A stretch of 64,000 nucleotides of DNA, from positions 744,001-808,000 of the forward strand of contig NW_025408686.1 of assembly GCF_020360975.1 (NCBI RefSeq), given 5' to 3'. The DNA is from Hirsutella rhossiliensis (taxonomy: Eukaryota; Ascomycota; Sordariomycetes; Hypocreales; Ophiocordycipitaceae). Of this stretch, positions 1-64,000 are shown in pieces (the first letter of the stretch is position 1; every line of letters begins with the position of its first letter). The position numbers and the translations under genes are program-made. The notes beneath the pieces are model-generated. The model was given only the letters and a program-made list of their open reading frames with translations. It did not search any database and was not told the DNA's origin.

Positions 1-2104
1 GTCCTAGACGAGGAAACGGAAGAAGAAACTAACGTTAAAGTAGTCGAGGATAACGCCGACTTCGAAGACGAAGAAGAGGAAGCTACTAGATTAGATAATC
101 TAGACGAAGAAGGAGACTATAGGAAAGCGGTAGAGCTAGAATACGCCTACCTACCTACGCCTCCTCCTACGCAAGAAGATCTAGAAGCAGCTTTTTTAGT
201 TAGTCTTCCCGTCTCGGCCCCTAAGGGGGTAGGAAAGGCACCTCTCTCGAAGGATTACCCGGCTGCCTTTTTATCCCTGCTTCGAGAAGCAAAGGAAGGT
301 ATAGGGCCCGATACGGATACTAAAGAAGACTAATCTCTCCCTTATTTCGATCGTTTTTCCGACTTCTACCTAACGCTAATAGAAGACGGTTCCTACGGAG
401 CGTTTATAGCAGGCCGGCTTTTTAAGCTAATATTAGCAAGGAAGGTATATAAAAGAGACCTCCCGGACCTACTAGCAAACCAGAAGCAGCTAGAAAGACA
501 CCCCTTTAGAGACTAGTTTTTCTAGGCCTAGAAAGACTACCTAGCCTTATACGAAGAGATAGGGTCTTTCGAAGAGGTCCTTAAGGAAAAAGCAAGAGGA
601 AAACAGGTCCTTAGCTATAAGTAGGTCTTTATCTATAAGACTAATAAACACGGCTTCCTTTAAAAGTATAAGGCCCGGCTAGTTGTCTGCGGGAACTAGT
701 AGGAAAAAGGGGATCTACCTACTAGGGCAACCACCCTAGTAGGGATGTCTTTTCGGACCCTTATAGCTATAGCAGCAGAATTCGACCTCGAGCTCGAATA
801 GATAGATGCAGTCAACGCCTTTATTAACTGTCTACTCGAGGAAGAAGAAGAAGTTATCTATATGCGCCTTCTACTAGGCTTCTAACAGCTAGGAAAGGTT
901 CTACGGCTTAGGAAAGCTCTATACGGACTACGAAGATCACCCCTTCTTTAGCAACAGCATTTAACAGGTTCCCTCGAAGCCCTAGGCTTTAAGAAAGTCC
1001 TATAGGAACCGTATATAATGCAGAAGGGTAAAATCACGGTCTTCTTCTACGTCGATAATATTATCTAGGCATACCTAAAAGAGGAAGAAGCTGCTATAAG
1101 GGAGGCTATACGTAGCCTATAATAAAGGTATAAGATAACCCGGCTAGGGGAGCTAAAGTGGTTCCTAGGGATATAAATCCTTCGGAATAGGTCCTAACGG
1201 ACTATCTAGCTTACCTAGGACGCCTATATTAATAAGGTCGCTTATAAATTCCTCCCTAAATCCCTCGATAAGAAGCTTCCCTCTACGCCTATATTAGACG
1301 AAGAGCTTTTACCTAATCCGTCCTTTTAAGCTAGGGAGCAAGAGAAACACTAATATTAATAGAAGGTAGGCTCCCTGCTTTTTTTAGCTATTTCTACTAG
1401 ACCGGATATCTCTTTTACGGTCTCCTAGCTAGCTAGGCATAACTAGAATCCTAGCCCTAGGCATTAAGAAGCGGTAGATAGAGCAATCCTTTATCTCTAT
1501 TTAACGAGATTATATAGTCTACGCCTAGGAGGGCAGGAAAGGAAGAAATTAGCTGCCGAAATCTTCCTCTATTCGAGCGATTCGTCCTTTGCGGACAATT
1601 CCTTAGATAGAAAGAGCTTATAGGGGTATATTATATCCCTTTTTAGAGGAACTGTTGCTTAGCGAGCTTCGAAGCAAGCTACCGTTACGACTTCGAGTAC
1701 GGAGGTAGAGCTACTAGCTCTTTTAGAAGCGTTAAAAGAAGCGATTTTCCTTAGCCGGCTACTAATATCTTTACGACTGTAAATTCCGTCCCCGTTAGCT
1801 ATAGAATGCGATAACACGTAGACTATACGAATTCTTACGGAGGAAAATAGTAAGCTATTGACCTAGCTACGGCATATCGATATCTACTAGTATTAGTTAC
1901 GCTAAGAGGTCTAAAGGGGACTAATTTCCGTCCGTTAGGTTCTAACGGCATTAATAAAAGCCGACGGTCTTACGAAGCCCCTACTAAAGCAGAAGCTAGC
2001 TGTCTTTTTATAGCAAATTAGGCTAGAAGACGTTCGAGAGAAGCTATCCTTAGAAGCCCGCCTTAAGAGTCTACGAGAGGAGCTAATAGCCCGTACGAGA
2101 AGGT
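1..2104 (+). pseudogene. RIP-mutated Ty1/copia pol relic (RT and RNase H)
   Basis: One forward frame (frame 1) runs the whole length but is broken by many TAG and TAA codons and no obvious TGA. This is what CAG, CAA and TGG become when CpA is changed to TpA on either strand. Between the stops the Ty1/copia order is readable: an RT start near 660-740, the VDAVNAF motif near 806-830, the catalytic box as FYVDN near 1045-1060 (family YVDD, last Asp changed to Asn), the RNase H lead-in ATVTTSSTEVELLAL near 1675-1722, and the pol C-terminus ADGLTKP near 1960-1980. Gag, protease and integrase would lie left of the window. The frame is otherwise intact, so decay was by point mutation rather than indels. 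Identification as copia is confident; no function can remain. Confidence 0.88.
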
Positions 2105-2386
2105 AACGTCTATAGCCGAAGAAAAGGAAGAGGTTTTTCCCTTTAGAGGGCCCCCTATTTTAATTAGGTTTTTCCCTTCTAAGAAGGCCCCCTTTCTTAT
2201 AGGACTTTCCCCTCTTTAGGCCCTTATTCCTTAAGTAGGTCTAAAAGAGCCTAGGGACCTAAAAGGGCCCCTGCTTTCCTCGAGTAAAGGGAGAAGTATA
2301 GAGCTAAGAACCTCCTCTATACGCTCACTAGCCCGAAGCCGTATTAGCTATGCCCTTACTATAAGGGCAGGCTATAGCTAAGGGGG
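2105..2386 (+). other. 3' untranslated tail of the copia relic with polypurine tract
   Basis: This stretch lies between the pol C-terminus and the 3' LTR. It has several imperfect direct repeats of a GGTTTTTCCC...GGCCCCCT unit at about 2130-2215. It ends in a purine run, AAGGGGG at 2380-2386, directly before the LTR start TGTGTCGCG, the expected place for the plus-strand primer of an LTR element. Confidence 0.55.
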
Positions 2387-2781
2387 TGTGTCGCGAAGCG
2401 TGGCCTGATTTCGCAGTTCTCGGAGATATCCCTTAGCACGAGGGACTAAGGAAGCTAAAAACACCCGGTATAGAAGAAGGAAGAAGGAGCTAAAAAGAGG
2501 TGCAGGGAGGAGGGTAGGAGCATAAGGGGAAGTATAAGTGGCGAGAGATAAGAAGGATAAACCGGTAACGGCTAAAAAGGAAGGGAAAACCGGCAAAAGG
2601 CTCGGTAGTCGAAAGGATATTAGTAGCTTCTTTAAGCAGGATCTTCTTTATTAATTGAGGTGCTAGATAGGTATAAAAGGGGGCGTTGGATAGAGGAAAG
2701 AAGGACAATTAAGGCAATATAACAATCACTCCCCTACTGCAATTGCTGCCCCCGTAAGATTTAAACATCTCTGCCCTACCT
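2387..2781 (+). repeat. 3' LTR of the copia relic (copy A, lightly mutated)
   Basis: It begins TGTGTCGCGAAGCG right after the polypurine tract. A reverse-complement copy lies at 4222-4646 (copy B), and the match runs the full length to about GCCCTACCT at 2781; the exact right end is uncertain. A TATAAAAGG box lies near 2670. Unlike the pol body just upstream, this copy keeps many CA and TG dinucleotides, so it is the only place in the first 9 kb with open frames longer than 60 codons. Confidence 0.75.
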
Positions 2782-4221
2782 GTCCGACCCCTTACTTTTA
2801 ATTTTACCTTCGTGCATTTTATATGCACTTCTCGCATCTCTCTTCGCGAGAATAATAGGGCGTAGTCTAAGTAATAATAAGTATATTATATTAGTAATAC
2901 GTCGGAGGTTATAGACTATAGACTATAACTAAGTAATTAGAATTAAAGATAGAATCGTAATAAAGATCTATATTAAAAGCTATCGAGCTATCTATTTAAA
3001 GGAGTATTCTATTCCTTCCTTATATATCTCGAGAGCTTCCTTAGATCGCTAAGAGCACTAGGTAATCCCGTTGCCTAGGAGCGCTAAGGCGCTAGAGCGA
3101 TCCTACGATCCTAGGTATAGAGCGTTAGAGCGCTAGAGTAACCCGTTGCTCTAAACTTAATTAGCCCGTCGGTCCGTTTAATATTCCTTGCTCCCTACGT
3201 TACGTGTCCTCGTAATATATACTAGTCCCCGCGGTTCGCTAAACCGTGGTCGTAATAATATAATATGCTTATAGATTACGAGGTTATAAAATTTAAAGTT
3301 AGAGTTTTTAAAGTTAAATAATATCTTATTATAACTATCTTATTACTTACTTTCTTATTTATTAGCGGGAGGTAAGCGTTCTCTATAAGCTACTATATAA
3401 AGGAGAGCTAAGGTTAAGGTTATTAAGGTATCCTTTATTAGTACCTATATTAATATTATTAGTATATATATAAGTAAGAGGTCTTAGTAGGGTTCTAGAA
3501 CGGTCTAGATTACGCTATTATTATTATTTATATCTTTTAAAGCATTATATAAAGATCGTAGTTTCTTAACTAAGTCGCTAGTATTAAGGGTTATAAGGCT
3601 AATAATAGGAGCTTAGGGTTTTTTAGTATTAGCTTATTACTTTTCCTTTACTACTAGTATAGGTATTATCTAATTATTTATTTCCTAGTAAGTCTATCGC
3701 TTTATTAGGTCTCTAACTCTAGCTATTAAGGTAGTTACTACTTTAACTATTAAATCCCTAGATTTTATTTTTTCTAAATAGTACCGTTGTCCTCTAAGTA
3801 TTCTTAGCTTCGTAAAGCTACTTATCGCTATATAAATAGAACGGAATAATAAGTTTACGCCTTAGAGACTAGTTTTAATAGGGATAAAGGTATATACTTA
3901 AAGTACGCGTAGTATATAGCTAAGGATTAGTAGAGCAATTAACTACGTAATTATTTAATTATCGGTCCTATATATAGCTCTAAGGGCCTTAGGTTATAAA
4001 TATAAGTCTTAGAGATTTCTTTACTCTATGCTTCTTTATCTTTATTAGAGTCACGTAACTAGCGGTATTTACTTTAAAGGGGAAAAATAAAATTTTAAAT
4101 TAACTATAATTAAGGAAGATACTTAATTAGATAATCGAGGTCTTTATAACGCCTTTAGGTATACTTAGAAGTAAGTTAGAAGGGGAGTACTAAGGGTCTT
4201 ATCCCTTTAATAGACTAATAT
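2782..4221. other. AT-rich RIP-mutated DNA, no gene seen
   Basis: CA and TG dinucleotides are scarce and TA steps are abundant. No open frame and no recognisable domain remains on either strand. Short residual GC-richer patches at about 3050-3260 suggest former transposon sequence, but I cannot assign it. Confidence 0.6.
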
Positions 4222-4646
4222 TTATAGGGGTGCGATCTTACTTAATAAAATAGGTAGGGCAGAGAGATTTAATTCTTATAAGAGTAGTAATAAAGCTAGG
4301 GGAGTAATTATTATATTTTCTTAATTATCCTTCTTTCCTCTATTTAACGCCCCCTTTTATACCTATCTAGTATCTTAATTAATAAAGAAGATCCTACTTA
4401 AAGAAGCTACTAATATCCTTTTAACTACTAATCTTTTTACTAGTTTTTTCCCCTCCTTTTTAGCCGTTACTAGTATATCCGTCTTATCTCTCGCTACTTA
4501 TACTTCCCTTTATACTCCTACCCTCCTTTCTATACCTCTTTTTAGCTCCTTATTCCTTCTTCTATACTAAGTATTTTTAGCTTCCTTAGTCCTTTATATT
4601 AAGGGATATCTCCGAGAACTACGAAATTAGGCTACGCTTCGCGATA
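4222..4646 (-). repeat. Inverted, heavily RIP-mutated copy of the copia LTR (copy B)
   Basis: The reverse complement aligns along its whole length with copy A at 2387-2781. At the LTR start copy A reads TGTCGCGAAGCGTGGCCTGA and copy B reads TATCGCGAAGCGTAGCCTAA: every difference is a transition in a CpA/TpG context. Sequence to the right of 4646 does not match the 3' end of the pol region, so this is a solo LTR or the edge of another inverted element. The left end, near 4222, is approximate. Confidence 0.75.
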
Positions 4647-7600
4647 AATATAGGCCTAGACCTAAACTAGTTAACTAGTCCTTAAACTAGACTATAACCT
4701 TAAGATTCGAAACTAAAGGAGGGCTCTTAGGAAAACCTAATTATTATTAACCTTACCTATTAGCTTTAAGCGGTACTAACTAATAACTAAGGTAGGATAT
4801 ATCTTTCCTAGGAAATATAAAACTAGATCCTATTTACTTAGGATAAAGGGCTTAAAGATAAGGATACTACTACCGATATAAGAAAAGAAATTAAAGAGAT
4901 AAAAGATAAGATCTTATTTATTCTTAATATAATAAAAGCGGAACCTATAGGGCTAAGTAGTTTACTTATAATACTAAGGAACTAGCTAACTATAAGAGTA
5001 GCGCTATAAACCGATATAATAGATCTAATAAAACCGTCTTAGTTTATATATACTTAGATATCTATCTTTAAAACGAAAGGCCTAAACTAACTATTAAATA
5101 TATATATAGACTTTAGTATAGCCCGCTTTATAATTAAGGAAGACTAGCTTAACTACTTTAATAATATAACCCTTAATATAACCTAGTAAGTTCTATAATT
5201 TAGTATAAGGAAAAGCTAAACTAAGGGTTAGGCGACCTTAATAATTAATATTATAGGGAAATAAAGAATAGGATTTAAAGCTAGGTAATTTACTATTAGC
5301 GCCTAGGTAGTCTAGACCTTATTTATAAGATTACTACTTAAATAAGATTTCTTAGTACTAAATAAAGTTAATATCTTAAACTTTAAGGGAATAATATTTA
5401 TTAGCTTATATAGTAACTTAATAATTATAGCTCGCTTAACTTAATAAGGCTATATAATCTATTATTAGGTTATATACTAAGCTAATATCGACGTCCTTAT
5501 ATAGAGGATAGAACGATTATTAATATAAATTAAGGATATACTAAGAGATTATAACTTAGTATTTCTTTTAAGAGACCTATTATTAGCCTATAACTTAATC
5601 TAAGGTATAACTTTAGTTATAGCGGTTAATACTACCGCTTACTATATTAGATTTTTATAAGAAGGTATAAGCAATAAGTATAAAATCAGGTAATTAATAA
5701 TATAAGCGGAAGGTTCGGTCGAAGGAGTATAGGGTAGGATTTCGTCCGGAATTTGTAACGAGCATATAAGGGCCTAAATAATATATTAAAAGAATAGCGT
5801 TATAAAGGATACTTATAAACTTACTTATTCTATCTACTACTCCTAGGGAAATCCTTTGTCTTTTATAGACTATTACTCGCCTACTAGTAGACTAATTAGT
5901 TAGCCTTCTAGTACCTTCTATAGTACCTAAAAAGCTCTATCTATAGCATGTCTTCCTAACTTAGTAGATAGTCTAATTATAACGTAATGGTTAACGTAAG
6001 ACTATAGGTTCTAGTATAAGTAGTATATTTAACTAGAATGTTCTATGCCCTACCTATTCTCGTATCGCGGATATCTTTAGAACCGCTAGGCTAAAATAAG
6101 TAATAGGGTATCCGTTCTGCTCGTAATTAGCTTAAGCATTTTATATATATTTTATTTTATTAGGATAGGCTTATCTTAACCCGCTTTTCCTAAAGGAAGG
6201 TATAGATATCTAGTAGAGGTCTTTATCTTTAAGGGTTATTCCCTTAAACTATATTATAAAGCCTCTTTTTACTAGCTTATTTTACTTATTATTTCTTTAT
6301 AATAGTAAAATAGGAATATAAGGGTATATTCTTATAATTTTAAAAAGGATAGTACTTATAAATACTAATAGACCTTAGCAACGAAATATAGTTTTTATTA
6401 ATCGACCTACCTAGGGAAACCCTAGCTAGGGTAACTCCGATTAAAGAGCTAGCTATAAAGAAAACTATAGAATATAGCGAACTATACTAAGATACTAACC
6501 TATTAATAAAAACCCTAGAAAAAGGGAGCTATAAGTCTATTAAAGGGGAACTCTCTTTATAAATATATAGATAGACTCCGAACTATAAGATTAGGATTTT
6601 ATAAGACTATAGCCTCTTAGAGATAACTACTTTTATAAGGAATAGTGTTTTCCTATTATAAATAAAGTAGCTATAATATACTCTCTTAATTATATAAGCT
6701 AATAAGTAGTATATTAATTATAAATAAAGTCCTATCCTATAGAGTAAGGATCGCTCGTTATTTTATATATTATTATATATTAAACGGGTTACTAGTTATC
6801 GTATAATCGGGAATCGAAAGAATAGAGCTAGCCTAGAATACTAGCTAAGACCTCTTAAGAATACCGGTATAACTAACCTCCTTTAAATATAAATACTAGT
6901 AGAACTAAGATACTTTTAAATATACTTAAAGTATTACTAAATTGTTTAGTCTTAGGGCTATATAGTAGCTTAAGTCTAGTTACGAAAGGTTCTTCCGTTT
7001 AGCTATAATTATCTATATAAGATAGTATATCTACTAGTAAATAAAGATAGAATTATTAACTTTAATACCTCTTTTATATACTAATATACTACTAATAAAT
7101 TTTATTTAAAATCCTACTTTATACTCCTTCTTCCCCCTTATTATATAGTCTTATATAATTCCTTAATTTCCTAAAATTCTACTTTTACTTATATACCTTA
7201 AGAGGTTATAAGCCTAGCTTACTCTTTTTAAGCTAGGAAGTTAACTTATACCTTATAAAGGAATATATATTATAGTATAATTAGTTAGGTAGTAAAGATA
7301 GCTAGAGGTACTACGCTATATATATTATATTCTCTTTATTATAAGACTAAAGCTTATAAGAAGAGGGATTCTTCCTCTTCTATTAAAATAGTAAGTAGTC
7401 TATAATATATAAGCGGGGTAGATATAATTCCCTACTAATACCCTACCGATATATTAGTACTATATACCTAAGTGCTTTATTAGCTTATACCTCTTAGTAG
7501 CGCTCTTATAATTATCTCCCCTCTTATATAAACGTTTTAGCTATATCTTAAATATATATTACTTTTACTATACTATATATATTTAGTTAAGAAGAAAGGT

Positions 7601-7888
7601 AGTTTTAGTTATATATCGCGTATATACGCTTATATAAGTATATATTAGTTTATACTCTATAACGTTAATAGTTATTATATTAGCGGTTATTACTAAGTAA
7701 CTATTATAGTATCGCCTATATATTAGCCGTATAACTATAATATAAAGAGTATATATATATATCTCTTACTTCTTATATTTTCTTTTCTTCTTTAACTCTT
7801 TTACTTATAATTACTATAGAGTTTTATACCTTTTTTTATTAATCCCTTATACCTTTTTTTATTACTTTTTATCGATAATTTATTAATA
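4647..7888. other. AT-rich RIP-mutated DNA with weak residual coding frames
   Basis: Stops are dense in all frames and almost all TAA or TAG. Around 5280-5660 one forward frame still reads like sparse protein sequence if the RIP-type stops are ignored, with an IDF-S-IARFI string upstream near 5110 that is faintly like a retroviral-type protease site. This is too weak to name. 5740-5775 has less mutated bases (TTCGTCCGGAATTTGTAACG) that may be an element boundary. From 7300 to 7880 only AT-rich sequence and pyrimidine runs are seen. Confidence 0.45.
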
Positions 7889-9346
7889 ATAATACCTTTT
7901 ATACTAAAGAAGATAAAGAACTATAACGCCGATTTCCTACGCTATATATAAAAGTAAGTAGCGGCGGGTTTACCCTTAAAGTATAAGCGATTAGCCTAAA
8001 AGTCTTATAGCAATATTAGTTCCCCCTTAGCGAAGAAAGCTAAGAAAGGTATAAGGGAATCCTAGTCTTAAGAGACTTTTAGTCTAGGACCTAACGTTAG
8101 TAAGGGTTATACCCCTATTACCTTATTAAATACTTTAACTCTAACTATTAATAAGCCTACCTTTATAGGCTAGGAAACTTATAAGTCTATTACCCTTATT
8201 AGTAATATTAATACTAGCGAGGAGATCGTACTTAGGCGCTCTTAAGTAAGTACCAATAACCTAGCTACTTTATCTTAATAAGGCGGCTTTAGCTAATAAG
8301 AGATTATCGCTTAGGCCGCTCTTTAAAATAGGTAGGCCGATATTAATAATAAGGCCTAGCTAAATAAGGGCTAAGACTATCTTAATACCTAGCTAAATAA
8401 GGGCTAAGATAATAATAATAGTAATAATAAAAACGGCTATAATCTAACTCCTTTTACTAATAAACCTAAGAATAGCGACGCTAGAAATAAAGGCACCTAA
8501 GCGGCGGTATAAGGCGGTCGCGCTCCTATAAAAAAGCATACTTAATTTAAAGCTAAAGCCCGCTTAATTAAGGCCTAAGGGGTTATCCTTTATAAGCTTT
8601 AGTATATATATTATTTTAAGATAGTCGTTAAGGAGTATAGTATAACTAAGCCTAAGCTTATTAAGGTACTCTTAATTAGCTATATTTTCTTAGGGGTTTC
8701 CTTAATACGCTATAAGTAGTACTATAAATATACTACGACCTATAACTAAGTAAGTTTCCCCTTAACTTTAAATATTATAATTAATAAGCTAATCTTTCTT
8801 AAGGCTAATACTCTTATATTTAATAACTAAGCTAATATAGTCGCTATTATTAAGTACCTATATAAGCTTAATAAGCTAAAGACTAGTAATAAGGATACTA
8901 AGGATAATAGCTTAGATATAAGCATACTTATTTTTAAGGAGGCTAATCGGCGCTATCTTACTATTATAGTATAGTATTTAGCTAAGGCTTTTAACGCCGC
9001 TAAGATAGCTTATTATAAGTCCTTTAAGACTATAAGTATATAAAAGTTTACTCCTATAAACTATGAGACGGCGGATTTACCACCCGTTTGGACGGTCTCT
9101 GCCACCAAAGGTGGCGGCCAATTTGCCAGGAATCCAGAGCGAGAACGGACAAATGTATCGCCGGGCTCATCCCTCCAAGTATCTCCGATGTACTTGGCAT
9201 GTCACCCATCATGCTCAGCCCGCAGAGCCACGTCGGGACGCCTCCGCGGCCCGTTTAAGCTGTGTGCCTTTCCGACATCTCTTTCTAGCCTCAAAGAAGG
9301 AGCCACAAAGCGCTCAGAACGGTGGCGTCGCATAGGTCATACTTAA
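7889..9346 (+). pseudogene. RIP-mutated unknown reading frame crossing the RIP boundary
   Basis: In forward frame 2 a protein-like reading runs from about 7889 (an ATA where an ATG may have been) with roughly thirty stops, all TAG or TAA, none TGA. That fits CAG/CAA/TGG codons hit by RIP. The middle (about 8330-8470) is Asn/Gln-rich with a twice-repeated LNKGxD string. The last RIP-type stop is at about 9042-9044. The frame then continues open across the sudden return to normal composition at about 9062 and ends at TAA 9344-9346. The open part beyond 9062 has no recognisable domain and could be chance. I do not recognise the product; an LTR-element gag is possible. Confidence 0.4.
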
Positions 9347-9478
9347 GCTCTTACTCCGCCTCAAATTTTGGTAGCATCTTACCTATTACACAACCAAGCA
9401 TTACTGTGGAAACTCTTTCCTCTTGCCAGCTCACGGAAAGCCGCATCCCGCTGACTTATACGATCCATTGTCAACCAT
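9347..9478. other. Short spacer upstream of the DUF3435 gene
   Basis: Normal base composition, no gene recognised. A second in-frame ATG at 9423 could extend the recombinase N-terminus by 18 codons. Confidence 0.4.
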
Positions 9479-11912
9479 GACGCGCCGAGCACGCCATTCC
9501 GCCATCTCTTACGACTCGGACGCGTCTTACTCCCCCCAGAACGAATTTGACGATGGTGGTCTCTTTGACAAAGTTGAGCCCCTTCACTCGGATACGTATG
9601 CGGAGGCAACGGATGTAGAGGACTTGAACTTCAATGACGCAGACGGATTCGTCGACGCTGACGTTGAAGACCAAGTCCAGCTCTTCGGTGGCAACGTTCA
9701 TCCACCTGAGTACTACCGGGAAGCCGTTGAGAAATTCAACGAGACCGCCTACGAAGCTCAAGACTATAGCGACGGTAGTCTACTGCTCCTCGATGCCTGC
9801 GACGCACAATGGCGCCAGTACGTCACCAACGACATCATGTCCCTTATGACTCCCAGCCTCTAACATGTAATGGTCCTACCCTCAGGTACTGCGAGGTGCT
9901 GGGTTGTGACCCCCAAAAATGTTTGGAGTCTGTCTCCGAGTCCAGCTCCCTGCGGCTTTTGTATAATTTTTTTGACTGGTCCCTCAACCAGAAGGTCGGT
10001 AAGGATGGCAGGAAAAGGCGAGGAACGAGGAAGAGCAGCTCTTTGAGCACATACTGGAAAGTCTTCCGACTCGTCTTCGAGAGAGCCACTGGAGACAAAC
10101 TCGACCCGAAACTAAATCGGCGTATGCACAAGGTACAGCCCGATCCCTCCGAATAATAGGTCAAAAGGTAACCCTGCAGGTTCTCCGAGACCTCTCCAAA
10201 AAACATGACTTGAGCGACCAGAGGCGAGCGAATCGATGCATGACGATCGAAGATCTCAAGGAGCAAATCGAAACGACAATTAGCACGACAAAAATCGTTC
10301 AGGCTTGGGGAACTTCGGATCCTTGCTGTTCTCTTTCTCCTTCTTCTTGCACCCGCTGGAGCTCGCCCCACATCCATCCTGCGTCTCCGGTTTGGAGACA
10401 TCCGGCTCGCACTGGTGAAAGACCCAGAAGGTGGACCGCATAATATTTTGATTCGCTTCACCTTAGCCTTCACGAAAACGTACCTCGGTGTCAAAGATGC
10501 GTAAGGACGCCAGAAACGCCGTGCTTCATCTGCTCGTAGGATATGGCACTGACGCGAATCTAGGAAAACATTTCCTCTTCCAGAGACCTTGGCCGACCCT
10601 TCCTTGCTACTCAATCCTCACATCTTCCTGCTAGGCATTCTTTTCCGCCATCGCGCGTTCCGAGCAACAAGTCTCAATTCACCCGCACAGCTTGCCAATC
10701 TTGATATCCACCCTGAGGAGCGGGAGCTACCTCTGCCGCTCAAGGACGATCTAAAAGACACATATATATTCCGACGGGCTATGAAAACCTTTATCGGCTA
10801 TGAGCTATCCCAGGACAAGCCTCTTTCTTACCAGATGATTGCACAATGGATCAGAAGGGTTGGCGAAATATTGGGGTTGGAATACCCCACCATCCCCTAC
10901 AACTTGCGTTATAATGCGGCCAATGAGTTCGATCGAAGTGGTTCGTCAAGTCCTCCAATCACGATAGCCTTGTTGCTTACTCCAGCTTCAGCCGATATCA
11001 GCGAGTCGCTGCGAAATCTTGCTCTAGATCACGCCAATTCGAATCCCTTTCAGAAGCACTACCTGGGACGGGAGGTTTGCGCGGATACTTGGGGTATTCT
11101 CCGGCGACAAAACCACAGCAGGCGCTCATAAGGCAGGCCTGCAGCGTCGGCCACTCTATCAGCAAGCGGAGACCCACGGATCTCACAGCTGAACAAATAG
11201 CATCCGTGTCTACTGATCCTATCATCAAGCGACTAGAGCAAGACCTTCGGCATCATCGCCCAGGTTCAAAGAAGCACATGGAACTCCGCCGTCGACTGAG
11301 GAACGAGAAGCAAAGATTGAAGAGGGTGCTTAAGCAGAAGATTCGAGATGAATGGACTGCCAGACAGGCGGTGGACGACATTGAGGGGCAATTGCAAGGT
11401 ATTGGGTTTGTCAAACAAGCGACTGTGAACACTCCCATTTGTCCTCAGCGACCGGCTCAAAAGCGATTGGTTGAGGCCCTCGCCGCTCCACTTGGCAACA
11501 CGCTCGAAGGTCAATATCGACGGAGAGACAATGCTATCGCCGCCATCGTAGCTTATTGTATGGTCGAGGAAGGGCAGACGATCCGCGGCGCTCGAGCGTC
11601 GGTCGACTCAACTAGGCCTACTCTCATGAACGAACCGCCTATCAACAGCCCTCAACACACGGCTCTGATGTCCACCTTCATTAAGACAGTCACGGACAGG
11701 CCTCGAAGATGCTTCATCTGTGTCGGCAAGGCCCTTGATTTGACATCAGATGATTTTACACTCCTGGAGACCTGTCCAAGCACTTCCGACGCAAGCACTT
11801 GTCGAATTTACGCGAGGGCGATGAGATTAGATGTTCGATCTGCGATTTGCCACTGGACCATATGGAGCATCTGCGGAACCATGCTCTACGAATACACGGA
11901 ACAGTGTCCTAA
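9479..11912 (+). pseudogene. DUF3435 tyrosine-recombinase-like protein with C2H2 fingers, frameshifted
   Basis: Three GT-AG introns join the reading: 9818-9885 (GTACGT, branch CTAAC, CAG), 10133-10179 and 10501-10563 (GTAAGG, branch CACTGAC, TAG). A fourth, 57 nt, is possible near 10949-11005. The spliced product has the DUF3435 core: WRQYCEVLGCDP, SSSLSTYWKVFRL, then AGARPTSILRLRFGDI (box I Arg), PYNLRYNAANEFD (box II Arg), LALDHANSNPFQKHYL (His and candidate nucleophile Tyr), and the family string KRRPTDLT. Two C2H2-type fingers close it (CFIC...HFRRKH and CSICDLPLDHMEHLRNH). Frameshifts sit at an A5 run (10290-10294), an A4 run (11109-11112) and near 11765-11770. Known relatives include the captains of Starship elements and many single fungal genes of unknown role. 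The family call is firm; whether it is dead or mis-assembled is open. Confidence 0.8.
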
Positions 11913-14286
11913 GCTATGCCTTTTGACCAATCGAAGTTGTTGGTCTGCAAGGTAGCAAATCGAATGTATCGCTTGGTATCTCCACGGTCAACCTGCATCG
12001 CGCGAAATCTATGTGTGTGGCTAAAGCAGTCACCTTGTTCTCAACCAGACTTCCCTAATCAGGAGAATATCCTTTCTTTTTAGTATGAGACAAGGAGAAC
12101 TTACGTTCCTCGAGCTTCAGCCTTCTAGTTGACGTCCATTTTCGCGCGGTGGTGATAGAGGAACTTTTGCGGTGGAAGTGTTCCAATCGTTCTTACGAGG
12201 AATGTCGGAGTGTTAGGCTATTAGGTGTTATCAAGGACCACCTGAAAGATCATTATAAGGCCATGTATCAGGACCTATAGTGACCTCACGTGTATGGCTA
12301 ATTTGGTGCCCATGGAAGTTACCCAACGGCATAAATAGGACCGTTGGGCCGCACCTTTCTAGATCTTCATAACAACTTGTGTACTTGGCTCCTACCTCTT
12401 CCAATTTGTATTGGCGTAATCGTCGTTAAACATTAATTCTGTCTTTCGCTTGAACGGCCGTCGGGCCACCTAAAAATCCACACCTAGATAAAAGGCGTAC
12501 ATGATCGAGCGTCCAGCGTCCTTTGCAACAAACCAATTGTCAAGGACAACCACGTGGGCGGCATCGTATCGGCTCTCAGTCGCGGGAAGTGCATCGATCG
12601 TCAATGTGACTAGAACACAACGTAACTAAGGAACGAGCATTCTTGAAAAACGTCAATTTGCTCCTCGAATGTTTGCCTGCTCATTACTTCTTACGGCATG
12701 ATGGAGGTCAATTGGGCTATCGTGGTGCCTTTAACAGTTACCTAGGGGAGGCACGCAGCTATCTTACCTTTTCCCAGCAAGCTAGCGAGCAACCAGTCTG
12801 CCATGAAGGGCTGGCCGCGAGAATCCTCCCGAAGCTTCAGGATACACGCTCCTCAGATCTATTCCAGCCGCGCGACAAAGCAATCATGGTCTACCCTTGA
12901 AAGTTCACACTCTATTGTATTTCCATTAGCACCACCTGATCCACCTTGAGTAAGTACGTGCCGAACCTGAGCAGGGACTGAGCTACCCTGAGCAGGGGCT
13001 GAGCTACCCTGATCTGCCCTGAGCTGCCTGAGCCGCCTGAGCCTGTCCTGAGCTGCCCTGAGCTGCCCTGGGTTGCCCGCTCCGGCGTGTGGAGCATCGA
13101 ATAAGCCACTGCCAAGCGGTTGAACGAACATTGTACAGCCGCTGCATTTTTTCGCTGCCGCAATACTTGTGATATCCTGGCTTACACGCGTCGCCAAGTT
13201 GTAGCGTATTTAGGAATCTGGTGTACCAGTCTACGCTTCACAGTCTTCGATGCTGCGCGAAATACATATCGTGTAATTTTTTCCGGCCCTTCCATAATCT
13301 GCAGATACTCCCCTCTCATGCTCTTTGAACTCTTCAAATAACAAAAATTCGAGATGCGAAATTACAGTATCACGCATCGAGGAGAAAATAACTTACCAGT
13401 TGGCAGTTGCTTGCCGTAGGTACATCACAAGGCTTTGACCGTACCGTACTTGCGTTCTGGCGAAAGGTTTCTACCGCCCTGTCAAGATCAAGACGCTCAT
13501 TCACGGTGCTGCCTAAAAGGCAGCAAGCAGTTCGTAATGCCATATTAGTGATGGATTCGAACCTTCTAGGTGACATCGTCATCTATGCTGTGTGATGGGT
13601 TCTAATAGTGTAAATTACAGCTATGTAGTCCTCGTGCGTTTTACATTCGAGCTGAGGAAAGAAGAAGGAAAGGAAAATAGAATGACAGAAATCCTCCAAC
13701 AAAATAGACTAAGCCGTTACTGGAGCAACAGTGCTTAGACCGACAAGGCACTGCCTTGTCCAGCAGGGCCTAGCCCGTTACATGCTGCCTAGGTGGCGAC
13801 ATCGCCACTCAGCCCAAAATTCCAAGTATAAGAAGCCAACTTTTCACCATCACTTAGATAGAGAATCAAGAGTCTTTCGTTGCCCGATACACAGGGATCT
13901 TCTTCCCGATCGTTGTTCAGTCATCCACACCAACCGTGCCCCTTGTTGTGTGACCCTGTCTCTTACGATCTGTGACTGACTGACTCACTCTGTTCCGTCC
14001 CGCAGGTCCTAACGGCCATCAGGTGCACAGCCTCTGATGCAGCTTGGCGTCACTTGACCAATCATACGCGCAGCCCAGAGTTATTGATGTTCTAAGCTCC
14101 AGTTCTCATTGGTCAAAATCGCTTCTACTAAGAGGACAAGATGACGCCATCCAGACGTGCGCCGTCTCTCGAAACATGCATGAAGTTTGTGCAAAAGCCC
14201 CCTGCCCGGCTGAATTCTGCCTCCTCCTGGTAAAAGACCAGCTCAAACGGAAATAATACTGTAGTGTACACTATGTTACATAGTAA
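11913..14286. other. Long region without a recognised gene
   Basis: Normal composition. The only longish open frame is 12643-12900 (85 codons, starting TTG), with no known domain. A short GC-rich tandem repeat lies at 12964-13075. Splice-like CCCGCAG at about 14000-14005 and a pyrimidine tract before it could be an acceptor, but I cannot build a gene around it. Confidence 0.4.
12964..13075. repeat. Degenerate tandem repeat of a GAGCTGCCCT-like decamer
   Basis: About ten to eleven head-to-tail copies of a roughly 10-bp unit (GAGCTGCCCT, GAGCTACCCT, GAGCCGCCT and variants). The left part repeats as a 21-bp higher-order unit, AGCAGGG(A/G)CTGAGCTACCCTG. Imperfect copies suggest slippage followed by drift. 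No coding role is evident. Confidence 0.75.
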
Positions 14287-14481
14287 GCCAGTCAGGACAA
14301 TAAAGGAGCACTTCGGCGCTCATTAGCTCCACAGGAGTATGAACTACTCGCGCATGTCCACGACCGTTACCCACCAGACTTACCTGAGCCTGCTTTTGCC
14401 CAATCTAGACGCTATATTCTTGGCTCGGCGGGCGGAGAGCCGGAAAAGCCTATGTCGCAGAAGAAACGAAAAATGTCTTAA
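14287..14481 (+). CDS. Possible 3' exon or gene fragment, unknown
   Basis: A forward frame open from 14287 to TAA 14481 encodes a charged peptide including PQEYELLAHVHDRYPPDLPE and a C-terminal basic cluster KPMSQKKRKMS that could be a nuclear signal. It has no own ATG at the start, so it would be a last exon. I do not recognise the family, and neighbouring exons were not found. Confidence 0.22.
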   Translation, partial: ASQDNKGALRRSLAPQEYELLAHVHDRYPPDLPEPAFAQSRRYILGSAGGEPEKPMSQKKRKMS

Positions 14482-14772
14482 CCTTCTTCTGGGCGTAGTT
14501 CACAAGCACGTTTCAGATCAACAGACAGTGTTGGAGCCCGCCAAAAGCGGCAATTCTGGAGGTTGGGGTAGGTAAATAGCCCCTTGCCGCACCTCGAACG
14601 TCATCATCGCGGTTTGTGCCCATGTACCTGGAAGTAGTGTCGCTGAAATGCGCCCAAAAAGGACGCGGTTTGGTGACGCAAGTTGTGGCCCCTGACCATT
14701 CTCTCGCATACGTCTCTGAGAGCGCGGGCGGAAGGATAAGGGCAGGCACAATTGAGTCCAAACGATGATGCA
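14482..14772. other. No gene recognised
   Basis: Normal composition between the possible exon and the copia LTR candidate. Nothing further is seen. Confidence 0.35.
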
Positions 14773-14996
14773 TGTTTTCTATCTATCTGTGCGACATTGA
14801 GGGGGTATTTATACGAATAGATACCAATCTGGGACCCGTGGTGGCCCTGAATCAGTGCCAATTCCCGTGTATCCCGATTAGGGCAATGTTCCCCTACTGT
14901 ATCGATACCTGACTCAAGTCCTTGTGTCTGACCTGCCTCTTTCACCGGAGTTTATACGTGTGCGGATTAGACCGTCAGTCTGCTCCCTCTGACACA
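14773..14996 (-). repeat. Candidate 3' LTR of the minus-strand copia element
   Basis: On the minus strand a purine tract AAAGGGGG is followed by TGTGTCAGAGGGAGC at 14996, the usual start of a copia 3' LTR. A TATAAATA box lies near 14804-14812, and a possible terminus AAAACA is at 14773. No matching second LTR was found beyond the primer site on the right, so the boundaries rest on signals alone. Confidence 0.4.
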
Positions 14997-15215
14997 CCCC
15001 CTTTGCCTTGGTCTCACTGGGTGAGTGAGGCAAACAAGCAAAAGAGACAGGCGAATCATCCAATCTTATCAAATGTCCAGCGAGTGAGGCTATTACCGTT
15101 GAGGGAGATGCTCTTCATGATGTCTTCCTTGGTGTTGTGACCAGGAGCATTTTAACAAGTCAATACCAGCAAAATGATGGGTCCATCCCGGGCCTGGGTG
15201 ATGCTCGGAGAGCAT
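14997..15215 (-). other. 3' untranslated region of the copia element
   Basis: Sequence between the pol stop at 15216 and the LTR candidate, with the polypurine tract at 14997-15004 on the minus strand. No other feature is seen. Confidence 0.4.
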
Positions 15216-18200
15216 CTATATCTCTTTCTGGGTGGTGATACTGTCGAAACTGTCCTCCGGCGCATCGGCTTCAATTGGTGCCACCGGTCTCCCTTGCATC
15301 CCTAGCTGCTTGACAAAAGCTTCGTGCTTTTGCTGGGGAAGAGCCTTTGTCATTCCATCAGCGGGATTCTCCGTAGACTTGATCCATGTGATCTGGAGTC
15401 TTTCTTCCTGAACCTCCTGTCGAAGCCAGTGACGATGGATATCGATGTGCTTAAGGTTCGTCTTGAGCTTCGCGCTTAGTTCAGTCAGGAGCCTGATGGT
15501 CTGCAGGTTATCGCACCATAGCTCATTGGTGCCTTCTACCTTGATGTCAAGTTCTTTAATTAGCCGGGAAAATTGCATTTGCTCCTTCGCCGCGCTTGAC
15601 AGGGCCAGCAATTCGGCCTCTGTGGACGACGTCGTCACAGTCGCTTGTTTCGTAGCCTTCCAGTCAACGGGTCCGCCTAGAAACAAGAAGACATAACCCT
15701 GTGAGGATTTTCGAGTCTCCGGGTTGTCTGCAAAGGATGAATCAGAAGCGCAGAGGAACCTGCGTTCAGCTTCTTTGACTGAGAAGCAGATGCAGCGATC
15801 TCTCGTGTGATAGAGGTATGCCAGGCATCTCCTGGCCTCTCTCCTATGCTTCGGGCCCGGGTTATGGCTGAATTGTGCCAGTTTTCCAACCGGGAACGCA
15901 CCGTCGGGTCTGGTGTGAATCGCTGGGTGAAGAATTGAGCCAATTAGAGAGATATTGATGAACCTCGTCCCTAGTAGCCGTCTTCTCGTATGGCTTGAGC
16001 TCTTCGGTCGTTATCGGGACCTGGGGCACGCCAAGGATCTGATCATCGTCCTCAATGTGGAATTTCTTGGCCATCTTCGAGAGATACGAGGCTTGAGAGA
16101 GCCAAAGCTTCTTCTGGGCCCTATCCCTGATGACTTCAATCCTAGGAACCAGCGAAGTTCCCCATGTGGTTGATGGTATATTCCTTCATAATGGCAGCGT
16201 GAAGTTCTTCCCATTCGGCCTTCTTTTCTTTTGGATACATCATCACGATGTCATCCACAAAGAAGAAGATGATGACTCCTTTATAAGTCATCACGCAGGC
16301 ATCTTCGACGAGTTGTTGAGCGCCCAGCTTCTTGAAGAAGCCAGAGCTCCTCAAACCACAGCCTTGGAGCGATTCGAAGCCCGTATAGTCCCTTGAGAAG
16401 CTTCAAGCATAGCCCAGGCTCAAGGTAGCCTGGTGGCATCTGGCAATAGATGGCATGCTTGAGCTTATTATACAGAAACGCTGTTTTCACATCGTACTGT
16501 TCTGTTTCAAGGTCTTCAAGGCAGCAGAGGGCCATTAGTACTCTAAAGGTTCTTGCTCGTAGTGTTGCCGCGTATGTGTCTTCGTTGTCTTCCGGCTGCT
16601 GGTCTCCACGGACCACAAGCCGGGCCTTGAAGCGGGTGACGTAGCCCTGCTCATCGAGTTTATACGCATATACCCATCGCAAAGGGATTATGAAGTGACC
16701 GGCTTCTTCAACCATCTTTCTAGCCACCTTGGTCCATGTTTCGAGCTTCATCTGGTCCTCTATTTCACGCCCCATCCCCATTATCCATTGGGGGGCGTAT
16801 TCCGAAGCCATCGCGGCTTTAAAGGAGGTTGGCACAGGAGGCATATCCTCAACGTGAAGCCTGTGCTTCGAGGCATTAGCAATGATGTTATTGATGAAGG
16901 CCTTCTTCGGCTTCCTCTGTCTCTTGCCCTCAAGCACATTGGCGGGGTTTATCCTGAGACTTGTCCCTCGCTTTGCGGGGTCGTTTTCAGGTTGTGATTG
17001 TGACTCTGGGGTCGGGCTCTCCCCAACCCCCAGAGACAGCTCCTCGAATTCTGACCATTGTGGCTCGTCGAGCGCACCACCCCCCGGATCGACAGGTGGC
17101 TCATTCAATCCGTCTAGGATCGGCGTGCCTAGTGATACCTGAGGCTCCCGGTCGGTCCGCGTAGGGCTCGAGATAATGTTTAAGTTTTCCACCTCCGGGT
17201 CCTCACTCCCGTGGTGGGTGACCTCCTGCGGGGTCACGCTAGTGGTGACAGAGCTTGGTGGGGAGGGCGAGGTTTCTTCCTCCACCCTACTGTTTGAAGT
17301 GCTTGGAGGCGAAATATAGGCACTGTCCGTTGTAGTCCTCATCGAAGTCTTCAAATTCGGTGCTTCTTGTGTCGCCTCGTCTGCAGAGGGTGCCGCAATT
17401 GACTCCGAGGTGTACGGCGTCATACCGTCATCTGTCTCATCATCGGAGTAACTGCGCACTCCTGCTTCCTCTATGTCTTCGTCGTCAGGGACGTCTATCG
17501 CCACCATTTGACGAAGAACATCGTATGTATAGACCTGGACGGCTTCCGCGTCTTCTTCCCTCTTCGGATCGTACATTGTTGACTCATCAAATTGTACATT
17601 CGCCGAGACCATCAATTTGGTCTGGCGGATCGAGGGTATCCACACGACATATTGATGGGTCGATCTGTAGCCCACCAGGTAACCGATATGAGCTCTCTGC
17701 TCAAGCGGGGACTGCGTCTTATGTGACTTTACATGCTCCAACGCAGTGATTGTCATTGGGTAGGCCACACAGCCGAAGACACGCAGGTGATTTATGCTCG
17801 GCTGGACTCGCTTGATGTGGCCGTATAGAGGGTTGTGGTCCCTCATATAGGTCCACCATCGTTCGTGTGGGCTTCTCCAGCTATGATCAGATCCTTTAAG
17901 TGGCGTACGGTTGAGCAAATACACTGCTGTTCGGTAGGTCTCGGTCCAGAGCTCCTCCGGGAGGCGGAGTCCAGGTTCATAAGCCGGGCCCTTTCTTTGA
18001 CCACGGCCCCGGACCTTTCTGCATGCCCATTCTGTGTGGGCGTGGATGGAGCTGACTGGAAGACCCGAATGCCCAATCCTTCGATGAATTTGACTAGCTC
18101 CTTTGTTAAAAGGGCTTTTTCTCCGTCAGTAGCCAGGTTGATCAGTTTTATCCCGTACTGGGTTTCTAGCATTGATGTCAGCTTCTTGAAGGCATCTCGG

Positions 18201-18890
18201 ACCTCGGTTTTGCTCTTCAATGCGTAATAAAACCGCATCCTGGTCGTTATGCATGTGAAGAGCGCAAAGTACTTTTCACCCCCGAATCCGGCCACCGGGC
18301 CTGGGTGTAAGTCGAAGCTAAATTGAGCTCCGGCCCCTCTGGGTCGTAAAGTGGGCTCCTCACGGGAGACCAGCCTCTTTGCCTTGCCTGTTGCGCAGAC
18401 CTCGCATTCACACGTGGCCGGTCCTTCCATCTTGGTTAGGTGGCTAAGGGTTCTGGCCCCGGATGTCCTAGCCGTCTGTGCCAAAGGTCTGCTTGCCCAC
18501 CCATTGGTGGCTTAGGAGCCCTGCTTGTGACAAAGACGCTGTGTTGGGGCCGCTTTGAGAGGCTTGCAATAACGTATTGGTCTTCAATTTCTTGCAGACT
18601 GACCAGAGTGCGCCCTGTGGGCTCATGGTAGAGTGTGCCGTTAACCTGGTTCCAATAGATCTTCGCAACAATCCCTGACGAGCTGAGAACACACTTGTTG
18701 GCATCTCTGGGATGTAGTAGCTGCTCTCAAGCTTCAAATTGATCCCGTTTTTCACTGGGATAACGGCCATGCCTACCCCCTTGACTTGGAGGTTTTCTCC
18801 TGCCCGGACTTCTTCTGACGATCCCCAGGTGAAGGTATCCTCATCGAACCATCGTAGGTCGTTAAAGACATGTACGCTAGCCCTGAATCA
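15216..18890 (-). pseudogene. Ty1/copia pol (protease, integrase, RT, RNase H), frameshifted
   Basis: Reading leftwards on the minus strand the domains follow copia order. The protease site DSG/A is at about 18885-18890, where a one-base shift splits the motif. A GAG-pre-integrase region CECEVCATGKAKR is near 18400. The integrase DDE residues are in FSFDLH, LATDGEKA and NGHAERSG (18330-18000). RT begins RWVYAYKLDEQG (about 16650), has YDVKTAFLYN and KLLKGLYGL, and the catalytic FFVDDIVMMY lies near 16265. RNase H has TVTTSSTEAELLALS and ends GMTKALPQQK before the stop at 15216. Frameshifts separate protease, integrase, RT and RNase H (one near 17972). Few RIP-type stops are present, unlike the copia relic at 1-2104. 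It is a non-autonomous or mis-sequenced copy. Confidence 0.88.
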
Positions 18891-20109
18891 TAGATTGCCT
18901 TGTCCTCGAGAGAGTCTTCACTGTATTAGTGCTATGCACGTGCGACACTGTATTAGCCTGTTTGCTCGAGTTGTTGTTATTCTGCGGGACTGTGATGTCT
19001 TTGGCTTTTGGCTTCCACTCCATGGCTTTGGTCTTGTCCAAGGGGTTCTCCTTAAGGTGCTGGTTGATGGCCTCCTTAAGGTGGTCCCTGGGAATCCATC
19101 CTTCAGGGGGGTCTTTCTGGAACATCGCTCTAAAGGTCCAGCAGCTTTCCCACCACTCATCCTTTTTGACCCAGTGTTGCTTACATGCCGGGCACTTGTG
19201 TGACCCCTCTGGGCCGTTCCTAGTCCTCTGATCAGATGATCTTGGAGCGTTGTTTGCGTTGTTGACCCCTGGGGTCTTCTGAGGTTTCCCTTTCTTCCTG
19301 AATCCAACCTCCCTTTTAAAGTCGGCAATCAGGGTGCGCAAAGGGGTTGCTGGGAGTCCTGTTCTCTCCAGGAGTGCGTCCAGCAGCCTAATCGTCATGG
19401 GCCAGCTAGGGTCCCACTCTTCGGTCCCTTTGAGGAAGTCCTGACGAATCTTTGTGTCATTAATAGTCGAGACCGCTAGGTCTCTTGAATCCAGGATGAC
19501 TTGGTCCAGCTGCTCTGCCCAAGCCTTCCAGTCCCGGGTTCCTTTCTTGTTGATGATTTGATGATACCTTTCATCGATAAGGTTCTTTTCTTCCTCCGCT
19601 GAGGGGAGAACCTTCTGTTTGAGTTCTTTGATCTTGTCCCGGGGCGTCAGCTGTATCAGGGTCTCGCCCTGGAGCCCCTCACTGATGGACTTCTTGATCA
19701 CCTCCTCGATCTGCATCATGGCTTTTTCTCTAGCCTTGAAGCGGTCCAATTGATCCTGGAAGGTCTTCTCTTTGTACCTAAAGAGGTCCTTGGCATCTTG
19801 AAGCTTCTCATTGAAGTCTTCCCTTGCTGCCTTATACTTATTTTCTTCGTTGGGAAAGCTTCCTCGGTGGGGCCTCTGCCCTACCTTCTCGAGTAGCTCT
19901 TCCCAGCTAGGCCTCAGGGGCTCCTCGAGCACCACGGTCCCTTCTGGGTTAACGTACTCCCAGATGTGGTGCGTTTGAGCCCATGATTTGATACCCCTAG
20001 TCCATGGGGTCCAGTCAAGGCTTTCCTTGAGTGTGGTGATGTACACCTCCCCCTTCTGATATTGGGGGCCTAGTGTCATCGTGTGTTTTACCTCCTGCGA
20101 GGGATGCAC
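18877..20109 (-). CDS. Ty1/copia Gag
   Basis: An uninterrupted 410-codon frame directly upstream of the protease. The likelier start is the second ATG at about 20079 (MTLGPQYQKGEVYITTLKES), because the family starts close to the W-rich segment DWTPWTRGIKSW. The middle is highly charged and probably helical (residues 110-200). Near the C-terminus a Cys/His cluster KCPACKQHWVKKDEWWESC resembles a nucleocapsid zinc site. Gag packages element RNA in cytoplasmic particles. A one-base shift near 18908 takes it out of frame with pol, whereas copia elements normally use one polyprotein frame. Confidence 0.8.
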   Translation of the reverse strand: MHPSQEVKHTMTLGPQYQKGEVYITTLKESLDWTPWTRGIKSWAQTHHIWEYVNPEGTVVLEEPLRPSWEELLEKVGQRPHRGSFPNEENKYKAAREDFNEKLQDAKDLFRYKEKTFQDQLDRFKAREKAMMQIEEVIKKSISEGLQGETLIQLTPRDKIKELKQKVLPSAEEEKNLIDERYHQIINKKGTRDWKAWAEQLDQVILDSRDLAVSTINDTKIRQDFLKGTEEWDPSWPMTIRLLDALLERTGLPATPLRTLIADFKREVGFRKKGKPQKTPGVNNANNAPRSSDQRTRNGPEGSHKCPACKQHWVKKDEWWESCWTFRAMFQKDPPEGWIPRDHLKEAINQHLKENPLDKTKAMEWKPKAKDITVPQNNNNSSKQANTVSHVHSTNTVKTLSRTRQSMIQG

Positions 20110-20265
20110 GCGTCACGTTGACTTTGCGTAGTTGTGGGTGTTGCCCCCTGAATTTTGCTCTCTTCCTCGCGTCAACCCCAAGGGTGAAGGATATATGGTG
20201 CGTTGAGATTCGTGATAGCCTCACGGTTGGTAGAGGAATGCGAAGGATAAAGAGCACCGCAAACC

Positions 20266-20276
20266 GGGCTCATAAC
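20266..20276 (-). other. Primer-binding-site-like sequence of the copia element
   Basis: The minus strand reads GTTATGAGCCC, complementary to the anticodon arm of initiator tRNA-Met, the internal primer used by many copia elements. It lies upstream of gag, where the 5' LTR should end. The sequence to its right does not match the candidate 3' LTR, so the 5' LTR may be lost or replaced. Confidence 0.4.
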
Positions 20277-21834
20277 TCTCGAGACCCCACATCTCCCACC
20301 CTCGCCTTCACTCCTCTTCTCTCTAGCTCTACTTTAAAGTACTTCTGCACTATCCCGCTTCATCGCGCTCCAACCGAGCTGCTGCCACGAGACCCTCCAC
20401 TACCACCTTCGGGGTTTCCCCCCTCCATATGCCTCTAAACGCAGCCATCTCAAGAAGAGGGCGTAGTGCCTGGTACAACGCAAAAATCTGGCAGAAAAAG
20501 TGCTAAGAGGTGGAAGCACACTGTGGCTGCGGCATAGCAGCTCGTAGAACGAAGACGTCAGGTCATTGCTGTGTACATATTGCAACCATCTCGAGAATGT
20601 CGGGTGAAGCAGAAGCGCGATTCGGCCGGCAGTGCAATTTCATGGTTAACTAATCCTTTCTGGGCTGTGGCGGCAGCCATCCGAGAACAGGTGGTAGGAT
20701 TGATGATCTGCAGCAAAAGATGCAGGACGCTGCTGACCAACGATCTCCATGTGCAGGGCACCCTTCTTGAACGAATCATCACCTATGCATGGCCCTAAAC
20801 CAGGACCCCTTTAATCGTTCTATGCGCGATATTTATCTTCCATGTGTCTAGCCGTATTAGGCAAGGGCGCCTCACACCTAGCGGTAACTTAGCTATGCGC
20901 GTTTCCTCTGGAAATGGCGCTGTCGTAAGTCACGATTGGTGAGGCGCACTTACACTATCGACAAACATGTCTGACATAACATAGAGGTGTCGCGAAGCCA
21001 GATACTTAGTGTCATCTGAATCATTAGACAGTAGCTCCAACTTTTCGTAACATAAGGCAAAGGCAATTGGCATCCAGAAAGTGAGGTTATCGCGAGATTT
21101 AATTACTATAACTAGTAACTTAGTAGTATTGATTACCGTTTGGGACATCTCCAAAAAAGCAAAAAGACGTGCTAGGCTAGAGAAGACTAGATACATAAAG
21201 TATCCTGAGTATCCGTACCTGGGGTTGCCTCGAGCTAGTGGCGGTGTGTCACACACAATACGAGTCATGGGTAAGCTTACAAGTGGGGGTCTAAAGACCC
21301 CCCGCCCTTGGGCTAATGATCGGCTGCAGTGATTTCGTGCTCGAACTACCCCTGCCAATTAGTTTGGGCCGCCACGACATGACGGGGGACAAAGACGAGA
21401 CAAGGCAAGACAAAATGTGGCGCGACGTGACAGAAAGCGACCCACCTGCGCGCCATCGAGGTCGGCATGACGTCTGCGATGTTGTGTTGCAGCACGTCGG
21501 TGCTGTAGTGACCCAAACACCAAACCTTGTTCCCCTCTACTCCGAGCTCATGCAGACCAGGGCAACCATATGTACATACATATATACATACATAAATACA
21601 AGATATATATGCATGTACGTATGCACAAACATGCCTCGGGGCCGGCACGTTAAACCTTGCCATGGACAGCACGTGGCGATCGCGGCCCTGACCACCATCT
21701 CGCCGTGACGCCTAAGCCATGTTGTCTTGATACCTCAGGGTCTGACCTCGACTGGCCCCGGGCACGATAGGCGTACCTTACATAAGGAGGCGGTTCCTTT
21801 CCACGGGCCCCTACTGCACTTGGCAGCAAAGATA
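20277..21834. other. Intergenic region with small repeats, no gene recognised
   Basis: It holds a 60-bp segment (20508-20566) resembling 36316-36376, a perfect hairpin GGGGGTCTAAAGACCCCC at 21285-21302, the palindrome GTAAGCTTAC just before it, and an ATAC-type microsatellite. The open frames are short and without a domain. A TA-rich, CA-poor patch at 21095-21200 may be mildly RIP-affected. Confidence 0.4.
21568..21632. repeat. Imperfect (ATAC/ATGT)n microsatellite
   Basis: A run of CATATGTACATACATATATACATACATA and similar, alternating purine and pyrimidine, with nearby ATGCATGTACGTATGC. It is simple sequence only. Confidence 0.7.
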
Positions 21835-24107
21835 ATGCCCCGTCGAATGCTGATACGAATGGCTTGTCAGAGGTGCCGCAAGAAACGAGCAAAGGTCAGT
21901 CGATAGCCCACCCGAAGCCAAAGCCCAAAGAGCCCCCAGTCGTCTGTCTCATCCCATATCCTGCCTAGCTGGATACTTTCACTGATTGGTTTCTCGCTCT
22001 CTAGTGTGATGATGGCCAGGCACCGTGCAAAAGATGCGACGAGGCCGGAGAAGGACGCGTATACGACCACCCGCGACGCAAGTCCAAAGTCGATCTACGG
22101 GCCGAGATCGATAGTCTACGGCGGTACAACGAGGAGCATGACCGACTACTCCGCGCAATATGTTCAATCAACGACGTCGAAGTCAGCAATGCCTTTATAC
22201 AAGACTTGGTCGAGGGGACCAAGTCTCACCAAGCCATTCTGCAGGAGCTGGCGCACCTGAACGGTGAAAACGGGCGTGGCTCGTCAGATGGAGGTGAACA
22301 GGAATCATCGGCGGGCTCTTCCAGCTCCATTCTCGACGAAGCCGTCTGCCCGCACTGCCTGAGCCGACTGCCGTCGCCCACCATGCACCGTTCTGCCTCG
22401 GGCTCGAGCGACCTCAGCACACTGACCGAGGCTCCCAAGGCGACTTCGACACCGGCCCTGGCGGCTCCTGTTTCCCGTCATTGCCCTTTGACGATGCATC
22501 ACACGCGCAAACCGACTGGTGGACGTGCGCCGGGTGTACGGTGGCTTCGGTTCGGCAGATCCTCGACGCCCTCCTCACCTGGGACTACCTCCCTTCTGCC
22601 TCATGTGCAAGGACCCCTTCTTCCGAGACTATTGCAGCGGCTCGAGCCGGTACTGCTCCTCTGCCCTGGTAAACGCGCTCATCGCGCTGGCAACCCGGGT
22701 GGTCCACGAGATCAGCGACGAAGCGGAGAGCCCGGGGCCTGGCTTCAAGTGCGGAAGCAAACCACTTTCGACAAGGCCGAGGCCATTATCCGCAGAACCG
22801 GCCCTCGGCCAACCTCCCAGATATACAGGCCATCGGGATTCTCTCGCTCTACCAGATTACCTGCGGGCGCGAGGCCGAAGCTCAAGCGCTTGCCGACTCC
22901 TTTGCCGCTAGGATAGTCAATCTTTGTCCTCAAGAGCCCCTGATGGGCTCCGAGGCCGAGAAATATGCCAAAGTTTGGGCTACTTCGTACCGCGGCGCCG
23001 TGTCCCTGATTCGGTCTGTAAACCGCTTGCAGCCCCTGTTCCCGACTCCTCCGAAGCATAAACTGATGGGATTCCGCACACAGCATACTTCGTCTCACGA
23101 CGGGCCAAGTCTTCACCATGTCTACGAGTTGCAAGCTACAAGACGACTCAATATTTCTAGACCAATCCGCCTGCAGTGCCGAGTACCTGTTTGGCGGCCA
23201 GTGCGGCAGCGGAACTACACCAGGTGAATGCATCAAGTTAGGTATACCCAGGAATTGTATCCAATCAGGAGTCGCACCGTAACACGGCTGCAGACCCTGC
23301 CCTGAAAGCACGCGGCTCGCAACTGCGCAATCTACAGCTCATTCCAGCAAGAGTCTTCCAGCTCACGGAATGGGTGTACAAGCTCCTCTCATCAGCAACC
23401 CATACCCCAAACGGACGATTCGACACAGCCGAGGTCATGGCAGTGTATACCGAGTGTCTCGATTGGTACGAAGGATTCTTCTCCCTACCCAAAACCGGCG
23501 GCAGTGACACCCCCCTTTGAACTCTTTATCCAGTATGTACACAGACACAAGAACCCGGCTCACAGGACTCGGGAGGGGGGGCCGAGAGACACAGAGGGGA
23601 GAAGAGACAGCATCATCCGGCTGACTGCCCGCATGTAGCATGTACTATCAGTTCTGCCTACTCTGCCTGTTCCGCCCTCTCGCCAACCTTGTCCTGGCTG
23701 ATTCCGACGTCCGACCCCGCGAAATCTGTCTCCAGGCTGCGGACTCTATCCTCACCCTGTCGCAGTCCTACAGCAGGCTCTTCACCCTTAGACGCGTCTC
23801 CCCATTCGTCCCCTATTTTGTTTGTGCCTCTGCCCTTGCATGGCTTACAATTGAGTCAACATGCAACTCTGTGGCCTTGGCTGGCTCGCAACCTTTCCAA
23901 CCAAGAAAGTTGTCCTTGGCGACCATCTCGGATGTTTCAAGCGTGGACGGCTTTAGCACCTATCAAGACGTGTCCCCCTCCCCGACTGCCGCCAAAGTGC
24001 CCATAATGGCCCACGCGAGCCAATTGCTGGCAGAGATGAGCTCCAACCGTCGAATGGCCTCATCCATAGAGAAGATGCTTCGAGGATATCTTACCGAGTT
24101 ATGGTGA
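21835..24107 (+). pseudogene. Zn2Cys6 fungal transcription factor (nirA-like group), frameshifted
   Basis: Exon 1 (21835-21894) encodes MPRRMLIRMACQRCRKKRAK. A 110-nt intron (21895-22004, GTCAGT to CTCTCTAG) falls at the usual place before the third Cys. Exon 2 resumes CDDGQAPCKRCDEAGEGRVY and then KVDLRAEIDSLRRYNEEHDRLL, the short coiled coil after the zinc cluster. Later pieces in three frames give the Fungal_trans domain: VRQILDALLTWDYL, PFFRDYCSGSSRYCSSALVNALIALATR, LPDIQAIGILSLYQITCGRE, then MYYQFCLLCLFRPLANL and the end LLAEMSSNRRMASSIEKMLR. The spacing resembles the nirA/nit-4 style of regulators; this is from memory of the family. At least four frame changes occur between 22470 and 23650. 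The sixth zinc-cluster Cys is Arg (codon CGC). It would be a nuclear DNA-binding regulator if intact. Confidence 0.75.
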
Positions 24108-24722
24108 TGCAGAGTAGACTCGACAGAGTCTTGTTGTAACTTAACGGGTTCTCGCATCGGCCGGGGTCTTTGCGGGCGCGCTTCAGTACAAGTAGCAAGG
24201 CAATCGTGTCGCATTCAGGATGCGTATAATGAAATGCGCGGTTGATAAGCGATGTCATCGAACTTTCTAGATAACATTACAAAAGCACCCTGGGTGGCAA
24301 GTGGCAATTCGCCACCGCAAGGCAGTCATATTCCTCAGGACTATAAGGAGACAGAACTTCTCATTCATTTTAGATAGACGACAATGAACAGATTGACTCT
24401 TACCCTCATTTTATTGCGAGAAATCGCCTCACCGGGTTCGAACGCCGTTGGACAAGGCAGCCACAGTGCTTTTGCTCTCTTGCCAAACGCCGAATCTTGA
24501 TAATTACCCACCCATTGCGTAAGTCTTCAATATGCATACACATATTTTCTAGTCCTGTTTTACGCGTTTGACTGTACTATGCCATGCACTGTCCGAATCC
24601 ACCCTTCTCTTCGATGAATCGATGAAAATATTATCAGGGCTCGGAGCTCAACCGCTTCCCCATTTTCCTGTTGCCTCTGATCTGGGCTGGTGGCTTGAAT
24701 GTCCAAAGAAACTGAATCGACG
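24108..24722. other. Intergenic region between convergent genes
   Basis: It lies between the 3' ends of the plus-strand regulator and the minus-strand ligase. No gene or repeat is recognised. Confidence 0.45.
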
Positions 24723-26784
24723 CTAGGAGATCGCCTTGATGTCCCAAGGCTTGATGACCCAAGCCAGTGCCTGTGACCTCGCAACCTCCTTAGCCAAGAA
24801 TTTTCTTCCCTTCGCAATTGTCAGGTATCTCTGAGCATTTTTGAGCCATTCCTGCAGTTCGTCGAAGCTAGTGGTAGCAGTGAACGAGCGATCGCCATGT
24901 ATCTTCAACACTCGTGGAAACCGTAGAGTATAGTACCGTGCATTTGCGGGCTTGTCGAAGCCAGATCCCACGAGTTCTACTATAAATGGATGCTGAAATA
25001 ACGCCTTTGGGCGTAGTCCACGGTCGGGTCCAAGACCACGTCAAAATTTGGCGTGGACTCAATGAAGGGTATTTGTGTGAAATATCCATGTCGGTTGAGA
25101 TATTGCATATGGTCTTTCGGGATGCCATGTTTGTCGATGATGTCGATGATGCGAAGTCTTGGCTTAGAATTATAACGGCAGACCTCATCTTTATTTTCCA
25201 TGCATCCGATAAAAAACGACGTCCACCAGAGCTTGCCAATTCCAATCTCTTGTTCGTCCTCCGCGCTATGGTTGCCACCGACAATAGTGAAGTCGGCAGA
25301 GTCACCGAGGCCTGGAATGTAGTCTTTCTTGAGTTTGATGGATGACTTGTCGCAATCGGAGGTGAAGTAAGGGTCGTTGCAACCTTTCAGCACCAGTCCC
25401 TCCCACCGTTGTGTAATGGCTCGTGCGAATAGTTCAGTGAGCCGCTCAGCAGCATTGGCTGAGGAGAATGCAACCACTTCGCGGAACCCGACCTCGGCAA
25501 GACCAGGGATCCGGCGAACCAGAGACCGAAGTAGTCGTCGCCGCTTAGCATGGCTTTTTCTAGCGCAGACCGTGTCGTCCAGCAACAGAAGATCGTAGAA
25601 CATAATCATGAGATGTTCATTCATATTGAATGGGGGGTCTTGGGCCGCTCCAAGGAGCCGTCCTGATCGTCTGACGTGTTTACGAATTTTGTGGAAGGGC
25701 TCGATTACCCTACTGTCGTCGTTCCATACCAGCAGCTCGCCCTCCAGTATGCATTGTTTCTTGATCCTGCAGCCTGCCGTGCCAAGGTCGAGGCTTTCTC
25801 GTAACGCGCGATGAAGGCCAATGCGGTCGATGGTAGAGTCCCTCCCACTCTTGGAGAATATTTTGATGCAGGCTCTGGTTTGCTTAAGTCAACATGAAGT
25901 TGACAGTATTCTCCATCGTATTTCCGCTCCACGCTCATTAGTCTTGAGCCAGCCAAGTGGCAGCAATGCTTGATGCTCCTTGCTTTCGCATAAGCTGGCC
26001 GTTCAATCATGACTCCAACCTGCGGCTGTAGGACTTTCCTCAACTCTTCCCAGGGATTTACCACGGCCTGTAGGGGTGTATTCCGGATCTCAAGTCCCCC
26101 TAGGATACTTACGGCAACTTGGATTGAATTCTGAAAACGGAGGAGATTCCACAAAAACGGATGAAATCTGCCCATCGCCAGTCTTTCTGGGACAGAGGCC
26201 GGATTGTAGTTTTTGGATAGCATGCGAACCAGCCATTTGGCCTCAAAGCTGTTTAATCTTCGGAACAAACTGATGAGCAGATCGTCCGAGCTGCTGCAGG
26301 GTTGACGGTATTTCCGCTCAGTTTCTTCTCGCAGATCAGCGGACGAGAAAGGTGAGAAGGCTGCAATCCGATCGAGCACATCGTCAAGTTCTTGCAGAGT
26401 CACTTTCGGACCCATCCTTGGTTCGCAGTCCGTTATAGCCATAACGCGCTCAACACAAGTTGCGAAGTCCGGGCCGTTCCTGGTTTGCCATATCTGTAGC
26501 TCCTTCATTCGGGACGATCCAAGACATTGTGCTTGTTGGACAATCCTTTCGAGCTGAATTTTTGATAAGCCGAAAACTCGGTCCGGCCTGCGTTCGGGAA
26601 AGAGGCATGACAAGAATGCCACGGCTTCTGACCCTAGACGTGGGATGGCTGTATCATGTTTGTCGAACCAGCCAACAAGACTGCGCACATCGAAGTCCTG
26701 GGTCTTCTGAATACTGAAAGACCTCGTGTGATTTCTTTCGAGTTCACTGAGGAGTTCACATAAGAGATGCAACGGAAATGGCAT
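24723..26784 (-). pseudogene. ATP-dependent DNA ligase (LIG4-like, no BRCT), two frameshifts
   Basis: The start is ATG at 26784 (MPFPLHLLCELLSELE), matching the N-terminal helical domain of eukaryotic ligases. Nucleotidyltransferase motif I, with the adenylated Lys, is ERKYDGEYCQLH near 25920. Further motifs follow: ILEGELLVW (25750), MIMFYDLLLLDD (25600), RWEGLVLKG (25400), SSIKLKKDYIPG (25340). The OB-fold end is GSGFDKPANARYYTLRFPRVLKI (24960-24895), finishing WVIKPWDIKAIS at 24723. This ligase would seal DNA nicks or breaks in the nucleus; resemblance is closest to the end-joining ligase IV family, but BRCT repeats are absent. One-base shifts at about 25871-25877 and 25008-25016 break an otherwise well-kept frame of roughly 680 codons. 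No introns are needed. It may be intact in reality. Confidence 0.82.
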
Positions 26785-27511
26785 ATTGGCTGAATATTTG
26801 TAGTCCAGGGCTGTTCAACCAGAGGATGGCGAATGTATGACGGAATGAGTCTTAGCACAAGCTCTGGGATGAGCGGAGGGAGTCGTAATCCAACTTATAA
26901 ACGATGTCCTCCCTGCTCCATTTCCACTGAATCTATGGCCCTCGAGGCGAACTCAGACTTGTAGCATGCGGGTGGGTTGCTCCGTCTAATGACGACGTCG
27001 TGAATCTCGTCGCTGCGGCTGACAGCCCTTGCGACATAAGTACCCATTCTGCCTTGCCAAGTTATTTGTCGTGACTGGATTCGGCACCTCTAGTTCGAAG
27101 GTTAGGTGGGACTACTGACCTCGCAACGCAATAGCCATGAACGGCAAAACATGTTCACGGCTGGACGCTCGAATGCGACCTCCTTGGCATCCTGTGCCAA
27201 CCCAAAACGGCTTCACGGCAACCGGCGCATGTATATTGTCACTTGATCTCTGCCCCAGCGCTATTTCCAGAAAGTAGTATCCCACTCGTATCTGCAACAA
27301 ATGCTGCGTCTCGTTGCAAACCGTACAGTACGACTAGGCTCTAGCAGACTATTGTGATCCGTTGTACTCATACTTGACAAACCCGCCAATCCCTACACGC
27401 CTGATAGGGGTTGCAGAGCATCTCAAACATCTCGTCGTAACCGATGAGGAGATTCATTTCCTCAGCATATCCTGCCCTCGAAGGCTTCGGTCTCGTCATT
27501 CCATTGCAGCG
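26785..27511. other. Ligase promoter region, no gene recognised
   Basis: Normal composition upstream of the ligase. No domain-bearing frame on either strand. Confidence 0.4.
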
Positions 27512-28330
27512 TTATGGGAAAGTGGCTGCCGCCGTTAATCTCGACTTCAAGAAAAGAACGTCCGTCATCAGCGCAAAATGTACTCCTTCCAGCGTGGTAT
27601 CGGCCCCGATTGTTTCAGACCTCCAGAGCCCTCCGGCCCCTCCACCATGCTCTCTTGGGCCTTTCAACGTATACTCATGGCGGGCACTCCCTTGGTTATT
27701 TCCGAGCCAGACCCGTGAGAGCTTGACTTTGTTCACTGTTTTCGCGGCTCCGCTCGCCCCCTCTGGGCAAGTCTTCCGATGCCTTCCACCGCTTCGGCGA
27801 CGCGCGCGTGGTTCGTCATCCAGCGCCTGCTCTGCGGGCCCATGAGGTGGCTGGTCTCGCTGCTGCTGCGGGTCCTGTTTGGCATGCCGTTTGCGATCCT
27901 TGGTGCTGTGGCACTCCTGACAGACGGGTTTGGTATTGGCAAGTTGAGCTTCTAAGGCGCCGAGACGAGAGCTGATGTCGGCCAGCTGATTTCGAATTTC
28001 GCAGTGCTCGTTGTAGCAAAGGTCTCTGATCTTGCGGTCCGTCACAGCAAAGAGGCTGCCACATGTACAAGTAGTGCTCGCAGCGGCAGTTTCATTACAG
28101 CCGACATGATCGATTCCACTGTCTGCTGGCATGTGGCAGGATTTAAGTGCCTCGTTCACATAGGCAAGTTCTTCCAATTCGATGTGACCTTCGAAAACGG
28201 GATCACGACTGGAGTCGTCGACATTGTATTCGCGAATATATTTCGGCCCGGATTGACCCGGAAACGGTGTGATACGAGACGCAAATCCAGAAGCCCAAGC
28301 CATTCTCCGTCCGGCGTATCTGGCTACCAT
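27512..28330 (-). CDS. Hypothetical protein, charged and Cys-containing
   Basis: A single uninterrupted frame of 272 codons from ATG 28330. Residues 30-75 are acidic (REYNVDDSSRDPVFEGHIEL). A Cys cluster follows (CNETAAASTTCTCGS, then CYNEHCE), then a short predicted coiled coil (IRNQLADISSRLGALEAQL), CQECHSTKD, and a basic, Gln/Arg-rich low-complexity part. No domain is recognised; the Cys pairs might bind metal. It is unusual here in having no internal frameshift. The region 28331-28400 upstream keeps no clear core promoter. Confidence 0.45.
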   Translation of the reverse strand: MVARYAGRRMAWASGFASRITPFPGQSGPKYIREYNVDDSSRDPVFEGHIELEELAYVNEALKSCHMPADSGIDHVGCNETAAASTTCTCGSLFAVTDRKIRDLCYNEHCEIRNQLADISSRLGALEAQLANTKPVCQECHSTKDRKRHAKQDPQQQRDQPPHGPAEQALDDEPRARRRSGGRHRKTCPEGASGAAKTVNKVKLSRVWLGNNQGSARHEYTLKGPREHGGGAGGLWRSETIGADTTLEGVHFALMTDVLFLKSRLTAAATFP

Positions 28331-29220
28331 CTAGAGGCTAGCTCTAGACCGCGCCGTCACGTCGCAATTCATCGCCGAGCAGACCTTTGAGCTGGCAGCC
28401 CTCCACCCGCCGCACTGACTGCTGTCCACGACTGGCTCGCCGCCATACCGCCGTAGGCTCCGCCTAGCAAGCCTCCGGGCCGAGAGATGTACGATGAGGT
28501 GACAATGTGCTCCAATCAGAAGCGTCTGCGGCTTTGTGAAGCGGTATCAATCTGACTGATGATGAATCAGTGGATGAAGTCGTTTCCCAGACGTGGCGGC
28601 CGGTCTATGGTCCAATGGCCTGCGTGCTCCTCTGCACCCATGCCAGTATCGAGAGATACTTGCCCCGTTAGGGCCAACAGGCGTAATGAAGAGGCGATCA
28701 TTCAGTGCGAGATAGCACGTATAATGGAACTTGTAAAGGCAAATATTGCTCCCGCTGATCGGTTGGAAAGCTCTATAGCCCCGCCAGGCAGTCATTGTAA
28801 CGCCTCCCATGTCTCCGCTTGTAGTGGAAACGCAGCTGGGCTCGCGCGAGGTGTCATCGTCGTTCGCCGGTGAATACAACTGCCTGACGCTTGCTGGTTT
28901 GTGCGAGGCTTTCGTCCTGTGAGAGCTTTCAAGCTTAGATGGGCTCGTGCCCTCGGGTTGTCAGCCTGAGTATCGACACCGCTTTCGAAGTCGTCGTTAT
29001 TGTCGTTGTCATTGCCTCATTTTCTGGGAAGCGATACTTCTGGCAGGGGTCGGCCAGGCAGGGGGACTCTGCTCGCAGGGACTTGGCTGGCCGCGGTTGT
29101 GATTGTGCCGCCGGTATGAGCCTTTGAACATGTGCCTTTGGACATCTAGTAGCGGCTCTATCCTATGGCGGAATAATGGTGAACTCAAGTGAGTGGTTGG
29201 CGGATGATTGGTACTGTAGG
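28331..29220. other. Intergenic region, no gene recognised
   Basis: Short open frames only and no recognised motif. It ends where the Helitron-derived repeat begins. Confidence 0.4.
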
Positions 29221-31433
29221 ACAAAATTACCAGCTGTCGCAAAGAGAAGTTCGGGGAGAAGGCTGGGTACAGAAAACGCGGGGTGTCGCTCCTAGACCCT
29301 TCCGCTCATCATGGGTGCCTGGATTCCCGTTACCGTACCTGCGGCCGATTCTGGCTTCACAACAGTGCAGCAAGTCCTCGTCTTGGGCGATTGACAGCAT
29401 CCTAGCTTCTGGCTGCTTGGTAGTACTGAGCTGTAAGGACTGCAACCCCTTCTTGGTAAGCAAAATCGTCTTCACTGCAGCCAGAAAGTGAGCTGGCGCC
29501 GAGCACCAGGCAGCAGCGGAAGGGTCTAGGAGCGACACCCCGAGTTTCCTCGACCAACCCGTTCCCCGCCACTCGCCTCTACAACAGTTGGTGATCTAGT
29601 CATGCCAGTCCTCCGCCAACCTCTTGACTTCACCATCACTCTACCACGGCGTTGCAACAATTCTCCGCTCATAGATCAGCGTCCCGGTATAACATGGAAA
29701 TATGTTCTGACGAAGATGGCACATTGTATGACCAGTGCGTCTTTCTCCCGCCAATCCATCCGAGACTGGCCATGGACGAGCCGGTCCGCTTGGTTGGCAG
29801 TCACACCTCGACAAGATCTCTGGCCGTGTTCGCGGCCGCCCTTAGTCTTTGGAGAACCCGCAGGTGGAAGTGGATCGTGATACTGTTGATGAGCGCTGCG
29901 GCAGTCCCTGATGTCGCCGTGATCAGCAGGCGATTCGAAAGGCTCCTCCTACTGAACAACTCGACGAATGCCTCGATGATTCGCGACTTGCCAGTCCTGC
30001 CCTCGCCACCGACGAACTGGCAGAGTTGGCCGACTTCGCCTCCGTCGTTTTGTCGCATCAAATCGAGCTGGCAGCATATGATTGGGAAAGCGATCGACTG
30101 CGTTTTGTTCAGCGTCGGCCGTGTTGCCAACTCTCTGCCCGCCAAGCCTGCATTCCCGCCTCTACGTCGTCTGCGGTCTCGTCGAAGTCGGCCATCGCCA
30201 TTTCGACATCTACCTCCTCGAAGCCAGCTAAGCCGGCCATGACCCTCCGCAACGCAGCACGGCAGTCGCTTTCTCGGACCACGGTTATACTTTGTATGCC
30301 TTGGATCATCCTCTCCCTCTCTTTCGAGGCACTCATCTGCTGCGACTTGGTGGCCCTGACCTGATCCTACGGTGGCAGTGCGACCCCGGAAAATACCCGC
30401 CCTACATGCTTATCCGTCTCGCCCCTTGTTCGGGTACTGTACCACGGCGGCCTGCAGCTCGGCCGTCGAGGAAAGCGCTGATCGATGGAACCGATAGAGC
30501 TGTTGCATCATCGCCATTGCTCCGGCGACTTGGCCGTCACCTGATTCGAGTCCAGTGCACCTCGGACGACGTCGATCAGCTGCGTTGCGTTTCCGATGCT
30601 GTTTGGACTGATACGTCGCTGTTGATTCTGCGCCCGCCTCGTCCGTCCCGCCCCTTCCACGTGTGCGACCGTCGGATAGGCATCTCCGGATGAGGATGCC
30701 CATTGCTTAGCGTCGCGTTTTGCGTCTTCGGCTGATCGTCGAACCAGCCGCACGATATCGGCACGATGTCGTCGAGACATGATATTCTCGGAGCCAGCGC
30801 CTCTCGCGCCCGCGCCCAGATGCTGTTGATGTCGCCCATTTCTTCGCACATGAAAGACTCCCATGGTCCGCGCAAACCTCCGATTACACGAGTCCTCGTC
30901 GTGGGCAAAGTCTTGCTCAGGTAGCCGTCAAGGCAAACGGTGGCCTGCTTTCCCGGCCGCCTGAGCACCTGAACCCAGCGTCTTCCTGGTGCCCGCCCAT
31001 CATCGAAAGGCAACCCCCTCCTAGCCCCACAGCTCCCGTCGTTGCTGTTGCGTTTGAGTCTGACCAGCGATACGTAGTCGTACAGGCATAGGCCTCGCAG
31101 GAGATCTCCACGGTGCTGATATGCCTCGACGCGGGAGATCCTGGGGCCTGCTTCTTCGACGACGACCGACTCATCCAGGGGATCATCTGTGACCCATGCG
31201 CTACTTGTCGCAGATGCCGCAATCGTCGAAAGACGTGCCAGTACAGCTAGTACCGGTATGTGTTTAGGTACGCCTAGGCGCTGCCATTGGAAAATTCGGC
31301 TGGATATCCTAGAAGATGAGCGACGACCTCGACCTGCGACAGGGGACGCTCCGTGAACATACGGTTCGTCACCCTCATCAAGAACTGTATGGTCCGATCC
31401 GTGCTCCATGAGGTGTATATTGCATGTCACCAT
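29221..31433 (-). mobile_element. Truncated Helitron copy 1 (partial helicase and central region)
   Basis: The left part (29221-30150) is a direct repeat of 37078-38000. On the minus strand it encodes TLNKTQSIAFPIICCQLDLM and a Walker A remnant GGEGRTGKSRIIEA (near 30035), matching the Helitron helicase at 44786-48942. Farther right (30576-31433) comes DESVVVEEAG, LRGLCLYDYVSLVRL and WVQVLRRPGKQATVCLDGYL, equal to the region before the helicase in the full element. The helicase C-terminal motifs are missing; a 29221-29640 segment of other origin takes their place. Several frameshifts and missing blocks make it non-autonomous. At the left edge the minus strand reads CAGCTGGTAATTT, so a CTRR-type 3' terminus (CTGG before T) is possible. 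Confidence 0.7.
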
Positions 31434-32125
31434 CTCGTCTGCCGGTTCGGTTCGGCCGACGCAAGCACTAGATCAATCGTGCTTTCCGAGTCTTGGCCCT
31501 GCCACGTCTTGGTGCCTCGCGGCAGGCTGCAGAGCCCACAGTCATTCATCAGGTCGATGATCGGCTGCGCTTCCCCTTGTCTTCTTGTTGCTACCTCATC
31601 GCCTCCCCAGAGCAGATCGTGGCGATTAAAGTCCCCCGCGACGACGTCCAGTTCCACCACGGAAGCCCACCACTAATCCATGCAGTTCTCTTACCGCTCT
31701 CGATAGCACCTCGCTCTTCTACTCTACGTATACCGACACTACCATCAGATCTCGGTCCGGTAGCCGAAGGATTACCGCCGTCAAATCCGCTGACTGCGTT
31801 ACCGCTTGCTCCGCCTCGAGGTCACTCCGCACCCAGAGCATGCTCCGGATCGGCCAGCCGGTCTCGTGTATCGTCGTCAGTATCATTGTCACCCAACTGC
31901 TGTGGCTTATTGAGCTCGTAATTACCCTGTCGTTTATCCTCCTTGCGTACGGAATCCTGCGCGGCACCATGAACGGCAGTATGAGCGACAGTATGAGCGA
32001 CTCTACCGCCGGTGACGGCATCTTGTGCTCGATGTCGGACCAAAAGGGGATAAATATCATCAGTAAAGATATCGACGGCGGTATAGTGCTGGAGATCTTA
32101 ACATTAGATCTCAACTACCGTGGCT
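31427..32125 (-). pseudogene. Non-LTR (Tad-like LINE) endonuclease relic, copy 1
   Basis: On the minus strand an AP-endonuclease-like sequence reads TGWPIRSMLWVRSDLEAEQA, ADLTAVILRLPDRDLMVVSVYVE (about 31890-31720), then VVAGDFNRHDLLWGGDEVA and DLMNDCGLCSLPRGTKTWQG with TIDLVLASAE (31650-31450). GDFN..H is a hallmark of the endonuclease/exonuclease/phosphatase fold of LINE ORF2. It ends against Helitron sequence near 31430. RT is absent. A second copy lies inverted at 36385-36640. Confidence 0.78.
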
Positions 32126-33395
32126 TCAAGGTCGCGCGTCATTTTCACTGGGTCTAACCAGACAGAGAAATATGGTTTTGGATGCTATACGCCAAGCTAG
32201 ACCTACGAGGGCACGAGCCGACAACTCCACAGGCTAAAAATCTCGAAGCTAGTAGCCTCGAGAAGACTTTGAGAAAGATATCTAGAGTGTTTGAGCGCAA
32301 GGAGCAGAGTTGGTGTTGAAGGATCAGAGATTTCAGGCCTCGGCGGCTACGCTGCATCGCATGAGGCCAAGGAAGGAAAGAATGATCCCCAATCATAATA
32401 ATATGTTCATAAACCTCCGATATATATTAGGGATTGGAGGGTAAAGCCACCTGATTCGTCGCCTTCTTACACATGGGCGGAGACAGACCAGAAACCCAAC
32501 AGTCCACGGCAATTAAACATTGAAAGCACTACAGGGTAGTATTTCTTTTATAATTTATTATGGGCTAATAGCTTCAATTCAATTGATATAGTTTGTATGG
32601 TCAAGGCACCTTTTTGTGGTACCGGTGAAGGGGGTGTAACAGGCGATGGGTGGGGCATGGTAGGCCCGGTCGCCCTCGCTAAGCAGGCGCCGAGGGTGGG
32701 TCCGAGTACTCTTCGGCTACACGAAGAATATAAATCGAGCACGAATCTGTCATTGGGAAGATGCCACGTGATCACGGCGTAACAGTCACATCCACAGTCG
32801 ACGAGAGTGCGTATTCAGTAGCCTCTGTTGACGGGTCGACCGTTCATTGGTGGCTTGAACGCTTCCTAGTCGACCATGCCGGTCACAGCCCGTGACAGAT
32901 GGCCAGCTGTTGGAACGGCGCAGCAGGAAGGGCGGCATGGGTCACCTGCCAGATCACGTGGGGCATTCAGCTGAGATTTCTGCGGGCCCAAAAGGGGCAC
33001 ATTCCTAGCCGGAAGGGGCAACACACATCGCCTTTACACACACACAGCCGTGCCTATAGCTCCAATTGACCTCCTCTGTGTGCCCACTATCGTTGCCACC
33101 TTCCTCATTCGGACGAGCCGCAGAACCGCTGTTCTGACACCAGCTTAGGATGGTAGCTTAATACTACAAAGGAACCCCAAACGAGCGGCAACACTCTGGG
33201 CACAGGGAGCAAGACGTATCAGCAGATTGAACAACTGGACGCACGTATACAGGCACGCCGCCATGAACAGTAACGCTGCATGGCTGCCTAACCAACAACC
33301 GCCTGTCAAGAAGAGATTGTCCCTTGTGTGGTCCAAATCGACAATGATGTGGCTGGCCACGGCCTGCCCCCATAACCTCGTCCGCAAAAGTCAGT
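32126..33395. other. Intergenic region, no gene recognised
   Basis: Normal to slightly AT-rich, with a possible AT-rich patch at 32390-32590. Open frames are short and domain-less. Confidence 0.4.
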
Positions 33396-34772
33396 TTACT
33401 TTCCCGAATAAGATCCAGGAGATTTGGGTGTATCAGAAGACTTGGGCGATAGCATGAAGCCTCGCCCGTACCTTGCCCCAAATTGGGACCTGGCCTCTGT
33501 TTTGGCACCGACATCAGGTCCAGGATATGCATTGTCTTGCGATTGAGATTCCTCCTCCTTGGGCCTTTGGATATTAAGTGTGATCATGTCCCGTGATATC
33601 TGCCGGACCGTTTCATCACGAAGGTGACCCCCTACTTGCCTGCTCCTCCATCCAAGTCCCTTGTTTTGTCCGTGAATCGTCTTTCCGTCAGTCGAAACCA
33701 TGAACTGCATGGCGTCGCCTGTAGCGTAGTTGTCAATAACGCTAATGTTTTCCTTTAAGCGCTTGTTTGCTTCAGAACAAATGCTCAAGCTTTGGCGCGC
33801 GTTTTCCCATTCTTCACGCAGCCTCGCAATCTCGGAAGTATCCCCCTCAGAAGCAGGCACTTTCTTTATTTTCCCATCAAGCGATCGAACAAATCCTTCT
33901 CGTGTTGTCCCAGTTTCACGACTGTGTTGTCAAGGTCTTCCTGCACCCATTCAGACCCTCATTGACGACCTTTTCGGGGAACGTAGCTGTCTCTTCATTT
34001 TCGGACGAGCTTCCACTGCGTTTGGTGGCCAGCTGAAATTCATCGATATGCTTCGACAGTTGGTCACAAATTTCAAGGCATCGCTGCGTGCTCAATCGCT
34101 CTTCCTGCATGGTTTGCAATTCTGGCGCGCCTGAGCCGGTCTCCGATATGGCGTCTGCGAGAAAGACACCTATTTTCTCGTCGATACTTTCGAGGTGAGC
34201 CCGGAGGTCACTGTGCGCTGTCTCGACAAGGTCTTTGTAGCTTCGAATGGTCTCGGCGGTGGCAGAGCATACGCGGCTACATTCACAGCATAAACATTAG
34301 AGTTGTTGCTGAATGGTTTATTTTATGGAGGGTGGTGGCTTGCAGACCGTGAAACGTACAGATTGGCGTCAGTGAGGGCAATAGTGATTGTCGACTTGTA
34401 GCCGGATAACAACCGCCTAAATCCGTCGATATCATCACCCATGTACTTGAGTTTAGCCCACCCCGAAAGGTCGTCTGAGTCCCCGGACTGCGACACGCAT
34501 TTCATGAGTTCCTGATTGAACTCTGCACAGGCATGGCCGCATCGCAGCAACGGTCGATCGAGCGCTGAGAGGTCGACAGTATGGACGGCACTGACCGTCT
34601 CCGTAAGTGGGCCTAAGACTCCGCTCAAAGCTTCAAGCTCGTCAATGAGATCGCGCACACGTTTGGGATGGTCTCGAAAACTCTGGACAGTGCTGTAAAG
34701 CGTAATGCTGGATTGGAAGGCGAACGTAGCCAGGGCCAATAGCCCGGAAGCCAGTCCTACCGGCTCGGCCAT
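33396..34772 (-). pseudogene. HeLo-like STAND N-terminal domain protein, one frameshift
   Basis: ATG 34772 begins MAEPVGLASGLLALATFAFQ, the hallmark start of the fungal STAND N-terminal (HeLo-like) family, followed by RVRDLIDELEALSGVLGPL and the Gly/Trp segment LSGWAKLKYMGDDIDGFRRL. An 83-nt intron (34359-34277, GTACGT to TGTAG) rejoins the frame as NLRVCSATAETIRSYKDLVE. The end has ENISVIDNYATGDAMQFMVS and GLGWRSRQVGGHL, typical of the stand-alone members of about 440 residues. One shift near 33936-33942 splits it. HeLo-like domains act at membranes in fungal heterokaryon incompatibility and NLR signalling; this copy has no NACHT or repeat domain. The family call is strong, the role is inferred. 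Confidence 0.85.
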
Positions 34773-36249
34773 CGCGGTGGACGGCCTCAGGCATGAAGAG
34801 CGTGTAGGAAGATTGCAGGAAGGTTTACAAATAGTTGTGGGGTGATCGCTCGTTTTATGATCTGCGAGGCGGTGCCTAGAGCTTCTTCGTCATACTTGAT
34901 TGGTTCATCTCAGCCGAATGCCCCACGTGACCTGGCAGGTGACCTACTCCGCCCTTCCTGCTCGCGTTCCAACAACATGCTATATTACCGAAATTCTGCC
35001 TTACGACAATAAGCGGGAACGCCAGTGCGCCAATCAGTGGAGTTCGTGCGCCAGGGGGGTACCATGATTTGCCGCTTCTTAACTGGCTCAGCACAGAACA
35101 AGGCGAATACGTGTAAAAAACAATTCTTTGACTTTCTGGCCAAATTTTCGAAAAGGCCACTGAAATCCGAAACACCCATACCATGAAAATCGCCTCGACC
35201 GCCGTCCCCTGCCTACGGAAGTGCAGCCGCGCGCACGTTGTTGCGGGTGCGCTACGTGGCTGCAAAGATGGCGAGAACAGGCGGAAAATTCGCTCTGCTT
35301 GCGCTGGAGCCCCCAACGGGAACCTTGGTCGGCGGGTTGACCGGGGTAATTAGCGCCATGCGCCAACCTGACGTGACTTAATTCAGGGCTGCAGATATAA
35401 TCGTAGGCTTTAACCGTGCCGTACCTTCCTCTCTCCACATTCTGCTCCACTTTCTTTCGTCCCATGCAGAAACCTGATTCCCCCCCCCTATAAGTGCAAA
35501 ATATGGTCAAGGACGAGGAAGGCGGCGGCAACAAAGAGTGCACCCGTGCCGCTTTGGTTATTCATGACTCGTGATTGGTGAGCACTATCGTTGCGTTGTT
35601 GGTCTGCTGTGCTGCTAATGCATCATCGCAGTTCGTTGTTGGGCTCCACTTTAACCTACTGGGATGCACCAGCGTACCACAGAGCGTGGACAGACGGAAG
35701 GAACGTCATCTGGACTACTCGGGGGTTCCCCTGCTAGTCAACCCCCCGAGTATGGAGGCTTAGTGCGATCGATAAGAGCTAGCGTAGGATTTTGAGAGTG
35801 ACAGGTCAGTCTGCAGGTCCAGGCAGCATCCAAAACACATTGTCTGTAGATTAGTTGGTTCCCATCGACTGGAGTAACCCTACATACATTCGATGTGTAA
35901 CACGTGAATGCGGCTCGCTGTGCGACTGCGGCAAAGTCGCCTCCTTCCTCGCTCCACCTCTTATTGCGAAGCGGCAGTTGGGGCAGTATTACTCGTCTTC
36001 GCTTATCGATATGGAAGCCAAATAGCTCACGACTGTCGCCCGGTTCTAGTTCAAAATACGACATGCTCCCATGTAGACGCAGTCTTCGCCGAAAAGGGAA
36101 CCATGCGCCTCGTGTATGCGTATGACTCCGTTACAGTACTAGTTACAGGGCTGCAACAAACCAAGAACCAACAACCGGCCTCTAAGGCCAATCGGAGGTG
36201 TCCCGCCCCTGTAGGGCATTCACTGCCCACCTAACTATCATCCTGCAGC
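34773..36249. other. Upstream region of the HeLo-like gene, no gene recognised
   Basis: Normal composition with a poly-C run at 35480-35488. Several open frames on the minus strand (for example 35088-35543) have no domain and are probably chance. Confidence 0.4.
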
Positions 36250-36700
36250 ACGAGCGTGCATCATGAAAAGGATGTGGGGCCTGGCTGCAGCGCAATGTCT
36301 TGCAGAACAAGTGCTATTGGAAGTGGAAGCACAATGTGGCTGCAGCGTGGCAGCTCGCAGAGCGATGACATCAAAGTTGTTACGAGCCCAATAAGCCCCA
36401 GCGACGAGGTGAAAATGTTACCGCCGACGACGCACGAGACAGGCTGGCCGATCCGGAGCATGCTCTGGATGCGATGTGACCTTCAGGCGGAGCAGGTGGC
36501 AACGCATTCAGCGGATTTGACGGCGCCACTCCTGCGGCTGCCGGATCGAGACCTGATGGCAGTATCGGTGTACGCAGAGGGGAAGAGTGGGGGAGGCAAT
36601 GTAGATATGATGGTATCGAGGTACTATGAAGTACAACAGGAGAGAGGAGGAGGAAGGAAGGGAAGCTGGGCGACGCGGGGTCTCGGAGTCGTTGGTGATA
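36250..36700 (+). pseudogene. Non-LTR (Tad-like LINE) endonuclease relic, copy 2
   Basis: The forward frame from 36256 carries HETGWPIRSMLWMRCDLQAEQ and SADLTAPLLRLPDRDLMAVS (36427-36590), the same segment as the minus-strand relic at about 31720-31890. Upstream bases CCAATAAGCC also align with that relic. The GDFN part is missing. The left end contains a 60-bp segment shared with 20508-20566. Confidence 0.7.
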
Positions 36701-37077
36701 AAGTGACCAGGAGCCAGAATCTACATTGCCAGACAGCGTCCGCTTCGAGATGCATTTCAGCAGCTCTACTTTTGGGTACATGTACATAATCACCCATAGT
36801 TCCGTGTTGCTCCTAATACTGCAGTTGGTTCTCAATGCGAGGTGGTGACCGCAAGGTGGATGTGCGTTGCTGCAAGTGGGTGCTTCTGACTGTCCCCGGC
36901 ACGGGTGGTGTGAGTCATTTGGACGGCATTGCAGCTGCAGATCGTAGCCCCGTCACATCCTCTCCCTGTGCATTAGCGGATGTTTGCCTGCATCGAACTG
37001 CAGCCACCATTGTGATGGATGCCAGTCTTTCTGCATGAACCCCGGTATGTACATACAGTACAGTACGAGCCTTTTAA
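36701..37077. other. Spacer between LINE relic and Helitron copy 2
   Basis: No gene recognised. Confidence 0.35.
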
Positions 37078-38085
37078 CGTGTCAAATTACCAGCTGTCGC
37101 ACAAGAGAAGTTCGGGGGAGAAGGTTGGGCACAAAAACGCGGGGTGTCGCTCCTAGACCCTTCGCCCATGGTGCCTGGGTTCCCGTTACGTACCTGCGGC
37201 CGATTCTGGCTTCACAACAGTGCAGCAAGTCCTCGTCTTGGGCGACTGACAGCACCTTCACTTCTCGCTGCTTGGTAGTACTGAGCTGTAAGGACTGCAA
37301 CCCCTTCTTAATAAGCAATATCGTCTTCACTGCAGCCAGAAAGTGAGCTGGTACCGAGTAGCATTGCTGCCCCCAACCAGGCAGCAGCGGAAGGGTCTAG
37401 GAGCGACACCCCGAGTTTCCTCGCTCAACCCGTTCCCCCGCAACTTGTCTCTACAACAGTTGGTAATCTGGTCATGCCAGCCCTCCACGAACGTCTTGAC
37501 TTCACCATCACTCTACTGCGGGGTTGCAACGTTTCCCCGCTCACAGACCAGCGCACCGGTATGACATGGAAACACGTTCTGACGAAGATGGCGCATGGTA
37601 TAATCAGCGCGTCTTTCTTCTGCCAATGCATCCGAAACTGGCCATGGACGAACCGATCCGCTTGCTTGGCAGTCGCACCTCGTCGAGATCTCTCGCCGTG
37701 TTCGCGGCCGCCCCTTGTCTTTGGAGAACCCGCATGTGGAATGGATTGTGATACTGTTGATCCGGACTGCGGCAATCCCTGACGTCGCCATGATCAGCGG
37801 CGATTCGAAAGGCTCCTCCTACTGAACAACTCGACGAGTGCCTCGATGATTCGCGACTTGCCGGTCCCGCCCTCGCCGCTGACGAACTGGCAGAGCTGGC
37901 CGACATCGCCTCCGTCATTTTGTCCCATCAAATCGAGCTGGCGGCATATAATTGAGAAAGCGATCGACTGCGTTTTGTTCAGCGTCAGCCGCGTTGCCCA
38001 CTCTCTGCCCGCCGCAGAATAAGAGGTTGATAGGCCAAACCGGACCTGCATTCCCGCCTCTGCGTCGCCTGCCTGGCAGCACGCT
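37078..38085 (-). mobile_element. Truncated Helitron copy 2 (direct repeat of copy 1)
   Basis: It matches 29221-30180 from AAATTACCAGCTGTCGCA on the left to CTGCATTCCCGCCTCT on the right. Differences are scattered substitutions plus insertions such as the extra block at 37355-37378. The minus strand still encodes TLNKTQSIAFSIICRQLDLM, QLCQFVSGEGGTGKSRIIEALVE (Walker A, near 37880) and ATSGIAAVRINSITIH. It is less damaged in Walker A than copy 1. Rep and C-terminal helicase motifs are absent. Confidence 0.72.
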
Positions 38086-38156
38086 CAGTCATTGTCGTAC
38101 CGCAGCGAAAAGAGATTACACGTCGTCGCTTCGCGTTTGCTCCCTCCTCTTGTCCG

Positions 38157-38390
38157 TTGCTGCGAGGCAGCCATCACTGCTTGCATGCGTTCATTGACCT
38201 CTTGCAGGCGGGTGAGTACGACGTCCGCTTTACCCTCGCCCCGGGCTCGAGGCGGATCCTCCGAGTCTTCGACCCTGAAGGGGTCGACGTGGTAGCCGTT
38301 CTATCGCATATCAAGTATTATCAGGGAGTAAGTACCCTTGTGCCTTGCCAGGAGCGTGGCAGGCGTCTTCAGGGTCCTTTTCAGTGTTAA
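38157..38390 (+). pseudogene. Unidentified coding fragment
   Basis: A forward frame with protein-like sequence, FIDLLQAGEYDVRFTLAPGS then ILRVFDPEGVDVVAVLSHIKYYQG, followed by a GTAAGT-like donor at about 38329. It looks like one exon of a real gene, cut on the left by the Helitron copy. I do not recognise the family. Confidence 0.3.
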
Positions 38391-38749
38391 ATTCTCGGCA
38401 GTACACACTGACTCCATAGCGGCGTAGGCGGCGGTAGCGGCAGAGATATCACGAGAAGCTGTCACACAATGCGTAGAGGAAGACCGCCCACATGCAAAAT
38501 TTTGCGAGGCCGGCCAACCAACGTCAGATGCCGGGCGGCGAGCGGGTTCTGCCCACACACCGAGAACAGAACTCATTTCACCCTTGCAGGAAGGGGACAT
38601 CCGCGGCGCGGAGCGACTCGCCTCTGAACTCTTATGCCCCTGTCGGCTGGGAAAGCAAGAAAGCACCAGATTGGCTGTTCATTAACGAACCAAAAGTAGA
38701 GAGGACACTTCGCCGTCGGACCCCTTCGCCTTTTGTCCAGCCGTGCGCA

Positions 38750-40045
38750 ATGGAGGAGTCTGCCACTGAGAAGTACAGCAAGCCGCAGGTCGCGCCGACA
38801 GTGCCCAAGTCTTCATCAGCTGCCTCCGCTGCCGGCGGCCACGAGCCAGCGGCCGCGACGGCGCCATCGCCAGCCGCAGGCTTTCGAGAGTCGTCCTTGG
38901 CCGCAGGAGCAGGAGCGGACGCTACCGCAGCCGCTATGGTCGGCGACGAGTCATCACGGCAGGCTGTCTCTCACTACCCCAAGCGCAAGCGCGCCTGCTT
39001 GTATAACGACCTGAGCGAGAGCAAGATGGAGATTTCTCAGCCAGCGTCCACTCAGCCCATGGCCGTTCATCAAACCCGCTTTCCCACCGACCCTCTGCCT
39101 GGCACCCGCCCGACACGAATCCTTCCAGGATACTGGAAGCAATCCAGCGAGCCTGATCCAAGGGATCGGCATGCCGTCTATGGAATACTTGACCACGACA
39201 ACAAGTTCTGAGTCAAGGTGGTACGAGAGACGAGAGACGGCCGCTTCGTGGATGGAAACTCCCCCCTCGGGAGCTGGGGCTCTGGATTCCGTACGAGGAG
39301 GTAGGCTTTGAGAACCACCTCAAGGCTCTCAACAAACAGGAAGTCAAGGAGTACTGCCGCATTCGGCAGTACCAGCTGGATCACGGCGAAATTGATAGGA
39401 AGCGGGTCGAAAACGAAACAAGGGCCGTGTATGAGGCCAAGACCCGAGCCAGAACCCCCATTAAACAGACCAGTGTCGCTATGCCGACTTTCAGCATCAC
39501 CCGTCCTGCCAACGTGGACATGGATCGGACCAGCCGAGAACAAGCTATGGCGGCGGTGAGCCTGGCCAGTCGCGGCGAATCGATCCGCGAGCGGACAGAC
39601 GGGCGCCGCGTCAATTGCTCAACGAGAACGAGCTGAGCTCGGCTCAGCTTCGTCAGAGGCTCCACGTCATAGAACGCACCAGCGCCTTAGCGCGTCGCGA
39701 GCTAGCCAGAGCTGAGGCGGCCCAGGATCGCGCCGACCGCCTTGCTCTAACCCGAGAACGTGCTTTCTTCGCCGCGGCTAACAATGCTGTTGCGATAGCG
39801 GCTCCGCTTCAGCCATCAACGGACGGACGCTTCTTCACGAGTCAGAGGATACGCAGCACGTCAACAAGGTCTGGGCTCGCAAGGAGTCGTTTCGCATGAA
39901 AGCCTATGCCGAGGACGCCAAGATGCACGACGGCGTCAAGTATGGGCGGAAGTCGACCGGGCCATTTACGGGAAAGTTCGTGTCGGCGGGCACTATCGTT
40001 CATATTGACGGCGAGGACTATGTTGAGTATCGTGTTCTGACCACG
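38750..40045 (+). pseudogene. Unidentified long gene, frameshifted and truncated
   Basis: The start is chosen at ATG 38750 (MEESATEKYSKPQ), in frame with KRKRACLYNDLSESK and TRILPGYWKQSSEPDPRDRH. A TGA at about 39209 stands where CGA would fit, and a shift at the C6 run 39261-39266 leads to LGLWIPYEEVGFENHLKALN and VKEYCRIRQYQLDHGEI. A second shift near 39610 gives a long, Ala/Arg-rich helical stretch (QRLHVIERTSALARREL). A third near 39846 gives DTQHVNKVWARKESFRMKAY and the end VHIDGEDYVEYRVLT. The frame ends abruptly at about 40045, where minus-strand Helitron sequence begins. The predicted product is about 430 residues. No domain is recognised; the position between Helitron pieces suggests captured cargo. 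Confidence 0.5.
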
Positions 40046-41645
40046 TCCGTATCGGCAGCGTGTCTACGTCATGGAATGCCCGATAGAAGCCTCGCACCGT
40101 TGATACCCTCCTCTCGTCCGATACTGGTATGCACCAGGTTTGCTCGTTGGATAGCCTCTCCTTGACGGCAAATTCCTCTTCAAGGTAACGCAAGACGCTG
40201 GCCAAATCTTCCGCCTGTAGCTCACTTCTCCTCTGCCTCCGATGACCGACTCGGCTACGTTTCGGTGGGAGCTGGTCTCGGTCGGGCTGGCGGATCCTCT
40301 TCCTCTGTTCCACGGGCGGCGAAGATCTCGCCGCCGCCTCGACTCGCCTCGGCCGATCCTCTTCTCCCACCGCTGCCTGGCGTGGTGGCCGTAATGCCAA
40401 GCGTCCGGATGGCTGTCTATCTCCTGCTCCATCTTGCGTCTCTTTAGGTTGGATTGGCCGAACGAAGGGCTCCTTGACGGCTGTAGAGGAAATCCCGACT
40501 GTCGTTGCCGGCCGATCCTGCCCTGCCTGCCGTGACGGACGTGGTGATGACCATCCGGATGACTCCGCATCCCCTACTCTATCCTTCGTCGCTTTGGCTT
40601 GAATTGGCTGGATGAAGGGCTCCCTGACGACTCTAGGCGAACTCCCAGCAGCACCTGCCAGCTGATCCTGTCCTCCTGAGCCAGTTGAGTGTCCCTCAGG
40701 GGGTAGCATATTTCCGGCCGCATCCCTGATCTCGTTAGACTGGATGGGTTGAGGTGAGTGCTGGCATGCGTCTTCCGGCCGAAATCTAAACCTGCCAGTC
40801 GGTCTTCTCCTCCTATGCCCCCCGCCCACGCCCGTTGCCCGCTCGACAAGACCTCTTAGGATTATCTGTACGCCATCGCTCGGTTGCCTGGGCCTAACTG
40901 TCTCGAGGCCACCGCCAACCGCAACGGACGACTCCCCGATGCCTGATCCTTTGTTTCCCCTGACAAAGGCCTCCGGCCTGTCCCGCACGTTTATCGATGC
41001 TGAACGTGGCGCTTGGCCTCCCTCCGAAGTGGCACCATCGACGCGCGTCGTCTTCTTTCGCGACCAACCGCCTCTCCGACTTCCCTTAGGCATCGCTCTT
41101 TTCACTCCTTCCGCTTGTTCCCTTCGCGAGCCTTCCTCGGACGCCGGCACCGGCTTCGCCTCGATTGGCCGCAGCACAAGTGCCCCGCCCGCTTGACTTT
41201 CGTGGCCTAACGCCCGCCTCGGCCCTTCGTTCGTTGCGCTCGGTCTCGCCTCCGCAATGCTCCTCGTTATAGCAACTGCCGCTGGCCCGACGTTAGACCC
41301 GCCCTCGTCCGGTGGAGCTATGTGTCCGGCCGCGTCCCCGATCCCTTTGGGCCGGATGGGTTGGGGCGAGTGCTTGCTTACGCCCTTCAGCCGAAATCTT
41401 ATTAAACGTAATGCTTGCCCTCCCTCTGAAGTGGCACCATCGACGTGCGGCAGCTTTTTTCCCAGCTGACCGCCTCGCCGACTTCGCTGAGGCAACAATC
41501 TTTTGAGTGCTTCTGCTTCTTCCCCTCGTGAGTCCCCCTCGGACGCCGGCGCCTTCTTCGCCTCGATAGGCCGCAACCTAGGTGCCGCGCCCGCTTGACT
41601 TTCGTCGCCCGACCCCCGATTCGGCCCTGTGTCCGTTGCGATCAT
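40046..41645 (-). CDS. Repeat-rich protein with Helitron N-terminal-like end
   Basis: A long uninterrupted minus-strand frame from ATG 41645, about 535 codons to the junction (the frame itself runs to 39993). Residues 1-270 hold two copies of a roughly 134-residue unit (LRPIEAK.APASE, RRGG.....DGATSEGGQA, HSPQPI). Residues 320-430 hold shorter repeats with REPFIQPIQAK and KEPFVRPIQPK. The whole is Arg/Gly/Pro/Ser-rich and probably disordered. The end (LASVLRYLEEEFAVKERLSN, then VSTVRGFYRAFHDVDTLPIRT) resembles the start of fungal Helitron transposases. It stops at about 40045, where unrelated plus-strand coding sequence begins. It is probably the 5' end of a Helitron gene cut off from its Rep domain. 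Function of the repeats is unknown. Confidence 0.5.
40445..40720. repeat. Second internal duplication, period about 155 bp
   Basis: 40447-40520 and 40602-40675 share TTGGATTGGCC..ACGAAGGGCTCC and GCCGATCCTG blocks in order. It corresponds to the REPFIQPIQAK and KEPFVRPIQPK repeats on the minus strand. Confidence 0.6.
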
Positions 41646-41715
41646 CCTCGCCTCCGCAATGATCCTCGTTGCAGCAGCGGCAGCCCCTACTGTCTCCGGT
41701 TCACCTCTCCTACCA
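40850..41715. repeat. Tandem duplication, period about 403 bp
   Basis: 41137-41305 and 41539-41700 align: both have CCTCGGACGCCGGC, CTTCGCCTCGAT.GGCCGCA and CGCTTGACTTTCGT in the same order, offset by about 403 bases. It encodes the two 134-residue units of the minus-strand protein. The copies differ at many sites but keep the frame. Confidence 0.7.
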
Positions 41716-42790
41716 CCGACCTAACGTCGCCCCTAGGATTCTCCCCAAACTTATATTTCCCTTACGGTAAGGGTCTGCGAACAGGCGAGAAATTACGAAG
41801 CCTTCGCCTGAGGTGTGATCCAAGGCCACCCCCTTGCAAGCGATGGCAAACTTATAGTCTCGATAACATGCGGGCAACACGGCAGTACCTGGTCCGGGAG
41901 AGGCCCCCCCTCCCCATCTATTCCCCCTTCTCCCCATCCTTCCCTACCTTACCGCCATGTGTCTATCCCTACGGACGGCCTTGACCGGCCCTAGCCCAGG
42001 CAATGATGCTGCAGCTCTATCTAGCGCGGCCTTCTCCTGGTCGACTCCCCTTGGCAGCTCCCTATTTGACCGTTGCCAAAGGGCGTCCAATCGGGCATTA
42101 TACTAAGACATTCTCCTTCCTTGGTATCTCTTACCATCCCCGCCGCGCCGAAACCAGGAATCGCCCTGCCATCCGGCTCCGCTCGCCTAGCACGGTGGTT
42201 TTTAGGTCCGTCTTGCCCGACCTTCCCTGTCAACCCTAACTGCGACCTTCCTTATAGCCGCTCTCCGTGCGCTTGTTTATATTATATGATGTTCGGTCGA
42301 CTTCTTCTACCCCTACTGAAGACGGCGTGCTAGTCATCATACGGCAAGGCGAGGAAGGCCGGGACTCGGTTCCGTGTGTCGACCTGGCTTGCTTTATCCT
42401 CCTATATTTCGGCCTTCCAACACGCCCCTTGTGTATGTCCTTCCGCAATAATGCCCCCCTTTATGCATTGGGCCTCCATTCTCCCGGACCTTCCGGGCTT
42501 CCTCTAGACCTATCGGCAGACGAGTCTGCCGACAGCCCTGCCGGACTCTTAAGTCCGCGTCACCCTTGGTGCCTGACTGGAGCCCAGCTTCGCGACACCA
42601 CTGCGTATCCCTTCGACATCTAGGCAAACACTTGCCGTGGCGAAACTCCTCACATTTCCCGGCCAATCTATATCACCCTTGGTTTATTCTACGTACGTTT
42701 ACGCTCGATCTCCTCCTTACTCCGCTCTTAACGCCAGGCAGCGGTCGTTCTAGGGGGCGCGACGGGTCTATCGACCGGCCCAGGTGCACG
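41716..42790. other. Region between opposed genes, no gene recognised
   Basis: Pyrimidine-rich on the plus strand, with a C-rich stretch at 41905-41945. A few frames of 60-120 codons show no domain. It may be the shared promoter region of the divergent genes at 41645 and 42791. Confidence 0.35.
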
Positions 42791-43264
42791 ATGTCTTCCT
42801 CTCTACATCCTACCGACCTGCCCGCACCGCACCTCCGAAAGCCGCTCGATAGCCAAACCGGCGCTGGCGGTGATATGTCCGTGATGCTTTTCGTCCAAAC
42901 CGACTGCCCCGCCAGGTTTGCCCACCTGGACGAACACCGCATCAAGGGACTTAACGCCGAAGCCATGGCCCGCGTCTTGCTGCCTCCACCCGCGTGGCTG
43001 CTCACAGCGGAATATGCGCCCCTGCGGTCGGGTGCCGACAGTTCCCCAACCTCCGTCTTCTTTAGCCTTAACCTCTCGATTTACGGTCAGTCGATTCTTG
43101 ACACCGACTGGACCGAGCAGTGGTTCTTCATGAACGGCCGCGTCCACCCCTACGCCCTTGCGTGGGAGGTCGAACAGCGCGACGGCCTGGAGTCTGACAC
43201 GGGCGGCACCGTTCTCTATACCATGCCCGCCCTCGTCGTCCGCGACCAGGGCTACCAGCCGTAG
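42791..43264 (+). CDS. Hypothetical protein, possible Helitron-associated cargo A
   Basis: ATG 42791 opens a complete frame of 157 codons to TAG 43264 (MSSSLHPTDLPAPHLRKPLD). The middle, VMLFVQTDCPARFAHLDEHR, and the end, WTEQWFFMNGRVHPYALAWE then GGTVLYTMPALVVRDQGYQP, look like a compact beta-rich domain. It is followed 86 bp later by a second gene on the same strand, both opposite to the nearby Helitron helicase. I do not recognise the family. Confidence 0.5.
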   Translation: MSSSLHPTDLPAPHLRKPLDSQTGAGGDMSVMLFVQTDCPARFAHLDEHRIKGLNAEAMARVLLPPPAWLLTAEYAPLRSGADSSPTSVFFSLNLSIYGQSILDTDWTEQWFFMNGRVHPYALAWEVEQRDGLESDTGGTVLYTMPALVVRDQGYQP

Positions 43265-43350
43265 GCCGGGTCCCATTCCCCCGCGCGTGGCAGCGAGGAA
43301 ATGGGTAGCTAAATCTGTCCTAAAGCGTTCTTCCTAGGCTCTTTGCCTCT

Positions 43351-44236
43351 ATGGACGACTTCCCCCACGTCCCGCCTGTTGTTTCCTTCACCGGCCTCGT
43401 CGTCGGCACCGGCCACTCCCTGCTGCGGAGGGACCTTCTGCCAGGCCTAGACACCGCCCAACTTAGATGTTGCGGCTTCGTCCACCTATCTACCTACGTC
43501 GCCCCGGGGAACCCCGATAAGATCCCCTTTAAGGGCTTCCACCCCTTCCAGGCCTTCGTCATCTTCCCTATTCACGCCAGCCCCTGGGCCGTCCTATGTA
43601 AGAAGATGGCCGAGAGGCGAAACTCTTACTTTCAGCCTAATGTCCCCTTTACCTGCACAGGCAAGGTCGCTGGCCTGCTGGACCACGGCGTCATGGTTCA
43701 CCCGCCGGGCTCTGACCGTGACTTTGTTTTTATAGTCGTCCCGGATTCCTGGACTTTTCTCGACAAGTCGTCCACCTCTATGGCTGCGATGACACCGCTA
43801 CCCTCTACGCCACCAAAACGACAACAGTCCTCCGCTTCTGCCGCTTTTCATAATATGCGCGCTGCCTCTATGTCCGTGGTTATTCCTAGCACTCTCCCAA
43901 TTAGTCCTCCGTCTTTAGCTTCGGCTGCGCCTTCGACTTGCTCCCCACGCCGCCCCAAAAGCGCCATTATCCTGAACCTGCCGATACGCCGACGAAGCGA
44001 CCGTGCCTGACGCAACAGGCCTCTGGGTCTTCTTCTTCCCCTATCCCTGGCCCCTTGGCTACTCAACCCTTCTCGGTCTCGGCTGTCTCCTCCATTCCCG
44101 ACCCGGATGTATCATCTAAACAGGGTCCCGCCTCGGGAAACCCGCCCCTTGATTCGATTGTCGCCCACCCCGTAGCCTCGTCGGCCCGCCCGCCTCGAAA
44201 CCGTCACCCAGCTAAGAGAACGATAGATATAGAATA
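43351..44236 (+). pseudogene. Hypothetical protein, possible Helitron-associated cargo B, one frameshift
   Basis: ATG 43351 begins MDDFPHVPPVVSFTGLVVGT. The first 140 residues keep a compact pattern (GFHPFQAFVIFPIHASPWAV, VPFTCTGKVAGLLDHGVMVH, DFVFIVVPDSWTFLDKS) reminiscent of a small beta-barrel. An OB-fold is a guess, not a recognised match. The tail is Ser/Pro-rich. A shift near 43935-43960 moves to a frame with LPTPPQKRHYPEPADTPTKR, a likely nuclear signal, ending PPRNRHPAKRTIDIE at 44236. It is paired with the gene at 42791. Plant Helitrons carry RPA-type OB-fold genes, which makes this worth testing. Confidence 0.48.
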
Positions 44237-44785
44237 ACAAGGCAAGTTTACTGTCGGCTGGGATTTCTTGAACAGCTCATGTTAGTTGACCTTTATTTTA
44301 TCTACTCTTATATTACTTGATAGAGGCCTTGACCTGGCACATTATGTCGTGAATCGTCACTTACATCTACCGAACTAAACCTCGTCCCTTCCTATATCGT
44401 CCTAACTTCCTATCACCCCGCCCAACTTTGAGTCCTTTCTGCCTCCCCCTTTCCTACCTTGAGTCTTCCTAACTTTCCAACCTTAACTTAAAGTCTTTTT
44501 CTTTCTTTCTTAACTTCCCCCTCTTAACTAATCTTAAATCTTCCTAGCTTCCCTTTCTGAGCTTGGATCTTTTTTAGCTTGAGTCTTTCCAAACCTCCCC
44601 TTCCAACCGCAAGTCTTTCGTTCCTCAAGGCTCTTTGCGCAACCCCGCTGGGTTGCCTTCTCCTGTTTGCGCAACCCATGAGGTGTTGCCTTACCCGTTC
44701 CGTAAAATCTGCCTCTTTTGACTTAGCCGCCTCGTTCTCAACCCGATTGGGCTGAAAATAGCCTCTTTCGTTTTGGCCTCCTTGC
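44237..44785. other. Pyrimidine-rich degenerate repeat and hairpins at the Helitron 3' side
   Basis: 44400-44620 is a C/T-rich run of loosely repeated CTTGAGTCTTTCC-like units of about 25-35 bp. At 44637-44690 two hairpin-capable segments follow, GCAACCCCGCTGGGTTGC (7-bp stem) and GCAACCCATGAGGTGTTGC (5-bp stem). On the Helitron sense strand this lies just past the helicase stop. Helitrons end in a hairpin and CTRR, but no CTRR is placed convincingly close. Confidence 0.45.
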
Positions 44786-47700
44786 TCACGTCAGCCGTTC
44801 CCGCGGCGTCCGACGACGTCGTGCCTCACCAAGCCTTCCCTCTCTTGCCTCGCGGCGTCCAAGTCGTCGCCGAGCCAGCACAGCGCCTCCCGAACGCTTC
44901 TGTCGCTTAGTTCCTCCAGTCTCGCCTGTGCGGCGGTCATCTCCCCGGGGACCCGGTTTCCCACCAGGTCCCTCTCGCACCTTCGACACGAGCATGATGC
45001 CGTCCAGCGTCGGGCACCGCGATAGCTGCACGTACAGGCTGTACGGGTCGCACTGCGACGGGACGGCGCGTCCGCCGACGTTGGTCGTCCTCGTCCCCCG
45101 CAGCTCGAGCGCCACGCGCTCCAGCGTCCCCCCCTGCACCTTGTAATCCGTGCACGCGAAGGCGGCGGCGCACGGCAGGCCCTTGCGGCTGACGTCGTTC
45201 TGCTGCCACGGTCGCTTCCGCTGACGCTGGACCCTGACGCTCATGGGCGTCAGCAGGATGGTGCCGGCCGGCATCCCGACGAAGTGGAAGTCCTTGGTCG
45301 TCTCCGACCCCAGTATGATCGCCGCCGGCGGCCCGAAGTGGATCGTCATGTCGGCCGAGATCTGATGCCCCGGTACGCCTTGTCGATGATGACCTCCGCC
45401 GCCGTGTAGCCGGCGCCGTTCACCAGCTTCAGCCCTGGTGAGTGTTGTGGTTCACGACGACCGGCATCCCCGGCACGAACATGAAGACGGCCGGCACCGG
45501 GATCGCGCTGTCGTCGCCCTGGTTCAGCATCGTGATGGCCTCTTCCTCGGTCGGCAGGCCGTCCTTCCACTTGTGTTCGGAGAGGAAGATGCGCACCGTC
45601 GACCGCTGCTGCATCTGGAACGCCAGGCTCGCCTCCATGTTGAGGTTCCACCGGTTCCTGTTGAGCGGCGTCACCACCGTGATGCCCGTTTCCCACGGGA
45701 TCCGCCTGCCTTCCCGGTGGCACCTCGAGTTGAGGAGGTCCAGGTCCGCGTGGTCCTGCACGCCCCGTCGGATCCGCCGCAGGAGCCCCTGCAGCTCCGG
45801 GTCGCCGGCGGCGCGCATCTGCTCGTCCAGCATGACGACGGTCGTGAACCGCCTCCACAGCGCGTGCGCCCTGTCGTGCTGGTGGTGCCGCTCGGCCCTG
45901 AACGAGCTGTCCTCGTCCCACGAGACGGCGGCGCTCGGCAGCAGGATCGACCGCTCCTGGACCGGGCGGAACTGGTGGAAGTCCCCGCAGAAGAGGACGA
46001 TGGGGATGCCGCCGAAGTCCCGCCGCGATCCCCGGAGCTGGCAGAGCCGCTCGTTGACGGCGTGCAGCGTCCGCGCGCCGAGCATGCTCACCTCGTCGAT
46101 GACGAGCACGTCCTTGTCCTGCCAGTCCATCCGGGACTGGCCGTTGACGAACCGCTCCGCCTGCTTCGGCAGCCGCACGCCGTCGACGTTCCTCGCCGTG
46201 TTCTCGCCCGGCCCTTGGTCCTTGGTGAAGCCGCAGGCGGAGTGGATGGTGATGCCGTTGACCCGTGCGGCGGCGGTCCCCGACGTCGCCGTGACCAGCA
46301 GGCGACTCGAGATACCCTTGGCGGCGAAGAGGCCCACGAGTGCTTCGATGACGCGCGACTTGCCGGTGCCGCCCTCGCCGCCGACGAACTGGCAGAGCTG
46401 GCTGACGTCGCCTCCGTCTCTTTCCCGCATCGAGTCCAGGTGGCGGCATATTATCGAGAAGGCGATCGCCTGTTTCTTGTTCAGCGTCAACCGTGTTCTT
46501 AAGCCTTTCCCAGCCTCGAGGAAGGAGGTCGACGGGCCGAGGCGGATTTCCATGCCGGCCTGCGCGTTACCTGCCGTCTCCTCAGCTGCCGCTCCCGTCA
46601 TCTGCACGTCTTCCTCCCCGAAGCCGGTCAGCACGCTCCGCGCCGCTGCGCCGCGATCGGTGCCGTGGGCCGGGGCCATGCTTTGTATGCCCTGGATCAT
46701 CTTCACCCTCTCCCTGGAGGCGCAAGTCTGCTGCGACTTGATGGCCCTGACCTGATCCTGCGGCGGCACGGCGGCCCCGGAGAACACCTGGCCGGGCATG
46801 TTGATGTACCTCCCGCCCCGTTCGGTCACCATGGTGGCCTGGAGCTCGGCCGTCGAGGCTAGTGCGGATTGTTGGAAGCGGCAGAGCTGCTGCATCATTC
46901 CCGAAAGCTCCTGCGATCCCGCCGTGATCTGGTTCGCCCCGGCCGCGCTTCGCACGACGTCAATCAGTCGCGTCGCCATTCCGACGTCGTCCGACTGGTA
47001 CGCCGATGCCGCCTCGTGATCCGCTTGGCCCTGGCCCTGCCCCTCCCCCCCCTCCCCGTCGCCGGACGAGGCTGCCCATTGCTTGGCGTCTCGCTTGGCG
47101 TCCTCGGCGGAACGCCTGAGCAATTGAACGTTGTCGACGAGGCACGAGGTTCTCGGCGGAAGCTGCTCCCGCGCGCGCCTCCATATGTCGTTGATGTCGC
47201 CTCGCTCCTCGCTAAGAAAGGCCTCCCACGGGGTGAACAACGCAAGATGCTGCACGGCTGACCTATAACGAACAGAACGGTTTAGTTGCGACGCGTTGCG
47301 ATCCCCTTTTCAACCGCCCGTTTGCCGTGCTTACCTGCGATGGCATGATCCCTCGTCGTCCTCTTCAAAATCCTTGCTTAGGTACCCGTCAAGGCAGACG
47401 ACGGCATGCTTCCCCGGCCGCCTCAATACCTGCACCCAGTCTTTACCCGCCACCCAGCCGCTCTCGAACGCCACCTCTCCCCAGGCACCGGAGCACCCGT
47501 CCTTGCCGACGCGTTGGAGCCTGACGAGCGAAACGTAGTCGTATAGGCATAAGCCTCGTAGGACGTTTCCGCGATGATGGTACGCCTCGGCGAAGCTGAT
47601 CCGTTCGCCCGCTTCTTCCACGACGACCGACTCATCTACGGACACGTCAGCGACCGCGGTGCCGCTCTCCTGTCGAAGGTGTCGCCACCGTCTCGAGACG

Positions 47701-48942
47701 TGCCAGTAGAGCACCGACACGTTTAGGTACGCCCAGGCGCTGCTGCTCGTGAACTCGCTTGGGTACCCTAGCAGATGGGCGACGACCTCGACTTGGGACA
47801 GAGCCCGCTCCGTGAAGACACGGTTCGCCACTCTCATAAGAAACTGCCGTGTCTTGTTCTTGGTTCCATCATCACCGCCCACGACGCCACTTCCGGCGTC
47901 CTCCCCGGCCGAGACGACGGGCAGTAGATCCGCCGCGGCGGCGACGCGCTTCCACGTCGGGTCCTCTACCTTGGTCGCGTAGTTCGTGACGTAGTAGACG
48001 AGCGCCATGGTCTTCCGCTGCGTCGCTATGAAGGAGATGTCGTGGTTGTGGCGGAGCCCCACGGCGATGGCCTTATTCCATCGATTCACCATGGGATGCG
48101 TCCTACGGATCCGCAGCACGCCGTCCGGCGAGAAGGCCGTCTTCTCCACCAGCTTCCATGGCGCCTTGAAGCGACAGAGGTCGCCCTTTCCTCCCTTGTC
48201 ACCCAGGGAGTACTTGACGCATGTCGGACTATGGGTGTCGATCTGCGTCGCGCCGGCGCAGAAGTTGGCTTCCTCTTCGAATGCGGCCGAGAACCGCTCG
48301 GCACTGTCCAGCAGGGACGAGACATCGGACGTCACCGAACGCTCCGCGTGGACGGCGCAAAACCCCTCCTGGTCCAGGTCCTGCTTTCCGTGTGTCAGCT
48401 TGCATCCTCTTGGCCCATGACCGCGACGCCCCGCCCCTTACCTCGCAGAAGACGCTATCGACATAGCGGACGATCCGCTCGCGGTACGCCGCCTGTTCCT
48501 CGCCGTGGGCGTCGGCGAGCATCGAGCCCAGGTGCGCGTTCCCGTGTAGCCAGAGCAGCCCGTGGACGTGATGGGAGCCTCGTTCGTTGGTCTCCACGGC
48601 ACCGTAATACTGGCTGATGCGCCCGAACACCGACTCCCCCCCCCCTGCATTTACGTAATGCTCGAAGAACAGCGCCATCTCGCGATGGAAGAACATGGCC
48701 GAGCTCATCGGGTCGGAGACGGATAGCCGGACCCGTTTGAACGACATATCGAGGCTTCGCAGGAACGCCTCGGCCGCCTCGGGGTCGCGCGTGCGGTACG
48801 CTGCCAGCCGGAGCTTCACTGGGTTCGTAATGTCATTTGGGTTGATCGTGAACCAGATCGCGGGCACGCCGTAGCGGACGATGAGCGCCAGGATCTTGTG
48901 CCGCATGCTGAGACGGAGCTCAGTTCTTATCAACACCTTCAT
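44786..48942 (-). CDS. Helitron Rep-helicase transposase (nearly complete, two frameshifts)
   Basis: This protein moves Helitrons by rolling-circle replication. The Rep part starts near ATG 48942 with MRHKILALIVRYGVPAIWFT and has the HUH motif in GSHHVHGLLWLHGN (about 48560). Intron 1 is 48441-48381 (GTAAGG to CAG). The two catalytic tyrosines are in LVYYVTNYATK (about 47990). Intron 2 is 47334-47263 (GTAAGC to TATAG). The PIF1-type helicase follows: GGEGGTGKSRVIEA (Walker A, about 46365), VLVIDEVSML, FCGDFHQFRPV, VVTPLNRNRWN, and the C-terminal AFACTDYKVQGGTLERVALE and LYVQLSRCPTLDGIMLV. Single-base losses at about 45431-45434 and in the C4 run 45368-45371 break the helicase end. The N-terminus beyond 48942 is cut by piggyBac-like sequence. 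Confidence 0.88.
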
Positions 48943-48949
48943 TCTTCAG

Positions 48950-49307
48950 TCTCGTGGCCGGCCTCAGTGGAAGCCCTACCTCTCACAGGGCCAGTGGCGG
49001 CAGCAGCTTGTTGACGAGATTATCGCAAGATACGGAAAAAGCGGCAGCTCGAGGCAACGATATAACGCCGGCAACGAATTCGTGCCAATATCACAGCATC
49101 AACATATCAACAGGGGGAAAATGCTCTCGCTGCTTGGCCTGCCAAGGATTCAAGCTGGGCCAAACACGGTCTCAAAGCCAGCAAAAAAGGGGCCAGAGGG
49201 CGGCTCTGGCTGACTTGACTGGCAATGCCCTCAACCGCCGGCAGGCGCGGCAGACACGTTGGGGATGTAATGCATGCGATGTAGCTTTGTGTAAAGACGG
49301 GAAGTAA
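48950..49307 (+). pseudogene. piggyBac-like transposase C-terminus
   Basis: A forward frame ending TAA 49305-49307 has the Cys-rich tail typical of fungal piggyBac-type (DDE_Tnp_1_7) transposases: GGKCSRCLACQGFKLGQ, then ALADLTGNALNRRQARQTRW and GCNACDVALCKDGK. The tail domain binds zinc and DNA ends in the family. The DDE catalytic part, which should lie to the left, is absent: Helitron sequence starts at about 48945. It is therefore a relic joined to the Helitron. A TTAA at 49313-49316, just past the stop, is the family target site but may be chance. Confidence 0.65.
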
Positions 49308-50043
49308 CTATTAATGTGTGAGTTTTTATTGGCTGTAATCCCTGTAAGGTACACGCTTGCAGCCTTCGTACACTCAATGGGATAGGGGCACGATTTTGAG
49401 GCTTAGTCAGAAAGCGCGCCCCGGGCGCCAGTGTAAGTTATCAGCCGCCGACGCAGTGGGGTACGTTAATCATCCTAGGCAGGCTTGATATGCGACTATC
49501 CATCCACCAAAAAAGCGGGGACGGTTTGAACTACCACCTCACCCTCGTCTCGTCTGCATTTTTCGCCTCCTCCACGACGATGCCAGGCCAGCCAGCATCC
49601 TCTCCGGCCCTGTTCTCTAGTGTGTCGTGAACAGCGGGCGCATCGAGGTGCAAAGACTGCGGGAACAGGCCCTGGCTAAAGAGGATAAAGGACGGGACAC
49701 AGCTCTTGCAAGGCGCTCTCCCCGCCCGCCGCCCGTCACCCAGCACCGGCCCATCTCGCCATTCACTTCGTGCGAGCCCGTGCTCTTGCTCACAGGCAGC
49801 AAACGGCCTGCCCTGCGCCTGCGCCTGCCTCGCACACATTCCTCTTCACGGCCTCTGCCGCCCCGCGCAAACGGCGACTGCGCTGCTTGCTTGCTCACCG
49901 CCTCGGCGTGCACGTATATATAAATAACATGTAAGCCCCCCGCTGCCGTGCTCCGAGCAAGACCCTGGCCTGTCGCGACATCCCTTGCCCGGTCCGCGTT
50001 AATTTTTTTTGACACGTCCCTGGAGATAGACTTGGCTGTTGCG
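49308..50043. other. Upstream region of the Argonaute relic
   Basis: Normal composition; no gene recognised on the plus strand. It includes a TATA-like stretch, a CT-rich 5' leader and a T8 run at 50003-50010 just before the Argonaute start. Confidence 0.4.
49915..49926 (+). promoter_or_regulatory. TATA-like element upstream of Argonaute
   Basis: TATATATAAATA lies 118 bp upstream of the ATG at 50044, in otherwise GC-rich DNA. It could place the transcription start of the relic gene. It is the best core-promoter candidate, with no experimental support. Confidence 0.4.
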
Positions 50044-50344
50044 ATGTCAGACCGCGGCGGAGACCGGGGCGGCGGCGGCTCCTCTGCCCGCGGCCGCGGC
50101 GGCTTCTCGGACCGGAGCGGACGCGGTGGCTATCGCGGCGGACGCGGTGGCTATCGCGGCGGCCGTGGCGACGGCGGTGACCGGGGCGGTCGCGGAGGCG
50201 GCTTCCGCGGTGGTCGTGGGGGCCGGCCGCGCGACACGACGATCGAGCTGGCGTATAGGTGTGTATATTGCCCCCGTCTGCCGTGCTCGACACCCGGCCC
50301 GCTGACAAGGCCCGCAGCGTCAATGGATCTTTCCCGCAGCCCGA
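50044..50344 (+). pseudogene. Argonaute, 5' part (exon 1, intron, first 5 nt of exon 2)
   Basis: ATG 50044 starts MSDRGGDRGGGGSSARGRGG, an RGG-rich tail as in fungal Argonautes, with a duplicated GRGGYRGGRGGY unit. Exon 1 ends at 50262. The intron is 50263-50339 (GTATAT, branch GCTGAC, TTTCCCGCAG). Exon 2 starts CCCGA at 50340 and is cut at once by the LTR of a chromovirus; the frame resumes at 56434 or 56439. With the element removed the exons join in phase as LAYRC-PDAAVTALEDRL. Argonaute would bind small RNAs for RNA silencing. The intron phase fits only this donor. Confidence 0.75.
50340..50344. repeat. Target-site duplication, left copy (CCCGA)
   Basis: CCCGA directly precedes the LTR start TGTTACGG. 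The same five bases follow the right LTR at 56434-56438. A 5-bp duplication is typical of Ty3/gypsy integration. Confidence 0.93.
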
Positions 50345-50566
50345 TGTTACGGCCAGGCACATACGAGCCTTGACGGCTATAAAGATGTATTGGCACTATG
50401 AACAAAGACTCAAAGCTAAGGAGCAAGAAAGGAAGACTAGACTACACGACCGAGCGGGCCCTTATATAGACACGAGGTCGCGCGTGGGCACGTGATGCTG
50501 CTTGGGCACGTGACACTGGTGAGGTTCTGCGCTGGCGGCTCTACGCCGGCGCCCAGGGTCGTGACA
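50345..50566 (-). repeat. Left LTR (3' LTR of the minus-strand element)
   Basis: 222 bp, plus strand TGTTACGG...GTGACA (element sense TGTCACGAC...CGTAACA). It holds TATATAG near 50463, a repeated GGGCACGTGA motif (50488, 50503; CACGTG E-box type) and the polypurine tract GACGGGGGGTAG just outside at 50567-50578 on the minus strand. Confidence 0.93.
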
Positions 50567-50606
50567 CTACCCCCCGTCTAAGGCCTTGATATGCGTATCA
50601 AGGTAG

Positions 50607-53600
50607 TCAGTCGTGGCGGCGGGTTCTTGGTTTCACGGCTTTCTCTGCTGTGTCGTCATCGTCTCGTTCCTCGCAGCCCTCCTCCGCTGCAGCACATTCG
50701 ATCCAGTATTGCAGGTTGACGGGTGGGCCTGCTGCGTCCGGATGTTCATCGTGGAAAATCTTCAATGCCATTGGTGCGTTACGGAAATTCCTAGCCGGGT
50801 ACCAGGTCTCATCAGGGTCACATCCCTTCCATAAGACCTGGTATTCCAGTCGTCGACTCCTACCGGTTACTCGAGACTGCTGGACTTGATCAACCTCCCA
50901 CTCGGGTTCTCCGTTGATCTCCTCGGGTGGCGGAGGTGACTGGATCTGCTGGGGCAAGGGGTTATCGGCTGCTTTTCGAAGACGGTCGGCGTGGAATAGG
51001 TTCTTCATTTTGTACGACTCGGGCAGCTGCAGTACGTAGCTATGACCGCGTTCTTCCAGGATTACGAACGGACCTGACCATTGGTTATCTAGCCGAGTAG
51101 TCGGAGCGTTCGTGGCGAAGCCTTTCCTGCTGAGAAAAACTCGGTCACCGATGGCAAAGTCGGTTGGTCGTCGTTTCCTATTAGCCTGTTCCTTCTGACG
51201 TTCTTGAGCGGCGGTGGCAGCATTCCTGGCGTCTTCCTGGGTTTCCTGGGCGGTCTGCACAAGTTCCCTAGCTCTGGCGGCGGGTCCGGTGGCAGCGGTC
51301 TTGTCAGTCGGGGGCAGTGACAGGGGGGTTCCGGATATCTCGGCCTAGGGCTACTTTTAACGGTGCCATGTCGATGGAAGAGTGCCAAGACGAGTTATGG
51401 GCGAAGTCGAGGGCGGGCAGCAGGGAACTCCAGTTATCTTGATGCTTCGTCACGTAGAATCGTAGCTTTTGATCTAGGTATTGATTTGTAACTTCTACAC
51501 CCCCCTTGGGTCTGAGGGTGTAGGGAGCTTCCATGACGATGCTTCGTTCCCGTGAGCCGGTTAATCTCTGCGAGGAAGGCAGAAATAAACTGTCCAGCGT
51601 TGTCAGAAATCCATACGAGGGGCATACCGAAGAAACGATAGAGGTAGCGGAAGTAGCGGCTAGCTAAGACTTCTGCCGTATCGTTTTTCTTTCCTGGGAG
51701 CGTGGCGATAATCCGGCTTAGCTTGCAGACGAAGGTCCAAACATAGTCATATCCGTAACGGTCTTTCGGCATATCCTTCCCGTCACATTCGACGTGCTCC
51801 CAAACAGAGGTCGGTACGGGCAGTGGATGGAGCAGTCCAGGGGTCTTGTCTCGAGGGGTTTTGTTGCGGCGGCAGTCGTGGCAGTTCCGAATATAACGAC
51901 GGATATCCTCCTTCATCCTTGGCCAGTAGAAGTCTCGTTGGAGCAGCTTGATCACCTTGTTCTGTCCGGCGTGAGCGAAGATCTGGGGTTCGTGGGCTTC
52001 GCGAATGAGCGCGGTCTGAAGAAACGTCTGCTTGTCTGAGGTCTGGGCTGGTACGACCAGGTGTGTTCCATGGGTACCGAGGTCTTGGAGGAGGTTCTCC
52101 TGGCGGATCAACGAAACGAGTTCGGCTCCCTTCGGGACCGAGTTCGGGTCTAGTTCTGGGCGGTCTTGATCGGGCGTCTGCTGTATCCTCGGTCTTCTGG
52201 GGTCTGTAGGGCACTCGTGGCCCTCAGAACTAATGGTCTAGTAGGCTTAGGTTCGGGACTAAAGTTCTGAGGGCAGGTTGCCGGCGGCCGTAGGGTCTAG
52301 AGAGTCGGTCGCGAAGCCTAGCCTTTCCGGAGGATCAGGGTCACCGTGCGTTCCTCGGCTTCCCGGCCTTTACGGTAGGGAGCTCCGCTGTCTTCCTGGA
52401 GAGGGCATCGGCGACTACGTTCAGTCGACCGGGGCGGTAGAGGAAACGGATGTCGAACTGGGCGAGAAAGTCGGACCATCTGATCTGTCGTACCGAGAGC
52501 AGGCGCTTCGTAGAGAAATGGACTAAGGCTTCGTGATCGGTGATCACATCGAACTTCTGGCCTAAGAGCTCTGGGTAGAAGTGCTCTAGACTCTGTACGA
52601 CGGCGAGGAGCTCTCGATCTTGGATTGGGTAGGCTCGCTCGGCCGGGGTCATGGTCTTAGAGAAGAATCCAACGGGCTTCCAGGTCTGATCAGGCTGTTC
52701 CTGCCATAGAACACCAGCTGTGGCATTCCGGGAGGCATCGGTCTCCAGTCGGGTCGGCAGTTCTGGTCTAAAGAAGGCGAGGACCGGGGCTTCGATAGCC
52801 AGGCGCTTGAGTTGATCAAATGCTTCGCGTTGCTCCGGGCCCATCACAAAGGCAACATCCTTCTTAAGCAACCGGTTCAAGGGTTCTGCCACTCCGGAGG
52901 CGTGGTAGCAGAAAACACGGATGAAGTTGCATAGGCCAACGAATGATCGGATCGCGGTGCGGTCTCGGAGGTCTTCAAACTTCCAGTCTTGTATCGATCG
53001 AACTTTCCGAGGGTCGACACTAAGGCCCACACCGGCTTCAAGCAGAACGCCGAGGTAGTCAACCTTGGTCACGTTAAATCTAGACTTCTTGATGTCTCCC
53101 TGAGGTTGGCCTGATGGAGTCGCCAGATCACTTCTTGACAGTCTTTCCAGTGGTCTTCTTCTTTATCCGAGTAGATCAGGACGTCATCTGCGTAGGCGCT
53201 GGCGCACCGGTCGAGGAGATCGTGAGCTGCGCGTTGATAAACTGCTGGAACCAGGCGGGACCTACCTTCAGACCGAACGGGAGGACTTTCCAGCGGAAAG
53301 TTCCGAAACGGGTGCGAAAGGCGGTCAAATACTCGGAGTCAGGGTCCATGCGGAGACGGTGGAAGGCCTGGATCACATCGATCTTCGTGAAGCGTTGAGC
53401 TTCACGGCAACCGAAAGCAGTACCTTCGAGGGACGGAGCGGGCGTGATGCGACTTTTAAGATGATCGTTCATCCAACGGTAGTCGATGCAGAAGCGGCGG
53501 GCGGTCGTGTTCGGTTTCGGAGCGAAGAGGACGGATGCGGCGTGCGGACTCGGATCGGGCTCGATGAAGTCTATCTCCCGGAGGTGATCGACAGTCTCTT

Positions 53601-54744
53601 TCTCTAGAGGCAGATACTTAACGGGCGTGCGGTACGATGGGGGTCCTGTCGGCGAAAGAGGCTTCTCAAGCTCTAGGACTACATCGTGACCGGGTCGGCT
53701 CGAAGGTAGGGTGTGGGCCTCTTTCTTCGAGAAGAATCCCTCTAGATGGGTGAGCTGGGGCGGTAGACGACTACGGACACAAGCAACATGCTCAGGGTCT
53801 TCTCCCTGAGGGAACGGAATGCTTTGTCCCTGGTAGGTCTTCTGATCCGGGGAGACTTTAGCAACGGTTCGAGCACTAGGGACGGTCTGGTCAAGGCCGG
53901 AGCTTGGCTCGAGCTGGACTGGATCCCGGGGCATCAACGGTTCGAGTTCGTTCCACTGTTCGAATCTCTCGTGAGACTCTACTTGGCAGACCAGGGCGTT
54001 AATCAGGGCTTGATCTTCGGAGGCTTGGACCGAGGCGACGGAGACGAAGTCGGTAGCAGGGGCGGTCGTGAGCTGAAAACGGACAGACTTCTTGGCAGAC
54101 GGAGACTTGGACTGAAACGACGGAGACGGAGTCGGTAACGGGTCGGGACAGAGGCCGGAGGAGCTTGATCAGAGCGGCGCCAGTTCTTGTGGAGGATCCG
54201 GTAGCGTTTCTCCTCTTTCTCGAGCAGGCGGTTCCGCCTCTCAGCGTCGGCCTGGATCTTAGGGTCGATCCGACCCGAGAGCGGGGCTTGACGAGAGAGC
54301 TGGATCGTCGGGGAGAACTTGGCGAGGCAGGAAGATCATCTGGCCAGATGATCTGTCGGGCGGCGCAGTCAAGCAGGAGGCGCTTCTCCGCATCCAGAAA
54401 AGACCGATAAAGATATCATGGCCACACTCAGCTATATCAAATGTCTCGTTTGCGAACGAACGGCCATCGATGACGAAAGTGGCGACCAGCTGTTTCTGGA
54501 TATAGCCGGCTGGCTTTCCACGGAAGTCTTGGAGGGGAATCCGACTCGGGAGCTCCTTAATCTGGGCTCCGAGTCTTTGGGCGGCGGACTGGGCGAAGGT
54601 TGGGCTAACCAGCAAACGGGTTTCGGCTCCGGTATCACAGAGGGAGCGGGCAGGTAAGCTCACACCATCCACTTGGACTTGACTTGGCAGAGTGAATGAC
54701 TTGCTAGACCTACTCGCTATCTGTGACACCTTAGGGACCATCAA
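50607..54744 (-). pseudogene. Chromovirus pol: protease, RT, RNase H, integrase, chromodomain
   Basis: On the minus strand the order is: aspartic protease with LCDTGAETRLLVSP (about 54635); RT starting near 53750 with RFCIDYRWMNDHL, FTKIDVIQAFHRLRM and the catalytic YADDVLIYSD (about 53190); RNase H with RLETDASRNATAGVLW and DRELLAVVQSLEHF (52740-52580), ending VVADALSRK; integrase with the zinc site ending CHDCRRNK (51870), ECDGKDM, WISDNAGQF and VEVTNQYLDQKL; and a chromodomain EWEVDQVQQSRVTG then YQVLWKGCDPDETWYPARNF (about 50900-50780). Chromodomains steer integration to marked chromatin. Shifts lie near 53219-53225 and at the C3 run 53098-53100, among others. The stop is at 50607. Confidence 0.88.
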
Positions 54745-54799
54745 GGAGTCTTGTGATGGTCCTATTCGTTTCCCGAATCTTGATCAGAGTCGTTGGCAG

Positions 54800-55774
54800 G
54801 GACAGGGACGGAGGCGACACGGGAGACAGCATGGGTGCGGTCGGGACAGTCGCGAGAGGTGCCCTGTTTTTCCACAAATAAAGCAGGTGCCATTATCCCA
54901 ATGGACCCTTTTCTCATCGTCGGTCAAGGCTCTGCCAGCATCACGCGAGGTGATAGGGTCGAGCCGGTCTTGTTCGGAGTCTTGGCGGTAGTCGGAGCAG
55001 TCTTAGTCGGCGCGCGGCGAGATCGGTCGGAAGAGCGGGAGTCCTGTGTCTGCCTCATACTCCTCTTCTGGCAGTGGACAGCGTCCTTAATGAACCCACA
55101 GAAAACCTCGTAGGTCACGGACTCGTCACGGGTCTTGGTCAAGAGGCTGTTATCTAGGTTGGCCGGGATGTGCTGCCACAAGGTATGCTTCATCTGGTCC
55201 TCGGGCACACGACCGGTCGCAGTTAAGTAGTCAAATTCCGCAAGGAAGTCCACAATGTCGGTCTTCCCATTCACGGTAAACTGGAGGCGTTGCAGGCGGT
55301 CAAGAGCCTCGGAAAGCTCATTCGGATTGCCATAGGCGGACTCGAGGGCTTGGATCATCTCTGCCACTCCAGAGAAGGGTCGAGTGTCAGAGGAGAAGCG
55401 GGTTTCAAGTGCTCGGCGGGCTTTTCCTCGAGCAGGTTATACAGACAGACCATCCGGCTGTTCTCAGTCCGGAAGGTTCGCACGTCTTCGTCAAATTTGT
55501 TCTTTATGCTCAGGATGAAGGAATGGAACTCGTCCTTCTTTCCTGAGAACGTCGCGGAGGCCTTGATGCGCGATTTGGCGGCGTCGCTGTACTCGGGGTT
55601 CTTGCCCTCTGGGAAGGGGGCAAAAACAGGCCAGGCAGCTTTGCCTGTTGGTCGGAAGGCCGGGCCATTTGGGCCGGCAAAAGCAGTCGAGGGCTCCCGG
55701 TGCTGTCGATTTGATTCAACAGACGGAGAGCGTTCATTTAGACGGGCCGTTAAGGCCGCAATCTGTTCCCTCAT
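54800..55774 (-). pseudogene. Chromovirus gag with zinc knuckle, frameshifted
   Basis: The frame from about 55774 (MREQIAALTARLNERSPSVE) contains AAKSRIKASATFSGKKDEFH and MVCLYNLLEEKPAEHLKP. A one-base shift at 55400-55402 leads to AEMIQALESAYGNPNELSEA and the retrotransposon-gag core LQRLQFTVNGKTDIVDFLAEF. The nucleocapsid zinc knuckle CFICGKTGHLSR...C (about 54885-54850) is split by another shift near 54849-54857. The true start may be farther right. Gag forms the particle that packages element RNA. Confidence 0.82.
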
Positions 55775-56189
55775 CTCGCGGATGAGAGCGTCTTGGGGCT
55801 CAGGGCAGCCATGGCTACTATTTCGGATTCAGTGGCTTGGCCAGCAAGCCGGGTGGAACGGCGAGGCTGATCAGAGGGCAGGGCTTCCTCGGATATCATA
55901 GTCGCGAGGTGATAGGTGTCGGAAATGATACCACGCGGAATCACGGTCAGATGCCTGCACGAGCAGGGACGGTCGGAGGTCAGACGGGACGAATCCCTTG
56001 GTCGGAACGGTTGGTCGGACGGCTACACACACGCGTAGTCTTGGTCGGAACGGACGTGATCTCAGCCTTGAGGATCACTTGGTCGGTGGTCGGAGTCTTG
56101 GTCGGAACGGTCAGAACGGATGCGCTGGATTTACGTCAGGCGCGTGTGACGTGAAAGCTCGGTGCCTATTTGCTTAATCGCTGGCAAGC

Positions 56190-56211
56190 GATCTTATTGA
56201 GCTTTGAGTAG
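56190..56211 (-). other. Probable primer-binding region next to the 5' LTR
   Basis: Minus-strand sequence CTACTCAAAGCTCAATAAGA directly follows the end of the 5' LTR, where minus-strand DNA synthesis is primed. I cannot match it to a given tRNA by eye. Confidence 0.35.
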
Positions 56212-56433
56212 TGTTACGGCCAGGCACATACGAGCCTTGACGGCTATAAAGATGTATTGGCACTATGAACAAAGACTCAAAGCTAAGGAGCAAGAAAGGA
56301 AGACTAGACTACACGACCGAGCGGGCCCTTATATAGACACGAGGTCGCGCGTGGGCACGTGATGCTGCTTGGGCACGTGACACTGGTGAGGTTCTGCGCT
56401 GGCGGCTCTACGCCGGCGCCCAGGGTCGTGACA
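56212..56433 (-). repeat. Right LTR (5' LTR of the minus-strand element)
   Basis: 222 bp, base-for-base the same as 50345-50566 as far as I can compare by eye, including the paired GGGCACGTGA motifs. It would carry the element promoter, reading leftwards. Confidence 0.93.
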
Positions 56434-56438
56434 CCCGA
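56434..56438. repeat. Target-site duplication, right copy (CCCGA)
   Basis: CCCGA follows the last base of the right LTR (GTGACA) and equals 50340-50344. Confidence 0.93.
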
Positions 56439-57266
56439 CGCTGCCGTGACGGCCCTCGAGGACCGCCTCATCAAGACGCAGAGATCCTCGGCCGCCGGCC
56501 TCGCGGCGCAGATGGCCAAGACCAACATCCAGGCGCCGCCCCTCCAGGCCCGGTCCACTGACGTGTTTCCCCCTGAGGCCGGCCTTTGGCACAAGCGGCC
56601 AGCCCGTCACGCTGTGGTCCAACTACTTCAACGTCACCTTCAAACCCATGGTGCTGTACAAGTACACCTTTGAGTTTGTCCAGGTCGGCTCCGAGACGTC
56701 GTCGGGCGAGCCGTCCAAGTCGTCCAAGGCCGCCAGCCGCGAGGTCAAGGGCCGCAAGCTCTACTTTGCCGTCCGCGAGCTGCTCGCCACCCTCAAGGCC
56801 GCCGACAAGACGCTCGTGCTCGCCACCGAGTACAAGAGCCAGCTCGTCTCGCTCCAGAAGCTCAAGCTGGCCGAGAACCCGGTGCGGTTCCGGCTGGCCG
56901 TCGAGACCAGCGGCGACAAGTGGGACGTCATCGAGGCCACCATCCACGGCCCGACAGAGGCGCCCCTCGACGCCCTGCTCAAGTACGTCGGCACCATGAG
57001 CGAGGGCCCCGTCGACGGCCTCTTCCCCCAAGTACCCGGACGTCGTCGACGCCCTCAACGTCATTCTCGGCCACGGCCCGCGCTCCAAGCTGCACGACAT
57101 CTCGGCCGTCGGCAGCGCCCGCTTCTTCCCCTTTGGCAAAGACGAGGCCGCCACCAACCTGTTCCAGGACTTTCACCAGCTCATCGCCGCCCGGGGTTTC
57201 TTCCAGTCGGCCCGCCTAGGCACCGGCCGGCTTCTGCTCAACGCAAACGTCAGCCACGGCGTCTTC
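56434..57266 (+). pseudogene. Argonaute, continuation (N domain and linker 1), truncated before PAZ
   Basis: It starts with the right target-site copy CCCGA and reads PDAAVTALEDRLIKTQRSSA, then after a shift near 56578-56588 FGTSGQPVTLWSNYFNVTF and MVLYKYTFEFVQVG, the Argonaute N-terminal domain. ELLATLKAADKTLVLATEYK and LLKYVGTMSEGPVDGLFP follow. A shift in the C5 run 57025-57029 leads to YPDVVDALNVILGHGPRSKL and the linker-1 hallmark GTGRLLLNANVSHGVF. Similarity stops at 57266. The frame runs on for about 67 unrelated codons to a stop at 57465-57467. PAZ and PIWI, with the slicer residues, are absent, so the gene was already cut short or rearranged here. Confidence 0.82.
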
Positions 57267-57872
57267 CCAAAGTTGATGCCGACGTGGGCAGCCCTCCCCT
57301 TGTCGCGAGGCTCCCTCCGCTGCAAGCTTCGCCACCCCCGACACTTCCCAGGCATGCACATGTACATTGTCATACATTGGGTCAACGGCGAGGGAAGAGA
57401 AATTAACGGACAAGTCCTGCCTCGCGTTCCCTCCCTGAACCCCGTCGCAGGGGAGGCTGCGGACTAGTCTGCACGATTCGGTTCGCCCCCCTGCGCCTAC
57501 AGAGAATTTGGCTACTCGTAATTTTGCAGCATTAGCGGATGTGATCGGCGCATAGATGCAGAAGCTGAACCTGGTCAAAGACGCATAAACCATCTCAGGG
57601 GTGGCCGGCAGGCGTCAGCTACAACAACGGACCACAGCCCGGAAGTGGAGGAAGGCGCATGATCCCACCCGACGATATGTGCAATGAGATGGCCAAAGCT
57701 GCGCCTTGGGGATTCTCGGGATGATTCGCTGGAGCTCTCGTCCCGGCCAGGCAGCCCGTCTCATACTCGTTTAGATAGTGAAGGAGGTAGGCACCACCCC
57801 CTTTTGTCCCAGTTTCCATATCTCCCATTTTCTTGCAACTCTCCGAAAGCCAACGAAGCCCTCCTTCCCGCC
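57267..57872. other. Region after the Argonaute break, no gene recognised
   Basis: It starts with an open stretch lacking PAZ similarity and then normal intergenic sequence. A breakpoint at about 57266 separates Argonaute from unrelated DNA. Confidence 0.4.
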
Positions 57873-58217
57873 ATGTCGACTGACACTACCTCGACTATGC
57901 AGGGGAATATGAGTTCCACTGAATCGATTGCCTGTGGACAAACTGGTCATCTTCGTGCTCTCGATATGCTTCTTTGTCCTACCTCGCCCACATCAGAATT
58001 CTCGGATACCGAAAGCCAATTCAACAGCACAAACTGCCGTGACAGATATCCACAAGACGAGATTGAAGTGTCACCTACACAAAATATACAGCCCTCGTTT
58101 GCACCTAGCGATCTTGAAGAGAGTGATTACTCTTCATTTTGGGGCGATGACAAGGAGAATCGTCCTCCTACTGGGCTCGTTTTCGAGTCACTGTATCCGA
58201 TACTTGCCATCGAGTAG
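57873..58217 (+). CDS. Small acidic hypothetical protein, possibly first exon
   Basis: ATG 57873 opens MSTDTTSTMQGNMSSTESIA to a stop at 58217, 114 codons. It is Ser/Thr-rich and acidic (SDLEESDYSSFWGDDKENRP). A GTATCC at about 58193 could be a donor leading to the frame at 58262-58507, which contains CKPVRITISISQSSPSDSS. No known domain is recognised; a small regulatory protein is only a guess. Confidence 0.33.
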   Translation: MSTDTTSTMQGNMSSTESIACGQTGHLRALDMLLCPTSPTSEFSDTESQFNSTNCRDRYPQDEIEVSPTQNIQPSFAPSDLEESDYSSFWGDDKENRPPTGLVFESLYPILAIE

Positions 58218-59600
58218 AGGCCAGCGGTACAGTCGAGAACGGACAAGGCAAACAGGTTGAGATGGAACTTGACCTCCCTCTCTGCAAGCCTGTTAGAATT
58301 ACTATCAGCATTTCTCAGTCTTCTCCTTCGGACTCGTCACGACACACCAGGAAATGCGAGCGGAGAGACCATGGCGGGATATACGGGGGTGTGAGTACAG
58401 AATGTCGAGCGCCTGAAAGAATATGGCAAAGCCATGGGCAAGGGCATAAGCGACAGCGGATTCACAAAATCCGGAGGAGCAAGCAACCAGCCGTGGAGGA
58501 GTGTTGAATTGTTATATCTTCACCAGTCCTTATAATGGTAGTAGTCCTTAGATATCTCCTCTAAGAAACGCTGGTTCCACAAGCTGGCATTTGCATCCTC
58601 GCTCGCCTTCATGCGAGACTTGTCGGGGAATTGCCCTCGGGTCACCGAATCATGCGAGGCGTATCGATGATCCAAAACGGCGTCGGTTGTGACCGCCCCC
58701 TGCCGCCTTTCAGCACGAGTCCAAGTCTAAGTGAGTCGGTCAACAGCGTCAACTCGGTCGTGAGCACACTGCGGCGAGTCGTTTGTGGCGATAGAACTGC
58801 CCGGGGCTTCCCGCAGTCGCATGTGACTTGAGCATGTTGAAATTGAATCCAGGCTCCTCGCCAAATCCCTTGTCTGAGGTTGACTGTTGCTTTTTGGCAC
58901 TCTCCACCACAAGTGTGATGAGTGATTGCCGCTGCTTTCCCCTAGGTTTGGGTGTCGTGCGCTGGAATAGCTGCCGCTGCATGCTCGGCTCGCTGCGGTC
59001 ACTGCCATCTGAACTGTACCTAGTCGTCTGCGTTGAGCTCTTCGGCCCCAGAGTTTGGAATCCGATTGAAGCTTCGGTTGTAGACGTAAGTAGAGCATAT
59101 ATAGACGTCTGGACACTCCCTACAGCGTGACGGGTAGGGCGGGACGAGCCGGTAATCCTTAACTAGCGAGCCCTTCTGCGAGTCCGAGGAAAACCTTCTT
59201 GTCATTTAGACGACTGGTGGAAATTTTCGTGAACTAACGTAGGGAGTTCGAGTGAAGAGAGTGTGACTAAACTGAAGATCATACATGCAAGATGATGTAC
59301 GCGGAAGGCATGGCTTCCTTTAATGCTTTGGAGGGCACCTTTGCGTCGCGCTTGCAGCTATGAAAGAATTATTTGGAGCGTTTGCATCGACCTGAACGCG
59401 GCATCTGCGGGTGACCTAATTTGGAACGTTTAAATTGAAGGAAGTAGCCGTAGGCAGACCGAGGACAGTGATGTAAAATTACCGTCACTCTGAATCAATG
59501 CCCTCAGAATGATACCAGTGCTCCGCCGACCGTTCAGTACCGGGTTCTGTCACCACAGACAGCTGCATCTCTCTATCTACCCGTTTCCTCTGGTGCTCTC
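58218..59600. other. Intergenic region left of the second gypsy element
   Basis: Normal composition. Open frames on both strands are short and domain-less. No repeat is obvious. Confidence 0.4.
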
Positions 59601-59838
59601 TGTCACGGGCTGTGCCCGGCTGGTGGACCCGGTTGTACCGGGTCCGGTGGGTCGTGCTCCGGTGGCAACACCGGCCCCGCTCCGCGGACCCAGAAGCTGC
59701 GAGAACATTCCGAGAAGGGTAATATAAGCTCGCACTCGAGGCTACGCCTCGAGTTCAGCTTCTTTCCTCCTTAGCTCTAGATAGACAACACCTAGGCACC
59801 TGCTTGTTGAATAAACTCCGGGCCAGCCTTTCACATAT
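59601..59838 (+). repeat. Candidate 5' LTR of the second gypsy element
   Basis: It starts TGTCACGGGCTGTGCCCGG and ends near CTTTCACA, 45 bp before gag. It contains several hairpins (GACCCGG/CCGGGTC at about 59627-59645; CTCGAGGC/GCCTCGAG with a 3-nt loop at 59735-59753) and a TATAAG box at 59723. The matching 3' LTR lies beyond the window, so the ends are unconfirmed. Confidence 0.45.
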
Positions 59839-59883
59839 CTAGAGCTCCTTCTAAATACCGCAAGCTGCAGACTGCTCGTCAGG

Positions 59884-60987
59884 ATGGACCAGCAGAGTGA
59901 GCCCAAGTCTCCAGCAGCAATGGATTGACCAACGCATTCAAGAAGCGGTCAATGCGACTCTCAGCCCTCTACAGGACCAACTTTCCTTGCTGATGGAGCA
60001 ACTCGGGCGAGCGCAGCCGCAGAGCGCCGACTTGCAATCGCCGCCAGTGGCACGAGGATTGGGCGAGAGCACGCCTGGCTTGGGCACGCCCTCCCAAAAC
60101 CTGCGGTACTGGAATGCGGAAACCGTTGCCCAACCCACCCAAGTATGACGGCTCACGGAAGAGCTACTCCGCCTGGGCCAGGCAGATGCGAGACAAGCTG
60201 GACCTTGATGCACACTACTACAGTGGAAATCGCGAACTTTGGTACCTCATCAACTCATGTTTGGACGAGCGACCACAGCAAGTGGTCGCTACCTTTTACG
60301 CCGCGGGAGGCCCTGGGGTAGCTACGACCCCAAGAGTTCATGCGATACCTCGACCGAACCTACCAGGACAGCAACATCCAATCCCGCGCTGCTGCCACGC
60401 TGAGAACTATGCGGCAGCGCGAAGACCAACCTCTCGCGTCCTTCCTTCCCCGATTCGAACAGGCATTAGCTGAAGCCGGGGGAGCAGACTGGCCGGACAG
60501 TGCAAAGATCGTATTTCTAGAGAACGCAATAAATGCACGCCTCCAAGAGAGTTTGGTCACAGCCGTCCTACCCGACGACTACCAGGGATGGCTTGCGAGA
60601 GTTCAGGAAATTGCGGGCAGATTGGAGAGACTGAAACCCGGTAGGCAGCCGACGTCGACTGAGCGGACGCCTCAACAGCTACCAAGGCAACGACCCAAGG
60701 AGGAACCGGAGGACCCCGACGGAGATGTTAAGATGACGGACATCAACCGTATTGGCCACGAGTCGAAGGGTCGTCGACATGTCGATAAGAAGCCGAAGGA
60801 TGAGCGCCGCTGCTATCGCTGTGGTCGGACGGATCATCTTATCGTGGACTGCCCAGCCCAGGTGGTCTTTCCTGGCGAAGGGAAGCAACAGCGACCTAAA
60901 GCTGCGCGCATGAAGAAGCCCGATGCCGCAGATGATTCGGAATCAACCGCAGCATCCAGTGAGGACGAGTCGGCGGGAAAAGACTAG
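59884..60987 (+). pseudogene. Ty3/gypsy gag with zinc knuckle, frameshifted
   Basis: ATG 59884 (MDQQSE) moves after a shift near 59900 to QQQWIDQRIQEAVNATLSPL, and after another near 60110 to LPNPPKYDGSRKSYSAWARQ, the usual gag core start. A shift near 60320 leads to EFMRYLDRTYQDSNIQSRAA and a long clean frame ending at TAG 60987. The zinc knuckle is CYRCGRTDHLIVDC (about 60810-60851). Downstream pol follows at once. Gag packages element RNA; this copy has three shifts. Confidence 0.85.
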
Positions 60988-63900
60988 CCCCGGGCGAAAG
61001 CGGGCGCCGGGGCCTGCAAAGGCAGACATCCGGGACTGGGAAGCGTTCAAGCCACGAATGAATAGTCGGACTGTATTAGTCAACGCGCGGGTAAACCGAG
61101 GCTATCGAATACGCGCCCTTGTCGACTGTGGATGTGACTGCTATGCCGTGATCGACGAAGCCCTTGTTCGGAAGCTGCGGATACCCTTCGTCGACTCGAA
61201 ACCACGAGAAATTGGGGGATTCTCAGAGTCAGCGAAGAGTGTCATATCCCCAGGGTCGTGGCTGTTGTGGTCGAGACAGCTGGATTTGACGAACGTGTCT
61301 TTGCATACGTGATCCCAAGCCTGGGCCAGGACATGTTCCTCGGCCGGCCTTGGATGGAGAGAAATCACGTCGTGTACGATGCTGCCAAGCAGCGAATGTA
61401 CCATGGGAGGGCAGGTGTGACGATACGCCTCATTGGGCAGGAAGAGCCCGCCAAGATACGCGCGATTCGAAGCGCAAGACTCGTGTCGGCAGCCGTATTC
61501 ACGGCGGAGTGTCGACGCGCAAAGAGACGCAAGAAGTGCAACGCGATCTCGATTCATGCAATCAGTTTGTCGGATATAGAGAGGGCGCTTCAGCCGAAGC
61601 CGCCAGTCGATCCGAGCGAGAAGGTCCCGGCAGAAGTGCTGAAAGAATTCCGCGACCTATTCTCACCAGAAGAGGCAATGAAGCTGCCGCCACATCGACC
61701 GGGTGTGGATCATGAAGTCAACCTGCAGCCTGACAAGAACGGCAACGAGCCACCCCTTCCGTGGGGCCCACTCTACAACATGTCACGAGAAGAGCTGTTG
61801 GTCTTGCGAAAGACCCTGAAAGACCTGCTGGACAGAGGATTCATCCGAGCGAGTAGCTCAGCGGCTGCCGCGCCGGTGCTGTTCGTGCGGAAGCCGAATG
61901 GAGGGCTGCGATTTTGTTGCGACTACCGAGCGCTGAATGCAATCACCAAGCGCGACCGATACCCACTGCCCTTCATCGCGGAGACCCTGCAGAATCTGGC
62001 CAAGGCTAAGTGGTTCACCAAGTTGGACGTGGTGGCCGCTTTCCATAAGATCCGCATGGCTCCGGGACATGAGGAAAGAATGCATTTCGCACGAGGTTTG
62101 GGCTCTACAAGTGGCTCGTGTGCCCTTTCGGCCTGAGCGGCGCCCCGGCATCATTCCAACGATACATGAACAGTGTATTGCGCGAATGGCTGGACGACTT
62201 TGTCACAGCGTACCTGGATGATGTACTGATCTACTCGAGCGGTTCGAAGGCGGATCATGAGGCTAAGGTGCGACGAGTTCTCCAAGCACTCGCCGACGCT
62301 GGGCTGCACCTAGACCCAGCGAAGTGCGAGTTTTCGGTACAAGAGGTCAAATACCTTGGGTTCATCGTCAACGCAGGGAAAGGAATCGCCTGCGACCCCG
62401 AAAAGCAGCGCGCCATCCGCGAATGGGAGGCCCCGACCACGGTGAAGGGTGTCAGAAGCTTTCTGGGCTTCGCCAACTATTACCGGATCTTCATCCCCGA
62501 CTATGCCAAGATCACGCAGTCTCTGGATGCCCTGCTTAAGAAAGGAACTGCCTTTCATTGGGGACGAGCGGAGAACGAGGCGTTTCAGGAGCTGAAGCGA
62601 CGATTTTGCGAGTCACCGGTGCTCAAGCAGTGGGACCCGAGCCTCCCGACCTTTTTGGAGACGGATTGCTCAGGCTACGCATTGGGAGGCGTCCTGTCGC
62701 AGGAAGGCCCAGATGGACGTCGACACGCATGCGCCTTCTTCTCGAAGCGACTTTCGCCAGCGGAGTACAACTATCCCATTCACGACAAGGAGATGCTTGC
62801 CATCATGAGATGTCTCGACAACTGGAACGCCGAACTTAGGAGCTGCGGCCCATTTACAATCCTTACCGATCACCGCAACCTGGAGTATTTCATGACACGC
62901 CAGAAGCTCACGGAACGGCAGAGCCGTTGGGCAGCCGAATTGTCCCAGTTCGACTTCAAGCTCGAGTATCGACCGGGAAGCGAGGCTGTCGTGCCTGATG
63001 CGTTGTCCCGCCGTGAACAAGACAAGCCACAGGGCATTGACGACGAGCGGGAACAAGGAAGAATGATACAGTTGATACCGGATAGTGCCATTCCATCATC
63101 GACAAGAGCATGTATCAACGCGATGAGTTCTGACTGTTCAGAGGCATCCACCCTGCCGAAGATGAAGGTCTTCGAGGTAGCGGACCTGCAGCAACTCTGG
63201 GACGAAACGGTGGCGAAGGACTCGATATTCCGGGCAGCCTATAAGGCAGTCCGCGATCGCGAGCGTGCCTTCCCGCCCTCGCTGGGCCTGAAGATCCAGA
63301 TTTCAGAATGTGCGATCGACGCAGGCAAAAGGCTGACATTCAGAGACCGTATTTGGGTGCCGGGTGGATCCGGAGGAGGGTAACCAGGAGGAAGCTGAGA
63401 AAGACCAGTTGAGAACCCGCATTGTGCAGCAGTCGCATGACTCTGTTGCGACCGGTCATCCCGGCAGGGAAGGTACGCTGGCTATTGTGGCTCGGCGATT
63501 CTACTGGCCTGGGCAGTCCCAGCTGGTTCGCCGGTACGTAGCCAATTGCGACACCTGCGGCAGAGCACACATCTGGCGCCAGTCGAAAGGGATTTCTCAA
63601 GCCTCTGCCGATTCCAGATCGACCCCGAAGCCATTTGTCCATGGACTTCATCACAGATCTGCCGCCTACTGGACCGAGCAAGGCAAGGTACCTGTGGGTG
63701 ATTGTGGACAGACTGACAAAGGCTGTGACCCTCGAGGTGATGGACAACATGGAAGCTGAGCAGTGTGCAAACCGTTTTCTCCAGTGTCATTACCGATTTC
63801 ACGGAATGCCACGGTCCATCGTCAGCGACCGCGGGAGCAACTGGCTAAGTAGGTTCTGGAAGAGGTTCTGCCGTCTTGCAGGTGTCACGCAGAAATTGAG

Positions 63901-64000
63901 CACGGCCTATCATCCTCAGACGGACGGAGGGCCAGAGAGAATGAACCAGGAGATCGAGGCCTACCTGAGAGCCTACGTGTCGTACGTGCAGGACGACTGG
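60988..64000 (+). pseudogene. Ty3/gypsy pol (protease, RT, RNase H, integrase), runs off the window
   Basis: The protease region reads ALVDCGCDCYAVIDEAL (about 61107), with DCG where the family has DS/TG. RT has RFCCDYRALNAITKRDRYPL and FTKLDVVAAFHKIRM. A shift near 62080-62100 precedes PFGLSGAPASFQRYMNSVL and the catalytic YLDDVLIYSS (about 62212). RNase H includes FLETDCSGYALGGVLS and DKEMLAIMRCLDNW, ending VVPDALSRRE (62990). After a shift near 63360 the integrase zinc site HPGREGTLAIVARRFYWPG with CDTCGR follows, then MDFITDLPP, IVSDRGSNWLS and HPQTDGGPERMNQEI. The element is cut by the window edge at 64000. No chromodomain can be judged. Confidence 0.88.

Follow-up and report, generated by a model that had tools for sequence, protein, structure and literature searches.

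The window analysed here, a 64,000-nucleotide stretch of the genome of the nematode-killing fungus Hirsutella rhossiliensis, carries an Argonaute copy (C20) that is interrupted by a retrotransposon and joined at its right end to a dispersed repeat. Its 5' flank (49462-50043, plus strand) is common to the paralogues and starts at the left edge of the duplicated block; the segment 49500-50344, used as a query, matched at eight places in the genome, every one of them an Argonaute locus. Exon 1 (50044-50258, plus strand) encodes an RGG-rich N-terminus beginning with the ATG at 50044, and its donor (GTGTGT at 50259) is conserved in position in eight aligned copies. The GT...AG intron that follows is 59 bp long (50259-50317, plus strand), with an acceptor at 50316-50317 that every one of the eight aligned copies retains. 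The initial annotation had used an acceptor at 50338-50339, where three of the eight copies (C6b, C13 and C2) have no AG, and had started exon 2 at CCCGA, a choice rejected by the paralogue alignment. Exon 2 begins at 50318, which places the insertion 27 rather than five bases into the exon. CCCGA at 50340-50344, the left target-site duplication, closes these first 27 bases (50318-50344, plus strand), and the remainder of the truncated exon (56434-57267, plus strand) opens with the right one (56434-56438).

That an Argonaute reading frame is split by the insertion was confirmed by a domain scan, in which frames to the right of the element matched ArgoN (5.8e-8) and ArgoL1 (2.3e-12), and the frame does continue in phase across the insertion (PDAAVTALEDRL), the joint reading LAYSVNGSFPQPDAAV with the acceptor at 50316-50317. 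As assembled, and set against the C6b paralogue, the frame to the right of the element contains two additional single bases, which may be sequencing errors. Similarity to the Argonaute paralogues stops at 57267; PIWI gave no match at this locus, PAZ was absent from the frames scanned and MID was also not found. The window copy is thus a QDE-2-type Argonaute fragment and not a gene for an Argonaute.

The inserted element is 6,089 bp long and codes on the minus strand. In its own orientation the 3' LTR lies at 50345-50566 and the 5' LTR at 56212-56433 (both minus strand); each is 222 bp long with TG...CA ends, the two have no mismatch, and the CCCGA duplication is exact on both sides, as had been described. 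The internal part (50567-56211, minus strand) carries pol across several frames as assembled, and its segments, all on the minus strand, comprise a reverse transcriptase (53176-54168; PF00078, 1.8e-12), an RNase H (52341-53162; PF17919, 1.1e-31, and PF17917, 3.8e-31), for which the best solved relative is Ty3 Gag-Pol (2.3e-26), an integrase (51434-52237; H2C2 zinc-binding domain, 2.9e-19, with the rve core at 2.9e-5, below its cut-off) and the C-terminal part of the integrase (50607-51344; Tf2-1-like SH3, 3.1e-8, and chromodomain PF00385, 6.4e-5). The pair of direct LTRs, ending in TG...CA and flanked by a target-site duplication, and the position of reverse transcriptase and RNase H upstream of integrase mark the element as a Ty3/gypsy LTR retrotransposon. 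The earlier description of a recent chromovirus insertion stands as regards a recent Ty3/gypsy insertion, and the element is probably a chromovirus: its chromodomain follows the Tf2-1-like SH3, where one would be expected, but scores 23.2 bits against a cut-off of 25.1, and two chromodomain structures match the integrase C-terminal part weakly (0.0022 and 0.0031). A purine-rich stretch adjoins the 3' LTR, and in the stretch after the 5' LTR 10 nt are complementary to the interior of the LTR, a possible self-priming site. In a genome search with the LTR, for which 40 of 159 first-look candidates were scored, at least 43 matches were found, 41 of them at 99-100% identity, a recurrence far beyond chance. 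The family is young: in each of the 12 LTR pairs examined the two LTRs are identical, and exact 5-bp duplications flank 11 of these pairs.

At its right end the Argonaute sequence is cut before PAZ and PIWI, as the initial annotation had stated, and fused, through a TCTTCC overlap at 57262-57267, to the dispersed repeat X; the overlap is common to the C20 copy and a second copy, C22. At this point Argonaute homology stops at query position 834, and repeat homology begins at 829 in many rows. The repeat joined to Argonaute occurs at at least 32 other places (a count of rows, with 40 of 90 first-look candidates scored). The 3' part of X occupies 57268-59601 (plus strand), with 64-99% identity to other copies, and no Pfam domain was found in the two frames scanned (window:57663-58217 and L067:1015-1461). 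A simple insertion of X with its left end at 57262 was rejected, since other X copies extend leftwards with homologous sequence, and the joint is read instead as a fusion inside X. A second Ty3/gypsy element (59602-64000, plus strand) lies within the X repeat and runs off the window; its frames at 60322-63383 contain a CCHC knuckle, RVT_1 and RNase H.

The order of these events can be read from C22, which has both flanks of the insertion, a single CCCGA and no LTR. The initial annotation had proposed to look for the empty site in other isolates; one exists within the same genome, and it is Argonaute. C22 also reads through the insertion point of the second element without that element, and it has the same truncation and X fusion as C20 (57262-57267). 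Because this empty site already carries the truncation of C20, the loss of PAZ and PIWI in C20 must be older than the element, as expected for the extra, already damaged copy that had been suspected; C22 shows that the truncation and the spread to two places both preceded the insertion. This order rests on the empty site because the identical 222-bp LTRs are too coarse for a finer one: zero differences in 222 sites would be consistent with a divergence exceeding the 0.1-0.2% that separates the duplicated flanks, and dating by LTR divergence was rejected.

Between C20 and C22 there are 3 substitutions in 4,012 aligned bases and 15 indel events, 10 of which fall in homopolymers by the rule of the script used. 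The two copies might have had two routes of origin, or gene conversion might have homogenised them. As 15 indels accompany 3 substitutions here, and several copies of the inserted element combine 4-9 gap openings, counted irrespective of homopolymers, with 0-2 mismatches, single-base frameshifts may be assembly errors; however, the counts for C6a and C15a (37 substitutions, 4 indels) and for C6b and C13 (34 substitutions, 8 indels) argue against a blanket reading of this kind. Frameshifts were set aside as proof of decay, and the truncation and the CpA-type stops described below are independent of them. Sequence to the left of about 49461 recurs at C22:756622-756783, where 700 bases were obtained without Argonaute; considered as a candidate empty target of the C20 Argonaute block, this piece leads on into other repeat sequence and yielded no clean empty site.

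A search of the rest of the genome for intact paralogues, also proposed earlier, brought the total to ten Argonaute loci, nine of them QDE-2-type, along with two Dicer loci. The nine comprise three fragments and six full-length loci, of which two (C6b and C15b; 1,035 and 1,051 aa) are open from start to stop, three have small indels and one has been killed by repeat-induced point mutation (RIP), so that four of the six are frame-broken as assembled. Five full-length QDE-2-type loci not killed by RIP and the locus C4 give six in all. The ten loci exceed the range of 1-7 Argonaute genes per Pezizomycotina genome reported in a 2014 survey (PMC4290597), and the six lie within it. No description of Argonaute copy number in Hirsutella was found in the literature searched. 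In the paralogues, ArgoN and ArgoL1 are encoded in exon 2 and ArgoL2 and PIWI in exon 3, the domain scan having taken in both large C6b exons and exon 2 of C15b; PAZ was under threshold in the exon-2 frames scanned (C6b, C15b). For the C-terminal exon of C6b the best solved relative is N. crassa QDE-2 (2yhb, 1.1e-129, 436.7 bits), and for C15b PIWI was matched in the search, with ArgoL2 and PAZ listed for its database protein P0003. The frames of C6b and C15b are open through ArgoN, ArgoL1, ArgoL2 and PIWI. The dN/dS of 0.12-0.21 between Argonaute lineages not hit by RIP indicates that selection acted to preserve the family's protein function, and from this past selection and the two open frames we infer that some paralogue works.

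The C2 paralogue has 42 in-frame stops. Of its 301 derived changes, 277 are C-to-T, and 233 of these fall at CpA; 67.5% of the scored CpA sites are changed vs 1-5% of other CpN sites. Its exons 2 and 3 have the same lengths as those of C6b, and C2 is a RIP-mutated duplicate. No C-to-T excess was seen in C6a, C15a, C20, C22 and C6b, although these copies are longer than 1 kb and nearly identical, and in C13 10 of 17 derived changes are of the C-to-T type regardless of context. A close relative, H. minnesotensis, is reported to have RIP and a RID homologue (PMC4255773). Decay of the Argonaute family proceeds by truncation, insertion and RIP.

It is highly probable that the locus arose by ordinary insertions, nested in a spare and decaying QDE-2-type Argonaute copy. 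Its parent would be a QDE-2 gene closely similar to the present C6a copy, duplicated at the DNA level together with its first intron and promoter region; 4 of 1,620 sites differ between C20 and C6a, against 26 of 1,618 between C20 and C15a. The copy would then have been cut in exon 2 and joined to X at the 6-bp overlap, with loss of PAZ, MID and PIWI, and the dead Argonaute-X piece placed at two sites, C20 and C22. Finally, the usual integrase reaction would have inserted the young-family Ty3/gypsy element, probably a chromovirus, into the C20 copy and duplicated CCCGA; either earlier or later than this, the second element would have inserted into the X part of C20. The duplication is read from sequence identity; we infer the joining mechanism at the fusion and the copying mechanism for the duplication and the later placement. 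The insertion was most likely without effect on silencing.

Instead of ordinary segmental duplication, the copies could have spread as cargo of a mobile element such as a Helitron: downstream, the block that C6a and C15a have in common leads into a Helitron-derived repeat, which is also present upstream of C6a in the same orientation, and upstream in the window is a PIF1-type helicase (45429-47309). However, Helitrons are everywhere in this genome (at least 150 matches scored from 609 candidates), so adjacency is cheap, while the copy edges examined have no common Helitron termini and the right-hand edges differ between lineages, which makes this route improbable. A considerably more doubtful proposal is that the Argonaute-X fragment is a source of regulatory RNA, with minus-strand read-through into exon 1 yielding transcripts antisense to the 5' ends of the paralogues and tuning QDE-2 via small RNAs: coding in the element runs leftwards, towards exon 1, and its transcription should therefore do the same, and with the few differences from C6a given above small RNAs would match, but C22 has the fragment without the element and nothing in the sequence requires a regulatory role. 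Equally speculative is a broader scenario in which QDE-2 was amplified as an arms-race response to transposon load in a RIP-capable fungus, with copies escaping RIP and one caught, and dead fragments like C20, with the minus-strand element aimed into exon 1, feeding antisense small RNA onto the Argonaute family. Least credible is a strong form of the inference of the initial annotation that a transposon hit the class of gene that would restrain it, in which it knocked out a working Argonaute and helped to release itself: the insertion is genuine, interrupts a coding exon of Argonaute and belongs to a young family, but the truncation is older, as C22 attests unless it is an assembly artefact, and two of the six full-length QDE-2-type paralogues keep open frames.

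Read as nested insertions in a spare copy, the locus would be one scar in a large, decaying Argonaute family and not a knock-out of fungal defence. That a transposon broke its own silencer is easily read into such a sequence; here an empty site elsewhere in the genome settles the locus. With near-identical un-RIPped copies beside one heavily RIPped copy, the species is suited to asking how RNA silencing and RIP act on silencing genes.

In comparison with known systems, the changes in C2 resemble RIP in being of the C-to-T type at CpA, whereas the sparing of the near-identical copies C6a, C15a, C20, C22 and C6b, all above 1 kb, is unlike it. The family resembles QDE-2, the quelling Argonaute of Neurospora crassa, in the match of the C6b C-terminal exon and in the ArgoN/ArgoL1 and ArgoL2/PIWI domains; unlike N. 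crassa QDE-2, it has nine loci here, and the window copy stops after ArgoL1. The inserted element departs from fungal chromoviruses in a chromodomain below the Pfam cut-off and in a pol split over several frames as assembled, but shares with them TG...CA LTRs, a 5-bp target-site duplication, the order reverse transcriptase-RNase H-integrase-candidate chromodomain and a possible self-priming site, and among them the Tf1/sushi-like self-priming group may be the closest comparison.

The Argonaute copy at C20, the contig that carries the window at 744001-808000 (contig handles double here as locus names), is interrupted by an element of 6,089 bp, coding on the minus strand. The 222-bp LTR pair and CCCGA duplication reported in the initial annotation, which described an Argonaute gene broken by a chromovirus, were borne out: the LTRs at 50345-50566 and 56212-56433 have TG...CA ends and are identical without mismatch, and CCCGA brackets the pair on both sides. 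The element's minus-strand domains comprise RT, RNase H, integrase, a Tf2-1-like SH3 domain and a chromodomain match under the Pfam cut-off, with pol spread over several frames as assembled. Argonaute exon 1 (50044-50258) and the start of exon 2 adjoin its left side, and the rest of exon 2 its right. The exon-2 acceptor chosen earlier is absent from C6b, C13 and C2 among eight aligned copies; as their alignment places the exon 2 start at 50318, the insertion lies 27 bases into this exon rather than five.

In a search of the whole assembly (81.8 Mb, 40 contigs), the insertion flanks matched C22:710956-711794 and C22:711790-713553, and the C22 sequence is uninterrupted across the insertion point. 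The empty site proposed as a check was therefore found within the same genome, having Argonaute flanks, no element between them and a single CCCGA, the five-base overlap of the two matches. The alignment of C20 with C22 (4,012 bases) contains 3 substitutions and 15 indel events. Since the empty-site copy has the identical junction between Argonaute and the dispersed repeat X (57262-57267), the loss of PAZ, MID and PIWI preceded the insertion, in agreement with the earlier reservation that this might be an extra, already damaged copy. A second Ty3/gypsy element, in X at 59602 of C20, is missing from C22, which is contiguous there. PAZ, MID and PIWI hold the guide ends and perform cutting; lacking all three, the C20 fragment could not act as an Argonaute, and the insertion most likely altered nothing. 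Because the element codes leftwards, any read-through from it would run antisense to the paralogues' first exon, and the fragment might give rise to small RNA; this, the boldest reading of the locus, draws on orientation and identity and is improbable.

The LTR query gave at least 43 genome matches, at least 41 at 99-100% identity (lower bounds, the best 40 of 159 first-look candidates being scored). Thirty LTR loci were extracted; 24 of them could be joined into 12 pairs, and six had no partner within this set. LTRs were identical within every pair, and exact 5-bp duplications flanked 11; the LTRs of the twelfth are separated by 8.4 kb and its duplications are unequal, so that the pairing may be false or due to nesting. 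Across 1.5 kb of internal sequence, several copies show 0-2 mismatches to the window copy with 4-9 gap openings, and others have 3-21 mismatches over internal stretches.

Elsewhere, the window appears to hold old RIP (repeat-induced point mutation) beside young, unmutated elements. Positions 1-8000 are AT-rich, the first two 4-kb bins having GC of 0.40 and 0.28 and extreme RIP indices, with (CpA+TpG)/(ApC+GpT) of 0.32 and 0.06; between 12 and 64 kb the bins show little sign of RIP. A DUF3435 match (4e-23) lies at 10927-11955, the domain family to which Starship-type tyrosine recombinases belong. On the minus strand are a Ty1/copia-type reverse transcriptase (16281-18125; RVT_2, 9.7e-22), a DNA ligase N-terminal domain (25705-26814; PF04675, 4.3e-12), perhaps a piece of a host gene or of a captured one, and a PIF1-like helicase frame (45429-47309), situated ~2 kb before the Argonaute block begins, that is probably part of a Helitron; Helitron_like_N has at least 150 genome matches (150 scored from 609 candidates).

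Genome searches found PIWI at eight loci and the window gene's 5' part at eight, together ten Argonaute loci, nine of them of the type of QDE-2, the quelling Argonaute of Neurospora crassa. C20 and C22 are 5' fragments; C6a, C15a, C6b, C13, C2 and C15b are full length; at C1, residues 730-1035 alone (80-83% identity) were found within the 3.8 kb examined. The remaining locus, C4, holds a distantly related Argonaute (~32% identity) with all six Pfam Argonaute domains. As to the suggested check for intact paralogs, two of the six full-length copies have uninterrupted frames (C6b, 1,035 aa; C15b, 1,051 aa), and four are broken as assembled, by one single-base deletion in C6a, two in C15a, several small ones in C13 and 42 stops in C2. 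As C-to-T type changes predominate among derived substitutions in C2 (277 of 301), mostly at CpA (233 of 277), this copy was mutated by RIP. C6a and C15a differ by 10 synonymous and 4 nonsynonymous changes; the latter being fewer than neutrality predicts (P ~0.0002, with an assumed nonsynonymous fraction of 0.76), this pair at least probably still worked once the gene had been duplicated. The pair C6b and C13 (8 versus 11, P 0.06) gave no clear sign of the same constraint.

Ten of the 15 indel events between C20 and C22 fall in homopolymers as defined in the analysis, and there are three substitutions, a ratio that looks like assembly error. Substitutions outnumber indels, however, in C6a/C15a (37 versus 4) and C6b/C13 (34 versus 8), so assembly error cannot be claimed for every frameshift. 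Single-base frameshifts underlie no conclusion except that C6a, C15a and C13 are broken as assembled. The database protein from C6a (P0004) omits residues around a frameshift, as though an intron had been modelled there. With small indels, many of them in homopolymers, making up most of the difference between the C20 and C22 duplicates, frameshifts in this assembly need checking before genes are called broken.

Downstream of C15b lies an alpha/beta-hydrolase-like gene (L065:6894-8129 in the piece cut out around this locus; profile matches at cut-off). C6a and C15a retain 109-112 bp of sequence 81-83% similar to it, followed by a Helitron-derived repeat found in at least 38 other places among the matches listed; this suggests that, of these copies, C15b is the one still in its ancestral setting. 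Directly to the left of the C22 fragment lies a MULE-type DNA transposon of 3.25 kb (L059:2688-5935, in the C22 piece), which has terminal inverted repeats of 71 bp. Part of X is also present ~300 bp past the end of the intact C6b gene (L062:7135 onwards, in the C6b piece), oriented as in the C20/C22 fusions, and 18 of 44 matches listed begin at that base.

In the protein tree (midpoint root, several deeper forks open), two H. minnesotensis copies pair together (99/98), apart from those of H. rhossiliensis, which suggests separate amplification in the two species. Dicer_dimer profiles matched two loci. For Pezizomycotina, a 2014 survey (PMC4290597) gives per-genome means of 2.66 Argonautes (1-7) and 1.9 Dicers (0-3); these are counts of genes, and once the three fragments and the copy killed by RIP are taken away from the ten loci found here, the six remaining Argonaute loci are within the range given there.
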